Origin: Streptococcus himalayensis
GTDB taxonomy: Bacteria; Bacillota; Bacilli; Lactobacillales; Streptococcaceae
Length of the DNA stretch: 64,000 bases
NCBI RefSeq assembly: GCF_001708305.1
Contig: NZ_CP016953.1
Coordinates: 1 to 64,000 of the forward strand
Direction of reading: 5' to 3'
The position numbers and the translations under genes are program-made. The first letter of the stretch is position 1. Each line of letters opens with the position of its first letter. The notes beneath the pieces are model-generated. The model saw only the letters and a program-made list of their open reading frames with translations. It made no database searches and was not told the DNA's origin. Below are positions 1 to 64,000 of the stretch, in pieces.

Positions 1-392
1 CACTTCTAAAAGCAACAAAACTGCCTGCTGGGATTTGACCATGCACAGCTTCAAAATCAAGAACATCTTGTTTGCTAAGTTCATAGTTGGGGATCCGTAG
101 CCACTGCCTCTGATTTATCAATCACAAAAAGGGGCAAGAGTAAATCTTCTAAAGCCAGCTCGTCTAACCATTTACCACCTTCAACAAAGTGAATAGGCGC
201 ATCAATATGGGTACCATATTGACCCACAACGCTAAATTGTTGCACATGGAACCCATCCTTCAAAGTAAAAAGATCCTTCTTCTCTAATGCTGGCAAGGCA
301 GGGAAATGAGGGCTATCCTCATTCATTTGATGGGTTAGATTGACCAATTTAGCCTCTTTGAAAATCTTATAAGCGTCTCGTAAAGTTGTCAT
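1..392 (-). pseudogene. Cyclase-family (kynurenine formamidase-like) hydrolase, frameshifted and cut by window edge
   Basis: The protein starts at 392 behind a good ribosome binding site (AAGGAGG). It carries the metal-binding signature GTHIDAPIHF (about residues 60-69), typical of the cyclase/formamidase family (Pfam Cyclase), metal-dependent hydrolases of small amide or ester substrates. The frame closes with TGA at 81-83 after 103 residues. Reading one frame over, the strand immediately continues as a sensible protein (YELSKQDVLDFEAVHGQIP...) to base 1. The switch falls at a run of four G on the plus strand (89-92); removing one base restores a single frame. The gene is therefore broken, or the run was miscounted in sequencing. 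The rest lies outside the window. The family is secure, the substrate unknown. Confidence 0.75.
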
Positions 393-814
393 AGGGTTAC
401 CTCCTTTTTTCCTTCATTTTAGACGAAATTGTAGCTATTGACAAATACAAATTTTCTATAATATCTGATAGGTAGAGACTATTAAATTTTTTTCTATCAA
501 AAAAGCAGAAGCTATATTTAGAATGATGACCCCAAAAATATCTGATACCGATTTACCCGATCAAAAACGAGGGAAACTTGCCCCCCTATTTCTCAAACCA
601 CCCACCTATAAATGGTCTATATGCGAACTTGTTCATGCGACTTTGTACATCACCAAAACAAGCTGTCTATGGTGCATGCTTTCTCATGACTTCCTTTCAT
701 ATCCAACTATACGGAGTTTCTTTCATTGAAAAACCACTATCATCAGAGCTTGCTTTTGTAACATGATCACACATTCATCGTCTTTTAAAGGCATTATGAC
801 ATTGTGAATACAGG

Positions 815-893
815 TTCTTAATTCACTTTGCTTGTTCTATTTTACCGTAAAAAATAAATAGTCCAGATAAAATACCTATTGTTGAAATTCAAG
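815..893 (+). repeat. Degenerate copy (third) of intergenic repeat family R2
   Basis: The segment shares AAAAATAAATAG, then after a variable middle CCTATT-GTTGAAATT, with the copy at 32946-33055. It also shares TTCACTTTG with the copy at 25262-25378. It is the most diverged of the three copies and its left end is uncertain. Confidence 0.4.
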
Positions 894-932
894 AACACCC
901 ATAATAGGGACAATCTCCACTTACATAATTAG

Positions 933-961
933 TTGGAAAAGTCTCTGAATCGTGCTATAAT
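933..961 (+). promoter_or_regulatory. Sigma-70 promoter of trmN6, predicted leaderless start
   Basis: TTGGAA (933-938), a 17-bp spacer and TATAAT (956-961). The start codon ATG begins six bases after the -10 box, so transcription should begin at or next to the A of the ATG. No Shine-Dalgarno sequence is possible on such an mRNA. Confidence 0.65.
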
Positions 962-967
962 GGGGAT

Positions 968-1717
968 ATGATGAAACAAGTTCCACTCAAAGACGGGGAG
1001 CGCATCAATCAGCTCTTTTCTACTGACGTCAAAATTATCCAGAATCGAGAAGTTTTTAGCTACTCAGTAGATAGCGTTCTACTCTCTCGCTTTCCAAGAC
1101 TTCCAAAACGCGGCCTTATCGTTGATTTGTGTGCAGGAAATGGGGCGGTGGGACTTTTTGCGAGCACTTATACCAAGGCTCCGATTATTGCGGTTGAAAT
1201 TCAAGAACGTCTGGCAGATATGGCCAAACGTTCCATTCTTTTAAATGGCCTAGAAGAACAAATGCAGGTGATCCAAGACGATCTTAAATATCTAACAAAC
1301 TACATTACCGGTAGCAAGGTTGACTTAATCCTCTGCAATCCCCCCTACTTCAAGGTAGATAAGCAATCCAATCTCAACGAGAGTGAGCACTATCTCTTGG
1401 CACGGCATGAAATCTCCACCAATCTGGAAGAAATTTGTCGCGTAGCCCAACAAACTCTCAAATCAAATGGTCGCTTGGCCATGGTTCATCGCCCTGATCG
1501 CTTTTTGGATATTCTAGATACTATGAAGACCTATAATCTGGCTCCCAAGCGGATTCAATTTGTCTATCCTAAGGTTCAGAAAGAGGCTAATATGTTGCTA
1601 ATTGAAGCTATCAAAGATGGATCTCGAGATGGACTGAAAATCCTTCCGCCTCTCTTTATTCACGAGGAAGATGGAAGTTACACACCAGAAATTCATGAGA
1701 TTTATTATGGCAACTAA
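968..1717 (+). CDS. trmN6: tRNA1(Val) (adenine-37-N6)-methyltransferase family protein
   Basis: The 249-residue protein is a class I SAM-dependent methyltransferase. Motif [12 protein letters not shown], starts at residue 53, and the catalytic NPPYF motif of N6-adenine methylases is at about residue 124. This combination and length fit the TrmN6/YfiC family that methylates A37 of tRNA-Val in enterobacteria. In streptococci the exact substrate is inferred. The start is one of two adjacent ATG codons, directly downstream of a strong promoter and without a Shine-Dalgarno sequence, so a leaderless mRNA is likely. Its 3' end overlaps the following GIY-YIG gene by 11 bp, a pairing that suggests co-transcription and translational coupling. 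Confidence 0.85.
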
Positions 1718-1979
1718 GGCTTACATGTATGTTTTATCCTGTGCCGATGGAAGCCTCTATACTGGCTATACGACAGACCTTGACAAACGAATCAAAACTC
1801 ATAACAGCGGAAAAGGAGCCAAATACACCCGTGCTAGGCTTCCTGTCACCCTCCTTTACTACGAAGAATTTCCTGATAAGGCTGCTGCCATGTCAGCCGA
1901 AAGCCGCTTTAAACGTAGGAAACGTCAGCAAAAATTAGACTATATTTCCAGACAAGATCCAAAAAAGAGCTCAAGCTAA
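1707..1979 (+). CDS. GIY-YIG nuclease superfamily protein (UPF0213-like)
   Basis: A 90-residue single-domain protein. The start is placed at ATG 1707, 11 bp inside the end of trmN6, because the family's conserved part begins with the next residues (YMYVL, then SLYTGYT near residue 17-22). An upstream in-frame ATG at 1671 would add unconserved residues lying wholly inside trmN6. GIY-YIG domains are Mg-dependent endonuclease folds. The stand-alone bacterial versions have no established cellular role. The C-terminus is very basic (KRRKRQQK), consistent with nucleic acid binding. Transcription ends at the hairpin that overlaps its stop codon. Confidence 0.85.
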
Positions 1980-1996
1980 AAAACTTGGGCTCTTTG
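1960..1996. terminator. Bidirectional intrinsic terminator between GIY-YIG gene and PfkB kinase
   Basis: The inverted repeat AGAGCTCAAG (1966-1975) pairs with CTTGGGCTCT (1984-1993) with one G-U pair. On the minus strand it is followed by six T (1960-1965), so it works best as the terminator of the kinase gene. The plus-strand tail is weaker. Confidence 0.7.
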
Positions 1997-2002
1997 TGAT
2001 TT

Positions 2003-2935
2003 CTATAATTCTCGTAATTCGATTTCTTGTATAATCCTCTCAACATCTGCCATCTCTACTCTTGGTGTCCATTGCAAGCAATTCGCTGTCGCATAGGCAC
2101 AAGCACGAATGACCGCTTCACGGTCAACTTTTCCTCGATTGGCCAGAGCAAAGCAAAGACTTCCTAGGAAAAAATCACCTGAAGCAATCGGGTTTTTCAA
2201 GTCAATCTTAGGGAAAGTTAAATGGAAAACATCCTCTTGTAAGCGAGCAACGACGCCTTTTCCTCCCATGGTTACGATGAAAAATGGAATTTCTTGGTAT
2301 TCTTTCAAGAGAGCTGCGACTTCTTCGGCAGTTTCCGTTGACGAGCCAGTCATTTCAGCTAGTTCCTCATCGTTAATCTTGAGTACCTTTGGCTGGGCCG
2401 TCAAAGCGGAAATCAAGGCAGCACCACTAGTATCCACGACCAAATCTACCTGCTCTGGTAAAGAGGCCGCTACCTGTGCAATATAATCTTCTGGCATTCC
2501 CTTCATGAGCGAACCTGAAAACACCACCGTATCTCCTGACTGAACAGCACTCAGTAAATTCTCCGTAAATTGATTCAACAGCTCCTGATCTAAATCAAAG
2601 CCTGCTTCGTACAGCAAGTAAGTCTTTTTCTTCACCGTATCAATCATAATCGTACAAGTTCTCGTATTCTTTCGAACCTGTGTCGTAACAAGTGGAATAT
2701 CTTGATCTTGATTTAACTCTGCAATGTATTCACCCATCTTTCCACCTAACATGGTGTGAATACAAAACGGGCTACTTTCTGCTGTCTTTTCCTGCTTGAG
2801 AATGTAGGCCACATTAAAACTTTTTCCTCCAGCATTTTCATGTACCTCTGTCGGACGATTGACAACATCTTCTGCAAAATTCTCCATTAAAACAGTACGA
2901 TCTAAGGCTGGATTAGGACAGACTAAATGAATCAT
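2003..2935 (-). CDS. PfkB-type sugar-phosphate kinase (1-phosphofructokinase / tagatose-6-phosphate kinase family)
   Basis: The 310-residue length is usual for the family. The N-terminal NPALDRT and the GGKSFNVA motif (about residue 37) match the substrate-binding part of PfkB kinases of the FruK/LacC branch. The C-terminal ASGDFFLG holds the catalytic aspartate; most relatives read GAGD, so the first glycine is changed to A-S here. Such enzymes phosphorylate fructose-1-phosphate or tagatose-6-phosphate with ATP. The gene stands alone, without PTS or lac genes beside it, so the substrate cannot be assigned. Start ATG 2935 has AAAGGAG seven bases upstream and its own promoter. Confidence 0.8.
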   Translation of the reverse strand: MIHLVCPNPALDRTVLMENFAEDVVNRPTEVHENAGGKSFNVAYILKQEKTAESSPFCIHTMLGGKMGEYIAELNQDQDIPLVTTQVRKNTRTCTIMIDTVKKKTYLLYEAGFDLDQELLNQFTENLLSAVQSGDTVVFSGSLMKGMPEDYIAQVAASLPEQVDLVVDTSGAALISALTAQPKVLKINDEELAEMTGSSTETAEEVAALLKEYQEIPFFIVTMGGKGVVARLQEDVFHLTFPKIDLKNPIASGDFFLGSLCFALANRGKVDREAVIRACAYATANCLQWTPRVEMADVERIIQEIELREL

Positions 2936-2964
2936 GGCATCTCCTTTGAATAGTTTATAATATT

Positions 2965-2992
2965 ATTATATCATCAAACATCTGTTTTTCAA
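2965..2992 (-). promoter_or_regulatory. Promoter of the PfkB kinase gene
   Basis: On the minus strand, TTGAAA (2987-2992), a 16-bp spacer and TATAAT (2965-2970), 30 bp upstream of the start codon, followed by AAAGGAG. Confidence 0.65.
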
Positions 2993-3015
2993 CTATTTTT
3001 TAAAGAAAATAATTT

Positions 3016-3270
3016 TTTTTGAAAAAGCTGAAGCAACTGCCATTATCCTGAGTTTACTGGAGACAACTAAGAGGCATGGTCTTGATTCAGAGAAATACAT
3101 CACTTATCTTCTGGAACATCTTCCAAACGAGGAGTCACTCGCAAAAAAGGAGGTTCTAGAGGCTTATTTGCCGTGGACTGAACGAATTCAGAACAACTGC
3201 AAATAGAAAAGTTCCAGAGTCAAGCAAGACTTTGGAACTTTTTCAATATACCTCGTTATGGGGCGGTTAC
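3016..3270 (+). mobile_element. 3' remnant of an IS66-family element
   Basis: This 255-bp stretch is nearly identical to the last part of the IS66 copy at 3275-5502 (compare 5248-5502). It carries the final ~60 codons of the tnpC transposase ending TERIQNNCK, the AAGTTCCAGAGTCAAGC hairpin, and the right terminal repeat ending GGGCGGTTAC. The 5' part of the element is missing. Only scattered substitutions separate the copies, so the duplication is recent. Confidence 0.85.
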
Positions 3271-3359
3271 AGATGTAACCGCCCAATAACGAGGTGTCTA
3301 TGATATTTTCCACGCCTCTAGTATACTGTTATCAGAAAACAGAACTGGAGGCTATTTTG

Positions 3360-3545
3360 ATGTCACAACCTATTGTTCCCTTGAAAACACCACAATCTCG
3401 TCGATTTCCTCATAAATCCAGAAATGATCTGGTACTGAAAATGGGTATTGGAAAAGTTGAACTAAGCTTGTTCCAATCTCTTCATCAAGAAACACTGGAA
3501 ACTATTTTAGAAAAGGTACTTACTTATGAGCATCCAACTCAGTGA
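3360..3545 (+). CDS. tnpA: IS66 small accessory protein (TnpA-like)
   Basis: A 61-residue frame in the first position of the IS66 gene order. The start is taken at ATG 3360 because GGAGG lies eight bases upstream; an earlier ATG at 3294 has no such site. The sequence is basic (RRFPHKSRNDLVLKMG) and ends overlapping tnpB by 20 bp, the usual coupled arrangement. It is shorter than many TnpA proteins, so it could be a reduced form. Its role in transposition is inferred from position. Confidence 0.55.
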   Translation: MSQPIVPLKTPQSRRFPHKSRNDLVLKMGIGKVELSLFQSLHQETLETILEKVLTYEHPTQ

Positions 3546-3876
3546 TTTAGGGCAGGTCTATCTGGTTTGCGGCAAAACCGATATGCGTCAAGGGATTGAT
3601 TCGCTGGCTTATCTGGTAAAAAGTCAGTTCAACCTTGATCTCTTTTCTGGTCAAGTTTTTCTCTTCTGTGGCGGCCGCAAAGACCGGTTCAAAGCTCTTT
3701 ACTGGGACGGACAAGGATTTTGGTTGCTTTACAAACGATTTGAAAACGGCAAACTCACTTGGCCTAATGATGAACATGAGGTCAAAGCCCTAACTTCCGA
3801 GCAAGTAGACTGGCTGATGAAGGGATTTTCGATAAGTCCTAAAATAAAATCTACAAAAAGTCGTGATTTCTATTGA
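3526..3876 (+). CDS. tnpB: IS66 family accessory protein TnpB
   Basis: A 116-residue protein with the hallmark IS66 Orf2 sequence: VYLVCGKTDMRQGIDSLA near the N-terminus, then VFLFCGGRKDRFKALYWDG. This family (Pfam TnpB_IS66) is required for IS66 transposition but is not itself the DDE enzyme. Length is normal and the frame intact. It starts inside the end of tnpA and is followed 49 bp later by tnpC. Confidence 0.9.
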   Translation: MSIQLSDLGQVYLVCGKTDMRQGIDSLAYLVKSQFNLDLFSGQVFLFCGGRKDRFKALYWDGQGFWLLYKRFENGKLTWPNDEHEVKALTSEQVDWLMKGFSISPKIKSTKSRDFY

Positions 3877-3925
3877 AATCATGGCTTTCTTTTCGGTATA
3901 ATAAAGAAAACTGGAGGGTGAGACT

Positions 3926-5438
3926 ATGGAAGAGTTATTAGCCATTATTAAACAACAAGCAGCTGTTAACCAACAACTCACAAATGAACTTGCTCTCCTT
4001 CGTGAACAAGTAGCTTATCTGACACAAAAGCTCTATGGCAAGTCATCAGAAAAGGTTGTGCATCAAACTGGTCAGCTAAGTCTCTTTGAAGAAGAACCAC
4101 TTCCTGAAGAAGACGCTGACTTACCCAGTTGAAACAGAGACCATCACCTACAAACGCAAGAAAACCAAGGGAATTCGTCAGGCTGTTTTCAGTCAGTTTA
4201 CTCCAGAGATGGTTCATCATGAACTAAAAGGCGAAGACTGCACTTGTCCAGACTGTCACGGTCAGTTGAAAGAGATTGGTTCAACCGTCCAACGTCAAGA
4301 ATTAATCTTTATTCCTGCGCAATTGAAGCGGATTGATCATGTCCAACATGCTTACAAATGTCAGGCGTGTAGCGAGAAGAATCTTAGTGATAAGATTGTC
4401 AAAGCTCCCGTCCCTAAAGCCCCTTTAGCACATAGCTTTGGGTCAGCCTCCATCATCGCTCATACGATTCATCAGAAATTCAATCTCAAGGTTCCCAACT
4501 ACCGCCAAGAAGAGGATTGGAACAAGCTTGGCTTGCCAATCACACGGAAGGAAATCGCCAATTGGCACATCAAGTCTAGTCAGTATTATTTCGAGCCGAT
4601 TTATGACCTTCTGCACGAGAAATTACTAGAACAGCCTGTTCTCCATGCGGATGAGACTTCTTACAGGGTCTTGGAAAATGATAGCCAGTTGACCTATTAT
4701 TGGACCTTCCTGTCTGGCAAGCATGAAGAACAGGGAATCACTCTTTATCATCACGATAAAGGGCGGAGTGGCTTGGTTGTGAAGGAGTTTCTTAGAGACT
4801 ATAATGGCTATGTACATTGTGATATGTGGTCTGCCTATAGGCAGTTAGAACAAGCTCAGTTAGTTGGTTGTTGGGCACATGTCAGAAGAAAGTTCTTCGA
4901 GGCGACGCCTAAAAAGGCAGACAGGACTTCCTTGGGTGCTAAGGGATTAGCCTATTGCGACCGTCTATTTGCCTTGGAGAATGATTGGGCAGATTTGTCT
5001 AGCGAGGAGCGACTACATAAACGCCAGACAGAGTTAGCCCCTTTGATGGATGAGTTCTTCGACTGGTGCCGCAATCAATCTATTTTACCTGGATCAAAAC
5101 TTGGTCGTGCGATAGAGTATAGCCTTAAGTATGAAGAACTATTCAAGGCAGTTCTTCAAGATGGCCGCTTGGTTCTATCCAACAATGTAGCAGAACGCGC
5201 TATTAAGTCCTTGGTCATGGGACGGAAAAATTGGTTGTTTTCCCAAAGTTTTGAGGGAGCTGAAGCAACTGCCATTATCCTGAGTTTACTGGAGACAGCT
5301 AAGAGGCATGGGCTTGATTCAGAGAAATACATCACTTATCTTCTGGAACATCTTCCAAACGAGGAGTCACTCGCAAAAAAGGAGGTTCTAGAGGCTTATT
5401 TACCGTGGACTGAACGAATTCAGAACAACTGCAAATAG
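3926..5438 (+). pseudogene. tnpC: IS66 transposase TnpC, split by a frameshift
   Basis: The 5' frame starts at ATG 3926 (GGAGGGTGAGACT upstream) and gives an N-terminal coiled coil typical of IS66 transposases (LAIIKQQAAVNQQLTNEL, LREQVAYLTQKLYGKSSE), then stops at 4130-4132. The rest continues in the next frame from about 4115 to TAG 5438. It has a CxxC zinc site (CTCPDCHG), DDE residues in VLHADETSY, YVHCDMWSAY and NNVAERAIKSL, and the usual IS66 C-terminus. One extra base near GACTTACCCAGTTGA (4118-4132) explains the break. I see no slippery heptamer that would make it programmed. Confidence 0.85.
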
Positions 5439-5523
5439 AAAAGTTCCAGAGTCAAGCAAGACTTTGGAACTTTTTCAATATACCTGGTTATTGGGCGGTT
5501 ACAAATAGCCACAATAGCAAGCA

Positions 5524-5563
5524 AAAAGACCTATCAGCTAGCTTTCGCTAGCCAATAGGTCTC
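5524..5563 (-). terminator. Strong intrinsic terminator of the adhesin transcript
   Basis: On the minus strand, a stem of about 15 bp (AGACCTATTGGCTAGC with GCTAGCTGATAGGTCT, one internal mismatch) closed by a GAAA loop and followed by TTTTT. It lies 27 bp after the small four-cysteine gene, so that gene and the giant adhesin should share one transcript end. Confidence 0.85.
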
Positions 5564-5589
5564 TGGACAGTCCTGCTAAGAGTGCTCCT

Positions 5590-5760
5590 CTACTTTTTTC
5601 TCCTTGTAGAGTGACGCCAGTAGCGCCGGCTACAAATCGGGCTGCAGAATGTCTGACGCCTATCAAGAGTCCCTGTGATAGTCGTCACAACACGACCGCA
5701 TTGCTTGCACACAAAAGTGCGAGGTCGGTGAAAATGATTATCTTGCTTCATAGTCTTCAT
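5590..5760 (-). CDS. 56-residue four-cysteine (zinc-finger-like) protein downstream of the adhesin
   Basis: A small frame reading ATG 5760 to TAG 5590-5592, starting 12 bp after the adhesin stop codon. The protein has two cysteine pairs, VCKQCGR (about residue 18) and FCSPICSRRYWRH (about residue 38), spaced as in a compact zinc ribbon, and a very basic C-terminus (SRRYWRHSTRRKK). A Cys4 site plus a basic tail suggests nucleic acid or protein binding; no function is established. A second ATG at 5751 is also possible, and neither has a strong Shine-Dalgarno sequence. Translation may depend on ribosomes finishing the adhesin. The strong terminator directly after it makes it the last gene of the adhesin transcript. 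Confidence 0.65.
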   Translation of the reverse strand: MKTMKQDNHFHRPRTFVCKQCGRVVTTITGTLDRRQTFCSPICSRRYWRHSTRRKK

Positions 5761-5772
5761 CTCTATAAAACT

Positions 5773-8700
5773 TTAGTCTTCATTTTCTGATTTCTTCTTC
5801 ACTGCTGCAAGAAGAGCTGTCAATCCGAGTGCTGCTGCACCGTAAACCATGCCACTTTGTCCAGTTGCATCACCTGTATTTGGCAATTCCTCTGTACCTT
5901 GTTTCATGTACGGTGGAGTCATTTCCTTCGCAGGTTCTGCTGGCTTAGCTGGTTTTTCTGGAATTGGTTTCGATGGTACCAATTTACCTTCTGGGACTGT
6001 CGGTTCATTTGGCACATAAGGAATATGGGTATTTTCACCTGGATTCTTCGGTACTGGTGGGATATAGCCCTTGCTTGGATCGTTTGGATCCACTGGAGTC
6101 AATGGTTGACCATCTGGATCTTGTGGGGTATATCCTGGGACATACGGAATCGTAACCGTTGGCTTACCTGGAACCGTTGGATTCTCTGGTGTTGGATCTG
6201 GATAAGGAAGCGGAGTTGGTTTTTCCTCACCTGGTTTGTTTGGTACCCAGTTTGCTAGTTTGCCATAGTAAACGGTGTGTTCAATATTTGAACTTGTTTC
6301 TGTTAAACCAGTAACTTCTTCAATCACCGCGTCATCCGCCTTCACAAGGTAATGACCAGAAACTACTGGAGACGTTACAGCGTCAAACGTAGTATCGTTA
6401 TCCTTAGCTGTCCAAGGAGTAGATTCAATCACTTCCCCTGTTACCTTGTTCACGGTTACAGAACGAGTGAAGGTTACAGAGTCTGTCGCGTCTTTGGCAA
6501 GGGTATCTCCACTATCTTTTTCCTTATAGTGGATGGTTTGCGTAATGACTTTGTTCAAGCCATCTTGACCTGTCTCAGCTGGCCACTTAGGTCCTTCTGG
6601 GAAGCCAGGGTTAATTGGCTCACCTGGGGTCTTAGGAGCTGTCGGTGGCACTTCTTCCGTACCTTGTTTAAGGGTAACGACGAAGTTTTGATCCGCAGCT
6701 GAATCATTGTCGAATTTCTCTTTACCATCCGTGAAGGTATTAGATACTAGGACATAACCCTTATCTGTATACTCTTTAATCTTATCGGCAGTTGTATACG
6801 GGATAGGATCACCAGATTTACCTGACTTGGACTCAACGGCAAGGTTTTTACCAGTTGTTTGATCAACGTAGGTAATTGTTGCCTTTTGGTCATCTGCCAC
6901 ATACGTAATGACCGTATTTTCACCTGGATCTTTTGGCGTTGGTGGCGTATAGCCTGCCTCTGGATTCTTTGGATCTGCCGGAGTCAATGGTTGACCATCT
7001 GGATCTTGTGGGGTATATCCTGGGACATACGGAATCGTAACCGTTGGCTCACCTGGAACCGTTGGATTCTCTGGTGTTGGATCTGGATATGGAAGCGGAG
7101 TTGGTTTTTCCTCACCTGGTTTGTTTGGTACCCAGCTTGCTAGTTTGCCATAGTAAACGGTGTGTTCAATATTTGAACTTGTTTCTGTTAAACCAGTGAC
7201 TGCTTCAATCTCCGCGTCGTCCGCCTTCACAAGGTAATGACCAGAAACTACTGGAGACGTTACAGCGTCAAACGTAGTATCGTTATCCTTAGCTGTCCAA
7301 GGAGTAGATTCAATCACTTCCCCTGTTACCTTGTTCACGGTTACAGAACGAGTGAAGGTTACAGAGTCTGTCGCGTCTTTGGCAAGGGTATCTCCACTAT
7401 CTTTTTCCTTATAGTGGATGGTTTGCGTAATGACTTTGTTCAAGCCATCTTTACCTGTCTCAGCTGGCCACTTAGGTCCTTCTGGGAAGCCAGGGTTAAT
7501 TGGCTCACCTGGGGTCTTAGGAGCTGTCGGTGGCACTTCTTCCGTACCTTGTTTAAGGGTAACGACGAAGTTTTGATCCGCAGCTGAATCATTGTCGAAT
7601 TTCTCTTTACCATCCGTGAAGGTATTAGATACTAGGACATAACCCTTATCTGTATACTCTTTAATCTTATCGGCAGTTGTATACGGGATAGGATCACCAG
7701 ATTTACCTGACTTGGACTCAACGGCAAGGTTTTTACCAGTTGTTTGATCAACGTAGGTAATTGTTGCCTTTTGGTCATCTGCCACATACGTAATGACCGT
7801 ATTTTCACCTGGATCTTTTGGCGTTGGTGGTGTATAGCCGCCTGCTGGATTCTTTGGATCTGCCGGAGTCAATGGTTGACCATCTGGATCTTGTGGGGTA
7901 TATCCTGGGACATACGGAATCGTAACCGTTGGCTCACCTGGAACCGTTGGCTTCTCTGGTGTTGGATCTGGATATGGAAGCGGAGTTGGTTTTTCCTCAC
8001 CTGGTTTGTTTGGTACCCAGCTTGCTAGTTTGCCATAGTAAACGGTGTGTTCAATATTTGAACTTGTTTCTGTTAAACCAGTAACTTCTTCAATCACCGC
8101 GTCGTCCGCCTTCACAAGGTAATGACCAGAAACTACTGGAGACGTTACAGCGTCAAACGTAGTATCGTTATCCTTAGCTGTCCAAGGAGTAGATTCAATC
8201 ACTTCCCCTGTTACCTTGTTCACGGTTACAGAACGAGTGAAGGTTACAGAGTCTGTCGCGTCTTTGGCAAGGGTATCTCCACTATCTTTTTCCTTATAGT
8301 GGATGGTTTGCGTAATGACTTTGTTCAAGCCATCTTGACCTGTCTCAGCTGGCCACTTAGGTCCTTCTGGGAAGCCAGGGTTGATTGGCTCACCTGGGGT
8401 CTTAGGAGCTGTCGGTGGCACTTCTTCCGTACCTTGTTTAAGGGTAACGACGAAGTTTTGATCCACAGCTGAATCATTGTCGAATTTCTCTTTACCATCT
8501 GTGAAGGTATTAGATACTAGGACATAACCCTTATCTGTATACTCTTTAATCTTATCGGCAGTTGTATACGGGATAAGATCACCAGATTTACCTGACTTGG
8601 ACTCAACGGCAAGGTTTTTACCAGTTGTTTGATCAACGTAGGTAATCGTTGCCTTTTGGTCATCTGCCACATACGTAATGACCGTATTTTCACCTGGATC

Positions 8701-11700
8701 TTTTGGCGTTGGTGGTGTATAGCCGCCTGCTGGATTCTTTGGATCCGCCGGAGTCAATGGTTGACCATCTGGATCTTGTGGGGTATATCCTGGGACATAC
8801 GGAATCGTAACCGTTGGCTCACCTGGAACCGTTGGTTTCTCTGGTGTTGGATCTGGATATGGAAGCGGAGTTGGTTTTTCCTCACCTGGTTTGTTTGGTA
8901 CCCAGCTTGCTAGTTTGCCATAGTAAACGGTGTGTTCAATATTTGAACTTGTTTCTGTTAAACCAGTAACTTCTTCAATCACCGCGTCGTCCGCCTTCAC
9001 AAGGTAATGACCAGAAACTACTGGAGACGTTACAGCGTCAAACGTAGTATCGTTATCCTTAGCTGTCCAAGGAGTAGATTCAATCACTTCCCCTGTTACC
9101 TTGTTCACGGTTACAGAACGAGTGAAGGTTACAGAGTCTGTCGCGTCTTTGGCAAGGGTATCTCCACTATCTTTTTCCTTATAGTGGATGGTTTGCGTAA
9201 TGACTTTGTTCAAGCCATCTTGACCTGTCTCAGCTGGCCACTTAGGTCCTTCTGGGAAGCCAGGGTTGATTGGCTCACCTGGGGTCTTAGGAGCTGTCGG
9301 TGGCACTTCTTCCGTACCTTGTTTAAGGGTAACGACGAAGTTTTGATCCACAGCTGAATCATTGTCGAATTTCTCTTTACCATCTGTGAAGGTATTAGAT
9401 ACTAGGACATAACCCTTATCTGTATACTCTTTAATCTTATCGGCAGTTGTATACGGGATAAGATCACCAGATTTACCTGACTTGGACTCAACGGCAAGGT
9501 TTTTACCAGTTGTTTGATCAACGTAGGTAATCGTTGCCTTTTGGTCATCTGCCACATACGTAATGACCGTATTTTCACCTGGATCTTTTGGCGTTGGTGG
9601 TGTATAGCCGCCTGCTGGATTCTTTGGATCCGCCGGAGTCAATGGTTGACCATCTGGATCTTGTGGGGTATATCCTGGGACATACGGAATCGTAACCGTT
9701 GGCTCACCTGGAACCGTTGGTTTCTCTGGTGTTGGATCTGGATATGGAAGCGGAGTTGGTTTTTCCTCACCTGGTTTGTTTGGTACCCAGCTTGCTAGTT
9801 TGCCATAGTAAACGGTGTGTTCAATATTTGAACTTGTTTCTGTTAAACCAGTAACTTCTTCAATCACCGCGTCGTCCGCCTTCACAAGGTAATGACCAGA
9901 AACTACTGGAGACGTTACAGCGTCAAACGTAGTATCGTTATCCTTAGCTGTCCAAGGAGTAGATTCAATCACTTCCCCTGTTACCTTGTTCACGGTTACA
10001 GAACGAGTGAAGGTTACAGAGTCTGTCGCGTCTTTGGCAAGGGTATCTCCACTATCTTTTTCCTTATAGTGGATGGTTTGCGTAATGACTTTGTTCAAGC
10101 CATCTTGACCTGTCTCAGCTGGCCACTTAGGTCCTTCTGGGAAGCCAGGGTTAATTGGCTCACCTGGGGTCTTAGGAGCTGTCGGTGGCACTTCTTCCGT
10201 ACCTTGTTTAAGGGTAACGACGAAGTTTTGATCCGCAGCTGAATCATTGTCGAATTTCTCTTTACCATCCGTGAAGGTATTAGATACTAGGACATAACCC
10301 TTATCTGTATACTCTTTAATCTTATCGGCAGTTGTATACGGGATAGGATCACCAGATTTACCTGACTTGGACTCAACGGCAAGGTTTTTACCAGTTGTTT
10401 GATCAACGTAGGTAATTGTTGCCTTTTGGTCATCTGCCACATACGTAATGACCGTATTTTCACCTGGATCTTTTGGCGTTGGTGGCGTATAGCCTGCCTC
10501 TGGATTCTTTGGATCTGCCGGAGTCAATGGTTGACCATCTGGATCTTGTGGGGTATATCCTGGGACATACGGAATCGTAACCGTTGGCTCACCTGGAACC
10601 GTTGGATTCTCTGGTGTTGGATCTGGATATGGAAGCGGAGTTGGTTTTTCCTCACCTGGTTTGTTTGGTACCCAGCTTGCTAGTTTGCCATAGTAAACGG
10701 TGTGTTCAATATTTGAACTTGTTTCTGTTAAACCAGTGACTGCTTCAATCTCCGCGTCGTCCGCCTTCACAAGGTAATGACCAGAAACTACTGGAGACGT
10801 TACAGCGTCAAACGTAGTATCGTTATCCTTAGCTGTCCAAGGAGTAGATTCAATCACTTCCCCTGTTACCTTGTTCACGGTTACAGAACGAGTGAAGGTT
10901 ACAGAGTCTGTCGCGTCTTTGGCAAGGGTATCTCCACTATCTTTTTCCTTATAGTGGATGGTTTGCGTAATGACTTTGTTCAAGCCATCTTGACCTGTCT
11001 CAGCTGGCCACTTAGGTCCTTCTGGGAAGCCAGGGTTAATTGGCTCACCTGGGGTCTTAGGAGCTGTCGGTGGCACTTCTTCCGTACCTTGTTTAAGGGT
11101 AACGACGAAGTTTTGATCCGCAGCTGAATCATTGTCGAATTTCTCTTTACCATCCGTGAAGGTATTAGATACTAGGACATAACCCTTATCTGTATACTCT
11201 TTAATCTTATCGGCAGTTGTATACGGGATAGGATCACCAGATTTACCTGACTTGGACTCAACGGCAAGGTTTTTACCAGTTGTTTGATCAACGTAGGTAA
11301 TTGTTGCCTTTTGGTCATCTGCCACATACGTAATGACCGTATTTTCACCTGGATCTTTTGGCGTTGGTGGCGTATAGCCTGCCTCTGGATTCTTTGGATC
11401 TGCCGGAGTCAATGGTTGACCATCTGGATCTTGTGGGGTATATCCTGGGACATACGGAATCGTAACCGTTGGCTCACCTGGAACCGTTGGCTTCTCTGGT
11501 GTTGGATCTGGATATGGAAGCGGAGTTGGTTTTTCCTCACCTGGTTTGTTTGGTACCCAGCTTGCTAGTTTGCCATAGTAAACGGTGTGTTCAATATTTG
11601 AACTTGTTTCTGTTAAACCAGTGACTGCTTCAATCTCCGCGTCGTCCGCCTTCACAAGGTAATGACCAGAAACTACTGGAGACGTTACAGCGTCAAACGT

Positions 11701-14700
11701 AGTATCGTTATCCTTAGCTGTCCAAGGAGTAGATTCAATCACTTCCCCTGTTACCTTGTTCACGGTTACAGAACGAGTGAAGGTTACAGAGTCTGTCGCG
11801 TCTTTGGCAAGGGTATCTCCACTATCTTTTTCCTTATAGTGGATGGTTTGCGTAATGACTTTGTTCAAGCCATCTTGACCTGTCTCAGCTGGCCACTTAG
11901 GTCCTTCTGGATAGTCAGGGTTAATTGGCTTGGTTGGATCCTTAGGATCTGTCGGTGGTACCGTTACTTTGCCTGGTTTCAAGCGAACTTCGAAGTTTTG
12001 AGAAACAGTTGTTCCATCATCTACTGTATCGAAGGTCAAGCCATCTGCTGGGAAGTCGTTGCTTACAAGCTCATAGCCTTTCTTCTTATAGTCTTCAATC
12101 GTTGCTTGAGGACTGTAAGGGCTCTTCGCACCAGTCTTACCTGCTAGATCTTCATGGCTCAACTCAGTGTTTCCATTACCGTCTAGACCTGTATCGATGA
12201 AGGTTACTTTAGCTTTTTGATCACCAGCGTTGTAAGTAACTGTGACTTCACGATTTTTCGCGTCTGCCGTGATGTTTTCTTCTGCGGCAACAACGGCTTT
12301 GTCAGGAGTGTACCCTGCAATAGTTGGAGACGTTACAGCGTCAAACGTTGTGTCCTCATTGTCCGCTACCCAATCACCGTAAGTAACAGTTTTATCTACC
12401 AAGTCAACAGTCGCATTGCGCTTGAAGGTCAAGGTTTCTGTGACATCCTTCGCTGCTTCTCTACCATCTGCGTATTTGTAATGAATGGTACGAGTAACAG
12501 TTTTCACCAATTCTTTCTTATCAGTGACACCATTTGGCCATTCTGGGTTGTCAGATGGTGGAACTACCTGTGTACCATGTTTCAAGTGAACTTCAAATGT
12601 TTGTGAAGCACCTTTCTCATCATCAACTGCATCGAATACTACACCAGTTGCTGGATAGTTATCTGATACGAGAACATAACCTTGAGCAGTCAATTTATCA
12701 ATCGTTGGTTTTGTACGATAGTCACTTGTTTGATCTGTCTTACCTGTTAGATCTTCATGGCTCAACTCAGTGTTTCCTTTACCGTCTAGACCTGTATCGA
12801 TGAAGGTTACTTTAGCTTTTTGATCGTTAGCCTCATACGTGATTGGCGTATCTTTACCTGGATCTTTTGGCGTTGGTGGCGTATAGCCTGCCTCTGGATT
12901 CTTTGGATCTGCCGGAGTCAATGGTTGACCATCTGGATCTTGTGGGGTATATCCTGGGACATACGGAATCGTAACCGTTGGCTCACCTGGAACCGTTGGC
13001 TTCTCTGGTGTTGGATCTGGATATGGAAGCGGAGTTGGTTTTTCCTCACCTGGTTTGTTTGGTACCCAGCTTGCTAGTTTGCCATAGTAAACGGTGTGTT
13101 CAATATTTGAACTTGTTTCTGTTAAACCAGTGACTGCTTCAATCTCCGCGTCGTCCGCCTTCACAAGGTAATGACCAGAAACTACTGGAGACGTTACAGC
13201 GTCAAACGTAGTATCGTTATCCTTAGCTGTCCAAGGAGTAGATTCAATCACTTCCCCTGTTACCTTGTTCACGGTTACAGAACGAGTGAAGGTTACAGAG
13301 TCTGTCGCGTCTTTGGCAAGGGTATCTCCACTATCTTTTTCCTTATAGTGGATGGTTTGCGTAATGACTTTGTTCAAGCCATCTTGACCTGTCTCAGCTG
13401 GCCACTTAGGTCCTTCTGGATAGTCAGGGTTAATTGGCTTGGTTGGATCCTTAGGATCTGTCGGTGGTACCGTTACTTTGCCTGGTTTCAAGCGAACTTC
13501 GAAGTTTTGAGAAACAGTTGTTCCATCATCTACTGTATCGAAGGTCAAGCCATCTGCTGGGAAGTCGTTGCTTACAAGCTCATAGCCTTTCTTCTTATAG
13601 TCTTCAATCGTTGCTTGAGGACTGTAAGGGCTCTTCGCACCAGTCTTACCTGCTAGATCTTCATGGCTCAACTCAGTGTTTCCATTACCGTCTAGACCTG
13701 TATCGATGAAGGTTACTTTAGCTTTTTGATCACCAGCGTTGTAAGTAACTGTGACTTCACGATTTTTCGCGTCTGCCGTGATGTTTTCTTCTGCGGCAAC
13801 AACGGCTTTGTCAGGAGTGTACCCTGCAATAGTTGGAGACGTTACAGCGTCAAACGTTGTGTCCTCATTGTCCGCTACCCAATCACCGTAAGTAACAGTT
13901 TTATCTACCAAGTCAACAGTCGCATTGCGCTTGAAGGTCAAGGTTTCTGTGACATCCTTCGCTGCTTCTCTACCATCTGCGTATTTGTAATGAATGGTAC
14001 GAGTAACAGTTTTCACCAATTCTTTCTTATCAGTGACACCATTTGGCCATTCTGGGTTGTCAGATGGTGGAACTACCTGTGTACCATGTTTCAAGTGAAC
14101 TTCAAATGTTTGTGAAGCACCTTTCTCATCATCAACTGCATCGAATACTACACCAGTTGCTGGATAGTTATCTGATACGAGAACATAACCTTGAGCAGTC
14201 AATTTATCAATCGTTGGTTTTGTACGATAGTCACTTGTTTGATCTGTCTTACCTGTTAGATCTTCATGGCTCAACTCAGTGTTTCCTTTACCGTCTAGAC
14301 CTGTATCGATGAAGGTTACTTTAGCTTTTTGATCGTTAGCCTCATACGTGATTGGCGTATCTTTACCTGGATCTTTTGGCGTTGGTGGCGTATAGCCTGC
14401 CTCTGGATTCTTTGGATCTGCCGGAGTCAATGGTTGACCATCTGGATCTTGTGGGGTATATCCTGGGACATACGGAATCGTAACCGTTGGCTCACCTGGA
14501 ACCGTTGGTTTCTCTGGTGTTGGATCTGGATATGGAAGCGGAGTTGGTTTTTCCTCACCTGGTTTGTTTGGTACCCAGCTTGCTAGTTTGCCATAGTAAA
14601 CGGTGTGTTCAATATTTGAACTTGTTTCTGTTAAACCAGTAACTTCTTCAATCACCGCGTCGTCCGCCTTCACAAGGTAATGACCAGAAACTACTGGAGA

Positions 14701-17700
14701 CGTTACAGCGTCAAACGTAGTATCGTTATCCTTAGCTGTCCAAGGAGTAGATTCAATCACTTCCCCTGTTACCTTGTTCACGGTTACAGAACGAGTGAAG
14801 GTTACAGAGTCTGTCGCGTCTTTGGCAAGGGTATCTCCACTATCTTTTTCCTTATAGTGGATGGTTTGCGTAATGACTTTGTTCAAGCCATCTTGACCTG
14901 TCTCAGCTGGCCACTTAGGTCCTTCTGGGAAGCCAGGGTTGATTGGCTCACCTGGGGTCTTAGGAGCTGTCGGTGGCACTTCTTCCGTACCTTGTTTAAG
15001 GGTAACGACGAAGTTTTGATCCACAGCTGAATCATTGTCGAATTTCTCTTTACCATCTGTGAAGGTATTAGATACTAGGACATAACCCTTATCTGTATAC
15101 TCTTTAATCTTATCGGCAGTTGTATACGGGATAAGATCACCAGATTTACCTGACTTGGACTCAACGGCAAGGTTTTTACCAGTTGTTTGATCAACGTAGG
15201 TAATCGTTGCCTTTTGGTCATCTGCCACATACGTAATGACCGTATTTTCACCTGGATCTTTTGGCGTTGGTGGTGTATAGCCGCCTGCTGGATTCTTTGG
15301 ATCCGCCGGAGTCAATGGTTGACCATCTGGATCTTGTGGGGTATATCCTGGGACATACGGAATCGTAACCGTTGGCTCACCTGGAACCGTTGGTTTCTCT
15401 GGTGTTGGATCTGGATATGGAAGCGGAGTTGGTTTTTCCTCACCTGGTTTGTTTGGTACCCAGCTTGCTAGTTTGCCATAGTAAACGGTGTGTTCAATAT
15501 TTGAACTTGTTTCTGTTAAACCAGTAACTTCTTCAATCACCGCGTCGTCCGCCTTCACAAGGTAATGACCAGAAACTACTGGAGACGTTACAGCGTCAAA
15601 CGTAGTATCGTTATCCTTAGCTGTCCAAGGAGTAGATTCAATCACTTCCCCTGTTACCTTGTTCACGGTTACAGAACGAGTGAAGGTTACAGAGTCTGTC
15701 GCGTCTTTGGCAAGGGTATCTCCACTATCTTTTTCCTTATAGTGGATGGTTTGCGTAATGACTTTGTTCAAGCCATCTTGACCTGTCTCAGCTGGCCACT
15801 TAGGTCCTTCTGGGAAGCCAGGGTTAATTGGCTCACCTGGGGTCTTAGGAGCTGTCGGTGGCACTTCTTCCGTACCTTGTTTAAGGGTAACGACGAAGTT
15901 TTGATCCGCAGCTGAATCATTGTCGAATTTCTCTTTACCATCCGTGAAGGTATTAGATACTAGGACATAACCCTTATCTGTATACTCTTTAATCTTATCG
16001 GCAGTTGTATACGGGATAGGATCACCAGATTTACCTGACTTGGACTCAACGGCAAGGTTTTTACCAGTTGTTTGATCAACGTAGGTAATTGTTGCCTTTT
16101 GGTCATCTGCCACATACGTAATGACCGTATTTTCACCTGGATCTTTTGGCGTTGGTGGCGTATAGCCTGCCTCTGGATTCTTTGGATCTGCCGGAGTCAA
16201 TGGTTGACCATCTGGATCTTGTGGGGTATATCCTGGGACATACGGAATCGTAACCGTTGGCTCACCTGGAACCGTTGGCTTCTCTGGTGTTGGATCTGGA
16301 TATGGAAGCGGAGTTGGTTTTTCCTCACCTGGTTTGTTTGGTACCCAGCTTGCTAGTTTGCCATAGTAAACGGTGTGTTCAATATTTGAACTTGTTTCTG
16401 TTAAACCAGTGACTGCTTCAATCTCCGCGTCGTCCGCCTTCACAAGGTAATGACCAGAAACTACTGGAGACGTTACAGCGTCAAACGTAGTATCGTTATC
16501 CTTAGCTGTCCAAGGAGTAGATTCAATCACTTCCCCTGTTACCTTGTTCACGGTTACAGAACGAGTGAAGGTTACAGAGTCTGTCGCGTCTTTGGCAAGG
16601 GTATCTCCACTATCTTTTTCCTTATAGTGGATGGTTTGCGTAATGACTTTGTTCAAGCCATCTTGACCTGTCTCAGCTGGCCACTTAGGTCCTTCTGGAT
16701 AGTCAGGGTTAATTGGCTTGGTTGGATCCTTAGGATCTGTCGGTGGTACCGTTACTTTGCCTGGTTTCAAGCGAACTTCGAAGTTTTGAGAAACAGTTGT
16801 TCCATCATCTACTGTATCGAAGGTCAAGCCATCTGCTGGGAAGTCGTTGCTTACAAGCTCATAGCCTTTCTTCTTATAGTCTTCAATCGTTGCTTGAGGA
16901 CTGTAAGGGCTCTTCGCACCAGTCTTACCTGCTAGATCTTCATGGCTCAACTCAGTGTTTCCATTACCGTCTAGACCTGTATCGATGAAGGTTACTTTAG
17001 CTTTTTGATCACCAGCGTTGTAAGTAACTGTGACTTCACGATTTTTCGCGTCTGCCGTGATGTTTTCTTCTGCGGCAACAACGGCTTTGTCAGGAGTGTA
17101 CCCTGCAATAGTTGGAGACGTTACAGCGTCAAACGTTGTGTCCTCATTGTCCGCTACCCAATCACCGTAAGTAACAGTTTTATCTACCAAGTCAACAGTC
17201 GCATTGCGCTTGAAGGTCAAGGTTTCTGTGACATCCTTCGCTGCTTCTCTACCATCTGCGTATTTGTAATGAATGGTACGAGTAACAGTTTTCACCAATT
17301 CTTTCTTATCAGTGACACCATTTGGCCATTCTGGGTTGTCAGATGGTGGAACTACCTGTGTACCATGTTTCAAGTGAACTTCAAATGTTTGTGAAGCACC
17401 TTTCTCATCATCAACTGCATCGAATACTACACCAGTTGCTGGATAGTTATCTGATACGAGAACATAACCTTGAGCAGTCAATTTATCAATCGTTGGTTTT
17501 GTACGATAGTCACTTGTTTGATCTGTCTTACCTGTTAGATCTTCATGGCTCAACTCAGTGTTTCCTTTACCGTCTAGACCTGTATCGATGAAGGTTACTT
17601 TAGCTTTTTGATCGTTAGCCTCATACGTGATTGGCGTATCTTTACCTGGATCTTTTGGCGTTGGTGGCGTATAGCCTGCCTCTGGATTCTTTGGATCTGC

Positions 17701-20700
17701 CGGAGTCAATGGTTGACCATCTGGATCTTGTGGGGTATATCCTGGGACATACGGAATCGTAACCGTTGGCTCACCTGGAACCGTTGGCTTCTCTGGTGTT
17801 GGATCTGGATATGGAAGCGGAGTTGGTTTTTCCTCACCTGGTTTGTTTGGTACCCAGCTTGCTAGTTTGCCATAGTAAACGGTGTGTTCAATATTTGAAC
17901 TTGTTTCTGTTAAACCAGTGACTGCTTCAATCTCCGCGTCGTCCGCCTTCACAAGGTAATGACCAGAAACTACTGGAGACGTTACAGCGTCAAACGTAGT
18001 ATCGTTATCCTTAGCTGTCCAAGGAGTAGATTCAATCACTTCCCCTGTTACCTTGTTCACGGTTACAGAACGAGTGAAGGTTACAGAGTCTGTCGCGTCT
18101 TTGGCAAGGGTATCTCCACTATCTTTTTCCTTATAGTGGATGGTTTGCGTAATGACTTTGTTCAAGCCATCTTGACCTGTCTCAGCTGGCCACTTAGGTC
18201 CTTCTGGATAGTCAGGGTTAATTGGCTTGGTTGGATCCTTAGGATCTGTCGGTGGTACCGTTACTTTGCCTGGTTTCAAGCGAACTTCGAAGTTTTGAGA
18301 AACAGTTGTTCCATCATCTACTGTATCGAAGGTCAAGCCATCTGCTGGGAAGTCGTTGCTTACAAGCTCATAGCCTTTCTTCTTATAGTCTTCAATCGTT
18401 GCTTGAGGACTGTAAGGGCTCTTCGCACCAGTCTTACCTGCTAGATCTTCATGGCTCAACTCAGTGTTTCCATTACCGTCTAGACCTGTATCGATGAAGG
18501 TTACTTTAGCTTTTTGATCACCAGCGTTGTAAGTAACTGTGACTTCACGATTTTTCGCGTCTGCCGTGATGTTTTCTTCTGCGGCAACAACGGCTTTGTC
18601 AGGAGTGTACCCTGCAATAGTTGGAGACGTTACAGCGTCAAACGTTGTGTCCTCATTGTCCGCTACCCAATCACCGTAAGTAACAGTTTTATCTACCAAG
18701 TCAACAGTCGCATTGCGCTTGAAGGTCAAGGTTTCTGTGACATCCTTCGCTGCTTCTCTACCATCTGCGTATTTGTAATGAATGGTACGAGTAACAGTTT
18801 TCACCAATTCTTTCTTATCAGTGACACCATTTGGCCATTCTGGGTTGTCAGATGGTGGAACTACCTGTGTACCATGTTTCAAGTGAACTTCAAATGTTTG
18901 TGAAGCACCTTTCTCATCATCAACTGCATCGAATACTACACCAGTTGCTGGATAGTTATCTGATACGAGAACATAACCTTGAGCAGTCAATTTATCAATC
19001 GTTGGTTTTGTACGATAGTCACTTGTTTGATCTGTCTTACCTGTTAGATCTTCATGGCTCAACTCAGTGTTTCCTTTACCGTCTAGACCTGTATCGATGA
19101 AGGTTACTTTAGCTTTTTGATCGTTAGCCTCATACGTGATTGGCGTATCTTTACCTGGATCTTTTGGCGTTGGTGGCGTATAGCCTGCCTCTGGATTCTT
19201 TGGATCTGCCGGAGTCAATGGTTGACCATCTGGATCTTGTGGGGTATATCCTGGGACATACGGAATCGTAACCGTTGGCTCACCTGGAACCGTTGGCTTC
19301 TCTGGTGTTGGATCTGGATATGGAAGCGGAGTTGGTTTTTCCTCACCTGGTTTGTTTGGTACCCAGCTTGCTAGTTTGCCATAGTAAACGGTGTGTTCAA
19401 TATTTGAACTTGTTTCTGTTAAACCAGTGACTGCTTCAATCTCCGCGTCGTCCGCCTTCACAAGGTAATGACCAGAAACTACTGGAGACGTTACAGCGTC
19501 AAACGTAGTATCGTTATCCTTAGCTGTCCAAGGAGTAGATTCAATCACTTCCCCTGTTACCTTGTTCACGGTTACAGAACGAGTGAAGGTTACAGAGTCT
19601 GTCGCGTCTTTGGCAAGGGTATCTCCACTATCTTTTTCCTTATAGTGGATGGTTTGCGTAATGACTTTGTTCAAGCCATCTTGACCTGTCTCAGCTGGCC
19701 ACTTAGGTCCTTCTGGATAGTCAGGGTTAATTGGCTTGGTTGGATCCTTAGGATCTGTCGGTGGTACCGTTACTTTGCCTGGTTTCAAGCGAACTTCGAA
19801 GTTTTGAGAAACAGTTGTTCCATCATCTACTGTATCGAAGGTCAAGCCATCTGCTGGGAAGTCGTTGCTTACAAGCTCATAGCCTTTCTTCTTATAGTCT
19901 TCAATCGTTGCTTGAGGACTGTAAGGGCTCTTCGCACCAGTCTTACCTGCTAGATCTTCATGGCTCAACTCAGTGTTTCCATTACCGTCTAGACCTGTAT
20001 CGATGAAGGTTACTTTAGCTTTTTGATCACCAGCGTTGTAAGTAACTGTGACTTCACGATTTTTCGCGTCTGCCGTGATGTTTTCTTCTGCGGCAACAAC
20101 GGCTTTGTCAGGAGTGTACCCTGCAATAGTTGGAGACGTTACAGCGTCAAACGTTGTGTCCTCATTGTCCGCTACCCAATCACCGTAAGTAACAGTTTTA
20201 TCTACCAAGTCAACAGTCGCATTGCGCTTGAAGGTCAAGGTTTCTGTGACATCCTTCGCTGCTTCTCTACCATCTGCGTATTTGTAATGAATGGTACGAG
20301 TAACAGTTTTCACCAATTCTTTCTTATCAGTGACACCATTTGGCCATTCTGGGTTGTCAGATGGTGGAACTACCTGTGTACCATGTTTCAAGTGAACTTC
20401 AAATGTTTGTGAAGCACCTTTCTCATCATCAACTGCATCGAATACTACACCAGTTGCTGGATAGTTATCTGATACGAGAACATAACCTTGAGCAGTCAAT
20501 TTATCAATCGTTGGTTTTGTACGATAGTCACTTGTTTGATCTGTCTTACCAGGCACATTTTTTACTTCGATGTTCTTTTTAGCGGTATCATCGATGAAGG
20601 TTACGGTCGCTTTTTGATTGTTAGCCTCATACGTGATTGGCGTATCTTGACTTGGATCATTTGGAATTGCTGGAGGGTTGAAGCCTTGAGTTGGATCTCC

Positions 20701-23700
20701 AGGAACTTTTGGAGTTAAAGCGCCACCTGGACCTTGTGGGGTATATCCAGGGATATTTGGAATAATTCCTTCTTCTGGCGTTCCAGGTTTTGTCGGATCC
20801 GTTGGATGATTTGGATATTGGATAGGATCTTTAGGTTCCTTTCCAGCCGGCACCTTTGGAACCCAGCTTCCTAGTTTCGTATAGTAAACGGTTTCCTCTA
20901 TATCCTGACTATTTTCTGTCAAGTTCGTCTTTTCAGGAACTTCGCCCTTATCCGCTAGATAGCCGGCAAGTTTCGGACTCGTAATAGCGTCAAACGTAGT
21001 ATCGCCATCCTTAGCTGTCCAGTCTGTATACGTTATCTTCTTGGTAACAAGGTTAACTTTAGCAGAACGTTCAAATGTGACTTTATCTGACCGATCTGGA
21101 CTTGCTTGTCTATTGTCCGCTTTAAACTTGTAGTGAACAACCCTGTTAATATCTTTAACCAACTGTTGTTTATCTGCTTCTTTAACACCTTCTGGCCACT
21201 CTGGGGTTTCAGAAGGTGGAACAGTCACAACTTTTTGACGAAGCTTAACCACATAATCTTGAGAGATGGTAGTATCATCATTTATACTATCATAATAGGT
21301 AATCCCCTTAGGAAATCCATCCGATACAAGTTCATAACCTTGGCTCTCGTAATTTGAAATCTCATCGGTAGTTGTATACTTGATAGGATCACCAGATTTA
21401 CCTTTTACCTCATCTGTTTTTAAGGGAGTAGTTCCCTGACCATCTTCTCCTACATTAATATAGGTGATACGAGCCTTTTGTTCTTTCTTATAAACGACAA
21501 CTGTCTCATAATTATTGGTAAAACCAGTATTTGAGTAATTATTGAAATAGCTATCAGAAATGATTGTATTCCCATTTTCATCTTGGGTTGTGACTGTATC
21601 TGTAATGACCGCATTGGTCAATACAGCCGTGACCGTCTCTGCATCTGCTCCAGTTTTAATATTTGGGACATTTGAGGTAAGAATACTTGGTGAGTACCCT
21701 TTAAGGTCTTTAACTTTATGGTCCTTATCGAAAGCAGATTTAGGAGAAGCAACACTATCATAAGTATTCGTTGTATTGTCTGTACCAGTCACCAGCCAGC
21801 CAGTATCGGCAATCCCATCTCCATTAACATCTTTGACGATATAGCGAGCTTTCTTATAGGCTGCAAGGAAATCATCTCCATTATCAACGATACTTCCTTC
21901 GAGCGTATTAAGGAATCGTGCAAGGTCAATCCCAGCTTCAATCTTTCTTGTCCAGTCTGATTTTTGAACAACAACCAATGGTTTCCCATCTTCCCCTAAA
22001 ACAGGTGTTCCATCTTCATAGACATAGCGGATTGTATTGGTATGTTGTGCAACTGGAGCGATAACTGTACCATTTGAAATCCAAATGTTTTGACGGTTAC
22101 TGTTAACCGGATCAATTCCGTAGTCCGGATCGTTTACTAATACACTTCCTGCAGAAGAAAGGGTAGGATCAGAAAGGGCATTCGATGGTTGGATTTCAGG
22201 TCTAGCACCTGGTAGGAATCCAGCAACTGGTAGTGCACCACTTTGAATATTGGTCCAAACAGAACTTACTTTAGTTTTTTGGTCCTTATTGTCCAAATTC
22301 AAAGAGTAAACTGTATAAGTCCCATTCGTCACACCTTCTGGTCCGTTGAACTCAATTTTAGCGCCATCGGCTTTAGTTTTAGCGCTCACATAAAGAATAT
22401 TCCCATGTGGAATTTTTTCCGGATTATTTCCTTGAGGGATTTCAGGAGGAAGGTGTCCCTCAATAGCTCCAGCAGAAATCCCTGATGATTTCGTATAACG
22501 AAGAAGAGAGACGTAGGCTGGATTATTAAACTGGAAGGTCACATCCTTAGAGCCACCCAACGGAACTGAAATCAACTCTGCATAGTAGTTGGTATTATCG
22601 TCCCGGATGTCAACAATGGAACCTTCATTAGCTTTAAATAGCGGTACTGGCTTTCTTTCTACTTTTCGTGAGTCTAGAGAGATAACATCATCCCAGTCAT
22701 TATCTCCACGATTGTCCATCTGAACACGGAAGGTTGCAAACGCATCAACAGTCAATGTTCCGTCTTCATCTACACCGATATAGTTATATCCATCAAACGC
22801 TCCAGATGGCCCAGGAAATTCTCTACTTTTTCCTTTCCCATCAGAATGGAAGGTATTAACTGAGTTTTTTCCAAAGAAGATATGAGAGTCGTCTCCAAGC
22901 TCAAGCGCTACACCACGACCCTGATTTTCAAAGCGAACTTTAGATTTTTCTCCAGATGTAAATCTTGCATTGTGGCCAGTGATGATTCCATCACGTCCTG
23001 TAAAGTTAAAGGTAGCTCCCTCTCCAATAGAGATGATTGCTGAGGAATCTTTAACTTTACTTATACCCCTAGCTCCATAGCCGCCAAAACGATCAGCTGG
23101 TGTTATAGCGTCATCAGGACGTTTTACACCGATAGAAATCCCTTGACCAATACTTGTATTTAGATTCAAAGTAGAATTTTTACCAGTGATTACTTGACCA
23201 TCTGTAGGCATGAAAATACCAGCATTATGGTAGCGGATAGGATCTTTAGCTCCTGTGGTATTCATATTGATGGTCAAGGACGCAGCATCTTTGACTTCAA
23301 CCTTGCTACCGTTTGGAAGATTGATCCCATCACCGCTAGGAGAACGACTAATAGTCAAGGACGCACCTTCAGAAACCGTCACTGAAGAAGCATCATGAAT
23401 ATTTGCTTCACGACGTTCACGGTTATGGACCGTTTCTGCGGCGGCTGTAGTCGCAGTTCCTACATTTTTTTGGACATATTGGACTTGACCTGTTTTAGTT
23501 GTGTATGATTCACTGACAGTTGACGTAGTATTTCCTTTAATAACAACTGCTGTGTCACCTCCACCTCCATAAAGAGAGGAACCGTTAGCCGTTACATTGT
23601 TAAAGGTCACCGTATTTTGACCCGATGTATGTGTTAGGTTCAAAGCACCTTTTGAGTTAGCGGTATTTAGCGCTACATCTTTGAAGGTAATATCCCAAGA

Positions 23701-24708
23701 ATCTGAGCCGTTGGGCGTCAAGGTAAAGGAACGCAAATCTAAGGTGTGATTTCCACCATCAATCAACAAACCATGACCTGTTGCATTAAGTGTTAATGTG
23801 CGGTCAACACTGGCAGGTCTATTCCGAATGGAACCAGTATCCACTCCATTAGAATTCCCATTAGTAACATTTGCATCAGCAAGAACTCCTGGGCGAACTC
23901 CTGTAGAAGCGTTATCTGGAGCAACAATATCTCCTGCTAATTTAATCGTTCCTACATTTCCATCTGCAAATGCTTGTAAGAATTCTGCCCAGCTAGAGAC
24001 AGTTGCTTCTGTCTGAGCACGTTCAGCAGCAAAAAAGCGTGCTCCTGAAACCTCTGTATTTCGAGTTGCTAATTTATTTTCTAAGACAGGTGTAGCAGTA
24101 CTAGTTTCATCAAGAGATGATTTTGTCTCCAGATTAAGAGTAGTTGCTGAAGCGTCTATAGTCACACTACGATTAGCTGGTTCAGATTTTTCTTCAACCT
24201 TTTCTTTGGACGTTACTTCAGCTGTCTCTGTTTTTTTCTCAGCTACCGGCTTTTGGTTATTTTCAGCTTTTTCTTTACTAGAAGAGGTTGTTTTTTCTAC
24301 TGATTTACGAACCTCAGCTGTATTTTCTGTTTTTTTCTTTTCATCAACAATAGGCGTTTCAGATTTTTCTTGAACTTTTTCTTCAACCTTTTCTTCAACT
24401 ACCTCCTCTGTTGATAATTCAGGAACCGTTTCTTCAACATCAGCAGATTGCGTCGTTGATTGTACTGTTTCTGTTTTTGAATCTTTTGACACCTCATCCT
24501 CTGTCGTACTCGAAGAGGTTGTCAAAGAAATCTGATCAGATTCTACACTAGTGCTTGAATCTGCAGAAACTGGTGCTTGTGCACCCCAAAAAAGACTGGC
24601 ACCGATAATGGCAGAAGCGACACCTTGATTAAATTTTCGAATTGAAAACGTAAAGCGCTTATCTGCACACTGTTCGTTGCGAACTTTTCGGTTGTTTTTT
24701 CCAACCAT
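5773..24708 (-). CDS. Giant YSIRK/LPxTG mucin-binding-type repeat adhesin (6311 residues)
   Basis: The start ATG 24708 has TAGGAGG upstream. Residues 1-49 are a YSIRK-type signal peptide (FSIRK at 21-25, FNQGVASAIIGASLF), followed by a Ser/Thr/Glu/Lys-rich stalk to about 230. Residues about 238-890 are a beta-helix-like domain (WAEFLQAFADGNVGTIKLAGD and many short Asn/Gly turns), resembling the pectate-lyase-like adhesive domain of streptococcal surface proteins. From about 1078, MucBP-like units (KATVTFIDDT...) alternate with Muc_B2-like units (TIHYK...DTTFDAVTSP) and proline-rich linkers, 18 highly repeated Muc_B2 units in all. A Pro-rich wall segment, LPNTG at 6275-6279, a hydrophobic span and the tail KKKSENED form a sortase A anchor. 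The inferred role is adhesion to host mucus glycans. The promoter contains a G9 tract, so expression may phase-vary. Copy numbers need long-read support. Confidence 0.9.
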   Translation of the reverse strand: MVGKNNRKVRNEQCADKRFTFSIRKFNQGVASAIIGASLFWGAQAPVSADSSTSVESDQISLTTSSSTTEDEVSKDSKTETVQSTTQSADVEETVPELSTEEVVEEKVEEKVQEKSETPIVDEKKKTENTAEVRKSVEKTTSSSKEKAENNQKPVAEKKTETAEVTSKEKVEEKSEPANRSVTIDASATTLNLETKSSLDETSTATPVLENKLATRNTEVSGARFFAAERAQTEATVSSWAEFLQAFADGNVGTIKLAGDIVAPDNASTGVRPGVLADANVTNGNSNGVDTGSIRNRPASVDRTLTLNATGHGLLIDGGNHTLDLRSFTLTPNGSDSWDITFKDVALNTANSKGALNLTHTSGQNTVTFNNVTANGSSLYGGGGDTAVVIKGNTTSTVSESYTTKTGQVQYVQKNVGTATTAAAETVHNRERREANIHDASSVTVSEGASLTISRSPSGDGINLPNGSKVEVKDAASLTINMNTTGAKDPIRYHNAGIFMPTDGQVITGKNSTLNLNTSIGQGISIGVKRPDDAITPADRFGGYGARGISKVKDSSAIISIGEGATFNFTGRDGIITGHNARFTSGEKSKVRFENQGRGVALELGDDSHIFFGKNSVNTFHSDGKGKSREFPGPSGAFDGYNYIGVDEDGTLTVDAFATFRVQMDNRGDNDWDDVISLDSRKVERKPVPLFKANEGSIVDIRDDNTNYYAELISVPLGGSKDVTFQFNNPAYVSLLRYTKSSGISAGAIEGHLPPEIPQGNNPEKIPHGNILYVSAKTKADGAKIEFNGPEGVTNGTYTVYSLNLDNKDQKTKVSSVWTNIQSGALPVAGFLPGARPEIQPSNALSDPTLSSAGSVLVNDPDYGIDPVNSNRQNIWISNGTVIAPVAQHTNTIRYVYEDGTPVLGEDGKPLVVVQKSDWTRKIEAGIDLARFLNTLEGSIVDNGDDFLAAYKKARYIVKDVNGDGIADTGWLVTGTDNTTNTYDSVASPKSAFDKDHKVKDLKGYSPSILTSNVPNIKTGADAETVTAVLTNAVITDTVTTQDENGNTIISDSYFNNYSNTGFTNNYETVVVYKKEQKARITYINVGEDGQGTTPLKTDEVKGKSGDPIKYTTTDEISNYESQGYELVSDGFPKGITYYDSINDDTTISQDYVVKLRQKVVTVPPSETPEWPEGVKEADKQQLVKDINRVVHYKFKADNRQASPDRSDKVTFERSAKVNLVTKKITYTDWTAKDGDTTFDAITSPKLAGYLADKGEVPEKTNLTENSQDIEETVYYTKLGSWVPKVPAGKEPKDPIQYPNHPTDPTKPGTPEEGIIPNIPGYTPQGPGGALTPKVPGDPTQGFNPPAIPNDPSQDTPITYEANNQKATVTFIDDTAKKNIEVKNVPGKTDQTSDYRTKPTIDKLTAQGYVLVSDNYPATGVVFDAVDDEKGASQTFEVHLKHGTQVVPPSDNPEWPNGVTDKKELVKTVTRTIHYKYADGREAAKDVTETLTFKRNATVDLVDKTVTYGDWVADNEDTTFDAVTSPTIAGYTPDKAVVAAEENITADAKNREVTVTYNAGDQKAKVTFIDTGLDGNGNTELSHEDLAGKTGAKSPYSPQATIEDYKKKGYELVSNDFPADGLTFDTVDDGTTVSQNFEVRLKPGKVTVPPTDPKDPTKPINPDYPEGPKWPAETGQDGLNKVITQTIHYKEKDSGDTLAKDATDSVTFTRSVTVNKVTGEVIESTPWTAKDNDTTFDAVTSPVVSGHYLVKADDAEIEAVTGLTETSSNIEHTVYYGKLASWVPNKPGEEKPTPLPYPDPTPEKPTVPGEPTVTIPYVPGYTPQDPDGQPLTPADPKNPEAGYTPPTPKDPGKDTPITYEANDQKAKVTFIDTGLDGKGNTELSHEDLTGKTDQTSDYRTKPTIDKLTAQGYVLVSDNYPATGVVFDAVDDEKGASQTFEVHLKHGTQVVPPSDNPEWPNGVTDKKELVKTVTRTIHYKYADGREAAKDVTETLTFKRNATVDLVDKTVTYGDWVADNEDTTFDAVTSPTIAGYTPDKAVVAAEENITADAKNREVTVTYNAGDQKAKVTFIDTGLDGNGNTELSHEDLAGKTGAKSPYSPQATIEDYKKKGYELVSNDFPADGLTFDTVDDGTTVSQNFEVRLKPGKVTVPPTDPKDPTKPINPDYPEGPKWPAETGQDGLNKVITQTIHYKEKDSGDTLAKDATDSVTFTRSVTVNKVTGEVIESTPWTAKDNDTTFDAVTSPVVSGHYLVKADDAEIEAVTGLTETSSNIEHTVYYGKLASWVPNKPGEEKPTPLPYPDPTPEKPTVPGEPTVTIPYVPGYTPQDPDGQPLTPADPKNPEAGYTPPTPKDPGKDTPITYEANDQKAKVTFIDTGLDGKGNTELSHEDLTGKTDQTSDYRTKPTIDKLTAQGYVLVSDNYPATGVVFDAVDDEKGASQTFEVHLKHGTQVVPPSDNPEWPNGVTDKKELVKTVTRTIHYKYADGREAAKDVTETLTFKRNATVDLVDKTVTYGDWVADNEDTTFDAVTSPTIAGYTPDKAVVAAEENITADAKNREVTVTYNAGDQKAKVTFIDTGLDGNGNTELSHEDLAGKTGAKSPYSPQATIEDYKKKGYELVSNDFPADGLTFDTVDDGTTVSQNFEVRLKPGKVTVPPTDPKDPTKPINPDYPEGPKWPAETGQDGLNKVITQTIHYKEKDSGDTLAKDATDSVTFTRSVTVNKVTGEVIESTPWTAKDNDTTFDAVTSPVVSGHYLVKADDAEIEAVTGLTETSSNIEHTVYYGKLASWVPNKPGEEKPTPLPYPDPTPEKPTVPGEPTVTIPYVPGYTPQDPDGQPLTPADPKNPEAGYTPPTPKDPGENTVITYVADDQKATITYVDQTTGKNLAVESKSGKSGDPIPYTTADKIKEYTDKGYVLVSNTFTDGKEKFDNDSAADQNFVVTLKQGTEEVPPTAPKTPGEPINPGFPEGPKWPAETGQDGLNKVITQTIHYKEKDSGDTLAKDATDSVTFTRSVTVNKVTGEVIESTPWTAKDNDTTFDAVTSPVVSGHYLVKADDAVIEEVTGLTETSSNIEHTVYYGKLASWVPNKPGEEKPTPLPYPDPTPEKPTVPGEPTVTIPYVPGYTPQDPDGQPLTPADPKNPAGGYTPPTPKDPGENTVITYVADDQKATITYVDQTTGKNLAVESKSGKSGDLIPYTTADKIKEYTDKGYVLVSNTFTDGKEKFDNDSAVDQNFVVTLKQGTEEVPPTAPKTPGEPINPGFPEGPKWPAETGQDGLNKVITQTIHYKEKDSGDTLAKDATDSVTFTRSVTVNKVTGEVIESTPWTAKDNDTTFDAVTSPVVSGHYLVKADDAVIEEVTGLTETSSNIEHTVYYGKLASWVPNKPGEEKPTPLPYPDPTPEKPTVPGEPTVTIPYVPGYTPQDPDGQPLTPADPKNPEAGYTPPTPKDPGKDTPITYEANDQKAKVTFIDTGLDGKGNTELSHEDLTGKTDQTSDYRTKPTIDKLTAQGYVLVSDNYPATGVVFDAVDDEKGASQTFEVHLKHGTQVVPPSDNPEWPNGVTDKKELVKTVTRTIHYKYADGREAAKDVTETLTFKRNATVDLVDKTVTYGDWVADNEDTTFDAVTSPTIAGYTPDKAVVAAEENITADAKNREVTVTYNAGDQKAKVTFIDTGLDGNGNTELSHEDLAGKTGAKSPYSPQATIEDYKKKGYELVSNDFPADGLTFDTVDDGTTVSQNFEVRLKPGKVTVPPTDPKDPTKPINPDYPEGPKWPAETGQDGLNKVITQTIHYKEKDSGDTLAKDATDSVTFTRSVTVNKVTGEVIESTPWTAKDNDTTFDAVTSPVVSGHYLVKADDAEIEAVTGLTETSSNIEHTVYYGKLASWVPNKPGEEKPTPLPYPDPTPEKPTVPGEPTVTIPYVPGYTPQDPDGQPLTPADPKNPEAGYTPPTPKDPGKDTPITYEANDQKAKVTFIDTGLDGKGNTELSHEDLTGKTDQTSDYRTKPTIDKLTAQGYVLVSDNYPATGVVFDAVDDEKGASQTFEVHLKHGTQVVPPSDNPEWPNGVTDKKELVKTVTRTIHYKYADGREAAKDVTETLTFKRNATVDLVDKTVTYGDWVADNEDTTFDAVTSPTIAGYTPDKAVVAAEENITADAKNREVTVTYNAGDQKAKVTFIDTGLDGNGNTELSHEDLAGKTGAKSPYSPQATIEDYKKKGYELVSNDFPADGLTFDTVDDGTTVSQNFEVRLKPGKVTVPPTDPKDPTKPINPDYPEGPKWPAETGQDGLNKVITQTIHYKEKDSGDTLAKDATDSVTFTRSVTVNKVTGEVIESTPWTAKDNDTTFDAVTSPVVSGHYLVKADDAEIEAVTGLTETSSNIEHTVYYGKLASWVPNKPGEEKPTPLPYPDPTPEKPTVPGEPTVTIPYVPGYTPQDPDGQPLTPADPKNPEAGYTPPTPKDPGENTVITYVADDQKATITYVDQTTGKNLAVESKSGKSGDPIPYTTADKIKEYTDKGYVLVSNTFTDGKEKFDNDSAADQNFVVTLKQGTEEVPPTAPKTPGEPINPGFPEGPKWPAETGQDGLNKVITQTIHYKEKDSGDTLAKDATDSVTFTRSVTVNKVTGEVIESTPWTAKDNDTTFDAVTSPVVSGHYLVKADDAEIEAVTGLTETSSNIEHTVYYGKLASWVPNKPGEEKPTPLPYPDPTPENPTVPGEPTVTIPYVPGYTPQDPDGQPLTPADPKNPEAGYTPPTPKDPGENTVITYVADDQKATITYVDQTTGKNLAVESKSGKSGDPIPYTTADKIKEYTDKGYVLVSNTFTDGKEKFDNDSAADQNFVVTLKQGTEEVPPTAPKTPGEPINPGFPEGPKWPAETGQDGLNKVITQTIHYKEKDSGDTLAKDATDSVTFTRSVTVNKVTGEVIESTPWTAKDNDTTFDAVTSPVVSGHYLVKADDAVIEEVTGLTETSSNIEHTVYYGKLASWVPNKPGEEKPTPLPYPDPTPEKPTVPGEPTVTIPYVPGYTPQDPDGQPLTPADPKNPAGGYTPPTPKDPGENTVITYVADDQKATITYVDQTTGKNLAVESKSGKSGDLIPYTTADKIKEYTDKGYVLVSNTFTDGKEKFDNDSAVDQNFVVTLKQGTEEVPPTAPKTPGEPINPGFPEGPKWPAETGQDGLNKVITQTIHYKEKDSGDTLAKDATDSVTFTRSVTVNKVTGEVIESTPWTAKDNDTTFDAVTSPVVSGHYLVKADDAVIEEVTGLTETSSNIEHTVYYGKLASWVPNKPGEEKPTPLPYPDPTPEKPTVPGEPTVTIPYVPGYTPQDPDGQPLTPADPKNPAGGYTPPTPKDPGENTVITYVADDQKATITYVDQTTGKNLAVESKSGKSGDLIPYTTADKIKEYTDKGYVLVSNTFTDGKEKFDNDSAVDQNFVVTLKQGTEEVPPTAPKTPGEPINPGFPEGPKWPAETGQDGLNKVITQTIHYKEKDSGDTLAKDATDSVTFTRSVTVNKVTGEVIESTPWTAKDNDTTFDAVTSPVVSGHYLVKADDAVIEEVTGLTETSSNIEHTVYYGKLASWVPNKPGEEKPTPLPYPDPTPEKPTVPGEPTVTIPYVPGYTPQDPDGQPLTPADPKNPAGGYTPPTPKDPGENTVITYVADDQKATITYVDQTTGKNLAVESKSGKSGDPIPYTTADKIKEYTDKGYVLVSNTFTDGKEKFDNDSAADQNFVVTLKQGTEEVPPTAPKTPGEPINPGFPEGPKWPAETGKDGLNKVITQTIHYKEKDSGDTLAKDATDSVTFTRSVTVNKVTGEVIESTPWTAKDNDTTFDAVTSPVVSGHYLVKADDAEIEAVTGLTETSSNIEHTVYYGKLASWVPNKPGEEKPTPLPYPDPTPENPTVPGEPTVTIPYVPGYTPQDPDGQPLTPADPKNPEAGYTPPTPKDPGENTVITYVADDQKATITYVDQTTGKNLAVESKSGKSGDPIPYTTADKIKEYTDKGYVLVSNTFTDGKEKFDNDSAADQNFVVTLKQGTEEVPPTAPKTPGEPINPGFPEGPKWPAETGQDGLNKVITQTIHYKEKDSGDTLAKDATDSVTFTRSVTVNKVTGEVIESTPWTAKDNDTTFDAVTSPVVSGHYLVKADDAVIEEVTGLTETSSNIEHTVYYGKLANWVPNKPGEEKPTPLPYPDPTPENPTVPGKPTVTIPYVPGYTPQDPDGQPLTPVDPNDPSKGYIPPVPKNPGENTHIPYVPNEPTVPEGKLVPSKPIPEKPAKPAEPAKEMTPPYMKQGTEELPNTGDATGQSGMVYGAAALGLTALLAAVKKKSENED
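6352..11661 (-). repeat. Six consecutive 885-bp short modules (C-terminal array)
   Basis: The same landmark recurs at 6352, 7237, 8122, 9007, 9892, 10777 and 11662, exactly 885 bp apart. The copies landmarked 8122 and 9007 share all sampled variants (AVIEE, SGDLIPY, AVDQNF, PAGG) and look like the youngest duplicates. The most C-terminal copy is the most diverged (LANWVPN, VPGKP). Confidence 0.9.
11662..14679 (-). repeat. Two consecutive 1509-bp long modules
   Basis: Landmarks at 11662, 13171 and 14680 are 1509 bp apart. Each module contains one L-type and one S-type Muc_B2 unit. The two modules appear almost identical at the DNA level. Confidence 0.9.
14680..16449 (-). repeat. Two 885-bp short modules interrupting the long-module arrays
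   Basis: Landmarks at 14680, 15565 and 16450 are 885 bp apart. Both copies are of the AVIEE type. Their position between two long-module arrays indicates that a composite block was duplicated by unequal exchange. Confidence 0.85.
16450..20540 (-). repeat. Three 1509-bp long modules (N-terminal array)
   Basis: Landmarks at 16450, 17959 and 19468 are 1509 bp apart. The third, most N-terminal, module runs to about 20540, where it grades into a diverged MucBP-like unit (DDTAKKNIEVKNVPG). The modules are nearly identical to those at 11662-14679. Confidence 0.85.
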
Positions 24709-24743
24709 AAATATATTTCCTCCTAGGCTTGCGCCGTCATATA

Positions 24744-24769
24744 CATTAGCAACAAAAGCATTGCTAATG
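24744..24769 (-). promoter_or_regulatory. Perfect 9-bp stem-loop in the adhesin mRNA leader
   Basis: CATTAGCAA and TTGCTAATG are separated by eight bases, 36 bp upstream of the start codon within a predicted 5' leader of about 155 nt. It has no T-run, so it is not a terminator. It could stabilise the mRNA or tune translation; this is inference. Confidence 0.5.
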
Positions 24770-24870
24770 CACTATCTTCTATTTTTTCCAGTGTCCATTC
24801 CTCTGATATTGAACAGAGTATGAAAAGACATGGAAATATTTTCTGGGTATTATGAAAACACCCATTCTAT

Positions 24871-24898
24871 ATGATACCCCCCCCCTCGGTTTTGTCAA
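24871..24898 (-). promoter_or_regulatory. Adhesin promoter with G9 tract in the -35/-10 spacer
   Basis: On the minus strand, TTGACA (24893-24898) matches the -35 consensus and TATCAT (24871-24876) is a fair -10 box. The 16-bp spacer between them ends in nine consecutive G (24877-24885 as C on plus). One extra G would give the optimal 17-bp spacing. Upstream (24900-24935) is an A/T-rich stretch like an UP element. Homopolymer slippage here would change promoter strength, as known for porA of Neisseria meningitidis. Confidence 0.75.
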
Positions 24899-25151
24899 GT
24901 ACTTTTAATATATTATTTTTATTTTTTTAGTTTAAATTTAGACAAAGTTTAATTTATTGTCTAAAAAATGAGGTTTTAGCTATTTCAATATAGCATAATG
25001 TGCTCCTGCAAAGAATCTACTCTTTATCCATGCTTACCCGTGCTCATACAAATAAGCAACAAAATCACTTGAATTCTAAATAATGGCTTGAAAATATAGA
25101 GATACACCGCATGTTTGTTACCAGTAAGCTTTGACCTATGCTCTCTACCAG

Positions 25152-25259
25152 TACTCTATAAAGCTCAAAATTCGACTAGGTAACACCTCCTGATAGAACT
25201 GGAGTTCAACAAGATGAGTTAACGATGTCAGATTTTGATTTTGGTTGACTATAATACTC
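25152..25259 (-). repeat. MITE-like intergenic element, short copy (108 bp)
   Basis: Read on the minus strand it starts GAGTATTATAGTCAACC and contains ATCTGACATCGTTAACTCA, which is identical to the copy at 42975 over this stretch. It ends TTTATAGAGTAC, like the copy at 28827. The middle (about 110 bp) present in the other two copies is missing. Confidence 0.6.
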
Positions 25260-25261
25260 CT

Positions 25262-25378
25262 GTAATTTCAAAAATATAAATTTTATATATGCATGTTTAT
25301 GTTGTCACAAAGTGAAATAAACCAAGTATGTCAAACAGGATGCTTTTTTAGCAGATGAAAAGTACAGTCATAAAAAAT
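25262..25378 (-). repeat. Intergenic repeat family R2, copy 1
   Basis: Read on the minus strand it aligns end to end with 32946-33055. It shares TACTTTTCATCTGCTAAAA at one end and TATTTTTGAAATTAC at the other, with the same overall length and a diverged middle. It directly abuts the MITE-like element. Confidence 0.6.
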
Positions 25379-25485
25379 AAGTAGTTTACGTCCGAACCAT
25401 CTAAGAAAGTCGCACAAATGCTAACTTTGATTTCAGATGAGTCTAAGGTGAATAGCTCGCCCTCTATCTATGTTTTTTGACAAAC

Positions 25486-25527
25486 AAAAAAACTGAAACA
25501 GACAAGGCTAATAGCTGTCTGTCTCAA
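25486..25527 (-). terminator. Terminator of the MurJ/YtgP gene
   Basis: On the minus strand, GAGACAGAC pairs with GTCTGTTTC around the loop AGCTATTAGCCTT, followed by a run of seven T. It begins six bases after the stop codon. Confidence 0.8.
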
Positions 25528-25533
25528 TCTTTT

Positions 25534-27162
25534 TTATGGAATATGCAATTTTTGGCGGAGACTTTCTGCTCTAGCACCTAAAAATTTATCAAGCAAGCGT
25601 GTCAAAAGTCCCAGGTAAAAATAGGTTACAACTCCAATTCCACCAACCAGAGTAAGATAAATCAAATTAAGCAAGCGTCCTTGCGAATGAAAGACAAATC
25701 CTAATAGGAATTGGGCTAGATAAACAGCCACTGCCATCATTCCAGTCAACATCAAAGCTAACAAACTTCGTCTCAAGATAATGTTTGAGCGCAATTTGGT
25801 CACGCGCTGAATATGTCGATACATCAATACAATCGGAACGAGCAAGCCTACAGTCGTTGAAAGCAGAGGCCCATACGCTTGAAACAGAAAAATCATCGGA
25901 GCTTGCAAGGCCACCTTTAGCAAGAATCCATAGACAAAATAGAGCACGGCTTTCCGATTTTGAAACAAGGATTGAATCATCGGCGAAAGCACCATATACC
26001 CTCCCAATAGAAGGGTCTGGGAAACAGCAAAGATAAATAAACCTAAAGCCAAGGAATCAGCTTCTCCATAAAAAACTGTGTATAGTGGTTTTGCCAAGAG
26101 AATCGATCCGACCGTAGCTGGAATTAAAAAGGCCATGAGCATACTCAAATTATCTTGTATCAATTTGACGACAGCTGGTCGATCTCCTTTAATATAGTTG
26201 GCTGTTAGAAGGGGGATTCCCACCCCTCCAATAGAAGTTGCCACAGCAATCAAAATCATCGTAATTTTATTAGGGTTGGCTGAAAAATAACTAAACATAA
26301 TCACTAATTCTGATTTACTATAATCGGTCAAATCCTGCATAAATTTAATAAAAGTCATTTGATCAATGATTTGGAATAACTGAATAGCTGAGCCTGTGAT
26401 AATAAAAGGAATGGCTTCCCGAAGGGTATCCCATAACAAGGCTTTACTATCAATCTTTTCTTTCTTACTTGACTTTTTCAAAATAGCAGCCAACATATCC
26501 GCTTGCCATAAAAAGTAAAGCAAGACAAGCATACTCGCAATCATTCCGATAAAAGCTGCAAAGGTCGATTGGGTCACAGCTTCCACATAATTTTTCGAAC
26601 CCAAATTCATGATGAGATAAGCTGTTACCAACATCCAAATCACTCGCACCACTTGTTCGGCAATCTGGCTGACCGCAAAGGGTTTTAAATCATTGAAACC
26701 TTGAAAAAATCCACGGATAACACTCATCACAGGAAATACAAGAACTGCCCAAGATAAGCTCCTCATGACAGGAATGAGATCTTTTCCAACACCAGACATT
26801 TCTGCAAATAAGGGAGAACCGAGATACATCCCTATCGCAAAAACAAGGCCTAAGATGAGCATCAAGTTGATAAATTCTCTCACTAGGATAAAACTATGCT
26901 CTCGCTCTTCTTTGGCATTGTATTTTGCCACTTGCTTTGCAATAGCAACTGGAATCCCTGCTGTGGAAACCAGAAGAAACCAAGCATAGATGTTATATCC
27001 CATCGTAAACAAGCCGTTTGCCTCAGCAGCATGAGGCTGCATCCAGATATACCAAGGGATAATATAAATCGCTCCCAGTAAACGACTGATAAAATTACTA
27101 ATTGTTAACCAAGCCGTTCCACGGAGCATCTGCTCCTGCTGACTTGTTTCTTTTTCTTTCAT
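25534..27162 (-). CDS. murJ: Lipid II flippase of the MurJ/YtgP (MOP superfamily, SpoVB-like) type
   Basis: A 542-residue protein almost entirely of hydrophobic helices (about 14). The N-terminal segment LRGTAWLTISNFISRLLGAIYIIPW is followed by helices typical of the polysaccharide transporter/MATE-like MOP superfamily. In S. pneumoniae the gene beside and divergent from murE encodes YtgP, shown to be the MurJ-type flippase that moves lipid-linked peptidoglycan precursor across the membrane. The same arrangement is seen here, and this decides the name over a capsule-export flippase. Start ATG 27162 has AGAGGT upstream. The promoter shares its -35 region with murE on the opposite strand. Confidence 0.85.
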   Translation of the reverse strand: MKEKETSQQEQMLRGTAWLTISNFISRLLGAIYIIPWYIWMQPHAAEANGLFTMGYNIYAWFLLVSTAGIPVAIAKQVAKYNAKEEREHSFILVREFINLMLILGLVFAIGMYLGSPLFAEMSGVGKDLIPVMRSLSWAVLVFPVMSVIRGFFQGFNDLKPFAVSQIAEQVVRVIWMLVTAYLIMNLGSKNYVEAVTQSTFAAFIGMIASMLVLLYFLWQADMLAAILKKSSKKEKIDSKALLWDTLREAIPFIITGSAIQLFQIIDQMTFIKFMQDLTDYSKSELVIMFSYFSANPNKITMILIAVATSIGGVGIPLLTANYIKGDRPAVVKLIQDNLSMLMAFLIPATVGSILLAKPLYTVFYGEADSLALGLFIFAVSQTLLLGGYMVLSPMIQSLFQNRKAVLYFVYGFLLKVALQAPMIFLFQAYGPLLSTTVGLLVPIVLMYRHIQRVTKLRSNIILRRSLLALMLTGMMAVAVYLAQFLLGFVFHSQGRLLNLIYLTLVGGIGVVTYFYLGLLTRLLDKFLGARAESLRQKLHIP

Positions 27163-27190
27163 ATATTACCTCTGACATTCTTCTCATCTT

Positions 27191-27219
27191 ATTATAAACT
27201 TTTCCTTTCCGCTTGTAAA
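27191..27219 (-). promoter_or_regulatory. Promoter of murJ/ytgP
   Basis: On the minus strand, TTTACA (27214-27219), a 17-bp spacer and TATAAT (27191-27196). Its -35 box overlaps that of murE on the other strand. Confidence 0.7.
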
Positions 27220-27241
27220 ACATGACCCTTAGGTTTATAAT
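27213..27241 (+). promoter_or_regulatory. Promoter of murE, predicted leaderless start
   Basis: TTGTAA (27213-27218), a 17-bp spacer and TATAAT (27236-27241). The murE ATG begins six bases after the -10 box, exactly as at trmN6, so the mRNA probably begins at the start codon. Confidence 0.65.
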
Positions 27242-27247
27242 GGAAAC

Positions 27248-28699
27248 ATGATTAAAATTGAAACTGTACTTACTATTTTAAAAAACGATGCGAATTTTCG
27301 TGAGATTATTTCAAACGGTCATTATCACTATAGCGCTCAATCTGTCGTATTTGATAAGATTAGCTACGATAGTCGTGCTGTCGATTCATCTACCCTCTTT
27401 TTTGTCAAAGGAGAAAACTTCAAACCAGCTTTTCTGGAGCAAGCCATTGAGGCTGGTCTGACTTACTATGTTAGTGAAGTAGATTTTGAGGTCTCCATTC
27501 CAGTCATTATCGTCAATGACATCAAGCAGGCTATGAGCTTGATTGCAATGGAATTTTACGACCATCCTCAAAAAAATCTCAAACTGATGGCTTTTACGGG
27601 AACCAAGGGAAAGACAACAGCTGCTTATTTTGCCTATCACATCCTCAGTCAAAACCATAAGCCTGCCCTACTCTCCACCATGAATACAACACTGGACGGC
27701 AAGACCTTTTTCAAGTCCACTCTCACCACTCCAGAAAGTCTAGATCTATTTGCGATGATGGCAGAAGCTGTCAGCAATGGTCGAACCCACCTTATCATGG
27801 AGGTCTCCAGTCAGGCCTATCTTAAAAAGCGCGTGTATGGCTTAACCTTTGATGTTGGAATTTTCCTCAATATCAGCCCTGACCATATTGGACCTATTGA
27901 ACACCCTAGCTTTGAAGATTATTTCTATCACAAGCGTCTTCTGATGGAAAATAGCAGAGCAGTCGTCGTCAATAGCGGGATGGATTATTTCGAGGTGATG
28001 AAAGAGCAAGTTTCAGATCAAGAGCATGATTTTTACGGCCCTCATTCAACCAATCAAATCACCCATTCTCAAGCCTTTTCTTTTAAAGCAAGCGGAGCAC
28101 TAGAAGGAGCCTTTGACATCCAGCTCATCGGTGGTTTTAATCAAGAAAATGCCCTTGCAGCTGGCCTTGCAGCTCTTCGTCTAGGCATCTCCAAAGAAGA
28201 CATAAAGGCTGGAATTGCTGAAACCTGTGTCCCTGGACGCATGGAAGTCCTAACCCAACAAAATGGTGCTAAAGTCTTTGTCGATTATGCTCATAACGGA
28301 GATAGTCTTGCAAAACTCCTTTCAGTCGTCAAAGACTATCAAACAGGGAAGTTGATTCTCATTCTTGGAGCAACGGGAAATAAGGGAGAGAGCCGTCGCA
28401 AAGACTTTGGTCTCCTCCTCAACCAATACCCTGAAATTGAAGTCATTCTGACTGCTGACGATCCTAACTATGAGGATCCTGTTCAGATTGCCCAAGAAAT
28501 TGCTAGTTTTATAGCACATGAGGTAGCCATTATCCCAGACCGTGAAACAGCCATTATCGAAGGCTTAAAACGCACCTCTGGCGAGCATGATGCCCTTATT
28601 ATCGCTGGAAAAGGGGCGGATGCCTATCAAATTGTAAATGGTGAAAAAATTCCTTATGCAGGGGATTATACCATTGCAGAGACATGCATAAAAGGCTAG
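27248..28699 (+). CDS. murE: UDP-N-acetylmuramoyl-L-alanyl-D-glutamate--L-lysine ligase
   Basis: A 483-residue Mur ligase. The ATP-binding loop TGTKGKTT begins at residue 117. A DDPN motif at about 404-407 replaces the DNPR of diaminopimelate-adding enzymes and marks addition of L-lysine to the peptidoglycan stem, as in streptococci. The reaction is cytoplasmic: UDP-MurNAc-L-Ala-D-Glu plus L-Lys plus ATP. The gene is divergent from the flippase gene that acts later in the same pathway. There is no Shine-Dalgarno sequence, and the promoter sits immediately before the ATG. A terminator overlaps the end of the gene. Confidence 0.93.
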
Positions 28700-28722
28700 G
28701 ATTTCCCTGCCTTTTTTCTTTC
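28690..28722 (+). terminator. Terminator of murE
   Basis: AAAAGGC..AGG pairs imperfectly with CCCTGCCTTTT followed by TTTCTTT, overlapping the stop codon of murE. Confidence 0.6.
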
Positions 28723-28826
28723 TATCTCGTACTCTACCGTCATAGACCGATAAAATTGACCTTGTTCCTAGCAATTGCCATAGCTGTCCATCGAGCTTCG
28801 TCTTGAAATAGGTCAGCTTCATGTGT

Positions 28827-29040
28827 CATACTCGTCAACAATCAACATCTGCGATGCTAACTTACCTTGCTTCAACAGTCCAACGGACTATTGAAGGTTG
28901 GAAATAAGGAAGTGAGACAGAGCTGCTAACCTCCCGTTCCCCCTGCGGTTTTTAGGACACCAGCTAGGCTAGTTTTAGCTATCACCTTCTACAATTCTCA
29001 ATTGTGGAATCTAGTCAGATTTTGATGTTTATAGAGTATA
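28827..29040 (+). repeat. MITE-like intergenic element, full copy (about 214 bp)
   Basis: It starts CATACTCGTCAACAATCAACATC and ends GATGTTTATAGAGTATA, giving terminal inverted repeats of the form ATACTC...AACATC. It is about 75-80% identical by eye to 42975-43192 over its whole length, including AGGTTGGAAAT, CCTGCGGTTTTTAGGACAC and TTCTCAATTGTG. An internal inverted repeat (CAACAGTCCAACGGACTATTG) forms a hairpin. No coding sequence is visible. The 28723-28826 stretch to its left shows nothing recognisable. Confidence 0.7.
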
Positions 29041-29682
29041 AAACCGTAATTCTTCCTTATCTAGCCCCATTTGCAACTCATATTTTCCTTCTTGATTTGG
29101 AGCAATATAGCCCAAAAGAACCAAGCTATCTACAAAAATATCTCGTCGTTTCTGAGGAACTTGATCTTTTTTGACAAATTTCAACAGAAAAGTCGTCATA
29201 TACTTGAGAGCATATTCTGGATTGACATCTCCCAATACTGCATAAAGTGGCTCTTGCTCTGGAGATAGAGGATAGCCATGGTTGAGCTTATAAAAATAGT
29301 TGGACAAGGTCAGACTGTCACGAAAGATTGTTGTTGGCTCCTCAATGATGACCTCATTCGTCTGATTTCGGATTTCTGTTTGAAAAACCATTTTTTCAAG
29401 TTTAGGATAGAGCGGACTGTCGCTACGAATAAACAGCTCTTGATCCAACTGAACCTCGTCAAGACTTTCTAAAAAAGGAAGAGTTAAACAATAACGCTTA
29501 TTCTCTCGCTTGATCAAACCCTTTGTGATATACTGTTCTAACAAACGATCCAGGTGGGGAACATCCGCAAATTCCCGCTTGATATCTCGTAAAATCACAT
29601 CCTCATGTTGGTCTAAATAAGCTAATATATTACTAAAAAACGAATGTTTAGTCACGCGACTTGGATTGATAATCTCAATCAT
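29029..29682 (-). CDS. DUF1803 family protein
   Basis: A 217-residue soluble protein of the DUF1803 family, found in streptococci and lactococci next to ppaC. The start ATG 29682 is chosen because AAGGAGGG lies directly upstream; a longer frame from 29724 lacks this. The sequence begins MIEIINPSRVTKHSFF and is rich in charged helices; the first third (ILRDIKREFADVPHLDRLLE) resembles a winged-helix-like fold, which is speculation. Function unknown. The last four codons and the stop lie inside the MITE-like repeat at 28827-29040, so the native C-terminus may have been changed by its insertion. Confidence 0.75.
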   Translation of the reverse strand: MIEIINPSRVTKHSFFSNILAYLDQHEDVILRDIKREFADVPHLDRLLEQYITKGLIKRENKRYCLTLPFLESLDEVQLDQELFIRSDSPLYPKLEKMVFQTEIRNQTNEVIIEEPTTIFRDSLTLSNYFYKLNHGYPLSPEQEPLYAVLGDVNPEYALKYMTTFLLKFVKKDQVPQKRRDIFVDSLVLLGYIAPNQEGKYELQMGLDKEELRFYTL

Positions 29683-29705
29683 GTTCCCTCCTTGATAGAT
29701 AGGAA

Positions 29706-29729
29706 CAGGCTGGAAAACCTCCAAGCCTG
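29706..29729. promoter_or_regulatory. Hairpin directly upstream of the DUF1803 ribosome binding site
   Basis: CAGGCT-GGA and TCC-A-AGCCTG form a nine-pair stem with a five-base loop. On the minus strand it sits about 12 bases before AAGGAGGG. On the plus strand it is followed by TTTT. It could be a leader hairpin or a weak terminator. The rest of 29730-29963 shows nothing recognisable. Confidence 0.35.
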
Positions 29730-29963
29730 TTTTGTCATATTCTCATTTTATGGCACAGCAAATATTGCTAACGATGTTACTGTCATCAGTCCACTGGCAA
29801 ATAGATGTCATGGGCACTCACTCTAGAACAGGTTCTCAAAATGAAGCCCTAAACCACTTCGCCAAACTTTGCTGAAGCTCACTTTACCTACAGACTGAAA
29901 TACATTGAAACCAGGGGGTGCTAGCCTCATTTTGCATTCTAGTCTTCCAGGCTTGTCGTCCGT

Positions 29964-30899
29964 TTAAGCTCCAAAGCTTTCTGTCAACTGAGGCACCACT
30001 TGTTTTTTACGAGAAACAGCTCCTGCCAGGAAGGCATGGTTGTTTTCAAGTGTGAAGTTAAAGGCTGCTTCGACCTTATCCATGTTGCGACCAAGAGCCA
30101 GAATTTCAGAGTTTGAGTTGACAATATCCGTAATCATCAAGACAAAGTCTGAATAGCCATTTTCCTTACTTGCAGCTTCAATGGCTGCTTCGATTTCTGC
30201 TTGGCGCTCCAAAACTTCTGCAATATCAACCGTATTGACCTGTGCCACACGAACGGCGTTACCGTTTAATTCGAAGGTTTTTGCATCGATGTCAATCAAT
30301 TCATCAGCTGTTTTGCTAGCAAGATTAGTTCCTGCTTTGAGCATAGCAAGTCCGTATTCTTCCAAGTTAACGCCTGCTAGTTCTGCTAATTCTCTAGCCA
30401 CTTGTGGGTCGCTCGCATGAGTGGTTGGAGATTTGAGCAAGAGTGTGTCCGAAATCAAACCGGACAAGAGTAAACCTGCCACTTCTTTTGGTGGTGTCAA
30501 ACCATTTTCCTTGAAGGCACGATAAACGATGGAAGAAGCTGAACCAACTGGCTCCAAACGCATGTAAAGAGGATTTGCTGTTTCAAAATTCGCCACACGG
30601 TGGTGATCAACAACTGCCACTACTTCCACTTCTTTAATATCAGAAATAGATTGCTGGAATTCATTATGGTCTGTTAAGATGACCTGATCTACACCTTCTG
30701 CCTTAGCAGATTCTACCACGCGCGGTGCTGTTACCCCAAAATAATCAAGAGCAAAGGCTGTTTCTTCATTTGGTGTCCCAAGCGCTACGCTTTCTGCCTC
30801 ACGACCAAAAGCCTCACGTTCCAAATAGGCCCAACCATAAGAAGACGCAATCGCATCTGTATCAGGATTTTGGTGACCAAAAACTAACAATTTTGACAT
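29964..30899 (-). CDS. ppaC: Manganese-dependent inorganic pyrophosphatase (family II)
   Basis: A 311-residue DHH-family enzyme that hydrolyses pyrophosphate to two phosphates in the cytoplasm. With the start at ATG 30899 (GAGGTATAACAG upstream), the metal ligands fall exactly at H9, D13 and D15 ([11 protein letters not shown]), and the DHH motif is VVDHHRV. The C-terminal SRKKQVVP supplies the substrate-binding Arg/Lys of family II enzymes. A longer reading from 30917 would add six residues before the conserved start and is not supported. It has its own promoter and is followed by DUF1803, as in other streptococci. Confidence 0.93.
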
Positions 30900-30931
30900 T
30901 CTGTTATACCTCATCATTTTTTCTTAGGTCT

Positions 30932-30960
30932 ATTATAGCATAAGTCTGCTAGCAGTCCAA
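30932..30960 (-). promoter_or_regulatory. Promoter of ppaC
   Basis: On the minus strand, TTGGAC (30955-30960), a 17-bp spacer and TATAAT (30932-30937), about 33 bp upstream of the start codon. Confidence 0.7.
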
Positions 30961-31240
30961 GTACTTAAAAACAATCTTACTATAGGTAGAACAATAGCCA
31001 TCAACATTAGACTTGTTCGGAAACTCCATGAGTTAATTTTAAACCAAGTAATATAGATAGGATTTTGAACTTCTTGTCTTTCAATATTTAAGTTTTCAGA
31101 ATAAGTCTATTCACGTTCTATCTTTTCAGATTAAACGCTATCACATTGGTTTATCCTACTTCGATGCTTGCGAGGCATTCTACCAAGATTTGCAAAACGC
31201 TTTCAAAAAAGGTAAGATAGTAATCAAGAAAGGAATACTT
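30961..31240. other. Intergenic region between ppaC and the M3 peptidase
   Basis: No gene supported. The frame of the downstream peptidase stays open leftward to about 31061 without an ATG, and this extension has no recognised similarity. I could not identify a clear promoter for the peptidase. Confidence 0.4.
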
Positions 31241-32938
31241 ATGAAATTTACAGATTATACCTATACACGTCCTGATTACGCTCTTATAAAAGAGCAAATG
31301 ACCGATTTAATAGAGCAATTGCACCAAACTACTTCTGCAAACGAAGCACTTGATATCGTAGAAAACATCACGAAAATCAATGCATCCATTGACACGCAGA
31401 TGAACTTGTGGCACATTCGCCATACGATTGATATGACGGATGAATTTTACAATGAGGAAACCAAGTTTTGGAATGAACACCTCCCCCTCTTTGAAGAATT
31501 AACAACTGCCTACTACCAAGCCGTTTTAGCTTGCCCATACCGTGCAGCATTAAGTGAGTTCTTACCAGAAACCTTCTTCATGTTGGCTGAAAACAAGCAA
31601 AAGATTTTCTCCTCTGAAGCTATTCCTCTTTTCCAAAAGGAAAATGAACTCGTAGACCAGTACAGGGACTTGATTGCGGGAGCAAAAATTGACTTCCAAG
31701 GTCAAACCTACAACCTTGCCCAAATGGCACCCTTTGCCCAATCAACTGACCGTGCAGTCCGCAAGGCTGCTTCTGACGCTTCAACAGCTTATTTTGCAAG
31801 TAAAGAAGAAGAGTTCGACCGTGTCTATGATGAATTGGTCAAGGTTCGGACTGATATTGCCCATACTCTTGGCTTTAAAGACTACGTCGAATATGGTTAT
31901 GCAGCCATGAATCGCTTTGACTACAACCGCGATATGGTTAAGGTCTACCGTGAAGAAATTCTCAAACATGTCGTGCCAATCGTACAAAAACTACGCGAGC
32001 GCCAAGCAAAACGCATTCAAGTGCCTAGCCTCAAACACTATGATTTAGCCTTGGAATTCTTAGACGGTAATCCAACACCTCAAGGAGATCCTGATTTTAT
32101 CGTCGGAGAAGCACAAAAAATGTACCACGAATTGTCAGCAGAAACAGGGGAATTCTTTGACTTTATGGTGGAACATGGTCTGCTTGACTTGGTTGCAAAA
32201 ACTGGTAAAGATAGCGGCGGTTATTGTACCTATATTCCAGATTACAAGAGTCCGTTTATCTTTTCGAACTTCAATGGAACAAGTGGCGACATTGATGTCT
32301 TGACCCATGAAGCTGGGCATGCCTTCCAAGTCTATCGTTCACGTTGGATTGCCAGCCCTGAAGTTATCTGGCCAACTTATGAAACCTGTGAAATCCACTC
32401 CATGTCTATGGAATTTATGACCTGGTCTTGGATGGATCGCTTCTTTAAAGAACAGGTGAACAAATATAAATTTGGTCACCTAGCAGGCGCCCTTCTCTTC
32501 TTGCCCTATGGGGTTCTGGTCGATCATTTCCAACATGAAATTTATGAAAATCCAACCATGACACCTGCAGAACGCAAGGCAACTTGGAAACGTTTGGAAG
32601 AACTCTATCTGCCTGACCGTGATTTCTCTGAATCAGAAGCACTTAACCGTGGTATCTTCTGGTACCGTCAAGGACATATCTTTGCAAGTCCGTTCTACTA
32701 CATTGACTATACTTTAGCCCAAGTCTGCGCCCTCCAATTCTGGAAACGCACGCAAGTAGACAAGGACGAAACTGCTTGGGAAGATTACCTTCGTATCTGT
32801 GACCTCGGTGGAACAAAATCCTTCCTTCAAGTCGTTGCTGCTGCAAATCTTGAATCACCCTTTAAATCAGGGGCTCTTCTTGCAACCACCAAGGCGGCTA
32901 GCGATTGGTTGGACAGCGTAGATGATGCAACTTTCTAG
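31241..32938 (+). CDS. M3-family (PepF-type) oligoendopeptidase
   Basis: A 565-residue zinc metallopeptidase. The active-site motif THEAGHAF lies at about residues 355-362, and the third zinc ligand is expected in the ETCEIHSMSMEF segment that follows. M3 peptidases of the oligoendopeptidase F group cleave short peptides in the cytoplasm and help use imported peptides. The start ATG 31241 has AAAGGA upstream; an in-frame TTG at 31190 would extend it without support. The length matches the shorter streptococcal M3 proteins rather than the ~600-residue PepB/PepF forms. Confidence 0.88.
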   Translation: MKFTDYTYTRPDYALIKEQMTDLIEQLHQTTSANEALDIVENITKINASIDTQMNLWHIRHTIDMTDEFYNEETKFWNEHLPLFEELTTAYYQAVLACPYRAALSEFLPETFFMLAENKQKIFSSEAIPLFQKENELVDQYRDLIAGAKIDFQGQTYNLAQMAPFAQSTDRAVRKAASDASTAYFASKEEEFDRVYDELVKVRTDIAHTLGFKDYVEYGYAAMNRFDYNRDMVKVYREEILKHVVPIVQKLRERQAKRIQVPSLKHYDLALEFLDGNPTPQGDPDFIVGEAQKMYHELSAETGEFFDFMVEHGLLDLVAKTGKDSGGYCTYIPDYKSPFIFSNFNGTSGDIDVLTHEAGHAFQVYRSRWIASPEVIWPTYETCEIHSMSMEFMTWSWMDRFFKEQVNKYKFGHLAGALLFLPYGVLVDHFQHEIYENPTMTPAERKATWKRLEELYLPDRDFSESEALNRGIFWYRQGHIFASPFYYIDYTLAQVCALQFWKRTQVDKDETAWEDYLRICDLGGTKSFLQVVAAANLESPFKSGALLATTKAASDWLDSVDDATF

Positions 32939-32945
32939 GAGACGC

Positions 32946-33055
32946 TATGCACATCCATACTTTTCATCTGCTAAAACATCACCCTATTTGACTTACGTAA
33001 CCTACTTCATGTTGCACCAAAAATAAATAGGTTTACATCAAATGCCTATTTTTGA
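32946..33055 (+). repeat. Intergenic repeat family R2, copy 2
   Basis: It shares TACTTTTCATCTGCTAAAA and TATTTTTGAAATTAC, at matching distance, with the copy at 25262-25378 in opposite orientation. It also shares AAAAATAAATAG with the copy near 815-893. It contains no open frame of note. Confidence 0.6.
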
Positions 33056-33091
33056 AATTACATGGGTACAACATTTAATATATGAGAGATA

Positions 33092-33147
33092 AAAAAGCGA
33101 ACAAGACAGAATTCTGAAGGTCAGAAAACTAGTTTTGTTCGCTTTTC
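33092..33147. terminator. Bidirectional terminator between the M3 peptidase and pflA
   Basis: AAAAGCGAACAA (33093-33104) pairs perfectly with TTGTTCGCTTTT (33135-33146), with A and T runs on the outer sides so it serves both converging genes. Confidence 0.85.
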
Positions 33148-33210
33148 TATTAGGATTGGGCTTTCACCCCAACATATTTATCTATTTAAACAATCATAAT
33201 CACAAGAGTA

Positions 33211-34008
33211 TCAGCTGCCATGCACACGTTTGAGATAATCTTGGTAATTTTCCGTATGCATGAGTTTCTTGGCATTGTCTACCCGATCCTTGGTCGGCGG
33301 TTTGACACCTGCCAAGGGGTAAGGAATTCCCAATTCCCGCCATTTAAACTCACCCATGGTGTGATAAGGCAGAATTTCAAAACGATCAACATTTTTCAGT
33401 GTTTGAACAAATTCGCCCAATTCTTTCAAATCTTCATCACGGTCTGTCAAGCCAGGCACCAAGACATGACGAATCCAAACTGGTTTGCCCATATCAGAAA
33501 GATACTTGGCACAGTCCAAAATATTTTTATTGGTTTGACTCGTCACAATTTTATGCTGCTCTTCGTTGATTTCTTTGATATCTAAGAGAACCAAGTCCGT
33601 CACTGCCATTAAACGGTCAAACTTCACCAGATATTCTGGCTTATTGCGAAAAGGAAGGGCACAGGTATCCAGCGTACAATGAATGCCCAGCTCATGTGCC
33701 TTTGTGAAAAGAGCAATCAAAAAATCAATCTGTAGGAGAGCTTCCCCACCAGAGACAGTAATACCTCCGTGCTTGCCCCAAAAACCACGGTAACGAAGAG
33801 CTTCTTTCAAGACATCATCCACCGTCCGTTCACGCGCCTTATTGCTCTCCATTGCCCATGTATCTGGGTTATGGCAGTACTGGCAACGCATTTTACAGCC
33901 TTGTAAAAAGACAATAAAGCGAATCCCAGGACCATCTACCGAACCAAAACTCTCCGTAGAATGCACCAAACCTGTTACTTGTCCATAATCAATCGTTTCT
34001 TGTTCCAT
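33211..34008 (-). CDS. pflA: Pyruvate formate-lyase-activating enzyme (radical SAM)
   Basis: A 265-residue radical SAM enzyme that installs the glycyl radical on pyruvate formate-lyase for anaerobic mixed-acid fermentation. The [4Fe-4S] cysteines C38, C42 and C45 are in GCKMRCQYCHNP, and the SAM-binding glycine motif reads TVSGGEALLQ. The start is taken at ATG 34008, nine bases after AAGAGGG; an ATG two codons earlier (34014) sits almost on top of that site. An extended -10 promoter (TGTTATAAT, 34042-34050) and a near-cre sequence lie upstream, in line with known CcpA control of this pathway. No pfl gene is in the window. Confidence 0.92.
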   Translation of the reverse strand: MEQETIDYGQVTGLVHSTESFGSVDGPGIRFIVFLQGCKMRCQYCHNPDTWAMESNKARERTVDDVLKEALRYRGFWGKHGGITVSGGEALLQIDFLIALFTKAHELGIHCTLDTCALPFRNKPEYLVKFDRLMAVTDLVLLDIKEINEEQHKIVTSQTNKNILDCAKYLSDMGKPVWIRHVLVPGLTDRDEDLKELGEFVQTLKNVDRFEILPYHTMGEFKWRELGIPYPLAGVKPPTKDRVDNAKKLMHTENYQDYLKRVHGS

Positions 34009-34021
34009 TGCCATACCCTCT

Positions 34022-34035
34022 TGAAAACGTTTTAT
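34022..34035. promoter_or_regulatory. Possible CcpA (cre) site in the pflA leader
   Basis: TGAAAACGTTTTAT matches the cre consensus TGWAANCGNTNWCA except for the last two bases. It lies between the pflA -10 box and the start codon. Confidence 0.4.
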
Positions 34036-34199
34036 ATCCTTATTATAACATTTATCAGTGGAAAATCTCCTATTTTGTCTATTTTTTAGAAAACAATCTG
34101 TTTTTCAAGAACTATTTTCATGTACTATAACAGAAAAAGGAGATAAAAGGCTCTTTCATCTCCTTAGACTTTCTCATAAACTTTTCAATCAACCAGCTT

Positions 34200-35825
34200 T
34201 TATCGAAGGATAATCGCTAGCGTTTCATAGGCTCGCAAGCAAATGCTTTCGTCAATCTTGCTGTCAGCATAGTTACCAATCAGCACTTGGGCTTCTCGGT
34301 ATTCTTCTGGCAAAGTCAGGCTGACTGCATCAGCATAAAAGTTATTCAAGACTAAAAGTTTTTGTCCTTGGTACTGGCGTTCAAAAGCATAAATCTGCTG
34401 ACTATCCACAAAGGCTGGCACATAGTTCCCTTCTGCAATAATCTTTTCTTTTTTTCGAAGGGCAATTAGCTCCTTATAAAAATTGAAAATTAAACCTTTT
34501 TGTTCAGCTTCTACATTGATAGTTTGGTAAGATTTGCCTACCTTCAACCAAGGGGTTCCTGTGGAAAAGCCCGCGTTCAAACTTGCATCCCATTGCATTG
34601 GAATTCGTGTATTGTCGCGCGATTTTGCCTTGATGATAGCTAGTGCTTCCTCTTCTGACTTTCCTTCTGCAAGCAAGATTCGATAGGCATTCAAACTTTC
34701 CACATCTACATAATCGGCCATCGAATCATAGTCTGGATCGAGCATGCCAATCTCTTCACCCATGTATATATAAGGTGTGCCGCGGGATAAATGAATGCTC
34801 GCTGCTAACATGGTGGCCCCTTCTGATCGGAACTGTTTGACATCCACAAAACGATTAAGGGCACGCGGTTGGTCATGATTATTCCAAAACAGAGCACTCC
34901 AACCGTTCTGCTCACTCATTTCCTGCCCCCAAGTATGGAACAAGGTTTTTAATTCTTCAAAGTCAAAAGCCTTCAAAGTCCATTTTTGACCCTCTTCATA
35001 ATCCACTTTTAGATGATGAAAATTAAAAGCCATCGACAATTCATTGCGATCTGGAGCTGAATACAGGACACAATTTTCAATAGTGGTTGAGCTCATCTCT
35101 CCAACAGTCATAAAGCTTTCATCCGCTCCAAAGGTTGCCTTGTTCATCATCTGCAGATAATCATGAGTGATAGGCCGATCGGTATAAGCGGGTTTTCCAT
35201 CATTGATAGGGCAATTCTCTAAAACTTCGTCTTTACCAATCAAGTTAATCACATCAAAACGAAATCCTTTGACTCCCTTGTCTTTCCAGAAATTGACCAC
35301 CTGAAACAGTTCCTTACGGACTTGGGGATTGCGCCAATTCAAATCTGCCTGACTTTCGTCAAAAAGATGAAGATAATATTTGCCAGTATCTCCAAAAGGA
35401 GCCCAAGCACTCCCTCCAAACTTAGAAACCCAGTCCGTTGGCTCCTCGCGTAGGATAAAAAAGTCTTGGTAATACTCATCGCCAGCAAGGGCTTTTTGGA
35501 ACCATTCATGCTCTATCGAACAGTGATTTAACACCATATCTAGCATAAATTCAATGCCCTGCTCTTTTCCAGCTTCAATCATTTCCTCAAAATCTGCCAT
35601 ATCCCCAAACAAGGGATTGATAGCCTTATAATCAGAAATATCATAGCCATTATCACGCTGTGGGCTTGGATAAAATGGATTCAGCCAGACCATATCGACA
35701 CCAAGCTCTTTCAAGTAAGGGATTTTCTCAATAATCCCTCGAAAATCTCCAATCCCATTTCCAGTCGTATCCTTAAACGATTTTGGATAAATTTGATAGA
35801 CAACTTTGCTCTTATCTACTACCAT
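34200..35825 (-). CDS. treC: Trehalose-6-phosphate hydrolase (alpha,alpha-phosphotrehalase, GH13)
   Basis: A 541-residue GH13 glycosidase that splits cytoplasmic trehalose-6-phosphate into glucose and glucose-6-phosphate. The GH13 regions are in order: DMVLNH (about 96-101), GFRFDVINL with nucleophile D191, VGEMSS with acid E243, and NNHDQ with D318. The assignment over oligo-1,6-glucosidase rests on its place after a trehalose PTS gene with a TreR-type regulator. The Shine-Dalgarno sequence is weak (AAGAAAAG), and a hairpin at 35862-35892 separates it from treP, so its level may depend on read-through from treP. Confidence 0.9.
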   Translation of the reverse strand: MVVDKSKVVYQIYPKSFKDTTGNGIGDFRGIIEKIPYLKELGVDMVWLNPFYPSPQRDNGYDISDYKAINPLFGDMADFEEMIEAGKEQGIEFMLDMVLNHCSIEHEWFQKALAGDEYYQDFFILREEPTDWVSKFGGSAWAPFGDTGKYYLHLFDESQADLNWRNPQVRKELFQVVNFWKDKGVKGFRFDVINLIGKDEVLENCPINDGKPAYTDRPITHDYLQMMNKATFGADESFMTVGEMSSTTIENCVLYSAPDRNELSMAFNFHHLKVDYEEGQKWTLKAFDFEELKTLFHTWGQEMSEQNGWSALFWNNHDQPRALNRFVDVKQFRSEGATMLAASIHLSRGTPYIYMGEEIGMLDPDYDSMADYVDVESLNAYRILLAEGKSEEEALAIIKAKSRDNTRIPMQWDASLNAGFSTGTPWLKVGKSYQTINVEAEQKGLIFNFYKELIALRKKEKIIAEGNYVPAFVDSQQIYAFERQYQGQKLLVLNNFYADAVSLTLPEEYREAQVLIGNYADSKIDESICLRAYETLAIILR

Positions 35826-35861
35826 AAGCTTCTTTTCTTATTATTCCTCTCTAAACAGAAG

Positions 35862-35892
35862 GAAGGGGTGAGACAAACCTCCACTCCCCTTC
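35862..35892 (-). promoter_or_regulatory. Hairpin between treP and treC
   Basis: GAAGGGG (35862-35868) pairs with CCCCTTC (35886-35892), with an additional GAG/CTC helix inside. No T-run follows on the minus strand, so it is more likely an mRNA-processing or stabilising hairpin than a terminator. Confidence 0.45.
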
Positions 35893-35901
35893 TCCAACTT
35901 T

Positions 35902-37911
35902 TTACAAACGACTAGCTATCATCAGCTTTTCTCCACGTTGAATTGTGCGTGGCAATTCTCCCAAGGCATCTGCTTGGTACTGATCTTGGTTGGTGATAAT
36001 CACTGGTGTTTCAGTAACATAACCACTATTTCGAATAACATCCATATCAAATCGAATCAATACTTGACCAGCCTTGACAGTATCTCCTTGGCTGACATGG
36101 GCTGTGAAGCCTCGTCCTTCTAAATTAACCGTATCCATTCCGATGTGCATGAGCATCTCCACGCCATCTGTTGACACAATGCCTACGGCATGTTTGGTTG
36201 GAAAGAGAACCGATACAACACCATCCACTGGTGCTACCAACTCGCCCTCATTCGGTACAATCACAACTCCTTGCCCCATCACACCTTGGGCAAAGACAGG
36301 ATCCGTTGCTTGGCTAAGAGGCATAACCTCCCCTGCCAATGGGCTCATTACTTCTACTAATTCGACTTTTGTAGCCGCTTCTTTGGCTTCTTGAAGTGCT
36401 TCAACTTGCGGAGCTTTGACTGTTTCATCTTCTGCCTTGGTAAAGAAACCTGCTTTTCTAAAGAAGATTGTCAAAACAAACGGCACTCCAATAGCAACCA
36501 GCATAATCGCTGCAAATGGCAACATATATTTGGCTTGGATAGATAAGATACCAGGAATTCCTCCAATACCAATGGCATTAGCTGTTACATTAAAACTAAC
36601 GCAAAGGAAACCTGCAATCCCTGAACCAATCATACCTGCTACAAATGGATAAACATACTTAACATTCACCCCAAAGAGAGCTGGTTCTGTCACCCCAAGA
36701 TAGGCTGAAATCGTTGCCGGAAGTGAAATTTGGGCTTCGCGTTCATTTTTACGATTCATCCAGTAGTAGGCCAATACAGCTGAACCTTGAGCGATATTTG
36801 AAAGGGCAATCATTGGCCACAAACCAGTACCGCCAGTATCTGCAATCAACTGCGTATCCACTGCATTGGTCATGTGGTGAAGACCTGTGATGACAAACGG
36901 TGCATAAAGGGCACCAAAAACCGCACCAAAGAGCCATTTCACAGGGCCTGTCAGACCAGCAAGCACCACCGCTGAAATCCATTGACCAAGAGTCCAACCG
37001 ATTGGTCCTAAGACTGTATGAGCCAAGATTAGGGCTGGAATGAGGGACAAGAAGGGTACAAAAATCATCGAAACGACTTCTGGAATCCGCTTGCGCCAGA
37101 AAATTTCAAGATAGGACAGTGAAAGCCCAGCAAGGAGGGCTGGAATGACTTGCGCTTGGTAACCGATACGATTGATCGTAAAGAAACCAAAATTCCAAGT
37201 CCAATTTTCAGCGATTTCTGCCGCAGATGTCCCAGGCACTGCGTAGGCATTGAGGAGCTGTGGAGAGACCAAGCAAATCCCCAATACAATCCCAAGAATT
37301 TGACTGGTTCCCATCTTACGGGTCACAGACCAGGTAATGCCTACTGGCAAGAAATGGAAGATTGCTTCCCCTGGAAGCCATAGGAAATGGTTGACCCCAT
37401 TCCAAAATGGTGAAACCATGGTAATAGTGTTCCATACAGGATTGCCATCTACATCAAAAACTTTGGCACCATCTGCAATTTGTTGTCCTAACCATGGCAT
37501 ACCCACAGATTCTAAGACATTACGGAAACCAAGAATCAATCCCCCAACGATAATAGCTGGAATGATAGGCGTGAAGATTTCCGCTAGCATCGTCATCACC
37601 CGTTGAACAGGATTTTGATTGCTCTTAGCTGCAGCTTTGGCTGCTTCTTTTGACACTCCTTCGATGCCTGATACGGCTGTGAAGTCATTGTAGAAAATCG
37701 GTACATCATTGCCGATAATCACTTGAAACTGCCCTGCATTGGTAAAGGTTCCCTTCACTGCAGGAATAGCTTCAATTGCCCGAACATCTGCTTTCTTCTC
37801 ATCTGCTAGTACAAAACGCATCCGCGTCGCACAGTGAGTAACCGCAGAAACATTTTCCTTGCCGCCAACAGCCTCAAGTAAGACCTTGGCGTCCTTTTCA
37901 AATTTCCCCAT
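35902..37911 (-). CDS. treP: Trehalose-specific PTS transporter, EIIBCA fusion
   Basis: A 669-residue fusion in the order IIB-IIC-IIA. IIB has its phosphorylated cysteine at C27 (VTHCATRMRF). IIC spans about residues 110-460 with some ten membrane helices. IIA at the C-terminus has GVEMLMHIGMDTVNLEG with the phosphorylated histidine. It imports trehalose and phosphorylates it at the expense of PEP. The start ATG 37911 has AAAGGAG upstream; an open extension to 38082 runs across the operator region and is rejected. A glucose-type EIIA fused in this way is usual for streptococcal TreP. The divergent treR and overlapping cre site indicate control by TreR and CcpA. Confidence 0.9.
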   Translation of the reverse strand: MGKFEKDAKVLLEAVGGKENVSAVTHCATRMRFVLADEKKADVRAIEAIPAVKGTFTNAGQFQVIIGNDVPIFYNDFTAVSGIEGVSKEAAKAAAKSNQNPVQRVMTMLAEIFTPIIPAIIVGGLILGFRNVLESVGMPWLGQQIADGAKVFDVDGNPVWNTITMVSPFWNGVNHFLWLPGEAIFHFLPVGITWSVTRKMGTSQILGIVLGICLVSPQLLNAYAVPGTSAAEIAENWTWNFGFFTINRIGYQAQVIPALLAGLSLSYLEIFWRKRIPEVVSMIFVPFLSLIPALILAHTVLGPIGWTLGQWISAVVLAGLTGPVKWLFGAVFGALYAPFVITGLHHMTNAVDTQLIADTGGTGLWPMIALSNIAQGSAVLAYYWMNRKNEREAQISLPATISAYLGVTEPALFGVNVKYVYPFVAGMIGSGIAGFLCVSFNVTANAIGIGGIPGILSIQAKYMLPFAAIMLVAIGVPFVLTIFFRKAGFFTKAEDETVKAPQVEALQEAKEAATKVELVEVMSPLAGEVMPLSQATDPVFAQGVMGQGVVIVPNEGELVAPVDGVVSVLFPTKHAVGIVSTDGVEMLMHIGMDTVNLEGRGFTAHVSQGDTVKAGQVLIRFDMDVIRNSGYVTETPVIITNQDQYQADALGELPRTIQRGEKLMIASRL

Positions 37912-37977
37912 GGAATTCGTCTCCTTTTTTCGGACATTTTCTTGATCGCGAAAATATCCTGTTTCATTTATAACCCC

Positions 37978-38006
37978 ATTGTAACCGATACCAAACTTGT
38001 AGGCAA
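37978..38006 (-). promoter_or_regulatory. Promoter of treP-treC
   Basis: On the minus strand, TTGCCT (38001-38006), a 17-bp spacer and TACAAT (37978-37983). The cre site overlaps its -10 box. Confidence 0.6.
37980..37993. promoter_or_regulatory. CcpA binding site (cre) at the treP promoter
   Basis: TGTAACCGATACCA matches TGWAANCGNTNWCA at all but one position. Its overlap with the treP -10 box fits direct catabolite repression. Confidence 0.65.
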
Positions 38007-38018
38007 CTTGTTTGTTGC
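38003..38018. promoter_or_regulatory. Candidate TreR operator between divergent promoters
   Basis: GCAAC-TTGTTT-GTTGC (38003-38018) is an inverted repeat that covers parts of both -35 boxes (treP and treR). Its position is suitable for a shared operator. The identity of the binding protein is inferred. Confidence 0.35.
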
Positions 38019-38043
38019 AATTCAAACATTTTTTTGCTAAAAT
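38015..38043 (+). promoter_or_regulatory. Promoter of treR
   Basis: TTGCAA (38015-38020), a 17-bp spacer and TAAAAT (38038-38043), 41 bp upstream of the treR start. Confidence 0.65.
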
Positions 38044-38084
38044 GTTCCCAGTTGTATGGTAAAAACAAAACAAGTGAGGCATCT

Positions 38085-38795
38085 ATGAAGAAATACCAGC
38101 AGATTTTTAAAGAATTAGAACGACAGATTTTAGAGGAAACCTACCTAACCGGTGATTTTCTCCCCAGCGAATACGAACTGATGGCACGCTATGCTGTCAG
38201 CCGTGATACCGTACGCAAGGCCCTTGAAGAGCTCCAAAAAGCAGGCTTGATTCAAAAAATTCGTGGCCAAGGGTCAAAAGTGCTCAAAAAAGAGCAAATT
38301 GACTTTCCCGTTTCTCACTTGACCAGCTATCGCGAATTGGTTGAGCAATACGGAATCAACTCCATCACGAATGTCATTAGTTTAGAAAAGGTCACTGTCG
38401 ATCAAAAATTATCCCAACTGACTGGCTTTCCTGAATTTCGCATTGTCTGGAAAATTGTCCGCCAACGGGTCGTGGATAATGTCGCTTCTGTTCTTGACAC
38501 GGATTATCTGGATAAACAGGTAGCTCCTGAGCTCACACGCCAAATCGCAGAGGATTCGATTTATGCCTATTTGGAAGAAAAACTCCATCTTCCAATTGCC
38601 TATGCCACAAAGGAAATTACCATCGATCAAGCAAGAGATCGGGATAAAATACTCATGGATATCAAGGGAGACCATCATGTAGTATCCGTCAAATCCAAGG
38701 TTTATCTTACAGATGGTCAACAATTTCAATTTACTGAGAGCCGCCATAAATTAGAAAAATTCCGCTTTGTCGATTTTGCCAAACGTCATCATTGA
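38085..38795 (+). CDS. treR: GntR-family trehalose operon regulator
   Basis: A 236-residue protein. The N-terminal winged helix (about 1-70) has FLPSEYELMARYAVSRDTVRKALEEL, characteristic of GntR regulators. The remainder is a UTRA ligand-binding domain, placing it in the HutC/TreR subfamily. TreR proteins sense trehalose-6-phosphate and repress, or in some streptococci also activate, the tre operon. The start ATG 38085 follows GTGAGG; an upstream in-frame ATG at 38034 lies in its own promoter region and is rejected. It is divergent from treP. Confidence 0.88.
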   Translation: MKKYQQIFKELERQILEETYLTGDFLPSEYELMARYAVSRDTVRKALEELQKAGLIQKIRGQGSKVLKKEQIDFPVSHLTSYRELVEQYGINSITNVISLEKVTVDQKLSQLTGFPEFRIVWKIVRQRVVDNVASVLDTDYLDKQVAPELTRQIAEDSIYAYLEEKLHLPIAYATKEITIDQARDRDKILMDIKGDHHVVSVKSKVYLTDGQQFQFTESRHKLEKFRFVDFAKRHH

Positions 38796-38800
38796 GCTAA

Positions 38801-38846
38801 AAAAGACTTGAATTTCCCCTATCCAAAAGGAAATTCAAGTCTTTTC
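38801..38846. terminator. Strong bidirectional terminator after treR
   Basis: AAAAGACTTGAATTTCC (38801-38817) pairs perfectly over 17 bp with its complement at 38829-38845. It ends both treR and the converging 106-residue gene. Confidence 0.9.
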
Positions 38847-38848
38847 TC

Positions 38849-39169
38849 TTACAAAGCTACAACCCAGCCATAAAGACGAAGCTGTGGTTTGACTTCCTTG
38901 AAATGAAAACGATCATAGGCTCGCCAAGCTAGACGTGCTTCCTCCGTCATCTCAAGATGACTTAAGCCAATCATCAAACTTACAGACTGATAAAATTTTT
39001 CAAGGCCGATGAAAAGCTTATTATTGTCGGTTTCCTTTTGGAGAATCGAGTAGACATCTTCAAAGATTTCTCTTAGCTTTAACTCCTCACGAAGCCCTTT
39101 CTCACAAGTCTGTAATTCCTTTTCTACATTTTCAATCAGCTCTTTAGCTGTCACTTCTAGATGTTCCAT
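38849..39169 (-). CDS. Small helical protein of unknown function
   Basis: A 106-residue protein with a strong ribosome binding site (GGAGAAGG). It is predicted to be nearly all helical, acidic and charged in the first half (ELIENVEKELQTCEKGLREE). It ends in an aromatic and basic stretch (AWRAYDRFHFKEVKPQLRLY) and has no signal peptide or membrane segment. The size and helix content resemble small bacteriocin-immunity-type four-helix proteins, but I do not recognise a family and no bacteriocin gene is near. It stands alone between two terminators. Confidence 0.6.
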   Translation of the reverse strand: MEHLEVTAKELIENVEKELQTCEKGLREELKLREIFEDVYSILQKETDNNKLFIGLEKFYQSVSLMIGLSHLEMTEEARLAWRAYDRFHFKEVKPQLRLYGWVVAL

Positions 39170-39289
39170 CTACCTTCTCCTTTCTGAAATTGGGAATACC
39201 TCTCAATTTAATCTGTTGTTATGTTATTTTGTAAAATCTATTGTAGCACTTTCTCCTTTTTTTGACAAGTATTTTTAGGCTCAATATGC

Positions 39290-39338
39290 AAAAAAGACCT
39301 AGACACTTCCAATCGGAATGTATGCTCTAAGTCTTTTT
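39290..39338 (-). terminator. Terminator downstream of the CBS-domain membrane protein
   Basis: On the minus strand, GAAAAAGACTTAGAGC...GTCTAGGTCTTTTTT forms a long imperfect hairpin followed by six T. Confidence 0.65.
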
Positions 39339-39433
39339 CAATCTTATAAAAGTCGTTACGGGTCATCTCTGATGGAATGCCGGAGTAAATCTCTCACCCC
39401 CAAGCATGTCCCACTCAGTCAAGTCCTGCATGT

Positions 39434-40783
39434 TTAGTCCTTTTTCTTGGCATCTGCTTCTTCAAGCTCCAAGGGACGAATTTCTAGCTTAACCTTGGTT
39501 ACACGGCCGCTTTTGACCTTATCATTGGTCAAAGTCAGTACCTTGTTTTGACTTTCCACTTCATGAGAGAGGCGTTCTTTGGCCGTCGGAATAGAGCCAA
39601 CACCCGTCAAATAATAGCCTGCGATGGTGTCAACATCATCGCTTTCTAGCTCGACATCAAAGTATTCGTTGAAGTCATTGAGGTTCATAGCACCTTGAAC
39701 AATATAGGTCAAATCAGAAATCTGGTGAACATCAATCTCTGCCTTGTCCGTTTCATCATCAATTTCTCCGACAATCTCCTCTAGCAAGTCTTCCAAGGTC
39801 ACAAGCCCTGCCATTCCACCGTATTCATCAAGCAAAATAGCCATCTGATTTTGTGTATTACGAAGCTCCGTCAACAAATCATCCACGAAAATTGTCTCAT
39901 GGACAAACAAAGCTTCTTGCAAAATCTTACGCAGGACAATATTGTCAAAACCATTTGTAAAAGCCGCATTCAGCAAGCGCTTGGTATGAATCACCCCAAT
40001 GACATTATCCTTATCTCCATCATAGACCGGAATCCGTGAATAATTTTCCTTCAAAATACGCTCGATAATCTCTTTGGTATCATCTTGAATATCCACCATA
40101 AAAGCATCGGTCCGAGGAACCATGACCTCTCTTGCCATCAGCTCATCCAGCGAGAACACGCCTTGTAGCATTTCAATCTCGTCAGCATCCAAGGTCTGTT
40201 CGCCATTTTTGGTCAGCATATACTCAATCTCATCCCGTGTCATCTTCGCATCTGCATCATCAAAAGTCATCGGTGTGATGCGACTCAACAAATTGGTCGA
40301 TGCTGACAACAGCCAGACAAAGGGACTGACGAGTTTCCCTAGAAAAATAATAAACGGAGCCGTGCGAATCGCCAAAGCGTCCTTAAGATTCAATGCAATC
40401 CGCTTCGGATACAATTCTCCAAATACAATAGAAATATAGGTCAATAGTGCCAGAGCTAAAAAGCTTGAGGCTGCTCTGGCTGTTTCTGAATTGCCCATCC
40501 ATTTGGCAATCTCAGTCCCCAAAGTATCTGCAAGACTAGCCCCTGATAAAATCGTAATCAAGGTAATGCCAACCTGAATCGTGGATAGAAAATTATTAGG
40601 ATTTTCTAACACATTTAACAAACGCATGTACTTGATATCGCCTTCTTCAGCCTTCTGCTCGACACGCGCTCGATTGAGCGATACCATAGCCATCTCGGTA
40701 GCCGAGAAAAAAGCATTGAATAAGGTTAACACGACTAATAATAGGCTTTGTTGTAATAAGGTCTGACTGCCAGGGTCTTCCAT
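39434..40783 (-). CDS. HlyC/CorC (CNNM-type) membrane protein with CBS domains
   Basis: A 449-residue protein in three parts: an N-terminal DUF21/CNNM membrane domain (about 1-190, four helices, e.g. LLLVVLTLFNAFFSATEMAMV); a CBS pair at about 205-340 (LMAREVMVPRTDAFMVD, DEYGGMAGLVTLEDLLEEI); and a C-terminal CorC_HlyC domain (about 350-435). Such proteins are often annotated hemolysin but are related to Mg/Co transport or efflux proteins. The transported ion is inferred, not shown. The start ATG 40783 has GAGGAGAAAG upstream and a TATAAT box at 40817-40822. The last residues are strongly acidic and basic (ELEEADAKKKD). Confidence 0.85.
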   Translation of the reverse strand: MEDPGSQTLLQQSLLLVVLTLFNAFFSATEMAMVSLNRARVEQKAEEGDIKYMRLLNVLENPNNFLSTIQVGITLITILSGASLADTLGTEIAKWMGNSETARAASSFLALALLTYISIVFGELYPKRIALNLKDALAIRTAPFIIFLGKLVSPFVWLLSASTNLLSRITPMTFDDADAKMTRDEIEYMLTKNGEQTLDADEIEMLQGVFSLDELMAREVMVPRTDAFMVDIQDDTKEIIERILKENYSRIPVYDGDKDNVIGVIHTKRLLNAAFTNGFDNIVLRKILQEALFVHETIFVDDLLTELRNTQNQMAILLDEYGGMAGLVTLEDLLEEIVGEIDDETDKAEIDVHQISDLTYIVQGAMNLNDFNEYFDVELESDDVDTIAGYYLTGVGSIPTAKERLSHEVESQNKVLTLTNDKVKSGRVTKVKLEIRPLELEEADAKKKD

Positions 40784-41132
40784 TTTTCTTTCTCCTCAAA
40801 AATCTAAATATTTTCCATTATACCACACTTCCTCCACTTTTCATAGGAAAATGAAGTCAAAGCCACGACAGACGTACGCAGAAAATGCATGTACCCATTT
40901 CCTAGCTGCATGCATTTTTCAAAATATTTTCACGACAGTTACATATATACATTTGTTTATCCTATTTTTCACCAACCTGTTAACAAAATTTCATGATGAA
41001 AAAGACAACTTTTATGAAAACCCTTATCTGAAAATGATAGGCTCTTCATGTGTTTGGCTTGAGGTCAAAGCTATCCAGGCCTAGCCATCATCTGGATACG
41101 CCTGCCAACTTCAAAAAGCCAAAATCTCCTAT
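40784..41132. other. 349-bp intergenic region
   Basis: It contains the promoter of the CBS-domain protein (minus strand -10 TATAAT at 40817-40822, weak -35). A short open frame at 40851-41084 (plus) has no ribosome binding site or recognisable family and is not called. Nothing else is identified. Confidence 0.5.
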
Positions 41133-41996
41133 TCAGTCTTTTTGAGGTGAGCGACTGGCATATTGCTTCATCAAACGTGGAATTTCCTGACTAATAGCCG
41201 TTGGAAGGGTAACATAGGTAGTCTCGCTGAGCTCCGCTGCAATGGCAGAATGAAGATACACCGCAGCCTCCACTCGCTCACGGAGCGAAACCTGCGGAAA
41301 TTGACCTGCAAAACCAGCAATCATCCCAGCCAAGGTATCTCCCATCCCCCCTGTTGCTTGGTGCGGTCCACCAATCAACAAGCGAGCAACATCTTCTTGC
41401 CCCTTTTGATAAACCGTTGTTTCTTGGCTCTTTTGTACCAAGATGACATCTGATGGAAATCTTTCCAAAGCTCCAAGATTGGCACGGTCATTTTGCTCCT
41501 CAATCGCTAAGCCACTCAGTACTTCCCATTCTTTCTGGTGAGGCGTTAAAATACAGCCAGCTGGCAGAGCAGTCATCCCGTGCTGCTTGACAAACTGAAT
41601 AGCGCCTCCGTCTAGGATGAGAATTTGCCCCTGACGAACTTCTTTTATAACCAAGTCAAAACAAGCCTGTTCTCGATTTCCCAAGGCAAGCCCTGGGCCT
41701 ATGAGAATAACATCTGCTTTCTTGATTTGGCTGCACAGCAAGTCCTCCTCTTGGAAATCCATGCCCATGGCTTCTGGCAAAGAGGCATGAAGTGCTGGCA
41801 GATGCGCTCTTTCTGTCGCCACCGTCACAAGACCTGCACCACTGGAAACTGCCGCACGAGCCGCCATGAATATGGCACCACCATAGGGATAAGTTCCACC
41901 GATTAGCAGCACTCGTCCGTAGTCTCCTTTGTGACTGTTTGGCTGCCGCGGCTGAATCACTCGCCTAAGAAGGCTATCATCTAGAATTCTGACCAT
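41133..41996 (-). CDS. nnrD: ADP-dependent NAD(P)H-hydrate dehydratase
   Basis: A 287-residue ribokinase-like protein matching the YjeF C-terminal domain family. It repairs damaged NADH and NADPH hydrates. Motifs: GGTYPYGGAIFMAARAA near residue 33, and GGMGDTLAGMIAGFAGQ, where the catalytic aspartate sits. The N-terminal epimerase half (NnrE) found fused in many bacteria is absent, as is usual in streptococci. The start follows AAGGTGA and lies 11 bp after folD, so the two are one transcript. This places two house-keeping cofactor genes together. Confidence 0.87.
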   Translation of the reverse strand: MVRILDDSLLRRVIQPRQPNSHKGDYGRVLLIGGTYPYGGAIFMAARAAVSSGAGLVTVATERAHLPALHASLPEAMGMDFQEEDLLCSQIKKADVILIGPGLALGNREQACFDLVIKEVRQGQILILDGGAIQFVKQHGMTALPAGCILTPHQKEWEVLSGLAIEEQNDRANLGALERFPSDVILVQKSQETTVYQKGQEDVARLLIGGPHQATGGMGDTLAGMIAGFAGQFPQVSLRERVEAAVYLHSAIAAELSETTYVTLPTAISQEIPRLMKQYASRSPQKD

Positions 41997-42007
41997 GGAT
42001 TTTCACC

Positions 42008-42859
42008 TTATTTGTCCAAGTTCCGTTGAAAGGCCTCGAAGGTCTGCTCCATTAGCATGGTAATGGTCATGGGACCAACTCCACCAGGCACAGGTGTGAT
42101 GTAGCTGGCGAGCTCTTTGACCTCATCATAGGCTACATCGCCAATCAATTTGCCATTTTCATCACGGTTCATACCGACATCAATGACCACCGCCCCTTCT
42201 TTGACAAAGTCCTTGGTCACAAAATGCCCACGGCCAATTGCTACAACTAAGATATCTGCTTCACGTGCTAGTTGCGCTAGATTTTCCGTCCGTGAATGGG
42301 CAATGGTCACTGTCGCATGGGCATCTAAAAGAAGTTGGGCCATGGGTTTTCCAACGATATTGCTCCGACCAATCACGACTGCTTTCTTCCCTTCAAGCGT
42401 AATCCCATACTCGCGGAACATCTCCATGATCCCTGCTGGCGTTGAGGGAATCATGACAGGATGACCGCTCCAGAACTTGCCCATATTGGTCGGATGAAAA
42501 CCATCCACATCTTTTTGAGGGTCAATCGCAAGTAAGACTGCCTCTTCATCTATATGGGCTGGCAAGGGCAACTGCACCAAAATCCCATGCCAAGCATCGT
42601 CTTGATTGTAGCGCTCAATCAGACCCAGCAGCTCTGCTTGGGTAATCGTATCAGGAACTCGCACAACTTCACTGCGAAAACCAGCCGCAAGTGCTGAACG
42701 CTCCTTATTTCTCACATAGACTTGGCTGGCAGGATTTTCCCCCACTAAAATCACAACCAAGCCTGGTTCTAATCCCGTTTTGTCCTTCAAAAGAGCTGTT
42801 TTTTCTGCCAAACGCCCCTGTAACTTCGCCGCAAGCACCTTCCCATCAATGACTACCAT
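42008..42859 (-). CDS. folD: Bifunctional methylenetetrahydrofolate dehydrogenase / methenyltetrahydrofolate cyclohydrolase
   Basis: The 283-residue length is typical. The N-terminal part has YVRNKERSA with the catalytic lysine. The signatures [28 protein letters not shown] and [14 protein letters not shown] are those of FolD, with [15 protein letters not shown] as the NADP-binding loop. It interconverts 5,10-methylene- and 10-formyl-tetrahydrofolate in one-carbon metabolism. The start ATG 42859 follows AAGGAGAT, and a TATAAT box is at 42885-42890 on the minus strand. It is the first gene of the folD-nnrD unit. Confidence 0.94.
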
Positions 42860-42974
42860 TTCTCATCTCCTTTTCTTTTTTCCTATTATATCAAAAAATG
42901 AAAGCAGGCTCTAGCAGTTCTTGGCTAGATAGCCTTATAGTTTCTATCTATATCAAGCATTCTCTATCAGAATG

Positions 42975-43192
42975 GATACTCGTCAACATGCAATATCTGA
43001 CATCGTTAACTCACCTTGCTCCAACAATTCAGCGGACTGTTGAAGGTTGGAAATGGTAGTGGGACAAACCAGCCTCAGCTACCCTCTAGTTCTACCTGCG
43101 GTTTTTAGGACACAAGCTACGCTAGTTTTAACGATTGCCTTCTACTATTCTCAATTGTGAAACCAGTCAGAGGTTGATGTTCATTGAGTATG
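42975..43192 (+). repeat. MITE-like intergenic element, full copy (about 218 bp)
   Basis: It starts GATACTCGTCAACATG and ends GATGTTCATTGAGTATG, with the same ATACTC...GAGTAT ends and the same internal blocks as 28827-29040 (CCTGCGGTTTTTAGGACAC, TTCTCAATTGTG). It contains the internal hairpin CAACAATTCAGCGGACTGTTG. Confidence 0.7.
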
Positions 43193-43196
43193 ACAC

Positions 43197-43220
43197 TAAA
43201 AGCTGAGCAAGGGCCCAGCT
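43197..43220 (-). terminator. Terminator of the amino-acid ABC operon
   Basis: On the minus strand AGCTGGGC-CCTT-GCTCAGCT is an eight-pair stem (one G-U) followed by TTTTAG. It is a modest terminator 28 bp after the ATPase gene. Confidence 0.55.
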
Positions 43221-43248
43221 TGAAACTTCGTGCTTAAAAATCGGAATA

Positions 43249-43983
43249 CTATAACACCTTAGACAAGAAATTCTTTGTCCGCTCTTCTTTGGTTTCTTCA
43301 AAGATTTGCTGGGGTGTGCCGTCTTCTACCACAACGCCACCATCCATAAAGATAACACGGTCTGCCACTTCTCTCGCAAAGCCCATTTCATGGGTGACAA
43401 TCACCATGGTCATCCCAGATTTTGCCAACTCTTGCATCACGCTTAAAACCTCTCCGACCATCTCAGGGTCGAGGGCTGACGTTGGCTCGTCAAATAAAAG
43501 AACATCAGGATCCATTGCTAAACCGCGTGCAATCGCAATCCGCTGTTGCTGACCACCTGATAAGCTCTGAGGGTAAGCATGAGCCTTATCGGGCAAGCCA
43601 ACTTTTTCAAGCAAATCATAGGCAATTTTTTCAGCCTCATTCTTTCCCAATCCCTTGGTCTTCATCGGTGACAGGGTAATATTGTCTAACACCGACATAT
43701 TCGGAAACAGATTGAACTGCTGAAAGACCATACCCATTTTTTCTCGCATCTTAAAAATATCATTTGACTTATCCGTGATATCAACCCCCTCAAAGGTCAC
43801 CGTCCCCTTGGTTGGCACTTCAAGCAGGTTCATAGTTCGCAGGAAGGTAGATTTCCCACTACCGGACGGTCCAATAATCACAACGACCTGTCCCTTCTCA
43901 ATGTCCAAATCAATCCCTTTTAGTACTTCATGTTTTCCAAATGATTTATGCAAATTTTTGATGGAAATAATGGTCTCACGCAT
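43249..43983 (-). CDS. glnQ: Polar amino-acid ABC transporter ATP-binding protein
   Basis: A 244-residue ABC ATPase of the GlnQ/HisP type. Walker [10 protein letters not shown] is at 38-46, the Q-loop is in [12 protein letters not shown], the signature LSGGQQQR is followed by Walker [13 protein letters not shown], and the switch histidine is in IVTHEMGFA. It powers uptake of polar amino acids; glutamine, glutamate or another substrate cannot be decided. Its start overlaps the permease end by 8 bp. No substrate-binding protein gene is adjacent, so the binding protein must be encoded elsewhere. Confidence 0.9.
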
Positions 43984-44665
43984 GAGTTTGCCCTCCTTTG
44001 TTTAACTGTTTCTCAAATGCTTGAATAGCTAAGGTCAACACGCTCGTCATGACCAGATAATAAGCTGCCGCAAACAAGAGCGGTGTCAGGGTCAAATAGG
44101 TCGTTGCCGCAACGGTTGTCGCACCATTCCACAGCTCCATCACACCGATGGTAGATAAGAGTGAGCTGTCCTTAATAATGGTGATAAATTCGTTGCCTAA
44201 AGCTGGCAGAATATTCTTCACTGCTTGGGGAAGGATAACGTATCGCATGGCTTTACTTGGACGAATTCCCAGTGAATAGGCCGCTTCTAGCTGCCCCTTT
44301 GGAACAGCGTTAATCCCAGCCCGTACCGTCTCTGACACATAGGCTCCGCTATTCATGGAAATAATGATAATCCCTGGTAACAAGCGTGATAAATCAACCC
44401 CTAAAATCCCAATCTGAACCGTCGGTGCTTGGATTTGCATCATCGCAAAGGCAATCATAATCTGAACCATCATCGGCGTTCCACGAAAAATCCAGACATA
44501 AAGATTGGCTAGCCAAGCCAAGGGGCGAAATTTACTGCGTTGAGCAAAAGCCAGCGTCACTCCCAATATCGTTCCAAAAAAGACGACACAAACCGATACA
44601 ATAAGCGTCACGACAGCCCCATAGTTGAAATAGGGTAAATACTTTGGTAAAAACGAAAAATTCAT
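43976..44665 (-). CDS. Polar amino-acid ABC transporter permease
   Basis: A 229-residue HisM/GlnP-type permease with about five membrane helices. The EAA-type loop reads [22 protein letters not shown], and the N-terminal [16 protein letters not shown] helix is typical. The start is set at the second of two adjacent ATG codons (44665), six bases after GAGAGG; the first (44668) is only three bases away. A longer frame to 44737 lacks a ribosome site. The permease is not fused to a binding domain, unlike streptococcal GlnPH proteins. Confidence 0.88.
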
Positions 44666-44763
44666 CATAGACCTCTCTAAATTCAAACTGAATATTAGTC
44701 TACCACAATATGAATAAAAATTCAATATAAAATTCAAAAAATACTAAATAAATATTTTTTAAA

Positions 44764-44804
44764 CAAAAAAAGATCTAAACCTGTATAAAAACAAGCTTAG
44801 ACCC
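44764..44804 (-). terminator. Terminator of the DUF1797 gene
   Basis: On the minus strand GTCTAAGCTTG pairs with CAGGTTTAGATC (G-U pairs included) and is followed by seven T. Confidence 0.75.
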
Positions 44805-44815
44805 CTTTGTGATTT

Positions 44816-45046
44816 TTAATAAAGCAATTCGTAAATTTCCATTGCAATCAAGTCAATGCTATCAAACGTATAGGTTTCACGTGCTGCTACATCGCGAAGT
44901 GTGAACACTGAACCATTTTCTTCATCGTAGTTGTAAGCAACTTCTGCTACCACAACTCCCTCACGTTCAAAGTTACGCTTTAGGTTACCGCCATCTTTGG
45001 CCATAGCCTCCAAGCGGTTGATAATTCGTACTAAATGTGATTCCAT
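44816..45046 (-). CDS. DUF1797 (YkuJ-like) family protein
   Basis: A 76-residue soluble protein (MESHLVRIINRLEAMAKDGG..., with YNYDEENGSVFTLRDV) recognised as the DUF1797/YkuJ family, small alpha-beta proteins of Firmicutes without a known role. The start ATG 45046 follows GGAGACG. In pneumococci the same family member sits between clpE and an amino-acid ABC transporter followed by folD, and this gene order is kept here. It is monocistronic and divergent from clpE. Confidence 0.8.
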   Translation of the reverse strand: MESHLVRIINRLEAMAKDGGNLKRNFEREGVVVAEVAYNYDEENGSVFTLRDVAARETYTFDSIDLIAMEIYELLY

Positions 45047-45196
45047 TTTACGTCTCCTATTTCCTTTATACGTTCCTATTTTACCATATTTTCTGCCTAT
45101 TGGGCTATAAAAACTCTATTTTTACAAAAATTATCCCTTGAAATCCTCGATTTTAGCCCTCTTTCAGCTATTTTTTTGCCGTTCAATACTTTCTTC

Positions 45197-45224
45197 TTGC
45201 AATGTTTTCAAATACTGCTATAAT
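45197..45224 (+). promoter_or_regulatory. Promoter of clpE
   Basis: TTGCAA (45197-45202), a 16-bp spacer and TATAAT (45219-45224), followed at once by the CtsR box. Confidence 0.7.
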
Positions 45225-45236
45225 GAAAGTAGAAAG

Positions 45237-45253
45237 TTTGACTAAATTTGACC
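45237..45253 (+). promoter_or_regulatory. CtsR operator upstream of clpE
   Basis: TTTGACTAAATTTGACC, read on the other strand, is GGTCAAA-TTT-AGTCAAA, the CtsR heptanucleotide tandem with three-base spacing. A further half-site, GGTCAGA, lies at 45257-45263. CtsR represses clp genes until heat or protein stress. Confidence 0.85.
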
Positions 45254-45297
45254 AATGGTCAGATTGCTACAAGTATCAAATAGAAAAGAGGGATTAT

Positions 45298-47508
45298 ATG
45301 CTTTGTCAAAACTGTAAAATCAATGAATCAACTATCCATCTCTATACAAATGTCAATGGAAAACAACGTCAGGTTGACCTCTGCCAAAATTGCTACCAAA
45401 TCATGAAAACAGATCCAGAAAATGCTATCTTCAAAGGTTTTAGCAACATGCACCAACCACTTGATCCGTTTAATGATTTCTTTGGCAATCTGGAAAATTT
45501 CCAACAACCACAAGAACCCAAAACACCTCCTACACAGGCAGGTGGTGCTGGAGGTCGTGGTGGTCAACGAGGCAATCAAACACCGCCACAACCAAAAGGC
45601 ATTTTGGACGAATTTGGAATTAACGTCACAGAAATTGCCCGCCAAGGCAATATTGACCCCGTGATTGGCCGTGATGAGGAAATCGTTCGTGTCATTGAGA
45701 TTTTAAACCGCAGAACTAAGAACAATCCTGTACTCATCGGAGAGCCTGGGGTCGGTAAAACGGCTGTTGTAGAAGGATTGGCACAAAAAATCGTGGATGG
45801 AGATGTTCCCCACAAACTTCAAGGCAAGGAAGTCATTCGTCTGGATGTGGTCAGTCTGGTTCAAGGAACGGGTATCCGTGGTCAATTTGAAGAACGCATG
45901 CAAAAGTTGATGGAGGAAATCCGCAAACGCAACGATGTTATTCTCTTTATTGATGAAATTCATGAAATTGTCGGTGCTGGCTCTGCTGGTGACGGCAATA
46001 TGGACGCAGGCAATATTTTAAAACCTGCTCTTGCACGTGGAGAATTGCAACTGGTCGGTGCCACAACTCTCAACGAATACCGCATTATCGAAAAAGATGC
46101 AGCCTTGGAGCGTCGTATGCAGCCAGTCAAGGTTGATGAGCCAACAGTGGAAGAAACCATCACGATTTTGAAAGGCATTCAACAAAAATACGAAGACTAC
46201 CACCACGTTACCTATACTGATGAGGCGATTGAAGCCGCTGCAGTCCTTTCCAATCGCTATATCCAAGACCGTTTCTTGCCAGACAAGGCGATTGACCTCT
46301 TGGATGAAGCGGGTTCAAAAATGAACCTCACCCTCAATTTTGTCGATCCAAAGGTCATTGACCAACGCTTGATTGAGGCTGAAAATCTCAAAACCCAAGC
46401 CACACGAGATGAAGATTTCGAAAAAGCAGCCTACTTCCGCGACCAGATTGCCAAATATAAGGAGCTGCAAAAAAATAAAATGCTGGATCAAGATACGCCG
46501 ATTATCAGCGAGAAAACAATCGAGCATATCATCGAGCAAAAGACCAATATTCCAGTTGGTGATTTGAAGGAAAAAGAGCAATCCCAACTCATTCATCTAG
46601 CTGAAGACTTAAAAGCACATGTCATTGGGCAAGACGAGGCCGTGGACAAGATTGCCAAGGCCATTCGCCGCAACCGTGTTGGACTCGGTACGCCGAATCG
46701 TCCGATCGGAAGTTTCCTCTTTGTCGGACCAACAGGGGTCGGAAAAACGGAGCTATCCAAACAACTAGCCATCGAACTCTTTGGCTCAGCCGATAGCATG
46801 ATTCGCTTTGATATGAGTGAATATATGGAAAAACACAGCGTGGCAAAATTGGTCGGTGCCCCTCCGGGCTATGTCGGTTACGAGGAAGCAGGACAGCTCA
46901 CCGAGCGTGTGCGTCGCAATCCTTACTCCCTCATTTTGCTGGATGAGGTCGAAAAAGCCCACCCTGATGTCATGCACATGTTCCTTCAGGTATTGGATGA
47001 TGGCCGTTTGACCGATGGCCAAGGCCGCACAGTCAGCTTTAAAGACGCTATCATCATCATGACCTCCAATGCTGGTACAGGCAAGGTTGAGGCGAGCGTC
47101 GGCTTTGGAGCTGCACGCGAAGGTCGCACCAATTCTGTTTTAGGAGAGTTAGGCAATTTCTTCAGCCCAGAATTCATGAACCGCTTTGATGGCATTATCG
47201 AATTTAAAGCCCTCAGCAAGGACAATCTCCTTCATATCGTCCATCTCATGCTAGAGGATGTCAATCAGCGTCTCTCAAGCAATGGTATTCATCTGGATGT
47301 CACAGATAAAGTCAAGGAAAAACTGGTTGATTTAGGCTACGATCCGAAAATGGGGGCAAGGCCTCTGCGTAGAACCATTCAAGACCATATCGAAGATGCT
47401 ATCACCGACTTCTACCTTGAACATCCGACCGAAAAATCCCTCAAAGCTGTTATGGGAAGCAAGGGCAATATCCTCATCAAGGCAAATACAAAAGAAAAAG
47501 AAGCATAA
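45298..47508 (+). CDS. clpE: ATP-dependent Clp protease ATPase subunit ClpE
   Basis: A 736-residue Clp/Hsp100 AAA+ protein. The start is ATG 45298 (AAGAGGG upstream) because the ClpE-specific zinc finger begins there: C3, C6, C29, C32. An in-frame start at 45202 would run through the promoter and CtsR box. Two AAA domains follow, with Walker A GEPGVGKT and GPTGVGKT, separated by a UVR-like coiled segment ([17 protein letters not shown]). A glycine/glutamine-rich linker follows the zinc finger. It unfolds proteins for ClpP degradation in stress, and the CtsR site shows its regulation. Confidence 0.93.
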
Positions 47509-47557
47509 AATTTCTTCTCATTTCTCCTCAAAATAGCTAGGTAAATTTTCTGTAATG

Positions 47558-47566
47558 TGTTATAAT
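47558..47566 (+). promoter_or_regulatory. Extended -10 promoter of the Nudix gene
   Basis: TGTTATAAT is a perfect extended -10 element without a good -35 box, 30 bp upstream of the start codon. Confidence 0.55.
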
Positions 47567-47595
47567 ATTCCTATACAGATTCGCGAGGAAATCCT

Positions 47596-48045
47596 ATGAC
47601 TATTGCAACTTTTGGAGAGAAAAAAGAGGGAGTTGACTACACCAATCGCTATGGAGTCTATGCAGTCATCCCTGATAAAACTAAGGAAAACATCATTCTG
47701 GTTCAAGCTCCCAACGGTGCTTGGTTCTTGCCAGGTGGTGAGATTGAAGAAGGCGAAAATCACCTAGCAGCCCTTCAGCGTGAGCTCCTAGAAGAGCTGG
47801 GTTTTACAGCAACCATTGGCCACTACTACGGTCAGGCTGACGAATATTTCTACTCTAGCCACCGTGATACCCACTTTTACAACCCTGCCTACATCTATGA
47901 AGTAAGCCAATTTGAGCAAAGTCAAGCTCCTTTAGAGGACTTTAATCAGCTAGCTTGGTTTCCCATCGATGAAGCCATCGCAGCATTAAAACGTGGCAGC
48001 CACAAATGGGGTATTGAAATGTGGAAAAAACAACAAGTACACTAA
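47596..48045 (+). CDS. Nudix hydrolase
   Basis: A 149-residue protein with a complete Nudix box GGEIEEGENHLAALQRELLEELGF at about residues 51-74 (the REULEE core binds the metal). Nudix enzymes hydrolyse nucleoside diphosphates linked to other groups, often damaged nucleotides; the substrate here is unknown. The start follows GAGGAAATCCT. In streptococci this gene commonly follows clpE, as here. Confidence 0.85.
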   Translation: MTIATFGEKKEGVDYTNRYGVYAVIPDKTKENIILVQAPNGAWFLPGGEIEEGENHLAALQRELLEELGFTATIGHYYGQADEYFYSSHRDTHFYNPAYIYEVSQFEQSQAPLEDFNQLAWFPIDEAIAALKRGSHKWGIEMWKKQQVH

Positions 48046-48073
48046 AAATGTCTACTACACCATCATCAAAAAG

Positions 48074-48082
48074 TGCTATAAT
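48074..48082 (+). promoter_or_regulatory. Extended -10 promoter of the DUF1827 gene
   Basis: TGCTATAAT matches the extended -10 consensus. It lies 23 bp before the start codon and is followed by AAGGAGG. Confidence 0.55.
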
Positions 48083-48105
48083 AGAACAAAAGCAAGGAGG
48101 AATTT

Positions 48106-48405
48106 ATGAAACTCATCAACACAACCAATAGCCACGCCCGCTTGGTACAAAGCCAGTTAGAAAGTACCGATGCGACACTGGTTGAAACCTTCTCTGCTGG
48201 AAATACTGACGTAGTTTTTACCCAAGCACCCCTTCACTACGAAATCTTGATTTCCAACAAGCACCGCGCCATTCGTGAGCAAGAAGTCGATAAAATCCGC
48301 GAATTCTTCCTCAAGCGAAAAATTGACACCGCCCATATCGATCAAGCGGGTATCAGAACCATCTATTCGAGCAATTTGATTGAAATCTCCATTCCGATTG
48401 TGTGA
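48106..48405 (+). CDS. DUF1827 family protein
   Basis: A 99-residue soluble protein beginning MKLINTTNSHARLVQSQLE, recognised as DUF1827, a family of short lactobacillales proteins of unknown function that regularly follows the Nudix gene. It has a strong ribosome binding site (AAGGAGGAATTT) and its own promoter, and is ended by a strong terminator. Confidence 0.8.
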   Translation: MKLINTTNSHARLVQSQLESTDATLVETFSAGNTDVVFTQAPLHYEILISNKHRAIREQEVDKIREFFLKRKIDTAHIDQAGIRTIYSSNLIEISIPIV

Positions 48406-48416
48406 TGAACGATAAA

Positions 48417-48453
48417 CCCACCCCATCAGTTGAAACTGGTGGGGTGGTTGTTT
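48417..48453 (+). terminator. Terminator after DUF1827
   Basis: CCACCCCATCAG (48418-48429) pairs with CTGGTGGGGTGG (48436-48447) around TTGAAA, followed by TTGTTTG. Confidence 0.85.
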
Positions 48454-48483
48454 GCTTTATGGATTTCTAGTAAATAAATTTTT

Positions 48484-48978
48484 TTAATCTGGAAATAATG
48501 GGACGCTTGATTCGCTCACAAAGAATGTCCCTAGAGCTTGCTTTTCTTCTTGCTCTATTTGATCTATTTGTTTCCGTGAGATATCTTTTCTATGTTTCAC
48601 TTCCCATTTCATACTTCTGATGATTGTAAAAATATAGACATCGAATACATTGTATTCTTTACTGCGATTTTTATTTTCCAATCGCACAGATTCATGATGG
48701 CATTCATCTAAAAAACTTTGAAATAGTCTATTTATTTCATCGCTTGCAAAAAAGTATATTTCACCGATGAATCCTTGAACCTCTGGAAAGAGTATAGGTA
48801 AGTACTCATGATTCGCTGTTAATTTTTGTAATTTATGAACTAAGAGTCCATAAAGACGGAACCTTTCTTCAAATATCGCCTTCTTTTTCTCATATCTATA
48901 GGTGATATGAATCGTTAAAAAAGTTAGAGGTAGGCTCAGTAAGGCACATAAGGCCTGTATCCAATCTGCTCCTATCAT
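48484..48978 (-). CDS. Membrane-anchored protein coupled to hsdS, unknown function
   Basis: A 164-residue protein whose ATG overlaps the hsdS TGA as ATGA, so it is translated by coupling with the restriction locus. Residues about 5-25 are a hydrophobic segment (ALCALLSLPLTFLTIHITY) with basic residues after it, predicting a single N-terminal membrane anchor. The rest is soluble, helical and charged (EKKKAIFEERFRLYGLLVHKLQKL). No catalytic motif or family is recognised. It could be an accessory defence gene carried with the locus or an unrelated passenger. Confidence 0.65.
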   Translation of the reverse strand: MIGADWIQALCALLSLPLTFLTIHITYRYEKKKAIFEERFRLYGLLVHKLQKLTANHEYLPILFPEVQGFIGEIYFFASDEINRLFQSFLDECHHESVRLENKNRSKEYNVFDVYIFTIIRSMKWEVKHRKDISRKQIDQIEQEEKQALGTFFVSESSVPLFPD

Positions 48979-50213
48979 TCCACTTTCACCTGACCGTTCA
49001 TAAGCATGGGCAAGAGCCAGTCGCGGAGTTGGGCGAGGTTGCGGTTTTCTATCATATTTAAGCTTATTTTTGAAAAAATAGGTTTTGCTAAATAGTGGTA
49101 TTTTTCTTCTAATACCCGCTTATCTGGAACTAATAATTCAATTTCCTTCAAATCAGTATTATTAACCGCTTGTTGTGTCGCCCCATGAGATAAATCATTT
49201 TTTATAGATTCGAAACCTGAGAATCGAATAAAAGAAGCTATATATTCAAAACTTTCAGCGGAACATTGTAGACCAACGAAACCTGTTGAAAAAATATAAT
49301 TCTCTATAAAAACTGACATTTCCGATGTTAAAAATATATGTTTTATACTATCTTTCATTTTTGCAAACCATACAGAATTTAAAATTGGCTGCATATTTGC
49401 TCTACTAGGTCGGCTTTCGAATTCAATCACTTCACCATTAGATATAGTTGTTTCGTTTACGTCCGCCGTGGCTAAATAGTATTTTTGGAAAAAATCATTT
49501 ACGCCTGTTTTAATTATTTTACAAAGATTATTATTTACCAAACTCTTCACTTCCCACCCCTTAGGAATCTCTCGCTTGAGGGCTTCGTTGTAGACCATCT
49601 CTCCACCTGATGATTTATAGGGTTTGCCGTTTTCATCAGGAAAGTCAAACTGGACAAACCAGTAATCATAAAGCTCTTTTGCCATTCTCTCCAACTCCTC
49701 ATTGATTCGATTGTTGAGGGCAATTTTTTCGTCAAGGGCAGAAAGGAGGGTGGCGATTTTTTGTTGGGTGTGGAGGGGAGGGCAAGGCACTGAGAAACTT
49801 TCCAAGTTCTTCTTAGATATTTCTTTAAATGTTGTTCCTGAACCTAAATTCTGTAAATTTTCTTTGGACGCTAATAGGTAATAATACAAAAACTCGTTAT
49901 TTAAAATCTCCTGATTTACTACAATATTTTTAAAACCCTGATTTGTATATAACGGCTTTTCTGCAATAGCTAATAATCCGATTGGAGCCCTACTTGATAA
50001 AAGTACAGTCCCCCTCGGCAGATATTGTCCAATTTGTTGAGCTCCTAATTCAGTGATATTTCGTTCTCCACATTTAACATATTTATTGTTGCTATTTGAT
50101 AAATCTTTGGGGGTTATCCACGAAAGTTCACCACCATAATATTCAGGCTTAGATGTCGAAGGTGTAGCCCCATTATGTATTGTAGCAATATTTTTTAATT
50201 TTTTTAGCTTCAT
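48975..50213 (-). CDS. hsdS: Type I restriction-modification specificity subunit S
   Basis: A 412-residue protein with two target recognition domains. TRD1 covers about 1-150 (LKNIATIHNGATPSTS, PLHTQQKIATLLSALDEKIALNNRINEEL marking the first conserved helix), and TRD2 about 220-375, ending with a second helix. It sets the bipartite DNA sequence bound by the M2S and R2M2S complexes. The TRD-coding stretches (about 49030-49545 and 49800-50200) are more A/T-rich than hsdM, as usual for exchanged recognition domains. Only one hsdS is present, and I see no inverted partial copies or recombinase next to it. The recognition sequence cannot be predicted by eye. Confidence 0.9.
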   Translation of the reverse strand: MKLKKLKNIATIHNGATPSTSKPEYYGGELSWITPKDLSNSNNKYVKCGERNITELGAQQIGQYLPRGTVLLSSRAPIGLLAIAEKPLYTNQGFKNIVVNQEILNNEFLYYYLLASKENLQNLGSGTTFKEISKKNLESFSVPCPPLHTQQKIATLLSALDEKIALNNRINEELERMAKELYDYWFVQFDFPDENGKPYKSSGGEMVYNEALKREIPKGWEVKSLVNNNLCKIIKTGVNDFFQKYYLATADVNETTISNGEVIEFESRPSRANMQPILNSVWFAKMKDSIKHIFLTSEMSVFIENYIFSTGFVGLQCSAESFEYIASFIRFSGFESIKNDLSHGATQQAVNNTDLKEIELLVPDKRVLEEKYHYLAKPIFSKISLNMIENRNLAQLRDWLLPMLMNGQVKVE

Positions 50214-50230
50214 TAAAGTATCTTCCCTAT

Positions 50231-51847
50231 TTAATAATCATCATTCCCAAAACCTAACTTCCCTAACTGCCCCATTATCTCTTCTTCCAAGGTCCGTGAT
50301 TGGCTAAAGAGAGCTTCCAAGCTGGCTTGGTGTTCTGCCATTTGCCTTTCAAACTCTTCAGCGGTAATGTCCACATAGTCAATCTTAATCTCAAAATATT
50401 GCCCTGCACTCAAGGAATAGTTTTTCTCTTCAATTTCCTCATAGCTGACAAGGACGGAAAAGTTTTCCTTGGCTTCTTTGTCGATAAAGGTATGGATGAT
50501 GTCTGTTTCTTCCTCTGCTGAGAGGACTGTTTTTTGATTGCTCCCTTCCTTGACCTTGCTTCCAAGATTGGAGGCGTCAATCAAGATAACATCTCCCTTA
50601 TTGGTTTTATCAATGAAAAGAATAGAAACATTGGTTCCTGTGGTCGCAAAGATATTGGACGGCATAGACACAACTCCTGCTAGCATTTTCTCTTTGACCA
50701 GATGTTGACGGATTTTCTTATCAATCCCTGATTGAGCTGTGATAAAGCCGGTCGGCACCACAACAGCCGCCTTTCCATCTTCTCTCAGCGAGTAGATAAT
50801 GTGCTGCAAGAAGAGCTGGTAAATCGCCATGCTCTCTTTTTTCTTTCTAGGAATGCTTGGCACCCCTGCAAAGAAGCGGCGGTGACTATCGACCTGCGTT
50901 TCTACCTCTGCCTGCCAATCTGAAAAATCTAGCTTAAACGGCGGATTTGAGACGATATAGTCCATCTTTTCAGTATGCCGATTTTCGATAATGGTATTTC
51001 CTTGGACGATATTTTGAATGGAATGACTGAGACCATTTAAAATCAAGTTCAAGCGTAGCAGATTGGAGGATTTTTGAGAAATATCCTGACTATAAACGCT
51101 AGTCTTATCTGTTCCGATTTTCCCTGCCAAGTTCATCAAGAGACTTCCTGAACCAGCTGATGGATCATAAATCTTGACATTGTAGGGATCGTCTTTTCCG
51201 ACCAAGATTTCTGCGATAATTTTTGCGACAGAATGGGGAGTATAGTATTCTGCGTATTTTCCGCCACCATCTTTGTTGTAGTCTTTTATCATGTATTCAA
51301 AAATAGTCAGGAAGAAGTCAAATCCTTCTGAAAAGATTTGCTCATCAAAGCGGACAGAAGCCAGTTTATTGATGATTTTTTTAGCCACATCATTTCGTTT
51401 TGAAAAATCAGCGACATTTTCTGCGATTAAGTGGGCATCAAAGAGGCGGATATCTGTATTTCCAGCTGTATGGACAGAGAAAATATCGTTATTTTCAACG
51501 GCAATAGCATTTAAGGTATCATCAAAGGTCTGGCTAAAATCAGCTTCATTTTGCTTAGGATGAAGGCTTTCAAGTAAATGCTCGACTTTCATTCTTGCTG
51601 TGTTATTTCCAATGTCCATGAGGAGAAATTCATAGTCGTCCTCAGAAAGAGTCACCAATGTTTGAAACTCATAACTTGGGTCCACTTTCTTGGCTTCATA
51701 GAGAAACTTATCATTTAAAAATTTATAGAGGAAGGACTGGGTCAGGAGTTTATACTCTCCAGCTTCTCCTCCCAGTCCTGCATGGGTAAAAATTGCCTTT
51801 AAATCATCCACTAATTGTTTGATGGTTTCTGTATAAGTTGTTTCCAT
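50231..51847 (-). CDS. hsdM: Type I restriction-modification methyltransferase subunit M
   Basis: A 538-residue N6-adenine methyltransferase. An N-terminal HsdM domain precedes the SAM motif DPSAGSGSLLMN (about residue 227) and the catalytic NPPF motif (about residue 299). It methylates adenine in the target set by HsdS and protects host DNA. The start ATG overlaps the stop of hsdR by one base (TAATG), so hsdR-hsdM-hsdS is one coupled operon. Length is normal. Confidence 0.93.
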   Translation of the reverse strand: METTYTETIKQLVDDLKAIFTHAGLGGEAGEYKLLTQSFLYKFLNDKFLYEAKKVDPSYEFQTLVTLSEDDYEFLLMDIGNNTARMKVEHLLESLHPKQNEADFSQTFDDTLNAIAVENNDIFSVHTAGNTDIRLFDAHLIAENVADFSKRNDVAKKIINKLASVRFDEQIFSEGFDFFLTIFEYMIKDYNKDGGGKYAEYYTPHSVAKIIAEILVGKDDPYNVKIYDPSAGSGSLLMNLAGKIGTDKTSVYSQDISQKSSNLLRLNLILNGLSHSIQNIVQGNTIIENRHTEKMDYIVSNPPFKLDFSDWQAEVETQVDSHRRFFAGVPSIPRKKKESMAIYQLFLQHIIYSLREDGKAAVVVPTGFITAQSGIDKKIRQHLVKEKMLAGVVSMPSNIFATTGTNVSILFIDKTNKGDVILIDASNLGSKVKEGSNQKTVLSAEEETDIIHTFIDKEAKENFSVLVSYEEIEEKNYSLSAGQYFEIKIDYVDITAEEFERQMAEHQASLEALFSQSRTLEEEIMGQLGKLGFGNDDY

Positions 51848-54800
51848 TAGTATTCATATTCTCCTATATATTCATCTGTGATGAGTTTTGAGAAATTCAT
51901 CACCACTTTTGGGGTTACTTTTAAGTTTAATTCTTTCATACTTTGTCGAGAAATCTGCGTCGCTTCTGTCTCGAAATAAGTTTTTCCAGCTAAAATTCCT
52001 TGATTGTTCATCACGCGCCGATCCAGTTCCTTTTTTGAAGCCTTCATCATTTCAAAAACCGGACGATGTGTTTCAATATCCTTGGTTTCTGTCACCTGAC
52101 GATAGGCTCTAGCATACTTTTTATCGTGATGAAAGGCTTTCGCTAATTCATCATTTTTTTGATTTAAAGACTTGATTTGTTGCTCAATGTCTTTAAAGGC
52201 TTTTTGATGTGCATAAGCAAGGTCAGCTGTAAATTCGCCCATCTCTTGATTGACTTTTTGCAGAATACGCTTAAATTCCTCATATAAGGAAATCCATTCT
52301 GGATCTGTCTGATCCCAATTCCCCTCTAGCTCACGTGCAGCCTGACCTTGTGCTTCTAGCATGGATTTGGTTGCTAGTTGTAATTCTTCTTCTCCTCGCT
52401 TAAAAAAGGTAAACTGAGTCTGACTCATAGCAAGATTGAGTAATTCAGTACTCGTTGTCTGTCCTCCTTGCTCCAGCAGATTCATCGTTGCCAAACGATT
52501 GGTCACCATCGATAGCAAGCTCGCTACACTTGAGCGATCCACTCGCTTTTCCAATTCCTCATGACCAAACAAGCGTGCTAGATTGTAGTTCTCCTTGAGA
52601 TTTTCTAAGGCCTTTCTGAGCTCTTGAAGTTGTTTCCTATCTTGAATAGTAGAAATTTCTCGATCAAATAACTCTAAATTCTCTGTCGGATAAGCCTGTA
52701 AAATGCTTTCTGCTTCTGTTAAATGCTGAGCAATTTCATCTGCGGACATAAAAATCGAACCGAAGACATTTTCTTCATCCAAAGCATCCGCATATTCACG
52801 GTTCAACTCATCAATATAGGCTTGGTTGGTCAGGTCAAATTCTTGGGAAATATCTGCAAAGTCAACCACATAGCCCAAACGATAATCCTTATAAGGACGG
52901 TTGACACGCGTCAGCGTTTGTAAGAGATTATGGGCACGAATTTTACGCCCTAGGTATAATTTTTTCAACCGTGGAGCATCAAATCCTGTCAATAACATGC
53001 TGTAGACAAATAAAATATCAATTTTACCAGCCTTAAAAGCTTCTCGTTCTTGCTTCATCTTCTCCTTGTCTTCCACATCATGAAGAATAAGAGCACCACT
53101 TAATTGACTTTCTCCACTTTCTTGACGCTCTAATAGCTGACGGTACAATTCCCTAGCCTGTTCAGAAGAATGAGCGACCACCATCGCGCCCATCGTTTGA
53201 TCTGCAAATCGAATGCGAAACTCTTCAAAATCATGAAGAATATAGTCCAACATAGCAGAAGCATAACGCGAATGAGCTTTGAAATCTTTTTCCTTGATAC
53301 TCCCTTTTTCCACCTCGTTCTTTAAGGCTTCATCCAAAGCATTTAATTGTTCTTGATGAGAAAAAGCGATATCTTCTCTCATCAAACGAAGAGTATAGCC
53401 ATCCTCAATCGATTGATGGTAATAATATTTATGGATGTAATCTCCAAAAATTTCGCGTGTCGTCTGTTGCGATAATTTCTTTTGATTATTCTCTTCTTGG
53501 TAAGAAATCAAGGGGGTCCCTGTAAGAGCTATCTTGATGGCTCCCTCGTCAGCATTGTAAAGATTGGGAAGATAAGACCCCGTTACATTGTAGGAACGAT
53601 GGGCTTCATCGATAAAGTAAATATTTTGCACATTCAAATCATAGCCTGACTGATCGGTCAAATCTGTATCTTCATTGACTTTTTGAATATTCACAACCGC
53701 AATATCTTCTGAAAATGTTCCACTTAATTCAGCCTTTGTCGCAATCCGTCGAACACTCAACCCTCGCTTTCGAAATTCTTTTTCCGCTTGATCAGCCAAA
53801 TCGAGGCGATCGACAATAAAATAAAATCGCGGAACCTTGCCTTGCTCTGAAAAATAATGTTTGAGATGAGCAACGTTAAAAAAGGCAAGAGCCGTTTTCC
53901 CCGAACCCTGCGTATGCCAAATGACCCCCTTTTTCTCACCACGCTTGAGCATTTCTACAATCGCTTTTGTCGCAAATAGCTGTGGATAACGCATAATATG
54001 CTTTTGAATGAGCGGTTGACCATCCTTGTCCTCTTCTTCTACATAGACGATTCCATATCTTAGTAAAAATTTCAATCGTTCTGGATGATACAGCGATGTT
54101 AAGAAATGATTGAGCGGGGTAGTTTCTGCACAATTCGTCTGAAATGCTGGTGAATGCTTTAAAACTGTTTTGTTGGTATCATATAGGACTTGGTCAAGGA
54201 TTTTCTCGGACAAGGGAGAGACATCATCCACCAATTCACTCCATCTTTCTTCCTTGAAAGAATTGAACTTGGTCTTTGATTTACTGGTAGAAGCATAATA
54301 AGACCCCTGCATTTGATAACCACCATCTGTATGGTAGGGCATATTATCAGAAAAGGAGATGAGCTGGGTGATATTATGAAATTTTCGAAACTTCTGATTT
54401 TCAAATCGTCGTTCCATACGCTCAAACTCTGACCGAATACCTGTCATGCCATCTCGAATTGCATTTGGCTTTTTAACCTCAATGTACGATAGAGGTAGAC
54501 CATTGACAAAAATCATGATATCCGGTCGAAAACTAGCTCCCTCATGCTCACAAGATACCTCCAGAGATACCTGCAAGGTATTGTTTCTAAAATTTTCCCA
54601 GTCTATCAACCGATACACCGAGTTCTTCCCTCTCCCTTGTAGACGGTTAAAAAAGTCTCTTCCTAGGTCATCCTGCCCCAGTTCCAATCGAATGTCTTGG
54701 ACTTCATGACAAAAATCATCCTCTGTCGCTTCTGGATTCAGTTTCAAAAATGCTTCTTTAAATACTGGTAGTAGAATATTGGTAGTAGCATCTCTTGACT

Positions 54801-54900
54801 GAAGCAAAGGATCATGCTCTGCCAAATAAAGATACCCCAAACGGGTCAAATGTAGTAAGGCTGGTAATTGAACACGCGTCATTTCATTGTGATAAACCAT
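51847..54900 (-). CDS. hsdR: Type I restriction endonuclease subunit R
   Basis: A 1017-residue motor and nuclease subunit. The N-terminal PD-(D/E)xK nuclease has FRPDIMIFVNGLPLSYIEVKKP. Superfamily 2 helicase follows, with Walker A TQGSGKT at about residue 330 and FIDEAHRSY at about residue 430. A long helical C-terminus binds HsdM. With HsdM and HsdS it translocates and cuts unmodified DNA. The start is set at ATG 54900, after GAGGGGTAT, rather than an in-frame ATG at 54930 that lies in the regulatory repeats. It appears intact, so the system is probably active. Confidence 0.92.
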   Translation of the reverse strand: MVYHNEMTRVQLPALLHLTRLGYLYLAEHDPLLQSRDATTNILLPVFKEAFLKLNPEATEDDFCHEVQDIRLELGQDDLGRDFFNRLQGRGKNSVYRLIDWENFRNNTLQVSLEVSCEHEGASFRPDIMIFVNGLPLSYIEVKKPNAIRDGMTGIRSEFERMERRFENQKFRKFHNITQLISFSDNMPYHTDGGYQMQGSYYASTSKSKTKFNSFKEERWSELVDDVSPLSEKILDQVLYDTNKTVLKHSPAFQTNCAETTPLNHFLTSLYHPERLKFLLRYGIVYVEEEDKDGQPLIQKHIMRYPQLFATKAIVEMLKRGEKKGVIWHTQGSGKTALAFFNVAHLKHYFSEQGKVPRFYFIVDRLDLADQAEKEFRKRGLSVRRIATKAELSGTFSEDIAVVNIQKVNEDTDLTDQSGYDLNVQNIYFIDEAHRSYNVTGSYLPNLYNADEGAIKIALTGTPLISYQEENNQKKLSQQTTREIFGDYIHKYYYHQSIEDGYTLRLMREDIAFSHQEQLNALDEALKNEVEKGSIKEKDFKAHSRYASAMLDYILHDFEEFRIRFADQTMGAMVVAHSSEQARELYRQLLERQESGESQLSGALILHDVEDKEKMKQEREAFKAGKIDILFVYSMLLTGFDAPRLKKLYLGRKIRAHNLLQTLTRVNRPYKDYRLGYVVDFADISQEFDLTNQAYIDELNREYADALDEENVFGSIFMSADEIAQHLTEAESILQAYPTENLELFDREISTIQDRKQLQELRKALENLKENYNLARLFGHEELEKRVDRSSVASLLSMVTNRLATMNLLEQGGQTTSTELLNLAMSQTQFTFFKRGEEELQLATKSMLEAQGQAARELEGNWDQTDPEWISLYEEFKRILQKVNQEMGEFTADLAYAHQKAFKDIEQQIKSLNQKNDELAKAFHHDKKYARAYRQVTETKDIETHRPVFEMMKASKKELDRRVMNNQGILAGKTYFETEATQISRQSMKELNLKVTPKVVMNFSKLITDEYIGEYEY

Positions 54901-54912
54901 AATATACCCCTC

Positions 54913-55034
54913 GTTTATATAAACTCTCAAGCTATATTATATCACTTATATAAACTATTAGTAAATAAATATCGCAAACAAAATACTAATAGTTTATATA
55001 TCAAACCTACGGAAAAATATACAATTGTTTATAT
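54913..55034. promoter_or_regulatory. Operator array between hsdR and the XRE regulator
   Basis: A motif containing TTTATATAA recurs. A perfect 12-bp palindrome GTTTATATAAAC is at 54913-54924, touching the hsdR ribosome site. A perfect 17-bp inverted repeat, TATATAAACTATTAGTA (54947-54963) and its complement (54984-55000), is separated by 20 bp. A half-site TTGTTTATAT is at 55025-55034. This is the expected layout for a dimeric XRE regulator controlling both directions. Confidence 0.7.
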
Positions 55035-55053
55035 CAGATACTAAGGAGGGGAT

Positions 55054-55377
55054 ATGAGTAATCTAACACGACGAGATATTGGTAGGCTCATTCGTCACTA
55101 TCGTTTGGAAAAAGGATTTACCCAGCAAGAGTTAGCTGAACGTGCAGAACTGAGTCTTCCCTACATCAACTTTTTAGAGAATAATAAAAGAAGCGTCTCC
55201 TTAGAAACACTATTTACTATTTTAAATGTCTTAGAAGTCTCTCCTAGCAACTTTTTTCGCCCATTTTCCTACAGTTACGACGAAAACCTATCCGAGCTTA
55301 TCTTACGCCTGCAAAATTCTCCTGAGCAAGATAAATACATCGCTTTATTTCTAGATATCCTATCCCTTGGCAAGTAA
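55054..55377 (+). CDS. XRE-family helix-turn-helix regulator of the RM locus
   Basis: A 107-residue protein. The HTH lies at about 10-65 (IGRLIRHYRLEKGFTQQELAERAELSLPYINFLENNKRSVSLETL), followed by a short helical tail. It is divergent from hsdR across an array of inverted repeats, like controller (C) proteins that time restriction against modification. Here it could repress hsdRMS and itself. The start ATG 55054 follows AAGGAGGGG. Function is inferred from position and fold. Confidence 0.8.
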   Translation: MSNLTRRDIGRLIRHYRLEKGFTQQELAERAELSLPYINFLENNKRSVSLETLFTILNVLEVSPSNFFRPFSYSYDENLSELILRLQNSPEQDKYIALFLDILSLGK

Positions 55378-55435
55378 TCACTTCCCACGATTTTCCTAAC
55401 TATTTCCTAGCCTAAACTTCTTTGTTCAAAGATGA

Positions 55436-55480
55436 CAAAAAGGACTGGATTCTGCTTCACACAGAATTCAGTCCTTTGTT
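55436..55480. terminator. Bidirectional terminator between XRE regulator and ABC permease
   Basis: AAAGGACTG-ATTCTG pairs with CAGAAT-TCAGTCCTTT around CTTCACA, with A and T tracts on the outer sides. Confidence 0.75.
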
Positions 55481-55515
55481 GTCTATAACTTTTTTAGTCA
55501 GACCTAGAATTTTAT

Positions 55516-58188
55516 CTAATCCACTGATTTTAAAGCTTCTAACATATCTAAGCGTTTCAAGCGTCGGTTTACCAGTAATCCCAACATCAACAAAATACTA
55601 CTGATTACCAATAAAGGCAAGACATACACTTCCCAAGAAACAGTCGTTGGAAACAAGGTCGTATTTGAGCTGATCATGGAAAGAAGCACTTGGTGCAACA
55701 CACGCCCGCCCAGCAAACCTACAAGCATCCCAAGTATCGATAACACGATAGTCTCTCGATAGATGTAGAGCGTGACTTCCTGATGGTAAAAGCCCAGTAC
55801 TTTTATTGTAGATAGCTCACGAATGCGTTCTGCTACATTGATGGTTGTCAAATTATACAAAATCACCAAGCCGAGTAAAATGGACAAGATGATGAGAATC
55901 ATCATGACAGCCGTTAGAGAGCTTACGATGGTACGCAGCTGACTGACCAGACTTGTATTTTGCACAACTGCCGCTACCTTATCAAGCTTCAAAAGCTCAC
56001 TGCTGACTTGCTGGATGGCTGCTTCTGTTTGATTGGCTAGCGTCACAAAATAAGCATTTGATTGATAGGTTTCTCCTGTCAATGCTTCAAAATAATCAGC
56101 TGTCATATACAAAAAATGGCCTGTGTATAGTTCCGTAATTCCTGCTATTTTTAGCTTGAGAGGTTTCCCTTGGTAGGTGAGAGGGAGCCAGTCGCCAACG
56201 TCTACTTGATAGAGTTGTGCCAGTCTGGTCGAGATAATCACGCCATCATCGCTTAATGTCAAGGGCTTTTGATTGCTGGCTCTCAAGGTTACAAAATCTG
56301 CCAACTTTTCTACATCCCTTGTAACTACCCATGATAAAGTCTGCTCTTCTTTTACACCCGTAATCTCTTGCTGAGTAGTTTCATAGCGAATCGGCAGAGT
56401 AGCCCGAATGTCTGAAGGCCAGTTCTCTATTTGCTCATCAGAGGATTTTGCCACAGCAATCACATCATAGGTCAAGAGCTTACCAAACTGCAAGTCCGCC
56501 ACTTCTGAGATAGAACTCCGAATGCCTAGACCAGCGAATAAAAGAGCAACAGAACCTGCAACACCGATAATCGTCATCAGCATTCGCTGCTTATAACGGA
56601 ATATATTACGCGCCGTGACCTTTTGATGAAAGGACAATCGGCTCCACAACCAAGCCCATTTTTCTAACCAAATGTTTGAGCCTGCAACTGGAGGCTTGGC
56701 CTGAAGCAAGCGAGCTGGCTCTTCAACCACATCTCGTCGTGCTACCAGATAAGCTGGAAAAACCGCCGACAAGAGCGAAAAGCCCAAGGACAGCAATAAA
56801 TAGCTAGGGTAGAAATGAACTGCCGAAGGACCTAAGACCGTTCGCTCGGTGACAATCCGATCGATTACCGGAGAGAGGTAGAAATTTCCCAAAAACACTC
56901 CAACCACCGTGCCGGTGAAACTAGCAGTGAGACCATAGACCACAAATTTTGCAATGATTTGTCGATTGCTATAGCCCAAGGCCTTGAAAATCCCAGCATG
57001 GGAACGTTCTTCGTCTACAAAACGCGTCATCGTTGTAAAAGTCACCAAGGCCGCCACCAGATAGAGAACCAGTGGAAAAAGATTTCCCACCGCTCTAATG
57101 CTCGTTTTAGCATTGTTAAAAATCATATAGCCATTTCCACCTGCCAGACTAGAGCGAGTATAGACTTGATAGGTTGGTTGTTTTAGGCTATCAATCTCTG
57201 CTTGGGCTTTTGATAAGCGCTTTTCTTCGGCTGCTAATTTGTGACTTGCTTCTTTTCGCCTTGCTTCAAATTTTTCCTTCGCTGCTGTTAAGGGCTTAGC
57301 TTGGGGACTATCGAGCGTCACACCAATCGCTCTGAGCTGGGTTTCTTGTTCTTGCAGCTCTTGTTCGCCTTTTTTTAAGTCAATTTTAGCAGTTTCTAAG
57401 GCTTTTTTGCCTTGATCCAGCTCTTTTTGGGCAGCTTGTTTTATCGCAGCTAGCCGCCTTTCTCCCTTACATTCTAAAAGTTTGGTGAGCGTATTTTTGG
57501 CTTCTTTTATGTTTTTCTCAGATTTCTCACTATCATAGGCTTCCCCTTGTAAATCCTTTCTCCTCAATCGTGCAATGGTCGGCGTCTCATGTTCAAAATC
57601 CTCTGCAAGGATTACCCCATAGCCTGTCAAATCCCCTGCACCGACACTAGACATTCCCAGATGATGAGTATCCCAGATTTCTGAAGAATGGACGAAGCCA
57701 GTCACTCGAAAAGTCTCTGACCTCAGTAGCTTTTGATCCTTTTTTTGTGAAAATGAAATCGTATCTCCCAGCTGATAATCTCCTTGTAAAGGACTGAGCA
57801 AGGCAATCTCACCTGATTTTTCTGGCAATTTTCCCTTCATCAACTGAAATTGAGAGATATTTTTAGGCTTTGAAAAGAGACGAAAGGCTTTGTCGGTCTT
57901 CCCCACCGTGACATCCGCCAAGTGACCGTACTCCACCTCTGAGCCTTTCACATCGGATAATTCCTCCATATCCTCTTGACTAAAGCCGTAGCTGGCTATC
58001 ACAGCCAAATCCATGGTTCGATATTGATTCAGATAGGCTTGGGCAGACTGCTGCATATTTAGGGGTGTAGTCTTTAATCCAACCAGTGTCATAGAGCCAA
58101 TCATCATCAAACTAAAAATAGAGAGAAATCTCCCTAGGGAAGAGGTAATGGCTTGGCGTAAATCTTTATGGTATGTCTTTTTTGCCAT
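55516..58188 (-). CDS. FtsX-like ABC transporter permease (large, two FtsX domains)
   Basis: An 890-residue membrane protein. A first helix at about 15-35 is followed by an extracellular region with a long coiled coil (about 235-345, QKELDQGKKALETAKIDLKKGEQELQEQE). A first FtsX core with four helices follows (about 370-500), then a second extracellular domain and a second FtsX core (about 750-880). This is the architecture of large MacB-like exporters of Gram-positives, often linked to peptide or lipoprotein handling. The start is ATG 58188 after TAGGAGG; a GTG at 58194 lies within that site. The ATPase gene ends nine bases upstream. Substrate unknown. Confidence 0.85.
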   Translation of the reverse strand: MAKKTYHKDLRQAITSSLGRFLSIFSLMMIGSMTLVGLKTTPLNMQQSAQAYLNQYRTMDLAVIASYGFSQEDMEELSDVKGSEVEYGHLADVTVGKTDKAFRLFSKPKNISQFQLMKGKLPEKSGEIALLSPLQGDYQLGDTISFSQKKDQKLLRSETFRVTGFVHSSEIWDTHHLGMSSVGAGDLTGYGVILAEDFEHETPTIARLRRKDLQGEAYDSEKSEKNIKEAKNTLTKLLECKGERRLAAIKQAAQKELDQGKKALETAKIDLKKGEQELQEQETQLRAIGVTLDSPQAKPLTAAKEKFEARRKEASHKLAAEEKRLSKAQAEIDSLKQPTYQVYTRSSLAGGNGYMIFNNAKTSIRAVGNLFPLVLYLVAALVTFTTMTRFVDEERSHAGIFKALGYSNRQIIAKFVVYGLTASFTGTVVGVFLGNFYLSPVIDRIVTERTVLGPSAVHFYPSYLLLSLGFSLLSAVFPAYLVARRDVVEEPARLLQAKPPVAGSNIWLEKWAWLWSRLSFHQKVTARNIFRYKQRMLMTIIGVAGSVALLFAGLGIRSSISEVADLQFGKLLTYDVIAVAKSSDEQIENWPSDIRATLPIRYETTQQEITGVKEEQTLSWVVTRDVEKLADFVTLRASNQKPLTLSDDGVIISTRLAQLYQVDVGDWLPLTYQGKPLKLKIAGITELYTGHFLYMTADYFEALTGETYQSNAYFVTLANQTEAAIQQVSSELLKLDKVAAVVQNTSLVSQLRTIVSSLTAVMMILIILSILLGLVILYNLTTINVAERIRELSTIKVLGFYHQEVTLYIYRETIVLSILGMLVGLLGGRVLHQVLLSMISSNTTLFPTTVSWEVYVLPLLVISSILLMLGLLVNRRLKRLDMLEALKSVD

Positions 58189-58197
58189 TCGCACCTC

Positions 58198-58899
58198 CTA
58201 ATATTCCAAGGTCAAAATATCCGCTGGATGTTCCTGTAATTCGACCGACTGAACCGTCGCGTCTCTCATCCGAATAATCCGATCTGCAATGGCAGCTAGC
58301 GCCGCATTGTGCGTCACAATGATAACCGTCGCTCCTTCTTTTCGTGACATATCTTGGAGAATCTGGAGAACTTGCTTGCCAGTCTGATAGTCCAAAGCCC
58401 CAGTTGGTTCATCACAAAGAAGCATTTTAGGACGTTTAGCCACTGCACGCGCAATAGCCACCCGTTGCTGCTCACCGCCCGATAATTGGGCAGGAAAATT
58501 ATTCATCCGATGGCTTAAACCAACCTTCTTTAATATTTCTAAAACATCCATGCCATTAGAAACCAGCTCTGTAGCTAACTCCACATTTTCCTTGGCTGTG
58601 AGATTAGCCACCAGATTATAAAACTGAAATACAAAACCAACGTCTGCTCGGCGATAGGCCGTTCGCTCGCGGTCCGTCAAAGAGGCAATATTCACCCCAT
58701 CAATCCACACTTCTCCCTCATCGCAATAATCCATTCCCCCAAGAATATTGAGCAAGGTTGATTTCCCGGCACCTGACGAGCCTAAGACCACGACCAACTC
58801 TCCTTTTTCAATATCAAACGATACCTCCTTGTTGGCAGAAATTGTCATTTCTCCCATTTGGTAATGCTTACCAAGTCCCCTCACTTCTATATAGGCCAT
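58198..58899 (-). CDS. ABC transporter ATPase (LolD/MacB type) partner of the FtsX permease
   Basis: A 233-residue ABC ATPase. Walker [10 protein letters not shown] is at 40-48, the Q-loop in FVFQFYNLV, the signature LSGGEQQR, Walker [13 protein letters not shown], and the switch histidine in IVTHNAAL. The CDEPTGALD form is typical of the MacB/LolD group that works with FtsX permeases. It is the first gene of the pair, with a weak ribosome site and a TATACT box about 60 bp upstream. Confidence 0.9.
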
Positions 58900-59105
58900 G
58901 TAGTCACTCTTTCTTCCTATTTCTCCAGAAAAGTCTGTTTCGCTTCTCTACTATCAGTATAGCCTTCTAGGATAAAAATTGCAATGATTGGGGTAGAATT
59001 TCCAATTTTTTATATATAAAGATAACTGTTATCCCTGTTTTTAAAAAAAGGATAGAGGGATACAGGACAATTCAAAAATCTGCTTTCCTTATTTTTCTAT
59101 ACATA

Positions 59106-59142
59106 AATAAAAGGAATTGAGCTTCGTCCAATTCCTTTTAGT
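59106..59142 (-). terminator. Terminator of the antiporter operon
   Basis: On the minus strand AAAAGGAATTG pairs perfectly with CAATTCCTTTT around GACGAAGCT, followed by ATTTATG. The stem includes the stop codon of the antiporter gene. Confidence 0.75.
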
Positions 59143-61192
59143 GATTTCTGGTATAATTTAGCACATCGTAAGGCAGGGTGTTGATGACTTCTTTTAAAGA
59201 GTAATTTTCCAAATTATTGACATTTTGCCGCAAGCGTTTGGCATAACTTGGGGAGATTAACTTTTGTTCTTCATATTCAAAAATCAATTTTCGCTCCAAA
59301 TAATAGCCCCGCAGCATTTCCTCAATATTGGTGGGCTTCAAGCGCGTGATAACCCGTTCGATAAAGGCACCGCTTCCGATAATAGCTGTCTTCCGAATCC
59401 GAGAATCCTGCAAAAAACTAATCAAGGAATTCTTATAAATTCCCTTTAAATGCTCCAAACTCTCAATAATGACTTCCGTGTTTGCCAGATACAATTCTGC
59501 AATAGCTTCGGCTTCTTCTTTATTCACATAGCCTTGCTCTTTTTGCATAAGGGAACGAAAACCAGAGCCAAAGGTTACGATTTCATGCAAAGCAAAGCGA
59601 AAGACACGCCAAAAGACAATCAAGAAATAGGTAAAACGAGACACCAAGGTCCGATTGATCCGTTGCTCCATCGTTCTTAGATACCGCTGATAGAGATGGT
59701 AGGCACGGTTGCTCATATTCCCTTCCTCATAGGCCTGTTCTAACCCATCATTTTCGATACTAAGAATGAGAAGCTGGAGGCTCGCTAAATCCTTGCGAAC
59801 CGTTCGATCCTCTTGCTCGACAATCAGATTTTCAATTCTCCCTTGGTAATTGTCAATCGCTGCATATAAAGGACCTTTGAGTTTGGTGCTTTTCAGCTCC
59901 TCTTCCAGTTCTAACACTACATCATTTAAAATCGCAATGTGCATCAGATAATCCGAAGATTCTTCCTTGTCTTCTGATAAACGAGGCAAGACCACTAAAC
60001 CAAGCAAGAAACTCAACATGGTCACCCCCGCCACTAAAAAGAGCAGGAGCGGATAATCCTGTTCAAGACTTGTAGGTATCAAAAGAATAGTCGCAATAGA
60101 CACCGTTCCCTTGACCCCTGAAAAAGTCAAAATCAAAATATCCTTCACATAATTTCCCATTCTCTTCTTGAGCCGTGCCCCTCGAGTGAGGTAGAAAGCA
60201 TAAATCATAACAAAACGAATGGCGAATAAAACAGCTGTTAAAAGGACAATCGTCACGACCAAAAAAAGGTTGTCATAAATCGGACTGCGTAAGATAGGTG
60301 CAGCAATCATCTGCAATTCCATGCCTAAAATGACAAAGACCGAACCATTAAGCATAAATGCAATGGTCTGCCAAACTGTATCCGTTACCGTATCCACTTG
60401 TGCTTCTAAAAGCGTAATTTTCTTAAAACGGCTAGCTTTGAAAATCCCAGCAACGACCACGGCAATAATCCCTGAAACATGAATTTCTTCTGCCAGAAAG
60501 AAGGTCAGTAAGGGCAAGCTAAGCTCAAGAAGCAGTTCTCCAGCAATATCCGAGGCACGAACATTGAGAAGCGATTGTTGCAGCTGACGATTTAAAAAGG
60601 CAGATAAGGCCCCAATGGCAAAACCACCAAGGATGGATAATAGCAATGATACACTAGCTTTTCCTAGGGAAAAATTGCCTGTTGTCCATGCGGCTAGAGC
60701 CACTTGAAAAGCAACCAAGCCACTTGCATCATTTAAAAGCCCCTCTCCTTTGAGGATATTTTCCACCCGCTTGGGAAATGAAAATCGCTCCGATAGGGAA
60801 GTAAAAGCTACTAAATCTGTCGGCCCCAAAGCTGCCCCAACTGCCAAACAAGCAGCAAGAGGGAGGACCAGCCACAAACGATGGGCTAAAAACCCTAAAC
60901 TCAAGGTTGAAACAAAAATCACTGGAAAAATCAAAAACAGCACAATTTTCCAGTGCTTCAAAATGCTTGTAATATCACTTTCTTCTGCTTCGCGAAAAAG
61001 AAGGGGGCCAATAACCAAGGCCAGAAAAACTTCCGTATCCAGATGAAATTTTCCCTGTGGTGTACAAAAACCAATGAGAATTCCTAATAAAATTTGGATA
61101 AGAGGCAAGGGAAATCGCGGAAACAATTTATTGGTCGCATTTGACACAATCAAAACGAGCAGAAAGATTAACGCATAAAAAAGTAGACTCAT
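59138..61192 (-). CDS. Na+/H+ antiporter (CPA1 / NhaP-type)
   Basis: A 684-residue protein. About twelve membrane helices fill the first 410 residues, with GAALGPTDLVAFTSL and GEGLLNDASGLVAFQVAL carrying the paired acidic residues of CPA1 exchangers. A cytoplasmic C-terminal domain of about 270 residues follows, rich in charged helices. It probably exchanges Na+ or K+ for protons in pH and salt balance. The start ATG follows GGAGGTAGTCG, which overlaps the stop of the small upstream gene, so it is the last gene of the ytqA-mnmM unit. Confidence 0.87.
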   Translation of the reverse strand: MSLLFYALIFLLVLIVSNATNKLFPRFPLPLIQILLGILIGFCTPQGKFHLDTEVFLALVIGPLLFREAEESDITSILKHWKIVLFLIFPVIFVSTLSLGFLAHRLWLVLPLAACLAVGAALGPTDLVAFTSLSERFSFPKRVENILKGEGLLNDASGLVAFQVALAAWTTGNFSLGKASVSLLLSILGGFAIGALSAFLNRQLQQSLLNVRASDIAGELLLELSLPLLTFFLAEEIHVSGIIAVVVAGIFKASRFKKITLLEAQVDTVTDTVWQTIAFMLNGSVFVILGMELQMIAAPILRSPIYDNLFLVVTIVLLTAVLFAIRFVMIYAFYLTRGARLKKRMGNYVKDILILTFSGVKGTVSIATILLIPTSLEQDYPLLLFLVAGVTMLSFLLGLVVLPRLSEDKEESSDYLMHIAILNDVVLELEEELKSTKLKGPLYAAIDNYQGRIENLIVEQEDRTVRKDLASLQLLILSIENDGLEQAYEEGNMSNRAYHLYQRYLRTMEQRINRTLVSRFTYFLIVFWRVFRFALHEIVTFGSGFRSLMQKEQGYVNKEEAEAIAELYLANTEVIIESLEHLKGIYKNSLISFLQDSRIRKTAIIGSGAFIERVITRLKPTNIEEMLRGYYLERKLIFEYEEQKLISPSYAKRLRQNVNNLENYSLKEVINTLPYDVLNYTRNH

Positions 61193-61203
61193 CGACTACC
61201 TCC

Positions 61204-61458
61204 TTATCGTTCGTTGCAACACTTTTCAAATAAGAGTTTTTGTTCAGAGATTTTTCGGTCAATTTTGGAAACATCTCGGTGCTCGATTTGTTTTTGGCAC
61301 CGTTCCATTTCAAGACTGACCAACTTCTGTTTAATTTTGACCATTTTTTTACTTAAATGGGCATCATCAAATTTTTTGGCAAGCTGCTCACCAGCATCTG
61401 ATTCCAGATACTTACTTCGCAGTGTGTCTAATTTTTCCTGTAAATATTTTTTATCCAT
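61204..61458 (-). CDS. Small coiled-coil protein of unknown function
   Basis: An 84-residue, highly charged protein predicted to be helical throughout with heptad-like leucines (LQEKLDTLRSKYLES, HLSKKMVKIKQKLVSLEM). Two cysteines sit near the end (EKCCNER). Its start overlaps mnmM by 8 bp and its stop touches the ribosome site of the antiporter gene, which supports real translation within the operon. No family recognised. Confidence 0.65.
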   Translation of the reverse strand: MDKKYLQEKLDTLRSKYLESDAGEQLAKKFDDAHLSKKMVKIKQKLVSLEMERCQKQIEHRDVSKIDRKISEQKLLFEKCCNER

Positions 61459-62008
61459 GATTGTATTCCTTTAATTTTTCAAGCATGAGTAAGAAAGGTG
61501 GGTGATTGATTTGGTTGAGGGTTTGATAAATCGTCACGGTAAATTCTCGTTGTGGTAGCTGAGACACAAAATCAAGCACTGCATCTCGCTCACAAACACC
61601 TCCCTCATGTCCGTAATAGACCATCATCGCAATTCGCCCACCTAATACCAAGCGTTGACATAATTTTTCAAGTGCGAGAATAGTCGTATTGGGTTGTGTA
61701 ATAATCGATTTGTCTGCACTTGGCAGATAACCCAGATTAAAAATCCCTGCTTTCACCTCTTCTACATAGATATCCAGTTGTTCATGACCTGCTAAAATCA
61801 GCTCAGCATTGGTCAGACCAGCCATTTCTAGACGCGTACGAGTCTGCTCAATCGCTTGTTCCTGAATATCAAATGCAAATACTTTTTTGGCTCTCTCAGC
61901 TAAAAAAAGAGTGTCATGTCCATTGCCCATGGTCGCATCCACCACGATATCTTCCTTGGTGATGACTTCTGCTAAAAACTGATGGGCCATTTCTAATGGT
62001 CTTAACAT
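61451..62008 (-). CDS. mnmM: tRNA mnm5s2U34 methyltransferase (YtqB family)
   Basis: A 185-residue class I SAM methyltransferase of the YtqB/rRNA_methylase family. The SAM loop reads VVDATMGNGHDTLFLAE (about residues 22-38), with NLGYLPSADKS as the family's catalytic-region signature. YtqB of Bacillus subtilis was shown to be MnmM, which makes the last methylation of 5-methylaminomethyl-2-thiouridine at the tRNA wobble position. The start overlaps the end of ytqA by 7 bp, the same gene pair as in Bacillus. Confidence 0.88.
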   Translation of the reverse strand: MLRPLEMAHQFLAEVITKEDIVVDATMGNGHDTLFLAERAKKVFAFDIQEQAIEQTRTRLEMAGLTNAELILAGHEQLDIYVEEVKAGIFNLGYLPSADKSIITQPNTTILALEKLCQRLVLGGRIAMMVYYGHEGGVCERDAVLDFVSQLPQREFTVTIYQTLNQINHPPFLLMLEKLKEYNHG

Positions 62009-62937
62009 ATAAATTTCTGCTCCTTTGCTTTACAGCCTTGGATACTACCACGGCGACGCATTTCGGTTTCAATGGCATTCAGCACTTCCCACTTATTAAG
62101 GCTCCACATTGGTCCAATCAGCATATCGCGCGGTGCATCTCCTGTAATCCGATGAATGACGATATGTTTGGGGATAATTTCTAACTGGTCACAAATAATG
62201 TTCACATATTCTTCTTGGCTGAGCAACTGCAGCCGTCCCTCATGATAATCTCGCTGCATACGCGTATTCGTCATCAAATGAAGCAAGTGTAATTTAATGC
62301 CTTGAATATCATTATCTGTTACGCAACGGCGAACATTTTCAAGCATCATCTCGTGTGTCTCGCCAGGTAAGCCATTAATCAAATGAGAGACAATTTCAAT
62401 CTTAGGAAATTTACGCAATCGTTTCACGGTTTCGACATAGAGTTCATACGAATGAGCCCGGTTAATCAAATCAGATGTTTTTTCAAAGGTTGTCTGAAGC
62501 CCTAACTCCACTGTCACATGCATTCTCTCGGACAATTCTGCCAGATAGGCAATCGTTTCATCTGGTAGACAGTCTGGTCTCGTTCCAATATTGATGCCCA
62601 CTACTCCTGGCTCATTGATAGCCTGCTCATACCGCTCCCGAATAATCTCAACCTTTTCATGCGTATTGGTAAAGTTTTGAAAATAGACCAAATATTTCCG
62701 AACATCTGGCCATTTACGGTGCATGAAATCAATTTCCTTATAAAATTGTTCACGGATAGGCGCATCAGGTGCCACAATCGCATCGCCTGATCCCGACACC
62801 GTACAAAATGTACAGCCTCCTTTTGCCACTGTTCCGTCACGATTTGGACAGTCAAATCCCGCATCAATCGGCACTTTAAAGGTCTTTTCACCAAACAAGG
62901 TCCGATAATAATCATTCAAAGCATTGTAAGATTTCAT
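62002..62937 (-). CDS. ytqA: TIGR01212-family radical SAM protein (YtqA)
   Basis: A 311-residue radical SAM protein. The cluster cysteines are in FDCPNRDGTVAKGGCTFC (about residues 28-45), spaced as in the Elp3-like TIGR01212 subfamily rather than the usual CxxxCxxC, and IGTRPDCLPDE is also conserved. Elp3-like enzymes act on tRNA wobble uridines, and the overlap with mnmM supports a role in the same modification; the exact reaction is inference. No Shine-Dalgarno sequence precedes ATG 62937, and the -10 box ends six bases before it. Confidence 0.83.
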   Translation of the reverse strand: MKSYNALNDYYRTLFGEKTFKVPIDAGFDCPNRDGTVAKGGCTFCTVSGSGDAIVAPDAPIREQFYKEIDFMHRKWPDVRKYLVYFQNFTNTHEKVEIIRERYEQAINEPGVVGINIGTRPDCLPDETIAYLAELSERMHVTVELGLQTTFEKTSDLINRAHSYELYVETVKRLRKFPKIEIVSHLINGLPGETHEMMLENVRRCVTDNDIQGIKLHLLHLMTNTRMQRDYHEGRLQLLSQEEYVNIICDQLEIIPKHIVIHRITGDAPRDMLIGPMWSLNKWEVLNAIETEMRRRGSIQGCKAKEQKFIC

Positions 62938-62943
62938 TCTTAT

Positions 62944-62952
62944 ATTCTACCA
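62944..62952 (-). promoter_or_regulatory. Extended -10 promoter of ytqA, predicted leaderless start
   Basis: On the minus strand, TGG-TAGAAT (62944-62952), with no good -35 box. The ytqA ATG starts six bases after the -10 element. Confidence 0.5.
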
Positions 62953-62959
62953 CAAAATG

Positions 62960-63000
62960 AAAAAATAAGGTAAATTGGATGTTGCCCATCCATTCTACCC
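62960..63000 (-). terminator. Terminator of ribU-PAP2
   Basis: On the minus strand GGTAGAATGGATG pairs with CATCCAATTTACC (two mismatches) around GGGCAA, followed by TTATTTTTTC. It lies just after the PAP2 stop codon. Confidence 0.75.
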
Positions 63001-63005
63001 TATTT

Positions 63006-63656
63006 TTATGACTGTTTGCGTGTAAAGCGGCGTTTAAAGCGCCATTCATCGTAAAAAGGATACTCTAGGCACAAGACACCAAAACCAAGTAAGGCACCAC
63101 CCAGCACATCGCTGGGATAATGCACCCCTAGATAGACCCGAGACACTAAGACAATGCCTATCAAAAGAAGACACATTCCTTGCATCAAATAGCGTAGCGG
63201 TTTCTTCTGAATGCGTTGATACATCACCACGATTAAACTTCCAAAGACCAAGGTTGCAGCCAAGGAATGCCCACTCGGAAACGAGAAACCTGTCTCTTGA
63301 ACCAAATGAGAAATACTCGGTCTCGGTCGCTGGTAGACCTGCTTTAGTAAGCTCACTAAAAGACCAGAAAGAGCTAGATTTCCTGCCACATATAAGGCTT
63401 CGCTCTGCCAGTTTTTCCAAAGAAAAAATAAAACGAAAATAAGCACCCAAGAAATGATAACAGGTATATTTGCGAGTTGCGTCATCGTGGCAAAAAAATT
63501 CGTCCAAAGCCGAGGTAAATCCCCTCTGATGCCAGCTTGAATCGGCTGATCAATGTTCGTCAACTGCTCTGGATAAAACTTAACGACGTATCCTAAGATG
63601 ACAAAAAGTAAAAGGGCAAACGAGCCCCGTGTTAACCATGTTTGTTTATGCTTCAT
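63006..63656 (-). CDS. PAP2-family membrane phosphatase
   Basis: A 216-residue protein with about six membrane helices and the three PAP2 motifs: KQVYQRPRP, FPSGHS and SRVYLGVHYPSDVLGG. These enzymes remove phosphate from lipid phosphates such as undecaprenyl pyrophosphate or phosphatidic acid at the outer membrane face. It could recycle the cell-wall lipid carrier, but the substrate is not shown. The start overlaps the upstream riboflavin-transporter-like gene by 11 bp, a coupling seen in other streptococci. Confidence 0.88.
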   Translation of the reverse strand: MKHKQTWLTRGSFALLLFVILGYVVKFYPEQLTNIDQPIQAGIRGDLPRLWTNFFATMTQLANIPVIISWVLIFVLFFLWKNWQSEALYVAGNLALSGLLVSLLKQVYQRPRPSISHLVQETGFSFPSGHSLAATLVFGSLIVVMYQRIQKKPLRYLMQGMCLLLIGIVLVSRVYLGVHYPSDVLGGALLGFGVLCLEYPFYDEWRFKRRFTRKQS

Positions 63657-64000
63657 ATTGTTTCCACACTGGTTTCAAAAAAAGTTGCACCAACCAAAAA
63701 GCCAAGGCAAAAACCAGTCCCTCAATCATATTAAAAGGAACAACCATTGTCCACAAATAAGTGCCAACACCAATCGTTGCAGCAATGTCAAAACCTGCAA
63801 ACATCGCATACAAGGGGATGGCATAAATCGCATTTAAAAGAACCATCACAAAAGTCAAGACAAGGGTTGCACTGATGCTAGCCAGTACAAATCTTTTTAT
63901 TGTTTGTTGCTTTTTCCACACAAGAGCAAAGACCAATACAAAAGAAGCCATGGCAATCATATTCATGGGTAACCCAATATAGGTGCTCACCCCTTGATTG
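63646..64000 (-). CDS. ribU: ECF transporter S component, probably riboflavin-specific (RibU), partial
   Basis: The frame runs off the window end, so the N-terminus is missing; the visible part is 118 codons. It shows three to four hydrophobic helices with short loops (LASISATLVLTFVMVLLNAIYAIPLY, TYLWTMVVPFNMIEGLVFALAFWLV), matching the C-terminal half of RibU-type S components. These bind a vitamin and pair with the shared EcfAAT module. The NMIEGL ending and the coupled PAP2 gene support RibU. An internal GTG at 63988-63990 is not the true start. Confidence 0.75.
   Translation of the reverse strand, partial: NQGVSTYIGLPMNMIAMASFVLVFALVWKKQQTIKRFVLASISATLVLTFVMVLLNAIYAIPLYAMFAGFDIAATIGVGTYLWTMVVPFNMIEGLVFALAFWLVQLFLKPVWKQYEA

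Follow-up and report, generated by a model that had tools for sequence, protein, structure and literature searches.

A putative phase-variable promoter with a nine-G spacer before a giant adhesin gene of Streptococcus himalayensis, and similar layouts across the genus

Introduction

Can slippage of a run of nine G residues, set between the -35 and -10 hexamers of a promoter, change the amount of a giant streptococcal surface protein? Poly-G contingency loci are textbook material in Neisseria, Helicobacter and Campylobacter, and the promoter spacer of porA in Neisseria meningitidis carries a poly-G run. For streptococci, discussion has centred mostly on DNA inversions, coding repeats and single cases.

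The locus considered here lies in a 64-kb stretch at the start of the single 2,275,471-base contig of the Streptococcus himalayensis genome (the window: the whole 64,000 nucleotides that were analysed). To judge from its sequence, the adhesin promoter is quite probably a contingency (phase-variable) promoter of the porA kind, in which slippage of the G9 run would change the spacing of -35 and -10. This reading is supported by (i) the anatomy of the promoter, (ii) the recurrence of the layout, (iii) a strand-specific coupling of G tracts to -10 and -35 hexamers, (iv) the placement of tracts before surface genes, and (v) the divergence of tract length at other loci.

The adhesin gene and its promoter

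The main features of the locus are as follows, each with the analysis from which it derives.

5773 to 24708, minus strand: giant wall-anchored adhesin, 6311 aa (open frame; Pfam)
24709 to 24870, minus strand: leader region up to the start codon (fold z-score -5.4)
24724 to 24719, minus strand: ribosome binding site AGGAGG (sequence)
24871 to 24876, minus strand: -10 hexamer TATCAT (promoter scan)
24877 to 24885, minus strand: G9 tract that ends the 16-nt spacer next to the -10 hexamer (sequence)
24892 to 24877, minus strand: spacer AAACCGAGGGGGGGGG, 16 nt (sequence)
24893 to 24898, minus strand: -35 hexamer TTGACA (sequence and promoter scan)
24937 to 24965, no strand assigned: 8-bp perfect inverted repeat TTTAGACA-13-TGTCTAAA (sequence)

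The gene product has the make-up of a YSIRK/LPXTG wall-anchored adhesin, with PF04650, PF20585, PF17965, PF17966 and PF00746 all above cut-off. In a Pfam search of the termini only, the first 999 residues match a YSIRK signal plus a Pectate_lyase_5 domain, and the last 999 match MucBP_2/Muc_B2 repeats with an LPXTG anchor. Direct repeats of 1509 nt, successive copies of which are up to 100% identical, lie in the gene and probably give rise to size variation as well as assembly error; a tandem-repeat scan of 5000-25600 returned one row, within the adhesin gene. An IS66-family transposase gene (4086-5438, plus strand) adjoins the 3' end, and the upstream neighbour (25534-27162) shares the orientation of the adhesin gene.

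Direct reading of the minus strand confirms the coordinates and letters that the first-pass annotation had given for the -35 hexamer, the G9 spacer and the -10 hexamer. At 24898-24871 the -35 match is perfect and the -10 match is 5/6, so that TTGACA/TATCAT, at 11/12, is the top scorer among nine promoter-like pairs in a scan of 23500-26000; nine pairs is little above the number found in shuffles (mean 6.8, sd 1.9). Further weak promoter-like pairs are present in the 825-nt intergenic region before the adhesin gene. As in porA, a long homopolymer sits between -35 and -10, here in the form TTGACA, 16 nt containing G9, TATCAT.

The inverted repeat at 24937-24965, with arms 13 nt apart, is found ~40 nt upstream of the -35 hexamer and, by its sequence, is a possible regulator site. 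A search with the upstream DNA for a conserved regulator site gave short matches in 20 other genomes; since these are mostly A/T-rich (query positions 22-48, AAATTTAAACTAAAAAAATAAAAATAA) or poly-G promoter regions, they provide no evidence of an operator, and the idea of a conserved upstream site was rejected. Plasmid records searched with the locus gave no match.

Apart from the G9 tract, no G or C run in the window reaches 8 nt. Judged on the window by itself, a G8+ run is unremarkable, as two or more overlapping matches occur in 21 of 100 dinucleotide shuffles. The run is thus only mildly unusual at this scale, and the case rests on comparison with the genome and the genus. The shuffles, taken alone, favour the idea that a chance G run fell between chance hexamers; the related idea of an assembly artefact gains from the point, made in the available part of a study of Bifidobacterium, that assembled G counts can err (PMC9187656).

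Long G tracts in the genome

The adhesin promoter is not an isolated case: the same genome has nine further tracts of G9 or more, mostly before YSIRK-type genes. Five G runs in the genome are exactly 7 long and ten are at least 9 long, with no run of exactly 8; a rough independent-base model with the GC content of the window leads one to expect 54 of length 7, 11.5 of length 8 and 3.1 of length 9 or more. Run lengths are bimodal. The ten tracts, of lengths G9, G10, G11, G10, G10, G9, G10, G9, G11 and G18, have the following settings.

24.9 kb: upstream of the giant YSIRK adhesin gene; -10 at 0-4 nt
328.6 kb: upstream of a YSIRK-type gene; reads C on the gene strand
427.5 kb: 218 nt before a Bac_transf sugar transferase gene
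569.9 kb: upstream of a YSIRK-like gene (by eye, with no Pfam YSIRK match); -10 at 0-4 nt
1334.1 kb: upstream of a YSIRK-type gene
1357.6 kb: upstream of a YSIRK-type gene
1398.8 kb: 585 nt from the start codon of a YSIRK-type gene
1768.9 kb: upstream of a YSIRK-type gene; -10 at 0-4 nt
1850.4 kb: before a glycosyltransferase-YSIRK gene pair; -10 at 0-4 nt
2173.2 kb (G18): 28 nt before an MFS transporter gene; -10 at 0-4 nt

YSIRK-type wall-protein genes follow seven of the ten, with the start codon 73-168 nt away except for the 585 nt at 1398.8 kb. At 1850.4 kb the first gene of the pair codes for a glycosyltransferase of 482 aa that has a GtfA-type domain, and the stop codon of that gene is 14 nt before the ATG of the YSIRK gene. 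Open frames of at least 100 aa contain none of the nine other tracts; the G18 tract overlaps a frame of 87 aa. On the coding strand of the gene that it precedes, the tract is G in nine of the ten cases and C only at 328.6 kb. Pfam identifies 15 YSIRK genes in the genome; six of them are preceded by a tract at no more than 700 nt, the other nine by none, an association with a binomial p of 2e-12 under uniform placement.

The bimodal run lengths and the clustering before YSIRK genes both tell against an ordinary fixed promoter, in which the G run would be a stable spacer whose length has no function. Homologous adhesin genes do manage without a tract, as such a promoter would allow: the upstream DNA examined for 16 N-terminal homologues (L025-L040, 32-61% identity) contains no G or C run of 6 or more. 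A fixed promoter is on this evidence improbable.

A -10 hexamer stands 0-4 nt 3' of the run at five of the ten tracts and is missing at the other five, so that a change of spacer cannot account for all tracts of this genome.

The layout across Streptococcus and beyond

The genus was sampled with 284 Streptococcus genomes, one per species and including the present one, and the pattern TTGACA-N0-9-G7+-N0-9-TATNAT permitted spacers of 7-25 nt. It occurs at 24 sites in 22 of the 284 genomes, the present one among them, whereas the pattern read backwards and its poly-C version each occur in 0/284. Those empty controls weigh heavily against a chance run between chance hexamers, which, like an artefact, is strongly disfavoured and can be given hardly any credence. 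Despite the width permitted, the spacers at the 24 sites straddle the usual 17-nt optimum, ranging over 15 nt (three sites), 16 (two), 17 (five), 18 (two), 19 (three), 20 (six), 21 (two) and 22 (one). The genes behind them, named by eye from their N-termini, include those for YSIRK, pilin-like and antigen I/II-like proteins, with a few capsule-type, metabolic or unknown. A simpler layout, G8 followed directly by TATNAT, is found at 39 sites in 29/284 genomes, with none in the backwards control.

Among other Lactobacillales, the pattern was found in 1/235 genomes (G382) and its backwards control likewise in 1/235 (G466); since the control is equally frequent, the pattern is at chance level in this sample outside the genus. 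The difference between 22/284 and 1/235 has a Fisher p of 1.7e-5. G9+ tracts of any kind are present in 120/284 Streptococcus genomes, so that more than half of the genomes in the genus sample have none.

Beyond the Lactobacillales a scan for existence only, giving no frequencies and with the spacer of the pattern held to 16 nt or less, found at least 126 sites in at least 120 stretches among various Bacilli, Clostridia and other genomes. By a simple rule, not a validated predictor, 64 of these sites have a signal-peptide-like product within 250 nt, 22 another product and 40 none. Some Bacilli metagenome-assembled genomes (MAGs) from rabbit gut, for example Lapin-016__bin44, Lapin-012__bin22 and Lapin-014__bin22, have several TTGACA-N-G8-TATNAT sites each (L080, L091, L121, L134, L147 and other loci). 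Systems of poly-G promoters may thus be extensive among certain uncultured Firmicutes.

Tracts selected by run length alone

A promoter-blind sample was assembled from G9+ tracts chosen by the run alone, giving 118 tracts, or 102 after dereplication. It draws on 119 of at least 150 rows for the genus (two rows share one region, of which one tract was kept), and omits 14 rows from the outlier genome G065, a contig-edge row from G096, a short-contig row (G048:C30) and 15 rows after G103; the tract list comprises the first places per genome, among the matches listed. The outlier carries 28 G9+ tracts, several of them bunched within 150 nt at G065:C1 ~1513568-1513713, and stands outside the counts.

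A -10 hexamer (at least 5/6) lies 0-4 nt 3' of the run in 44/102 tracts, compared with 5/102 on the opposite strand and 16/408 control windows. This strand-specific coupling, 44 vs 5 of 102, is a second obstacle for a chance origin. The -35 hexamer behaves in the same way: among the 44 tracts with a -10, a -35 (at least 5/6) is placed at 14-24 nt in 28, of which 19 are exact, and four windows further upstream yield 5, 6, 2 and 4 of 44. Where the -10 is missing, a -35 at 14-24 nt is found in 6/58. In 33 of the 44 tracts with a -10, a C immediately precedes the run.

By simple rules for signal peptides and ribosome sites, which are not validated predictors, the 44 tracts with a -10 precede 12 YSIRK, 16 signal-peptide-like and 10 other genes, while four have no gene within 300 nt and two no ribosome site. 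The corresponding figures for the 58 tracts without a -10 are 10 YSIRK, 4 signal-peptide-like, 8 other, 23 with no gene and 13 without a ribosome site. Since 58 of the 102 tracts lack a nearby -10, and YSIRK genes nevertheless follow 10 of them, a change of spacer is not the sole mode of action.

The tract at the adhesin gene might itself be phase-variable and yet act otherwise, by shifting an upstream regulator site (for example the repeat at 24937-24965) or by serving another promoter, as in nadA or R28. The missing -10 at half of the tracts in this genome and the inverted repeat upstream of the adhesin promoter point this way. So do six G11-G13 tracts in G015 (L325-L330), 128-129 nt from the starts of secreted-like proteins; these lie on the opposite strand, as poly-C on the gene strand, and their lengths differ between copies. 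At L372, L390, L394 and L404, G15-G20 tracts lie between a divergent Rgg-like gene (by eye) and another gene. Set against this, a perfect -35 and a 5/6 -10 bracket the run exactly at the adhesin locus, an arrangement enriched genus-wide on one strand only, which makes another mode of action unlikely here.

The tracts at L372, L390, L394 and L404, ~94 nt from the start of the Rgg-like gene, possibly form a different class in which the tract belongs to a regulator region. Long G tracts at L341 and L393 lie inside open frames that by eye resemble type I restriction specificity subunits, possibly phase-variable restriction systems.

Divergence of tract length

Grouping 161 distinct G7+ tracts by their flanks (at least 75% alike, ungapped) gave 11 clusters of two or more members. 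Identical sequences were merged beforehand, so that the members of a cluster must differ somewhere. Run length differs in 11/11 clusters. The comparisons run across species or among paralogues, none of them within a clone, and may include assembly errors in long G runs. In two genomes with identical printed flanks, TTGACAAAAGCATTTC-Gn-TATAAT, the run is G10 in one and G8 in the other; further clusters show G14/G15, G9/G10/G9, and G10/G16 in two nearby copies of one genome. About five of the 11 are of the spacer type by eye. Such differences between matching flanks are hard to square with a fixed promoter.

The first-pass annotation had proposed a phase-variable promoter, and the proposal is strengthened by a layout that recurs genus-wide at surface genes and by lengths that differ between near-identical flanks at other loci.

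The leader RNA

The ATG of the adhesin gene, at 24708, follows the -10 hexamer by 162 nt, which gives a leader of ~155 nt if transcription starts ~7 nt below it. The leader RNA is strongly structured (z -5.4), none of 200 shuffles being equally stable. The predicted fold has a 13-bp hairpin around 24772-24741 and pairs two of the six AGGAGG bases, the GG with a segment near 24839-24832. An Rfam search of the leader returned no match at E up to 1. With the leader so structured and part of its ribosome site paired in the predicted fold, control after transcription is also possible.

A proposed mechanism of surface switching

Under the preferred reading of a phase-variable promoter, replication slippage at the G9 run would add or remove G residues. 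The altered G count would change the distance from -35 to -10, which is 16 nt here. The changed spacing would set the strength of a promoter of the sigma-70 type, with transcription starting ~7 nt below TATCAT, and through it the amount of giant adhesin. The assembled G9, with its 16-nt spacer, may stand for an on, a reduced or an off state; the first-pass annotation had suggested a lowered one, with G10 stronger. The G count of a single assembly, moreover, need not be that of the population.

The ten tracts, most of them before wall-protein genes and the rest before a glycosyltransferase-adhesin pair, a sugar transferase gene and a transporter gene, would constitute a multi-locus poly-G system. 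With many tracts in the genome and in the genus, clonal cells would show differing combinations at their surface. The balance of evidence leans towards streptococci possessing a poly-G phasome built into promoters, in which ten probably hypermutable tracts give each cell a random surface combination. TTGACA, a few bases and then G9+ directly before TATAAT is an order of elements met ahead of unrelated surface genes in many species of the genus, and combinatorial surface switching would then be a general Streptococcus trait. If true, a genus-wide system of this kind would explain within-clone variation in adhesion and antigenicity, and it bears on the choice of surface antigens.

Comparison with known systems

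Van der Ende is said to have reported in 1995 that variation of the -10/-35 spacing of porA alters expression of this surface protein in N. meningitidis. A poly-G spacer before a surface-protein gene is common to porA and the adhesin promoter. The porA product is a Gram-negative outer-membrane porin, whereas here the product is a sortase-anchored Streptococcus adhesin, and many similar sites occur in one genome and across the genus. In group B Streptococcus, Puopolo and Madoff reportedly found in 2003 that expression of the alpha C protein gene is controlled by short repeats lying upstream of it. This too is a case of upstream short repeats at a streptococcal surface protein, with a repeat unit and layout that differ from the G tract.

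Among the best matches by title or abstract in the open-access literature, which may miss subscription papers, there is no streptococcal promoter with a poly-G spacer. The first-pass annotation had named no well-described example of the layout at a streptococcal wall protein; for poly-G spacers nothing among those matches contradicts this, but a variable T homopolymer upstream of R28 that sets transcript level is published (PMC7098570). That T-tract is the nearest streptococcal case found. According to the available part of the article, an upstream homopolymer of 9, 10 or 11 T gives different transcript levels of Spy1336/R28-Spy1337 in S. pyogenes; it lies between divergent genes and changes the spacing of ATTTTT repeats (PMC7098570). 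In both systems a homopolymer, variable in length at R28 and putatively so here, precedes the gene of an LPXTG wall protein in a streptococcus; they differ in the base, T rather than G, and in position, as that part of the article does not describe the R28 tract as lying between -35 and -10 (PMC7098570). At the adhesin locus the tract is of G and the upstream gene is on the same strand, not divergent.

The accessible text on nadA of N. meningitidis describes a repeat tract upstream of an adhesin gene that tunes transcription, acting through flanking NadR operators and not through a -35/-10 spacer (PMC2791445). In the sortase-dependent pilus genes of Bifidobacterium breve, the portion at hand reports G-run slippage with mixed lengths in populations, and notes that annotated lengths can misstate a population (PMC9187656). 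There, as would be the case here, slippage of a G run switches a wall-anchored surface structure of a Gram-positive bacterium, but the B. breve tract is in coding sequence and acts by frameshift, whereas the present one is in a promoter (PMC9187656). A change from 8C to 7C is reported, in the section available, for the poly-C tract of mga in group A Streptococcus; this resembles the present case as a streptococcal G/C homopolymer whose slippage affects a surface protein, and differs in that the mga tract lies inside the coding sequence of a regulator (PMC11868660).
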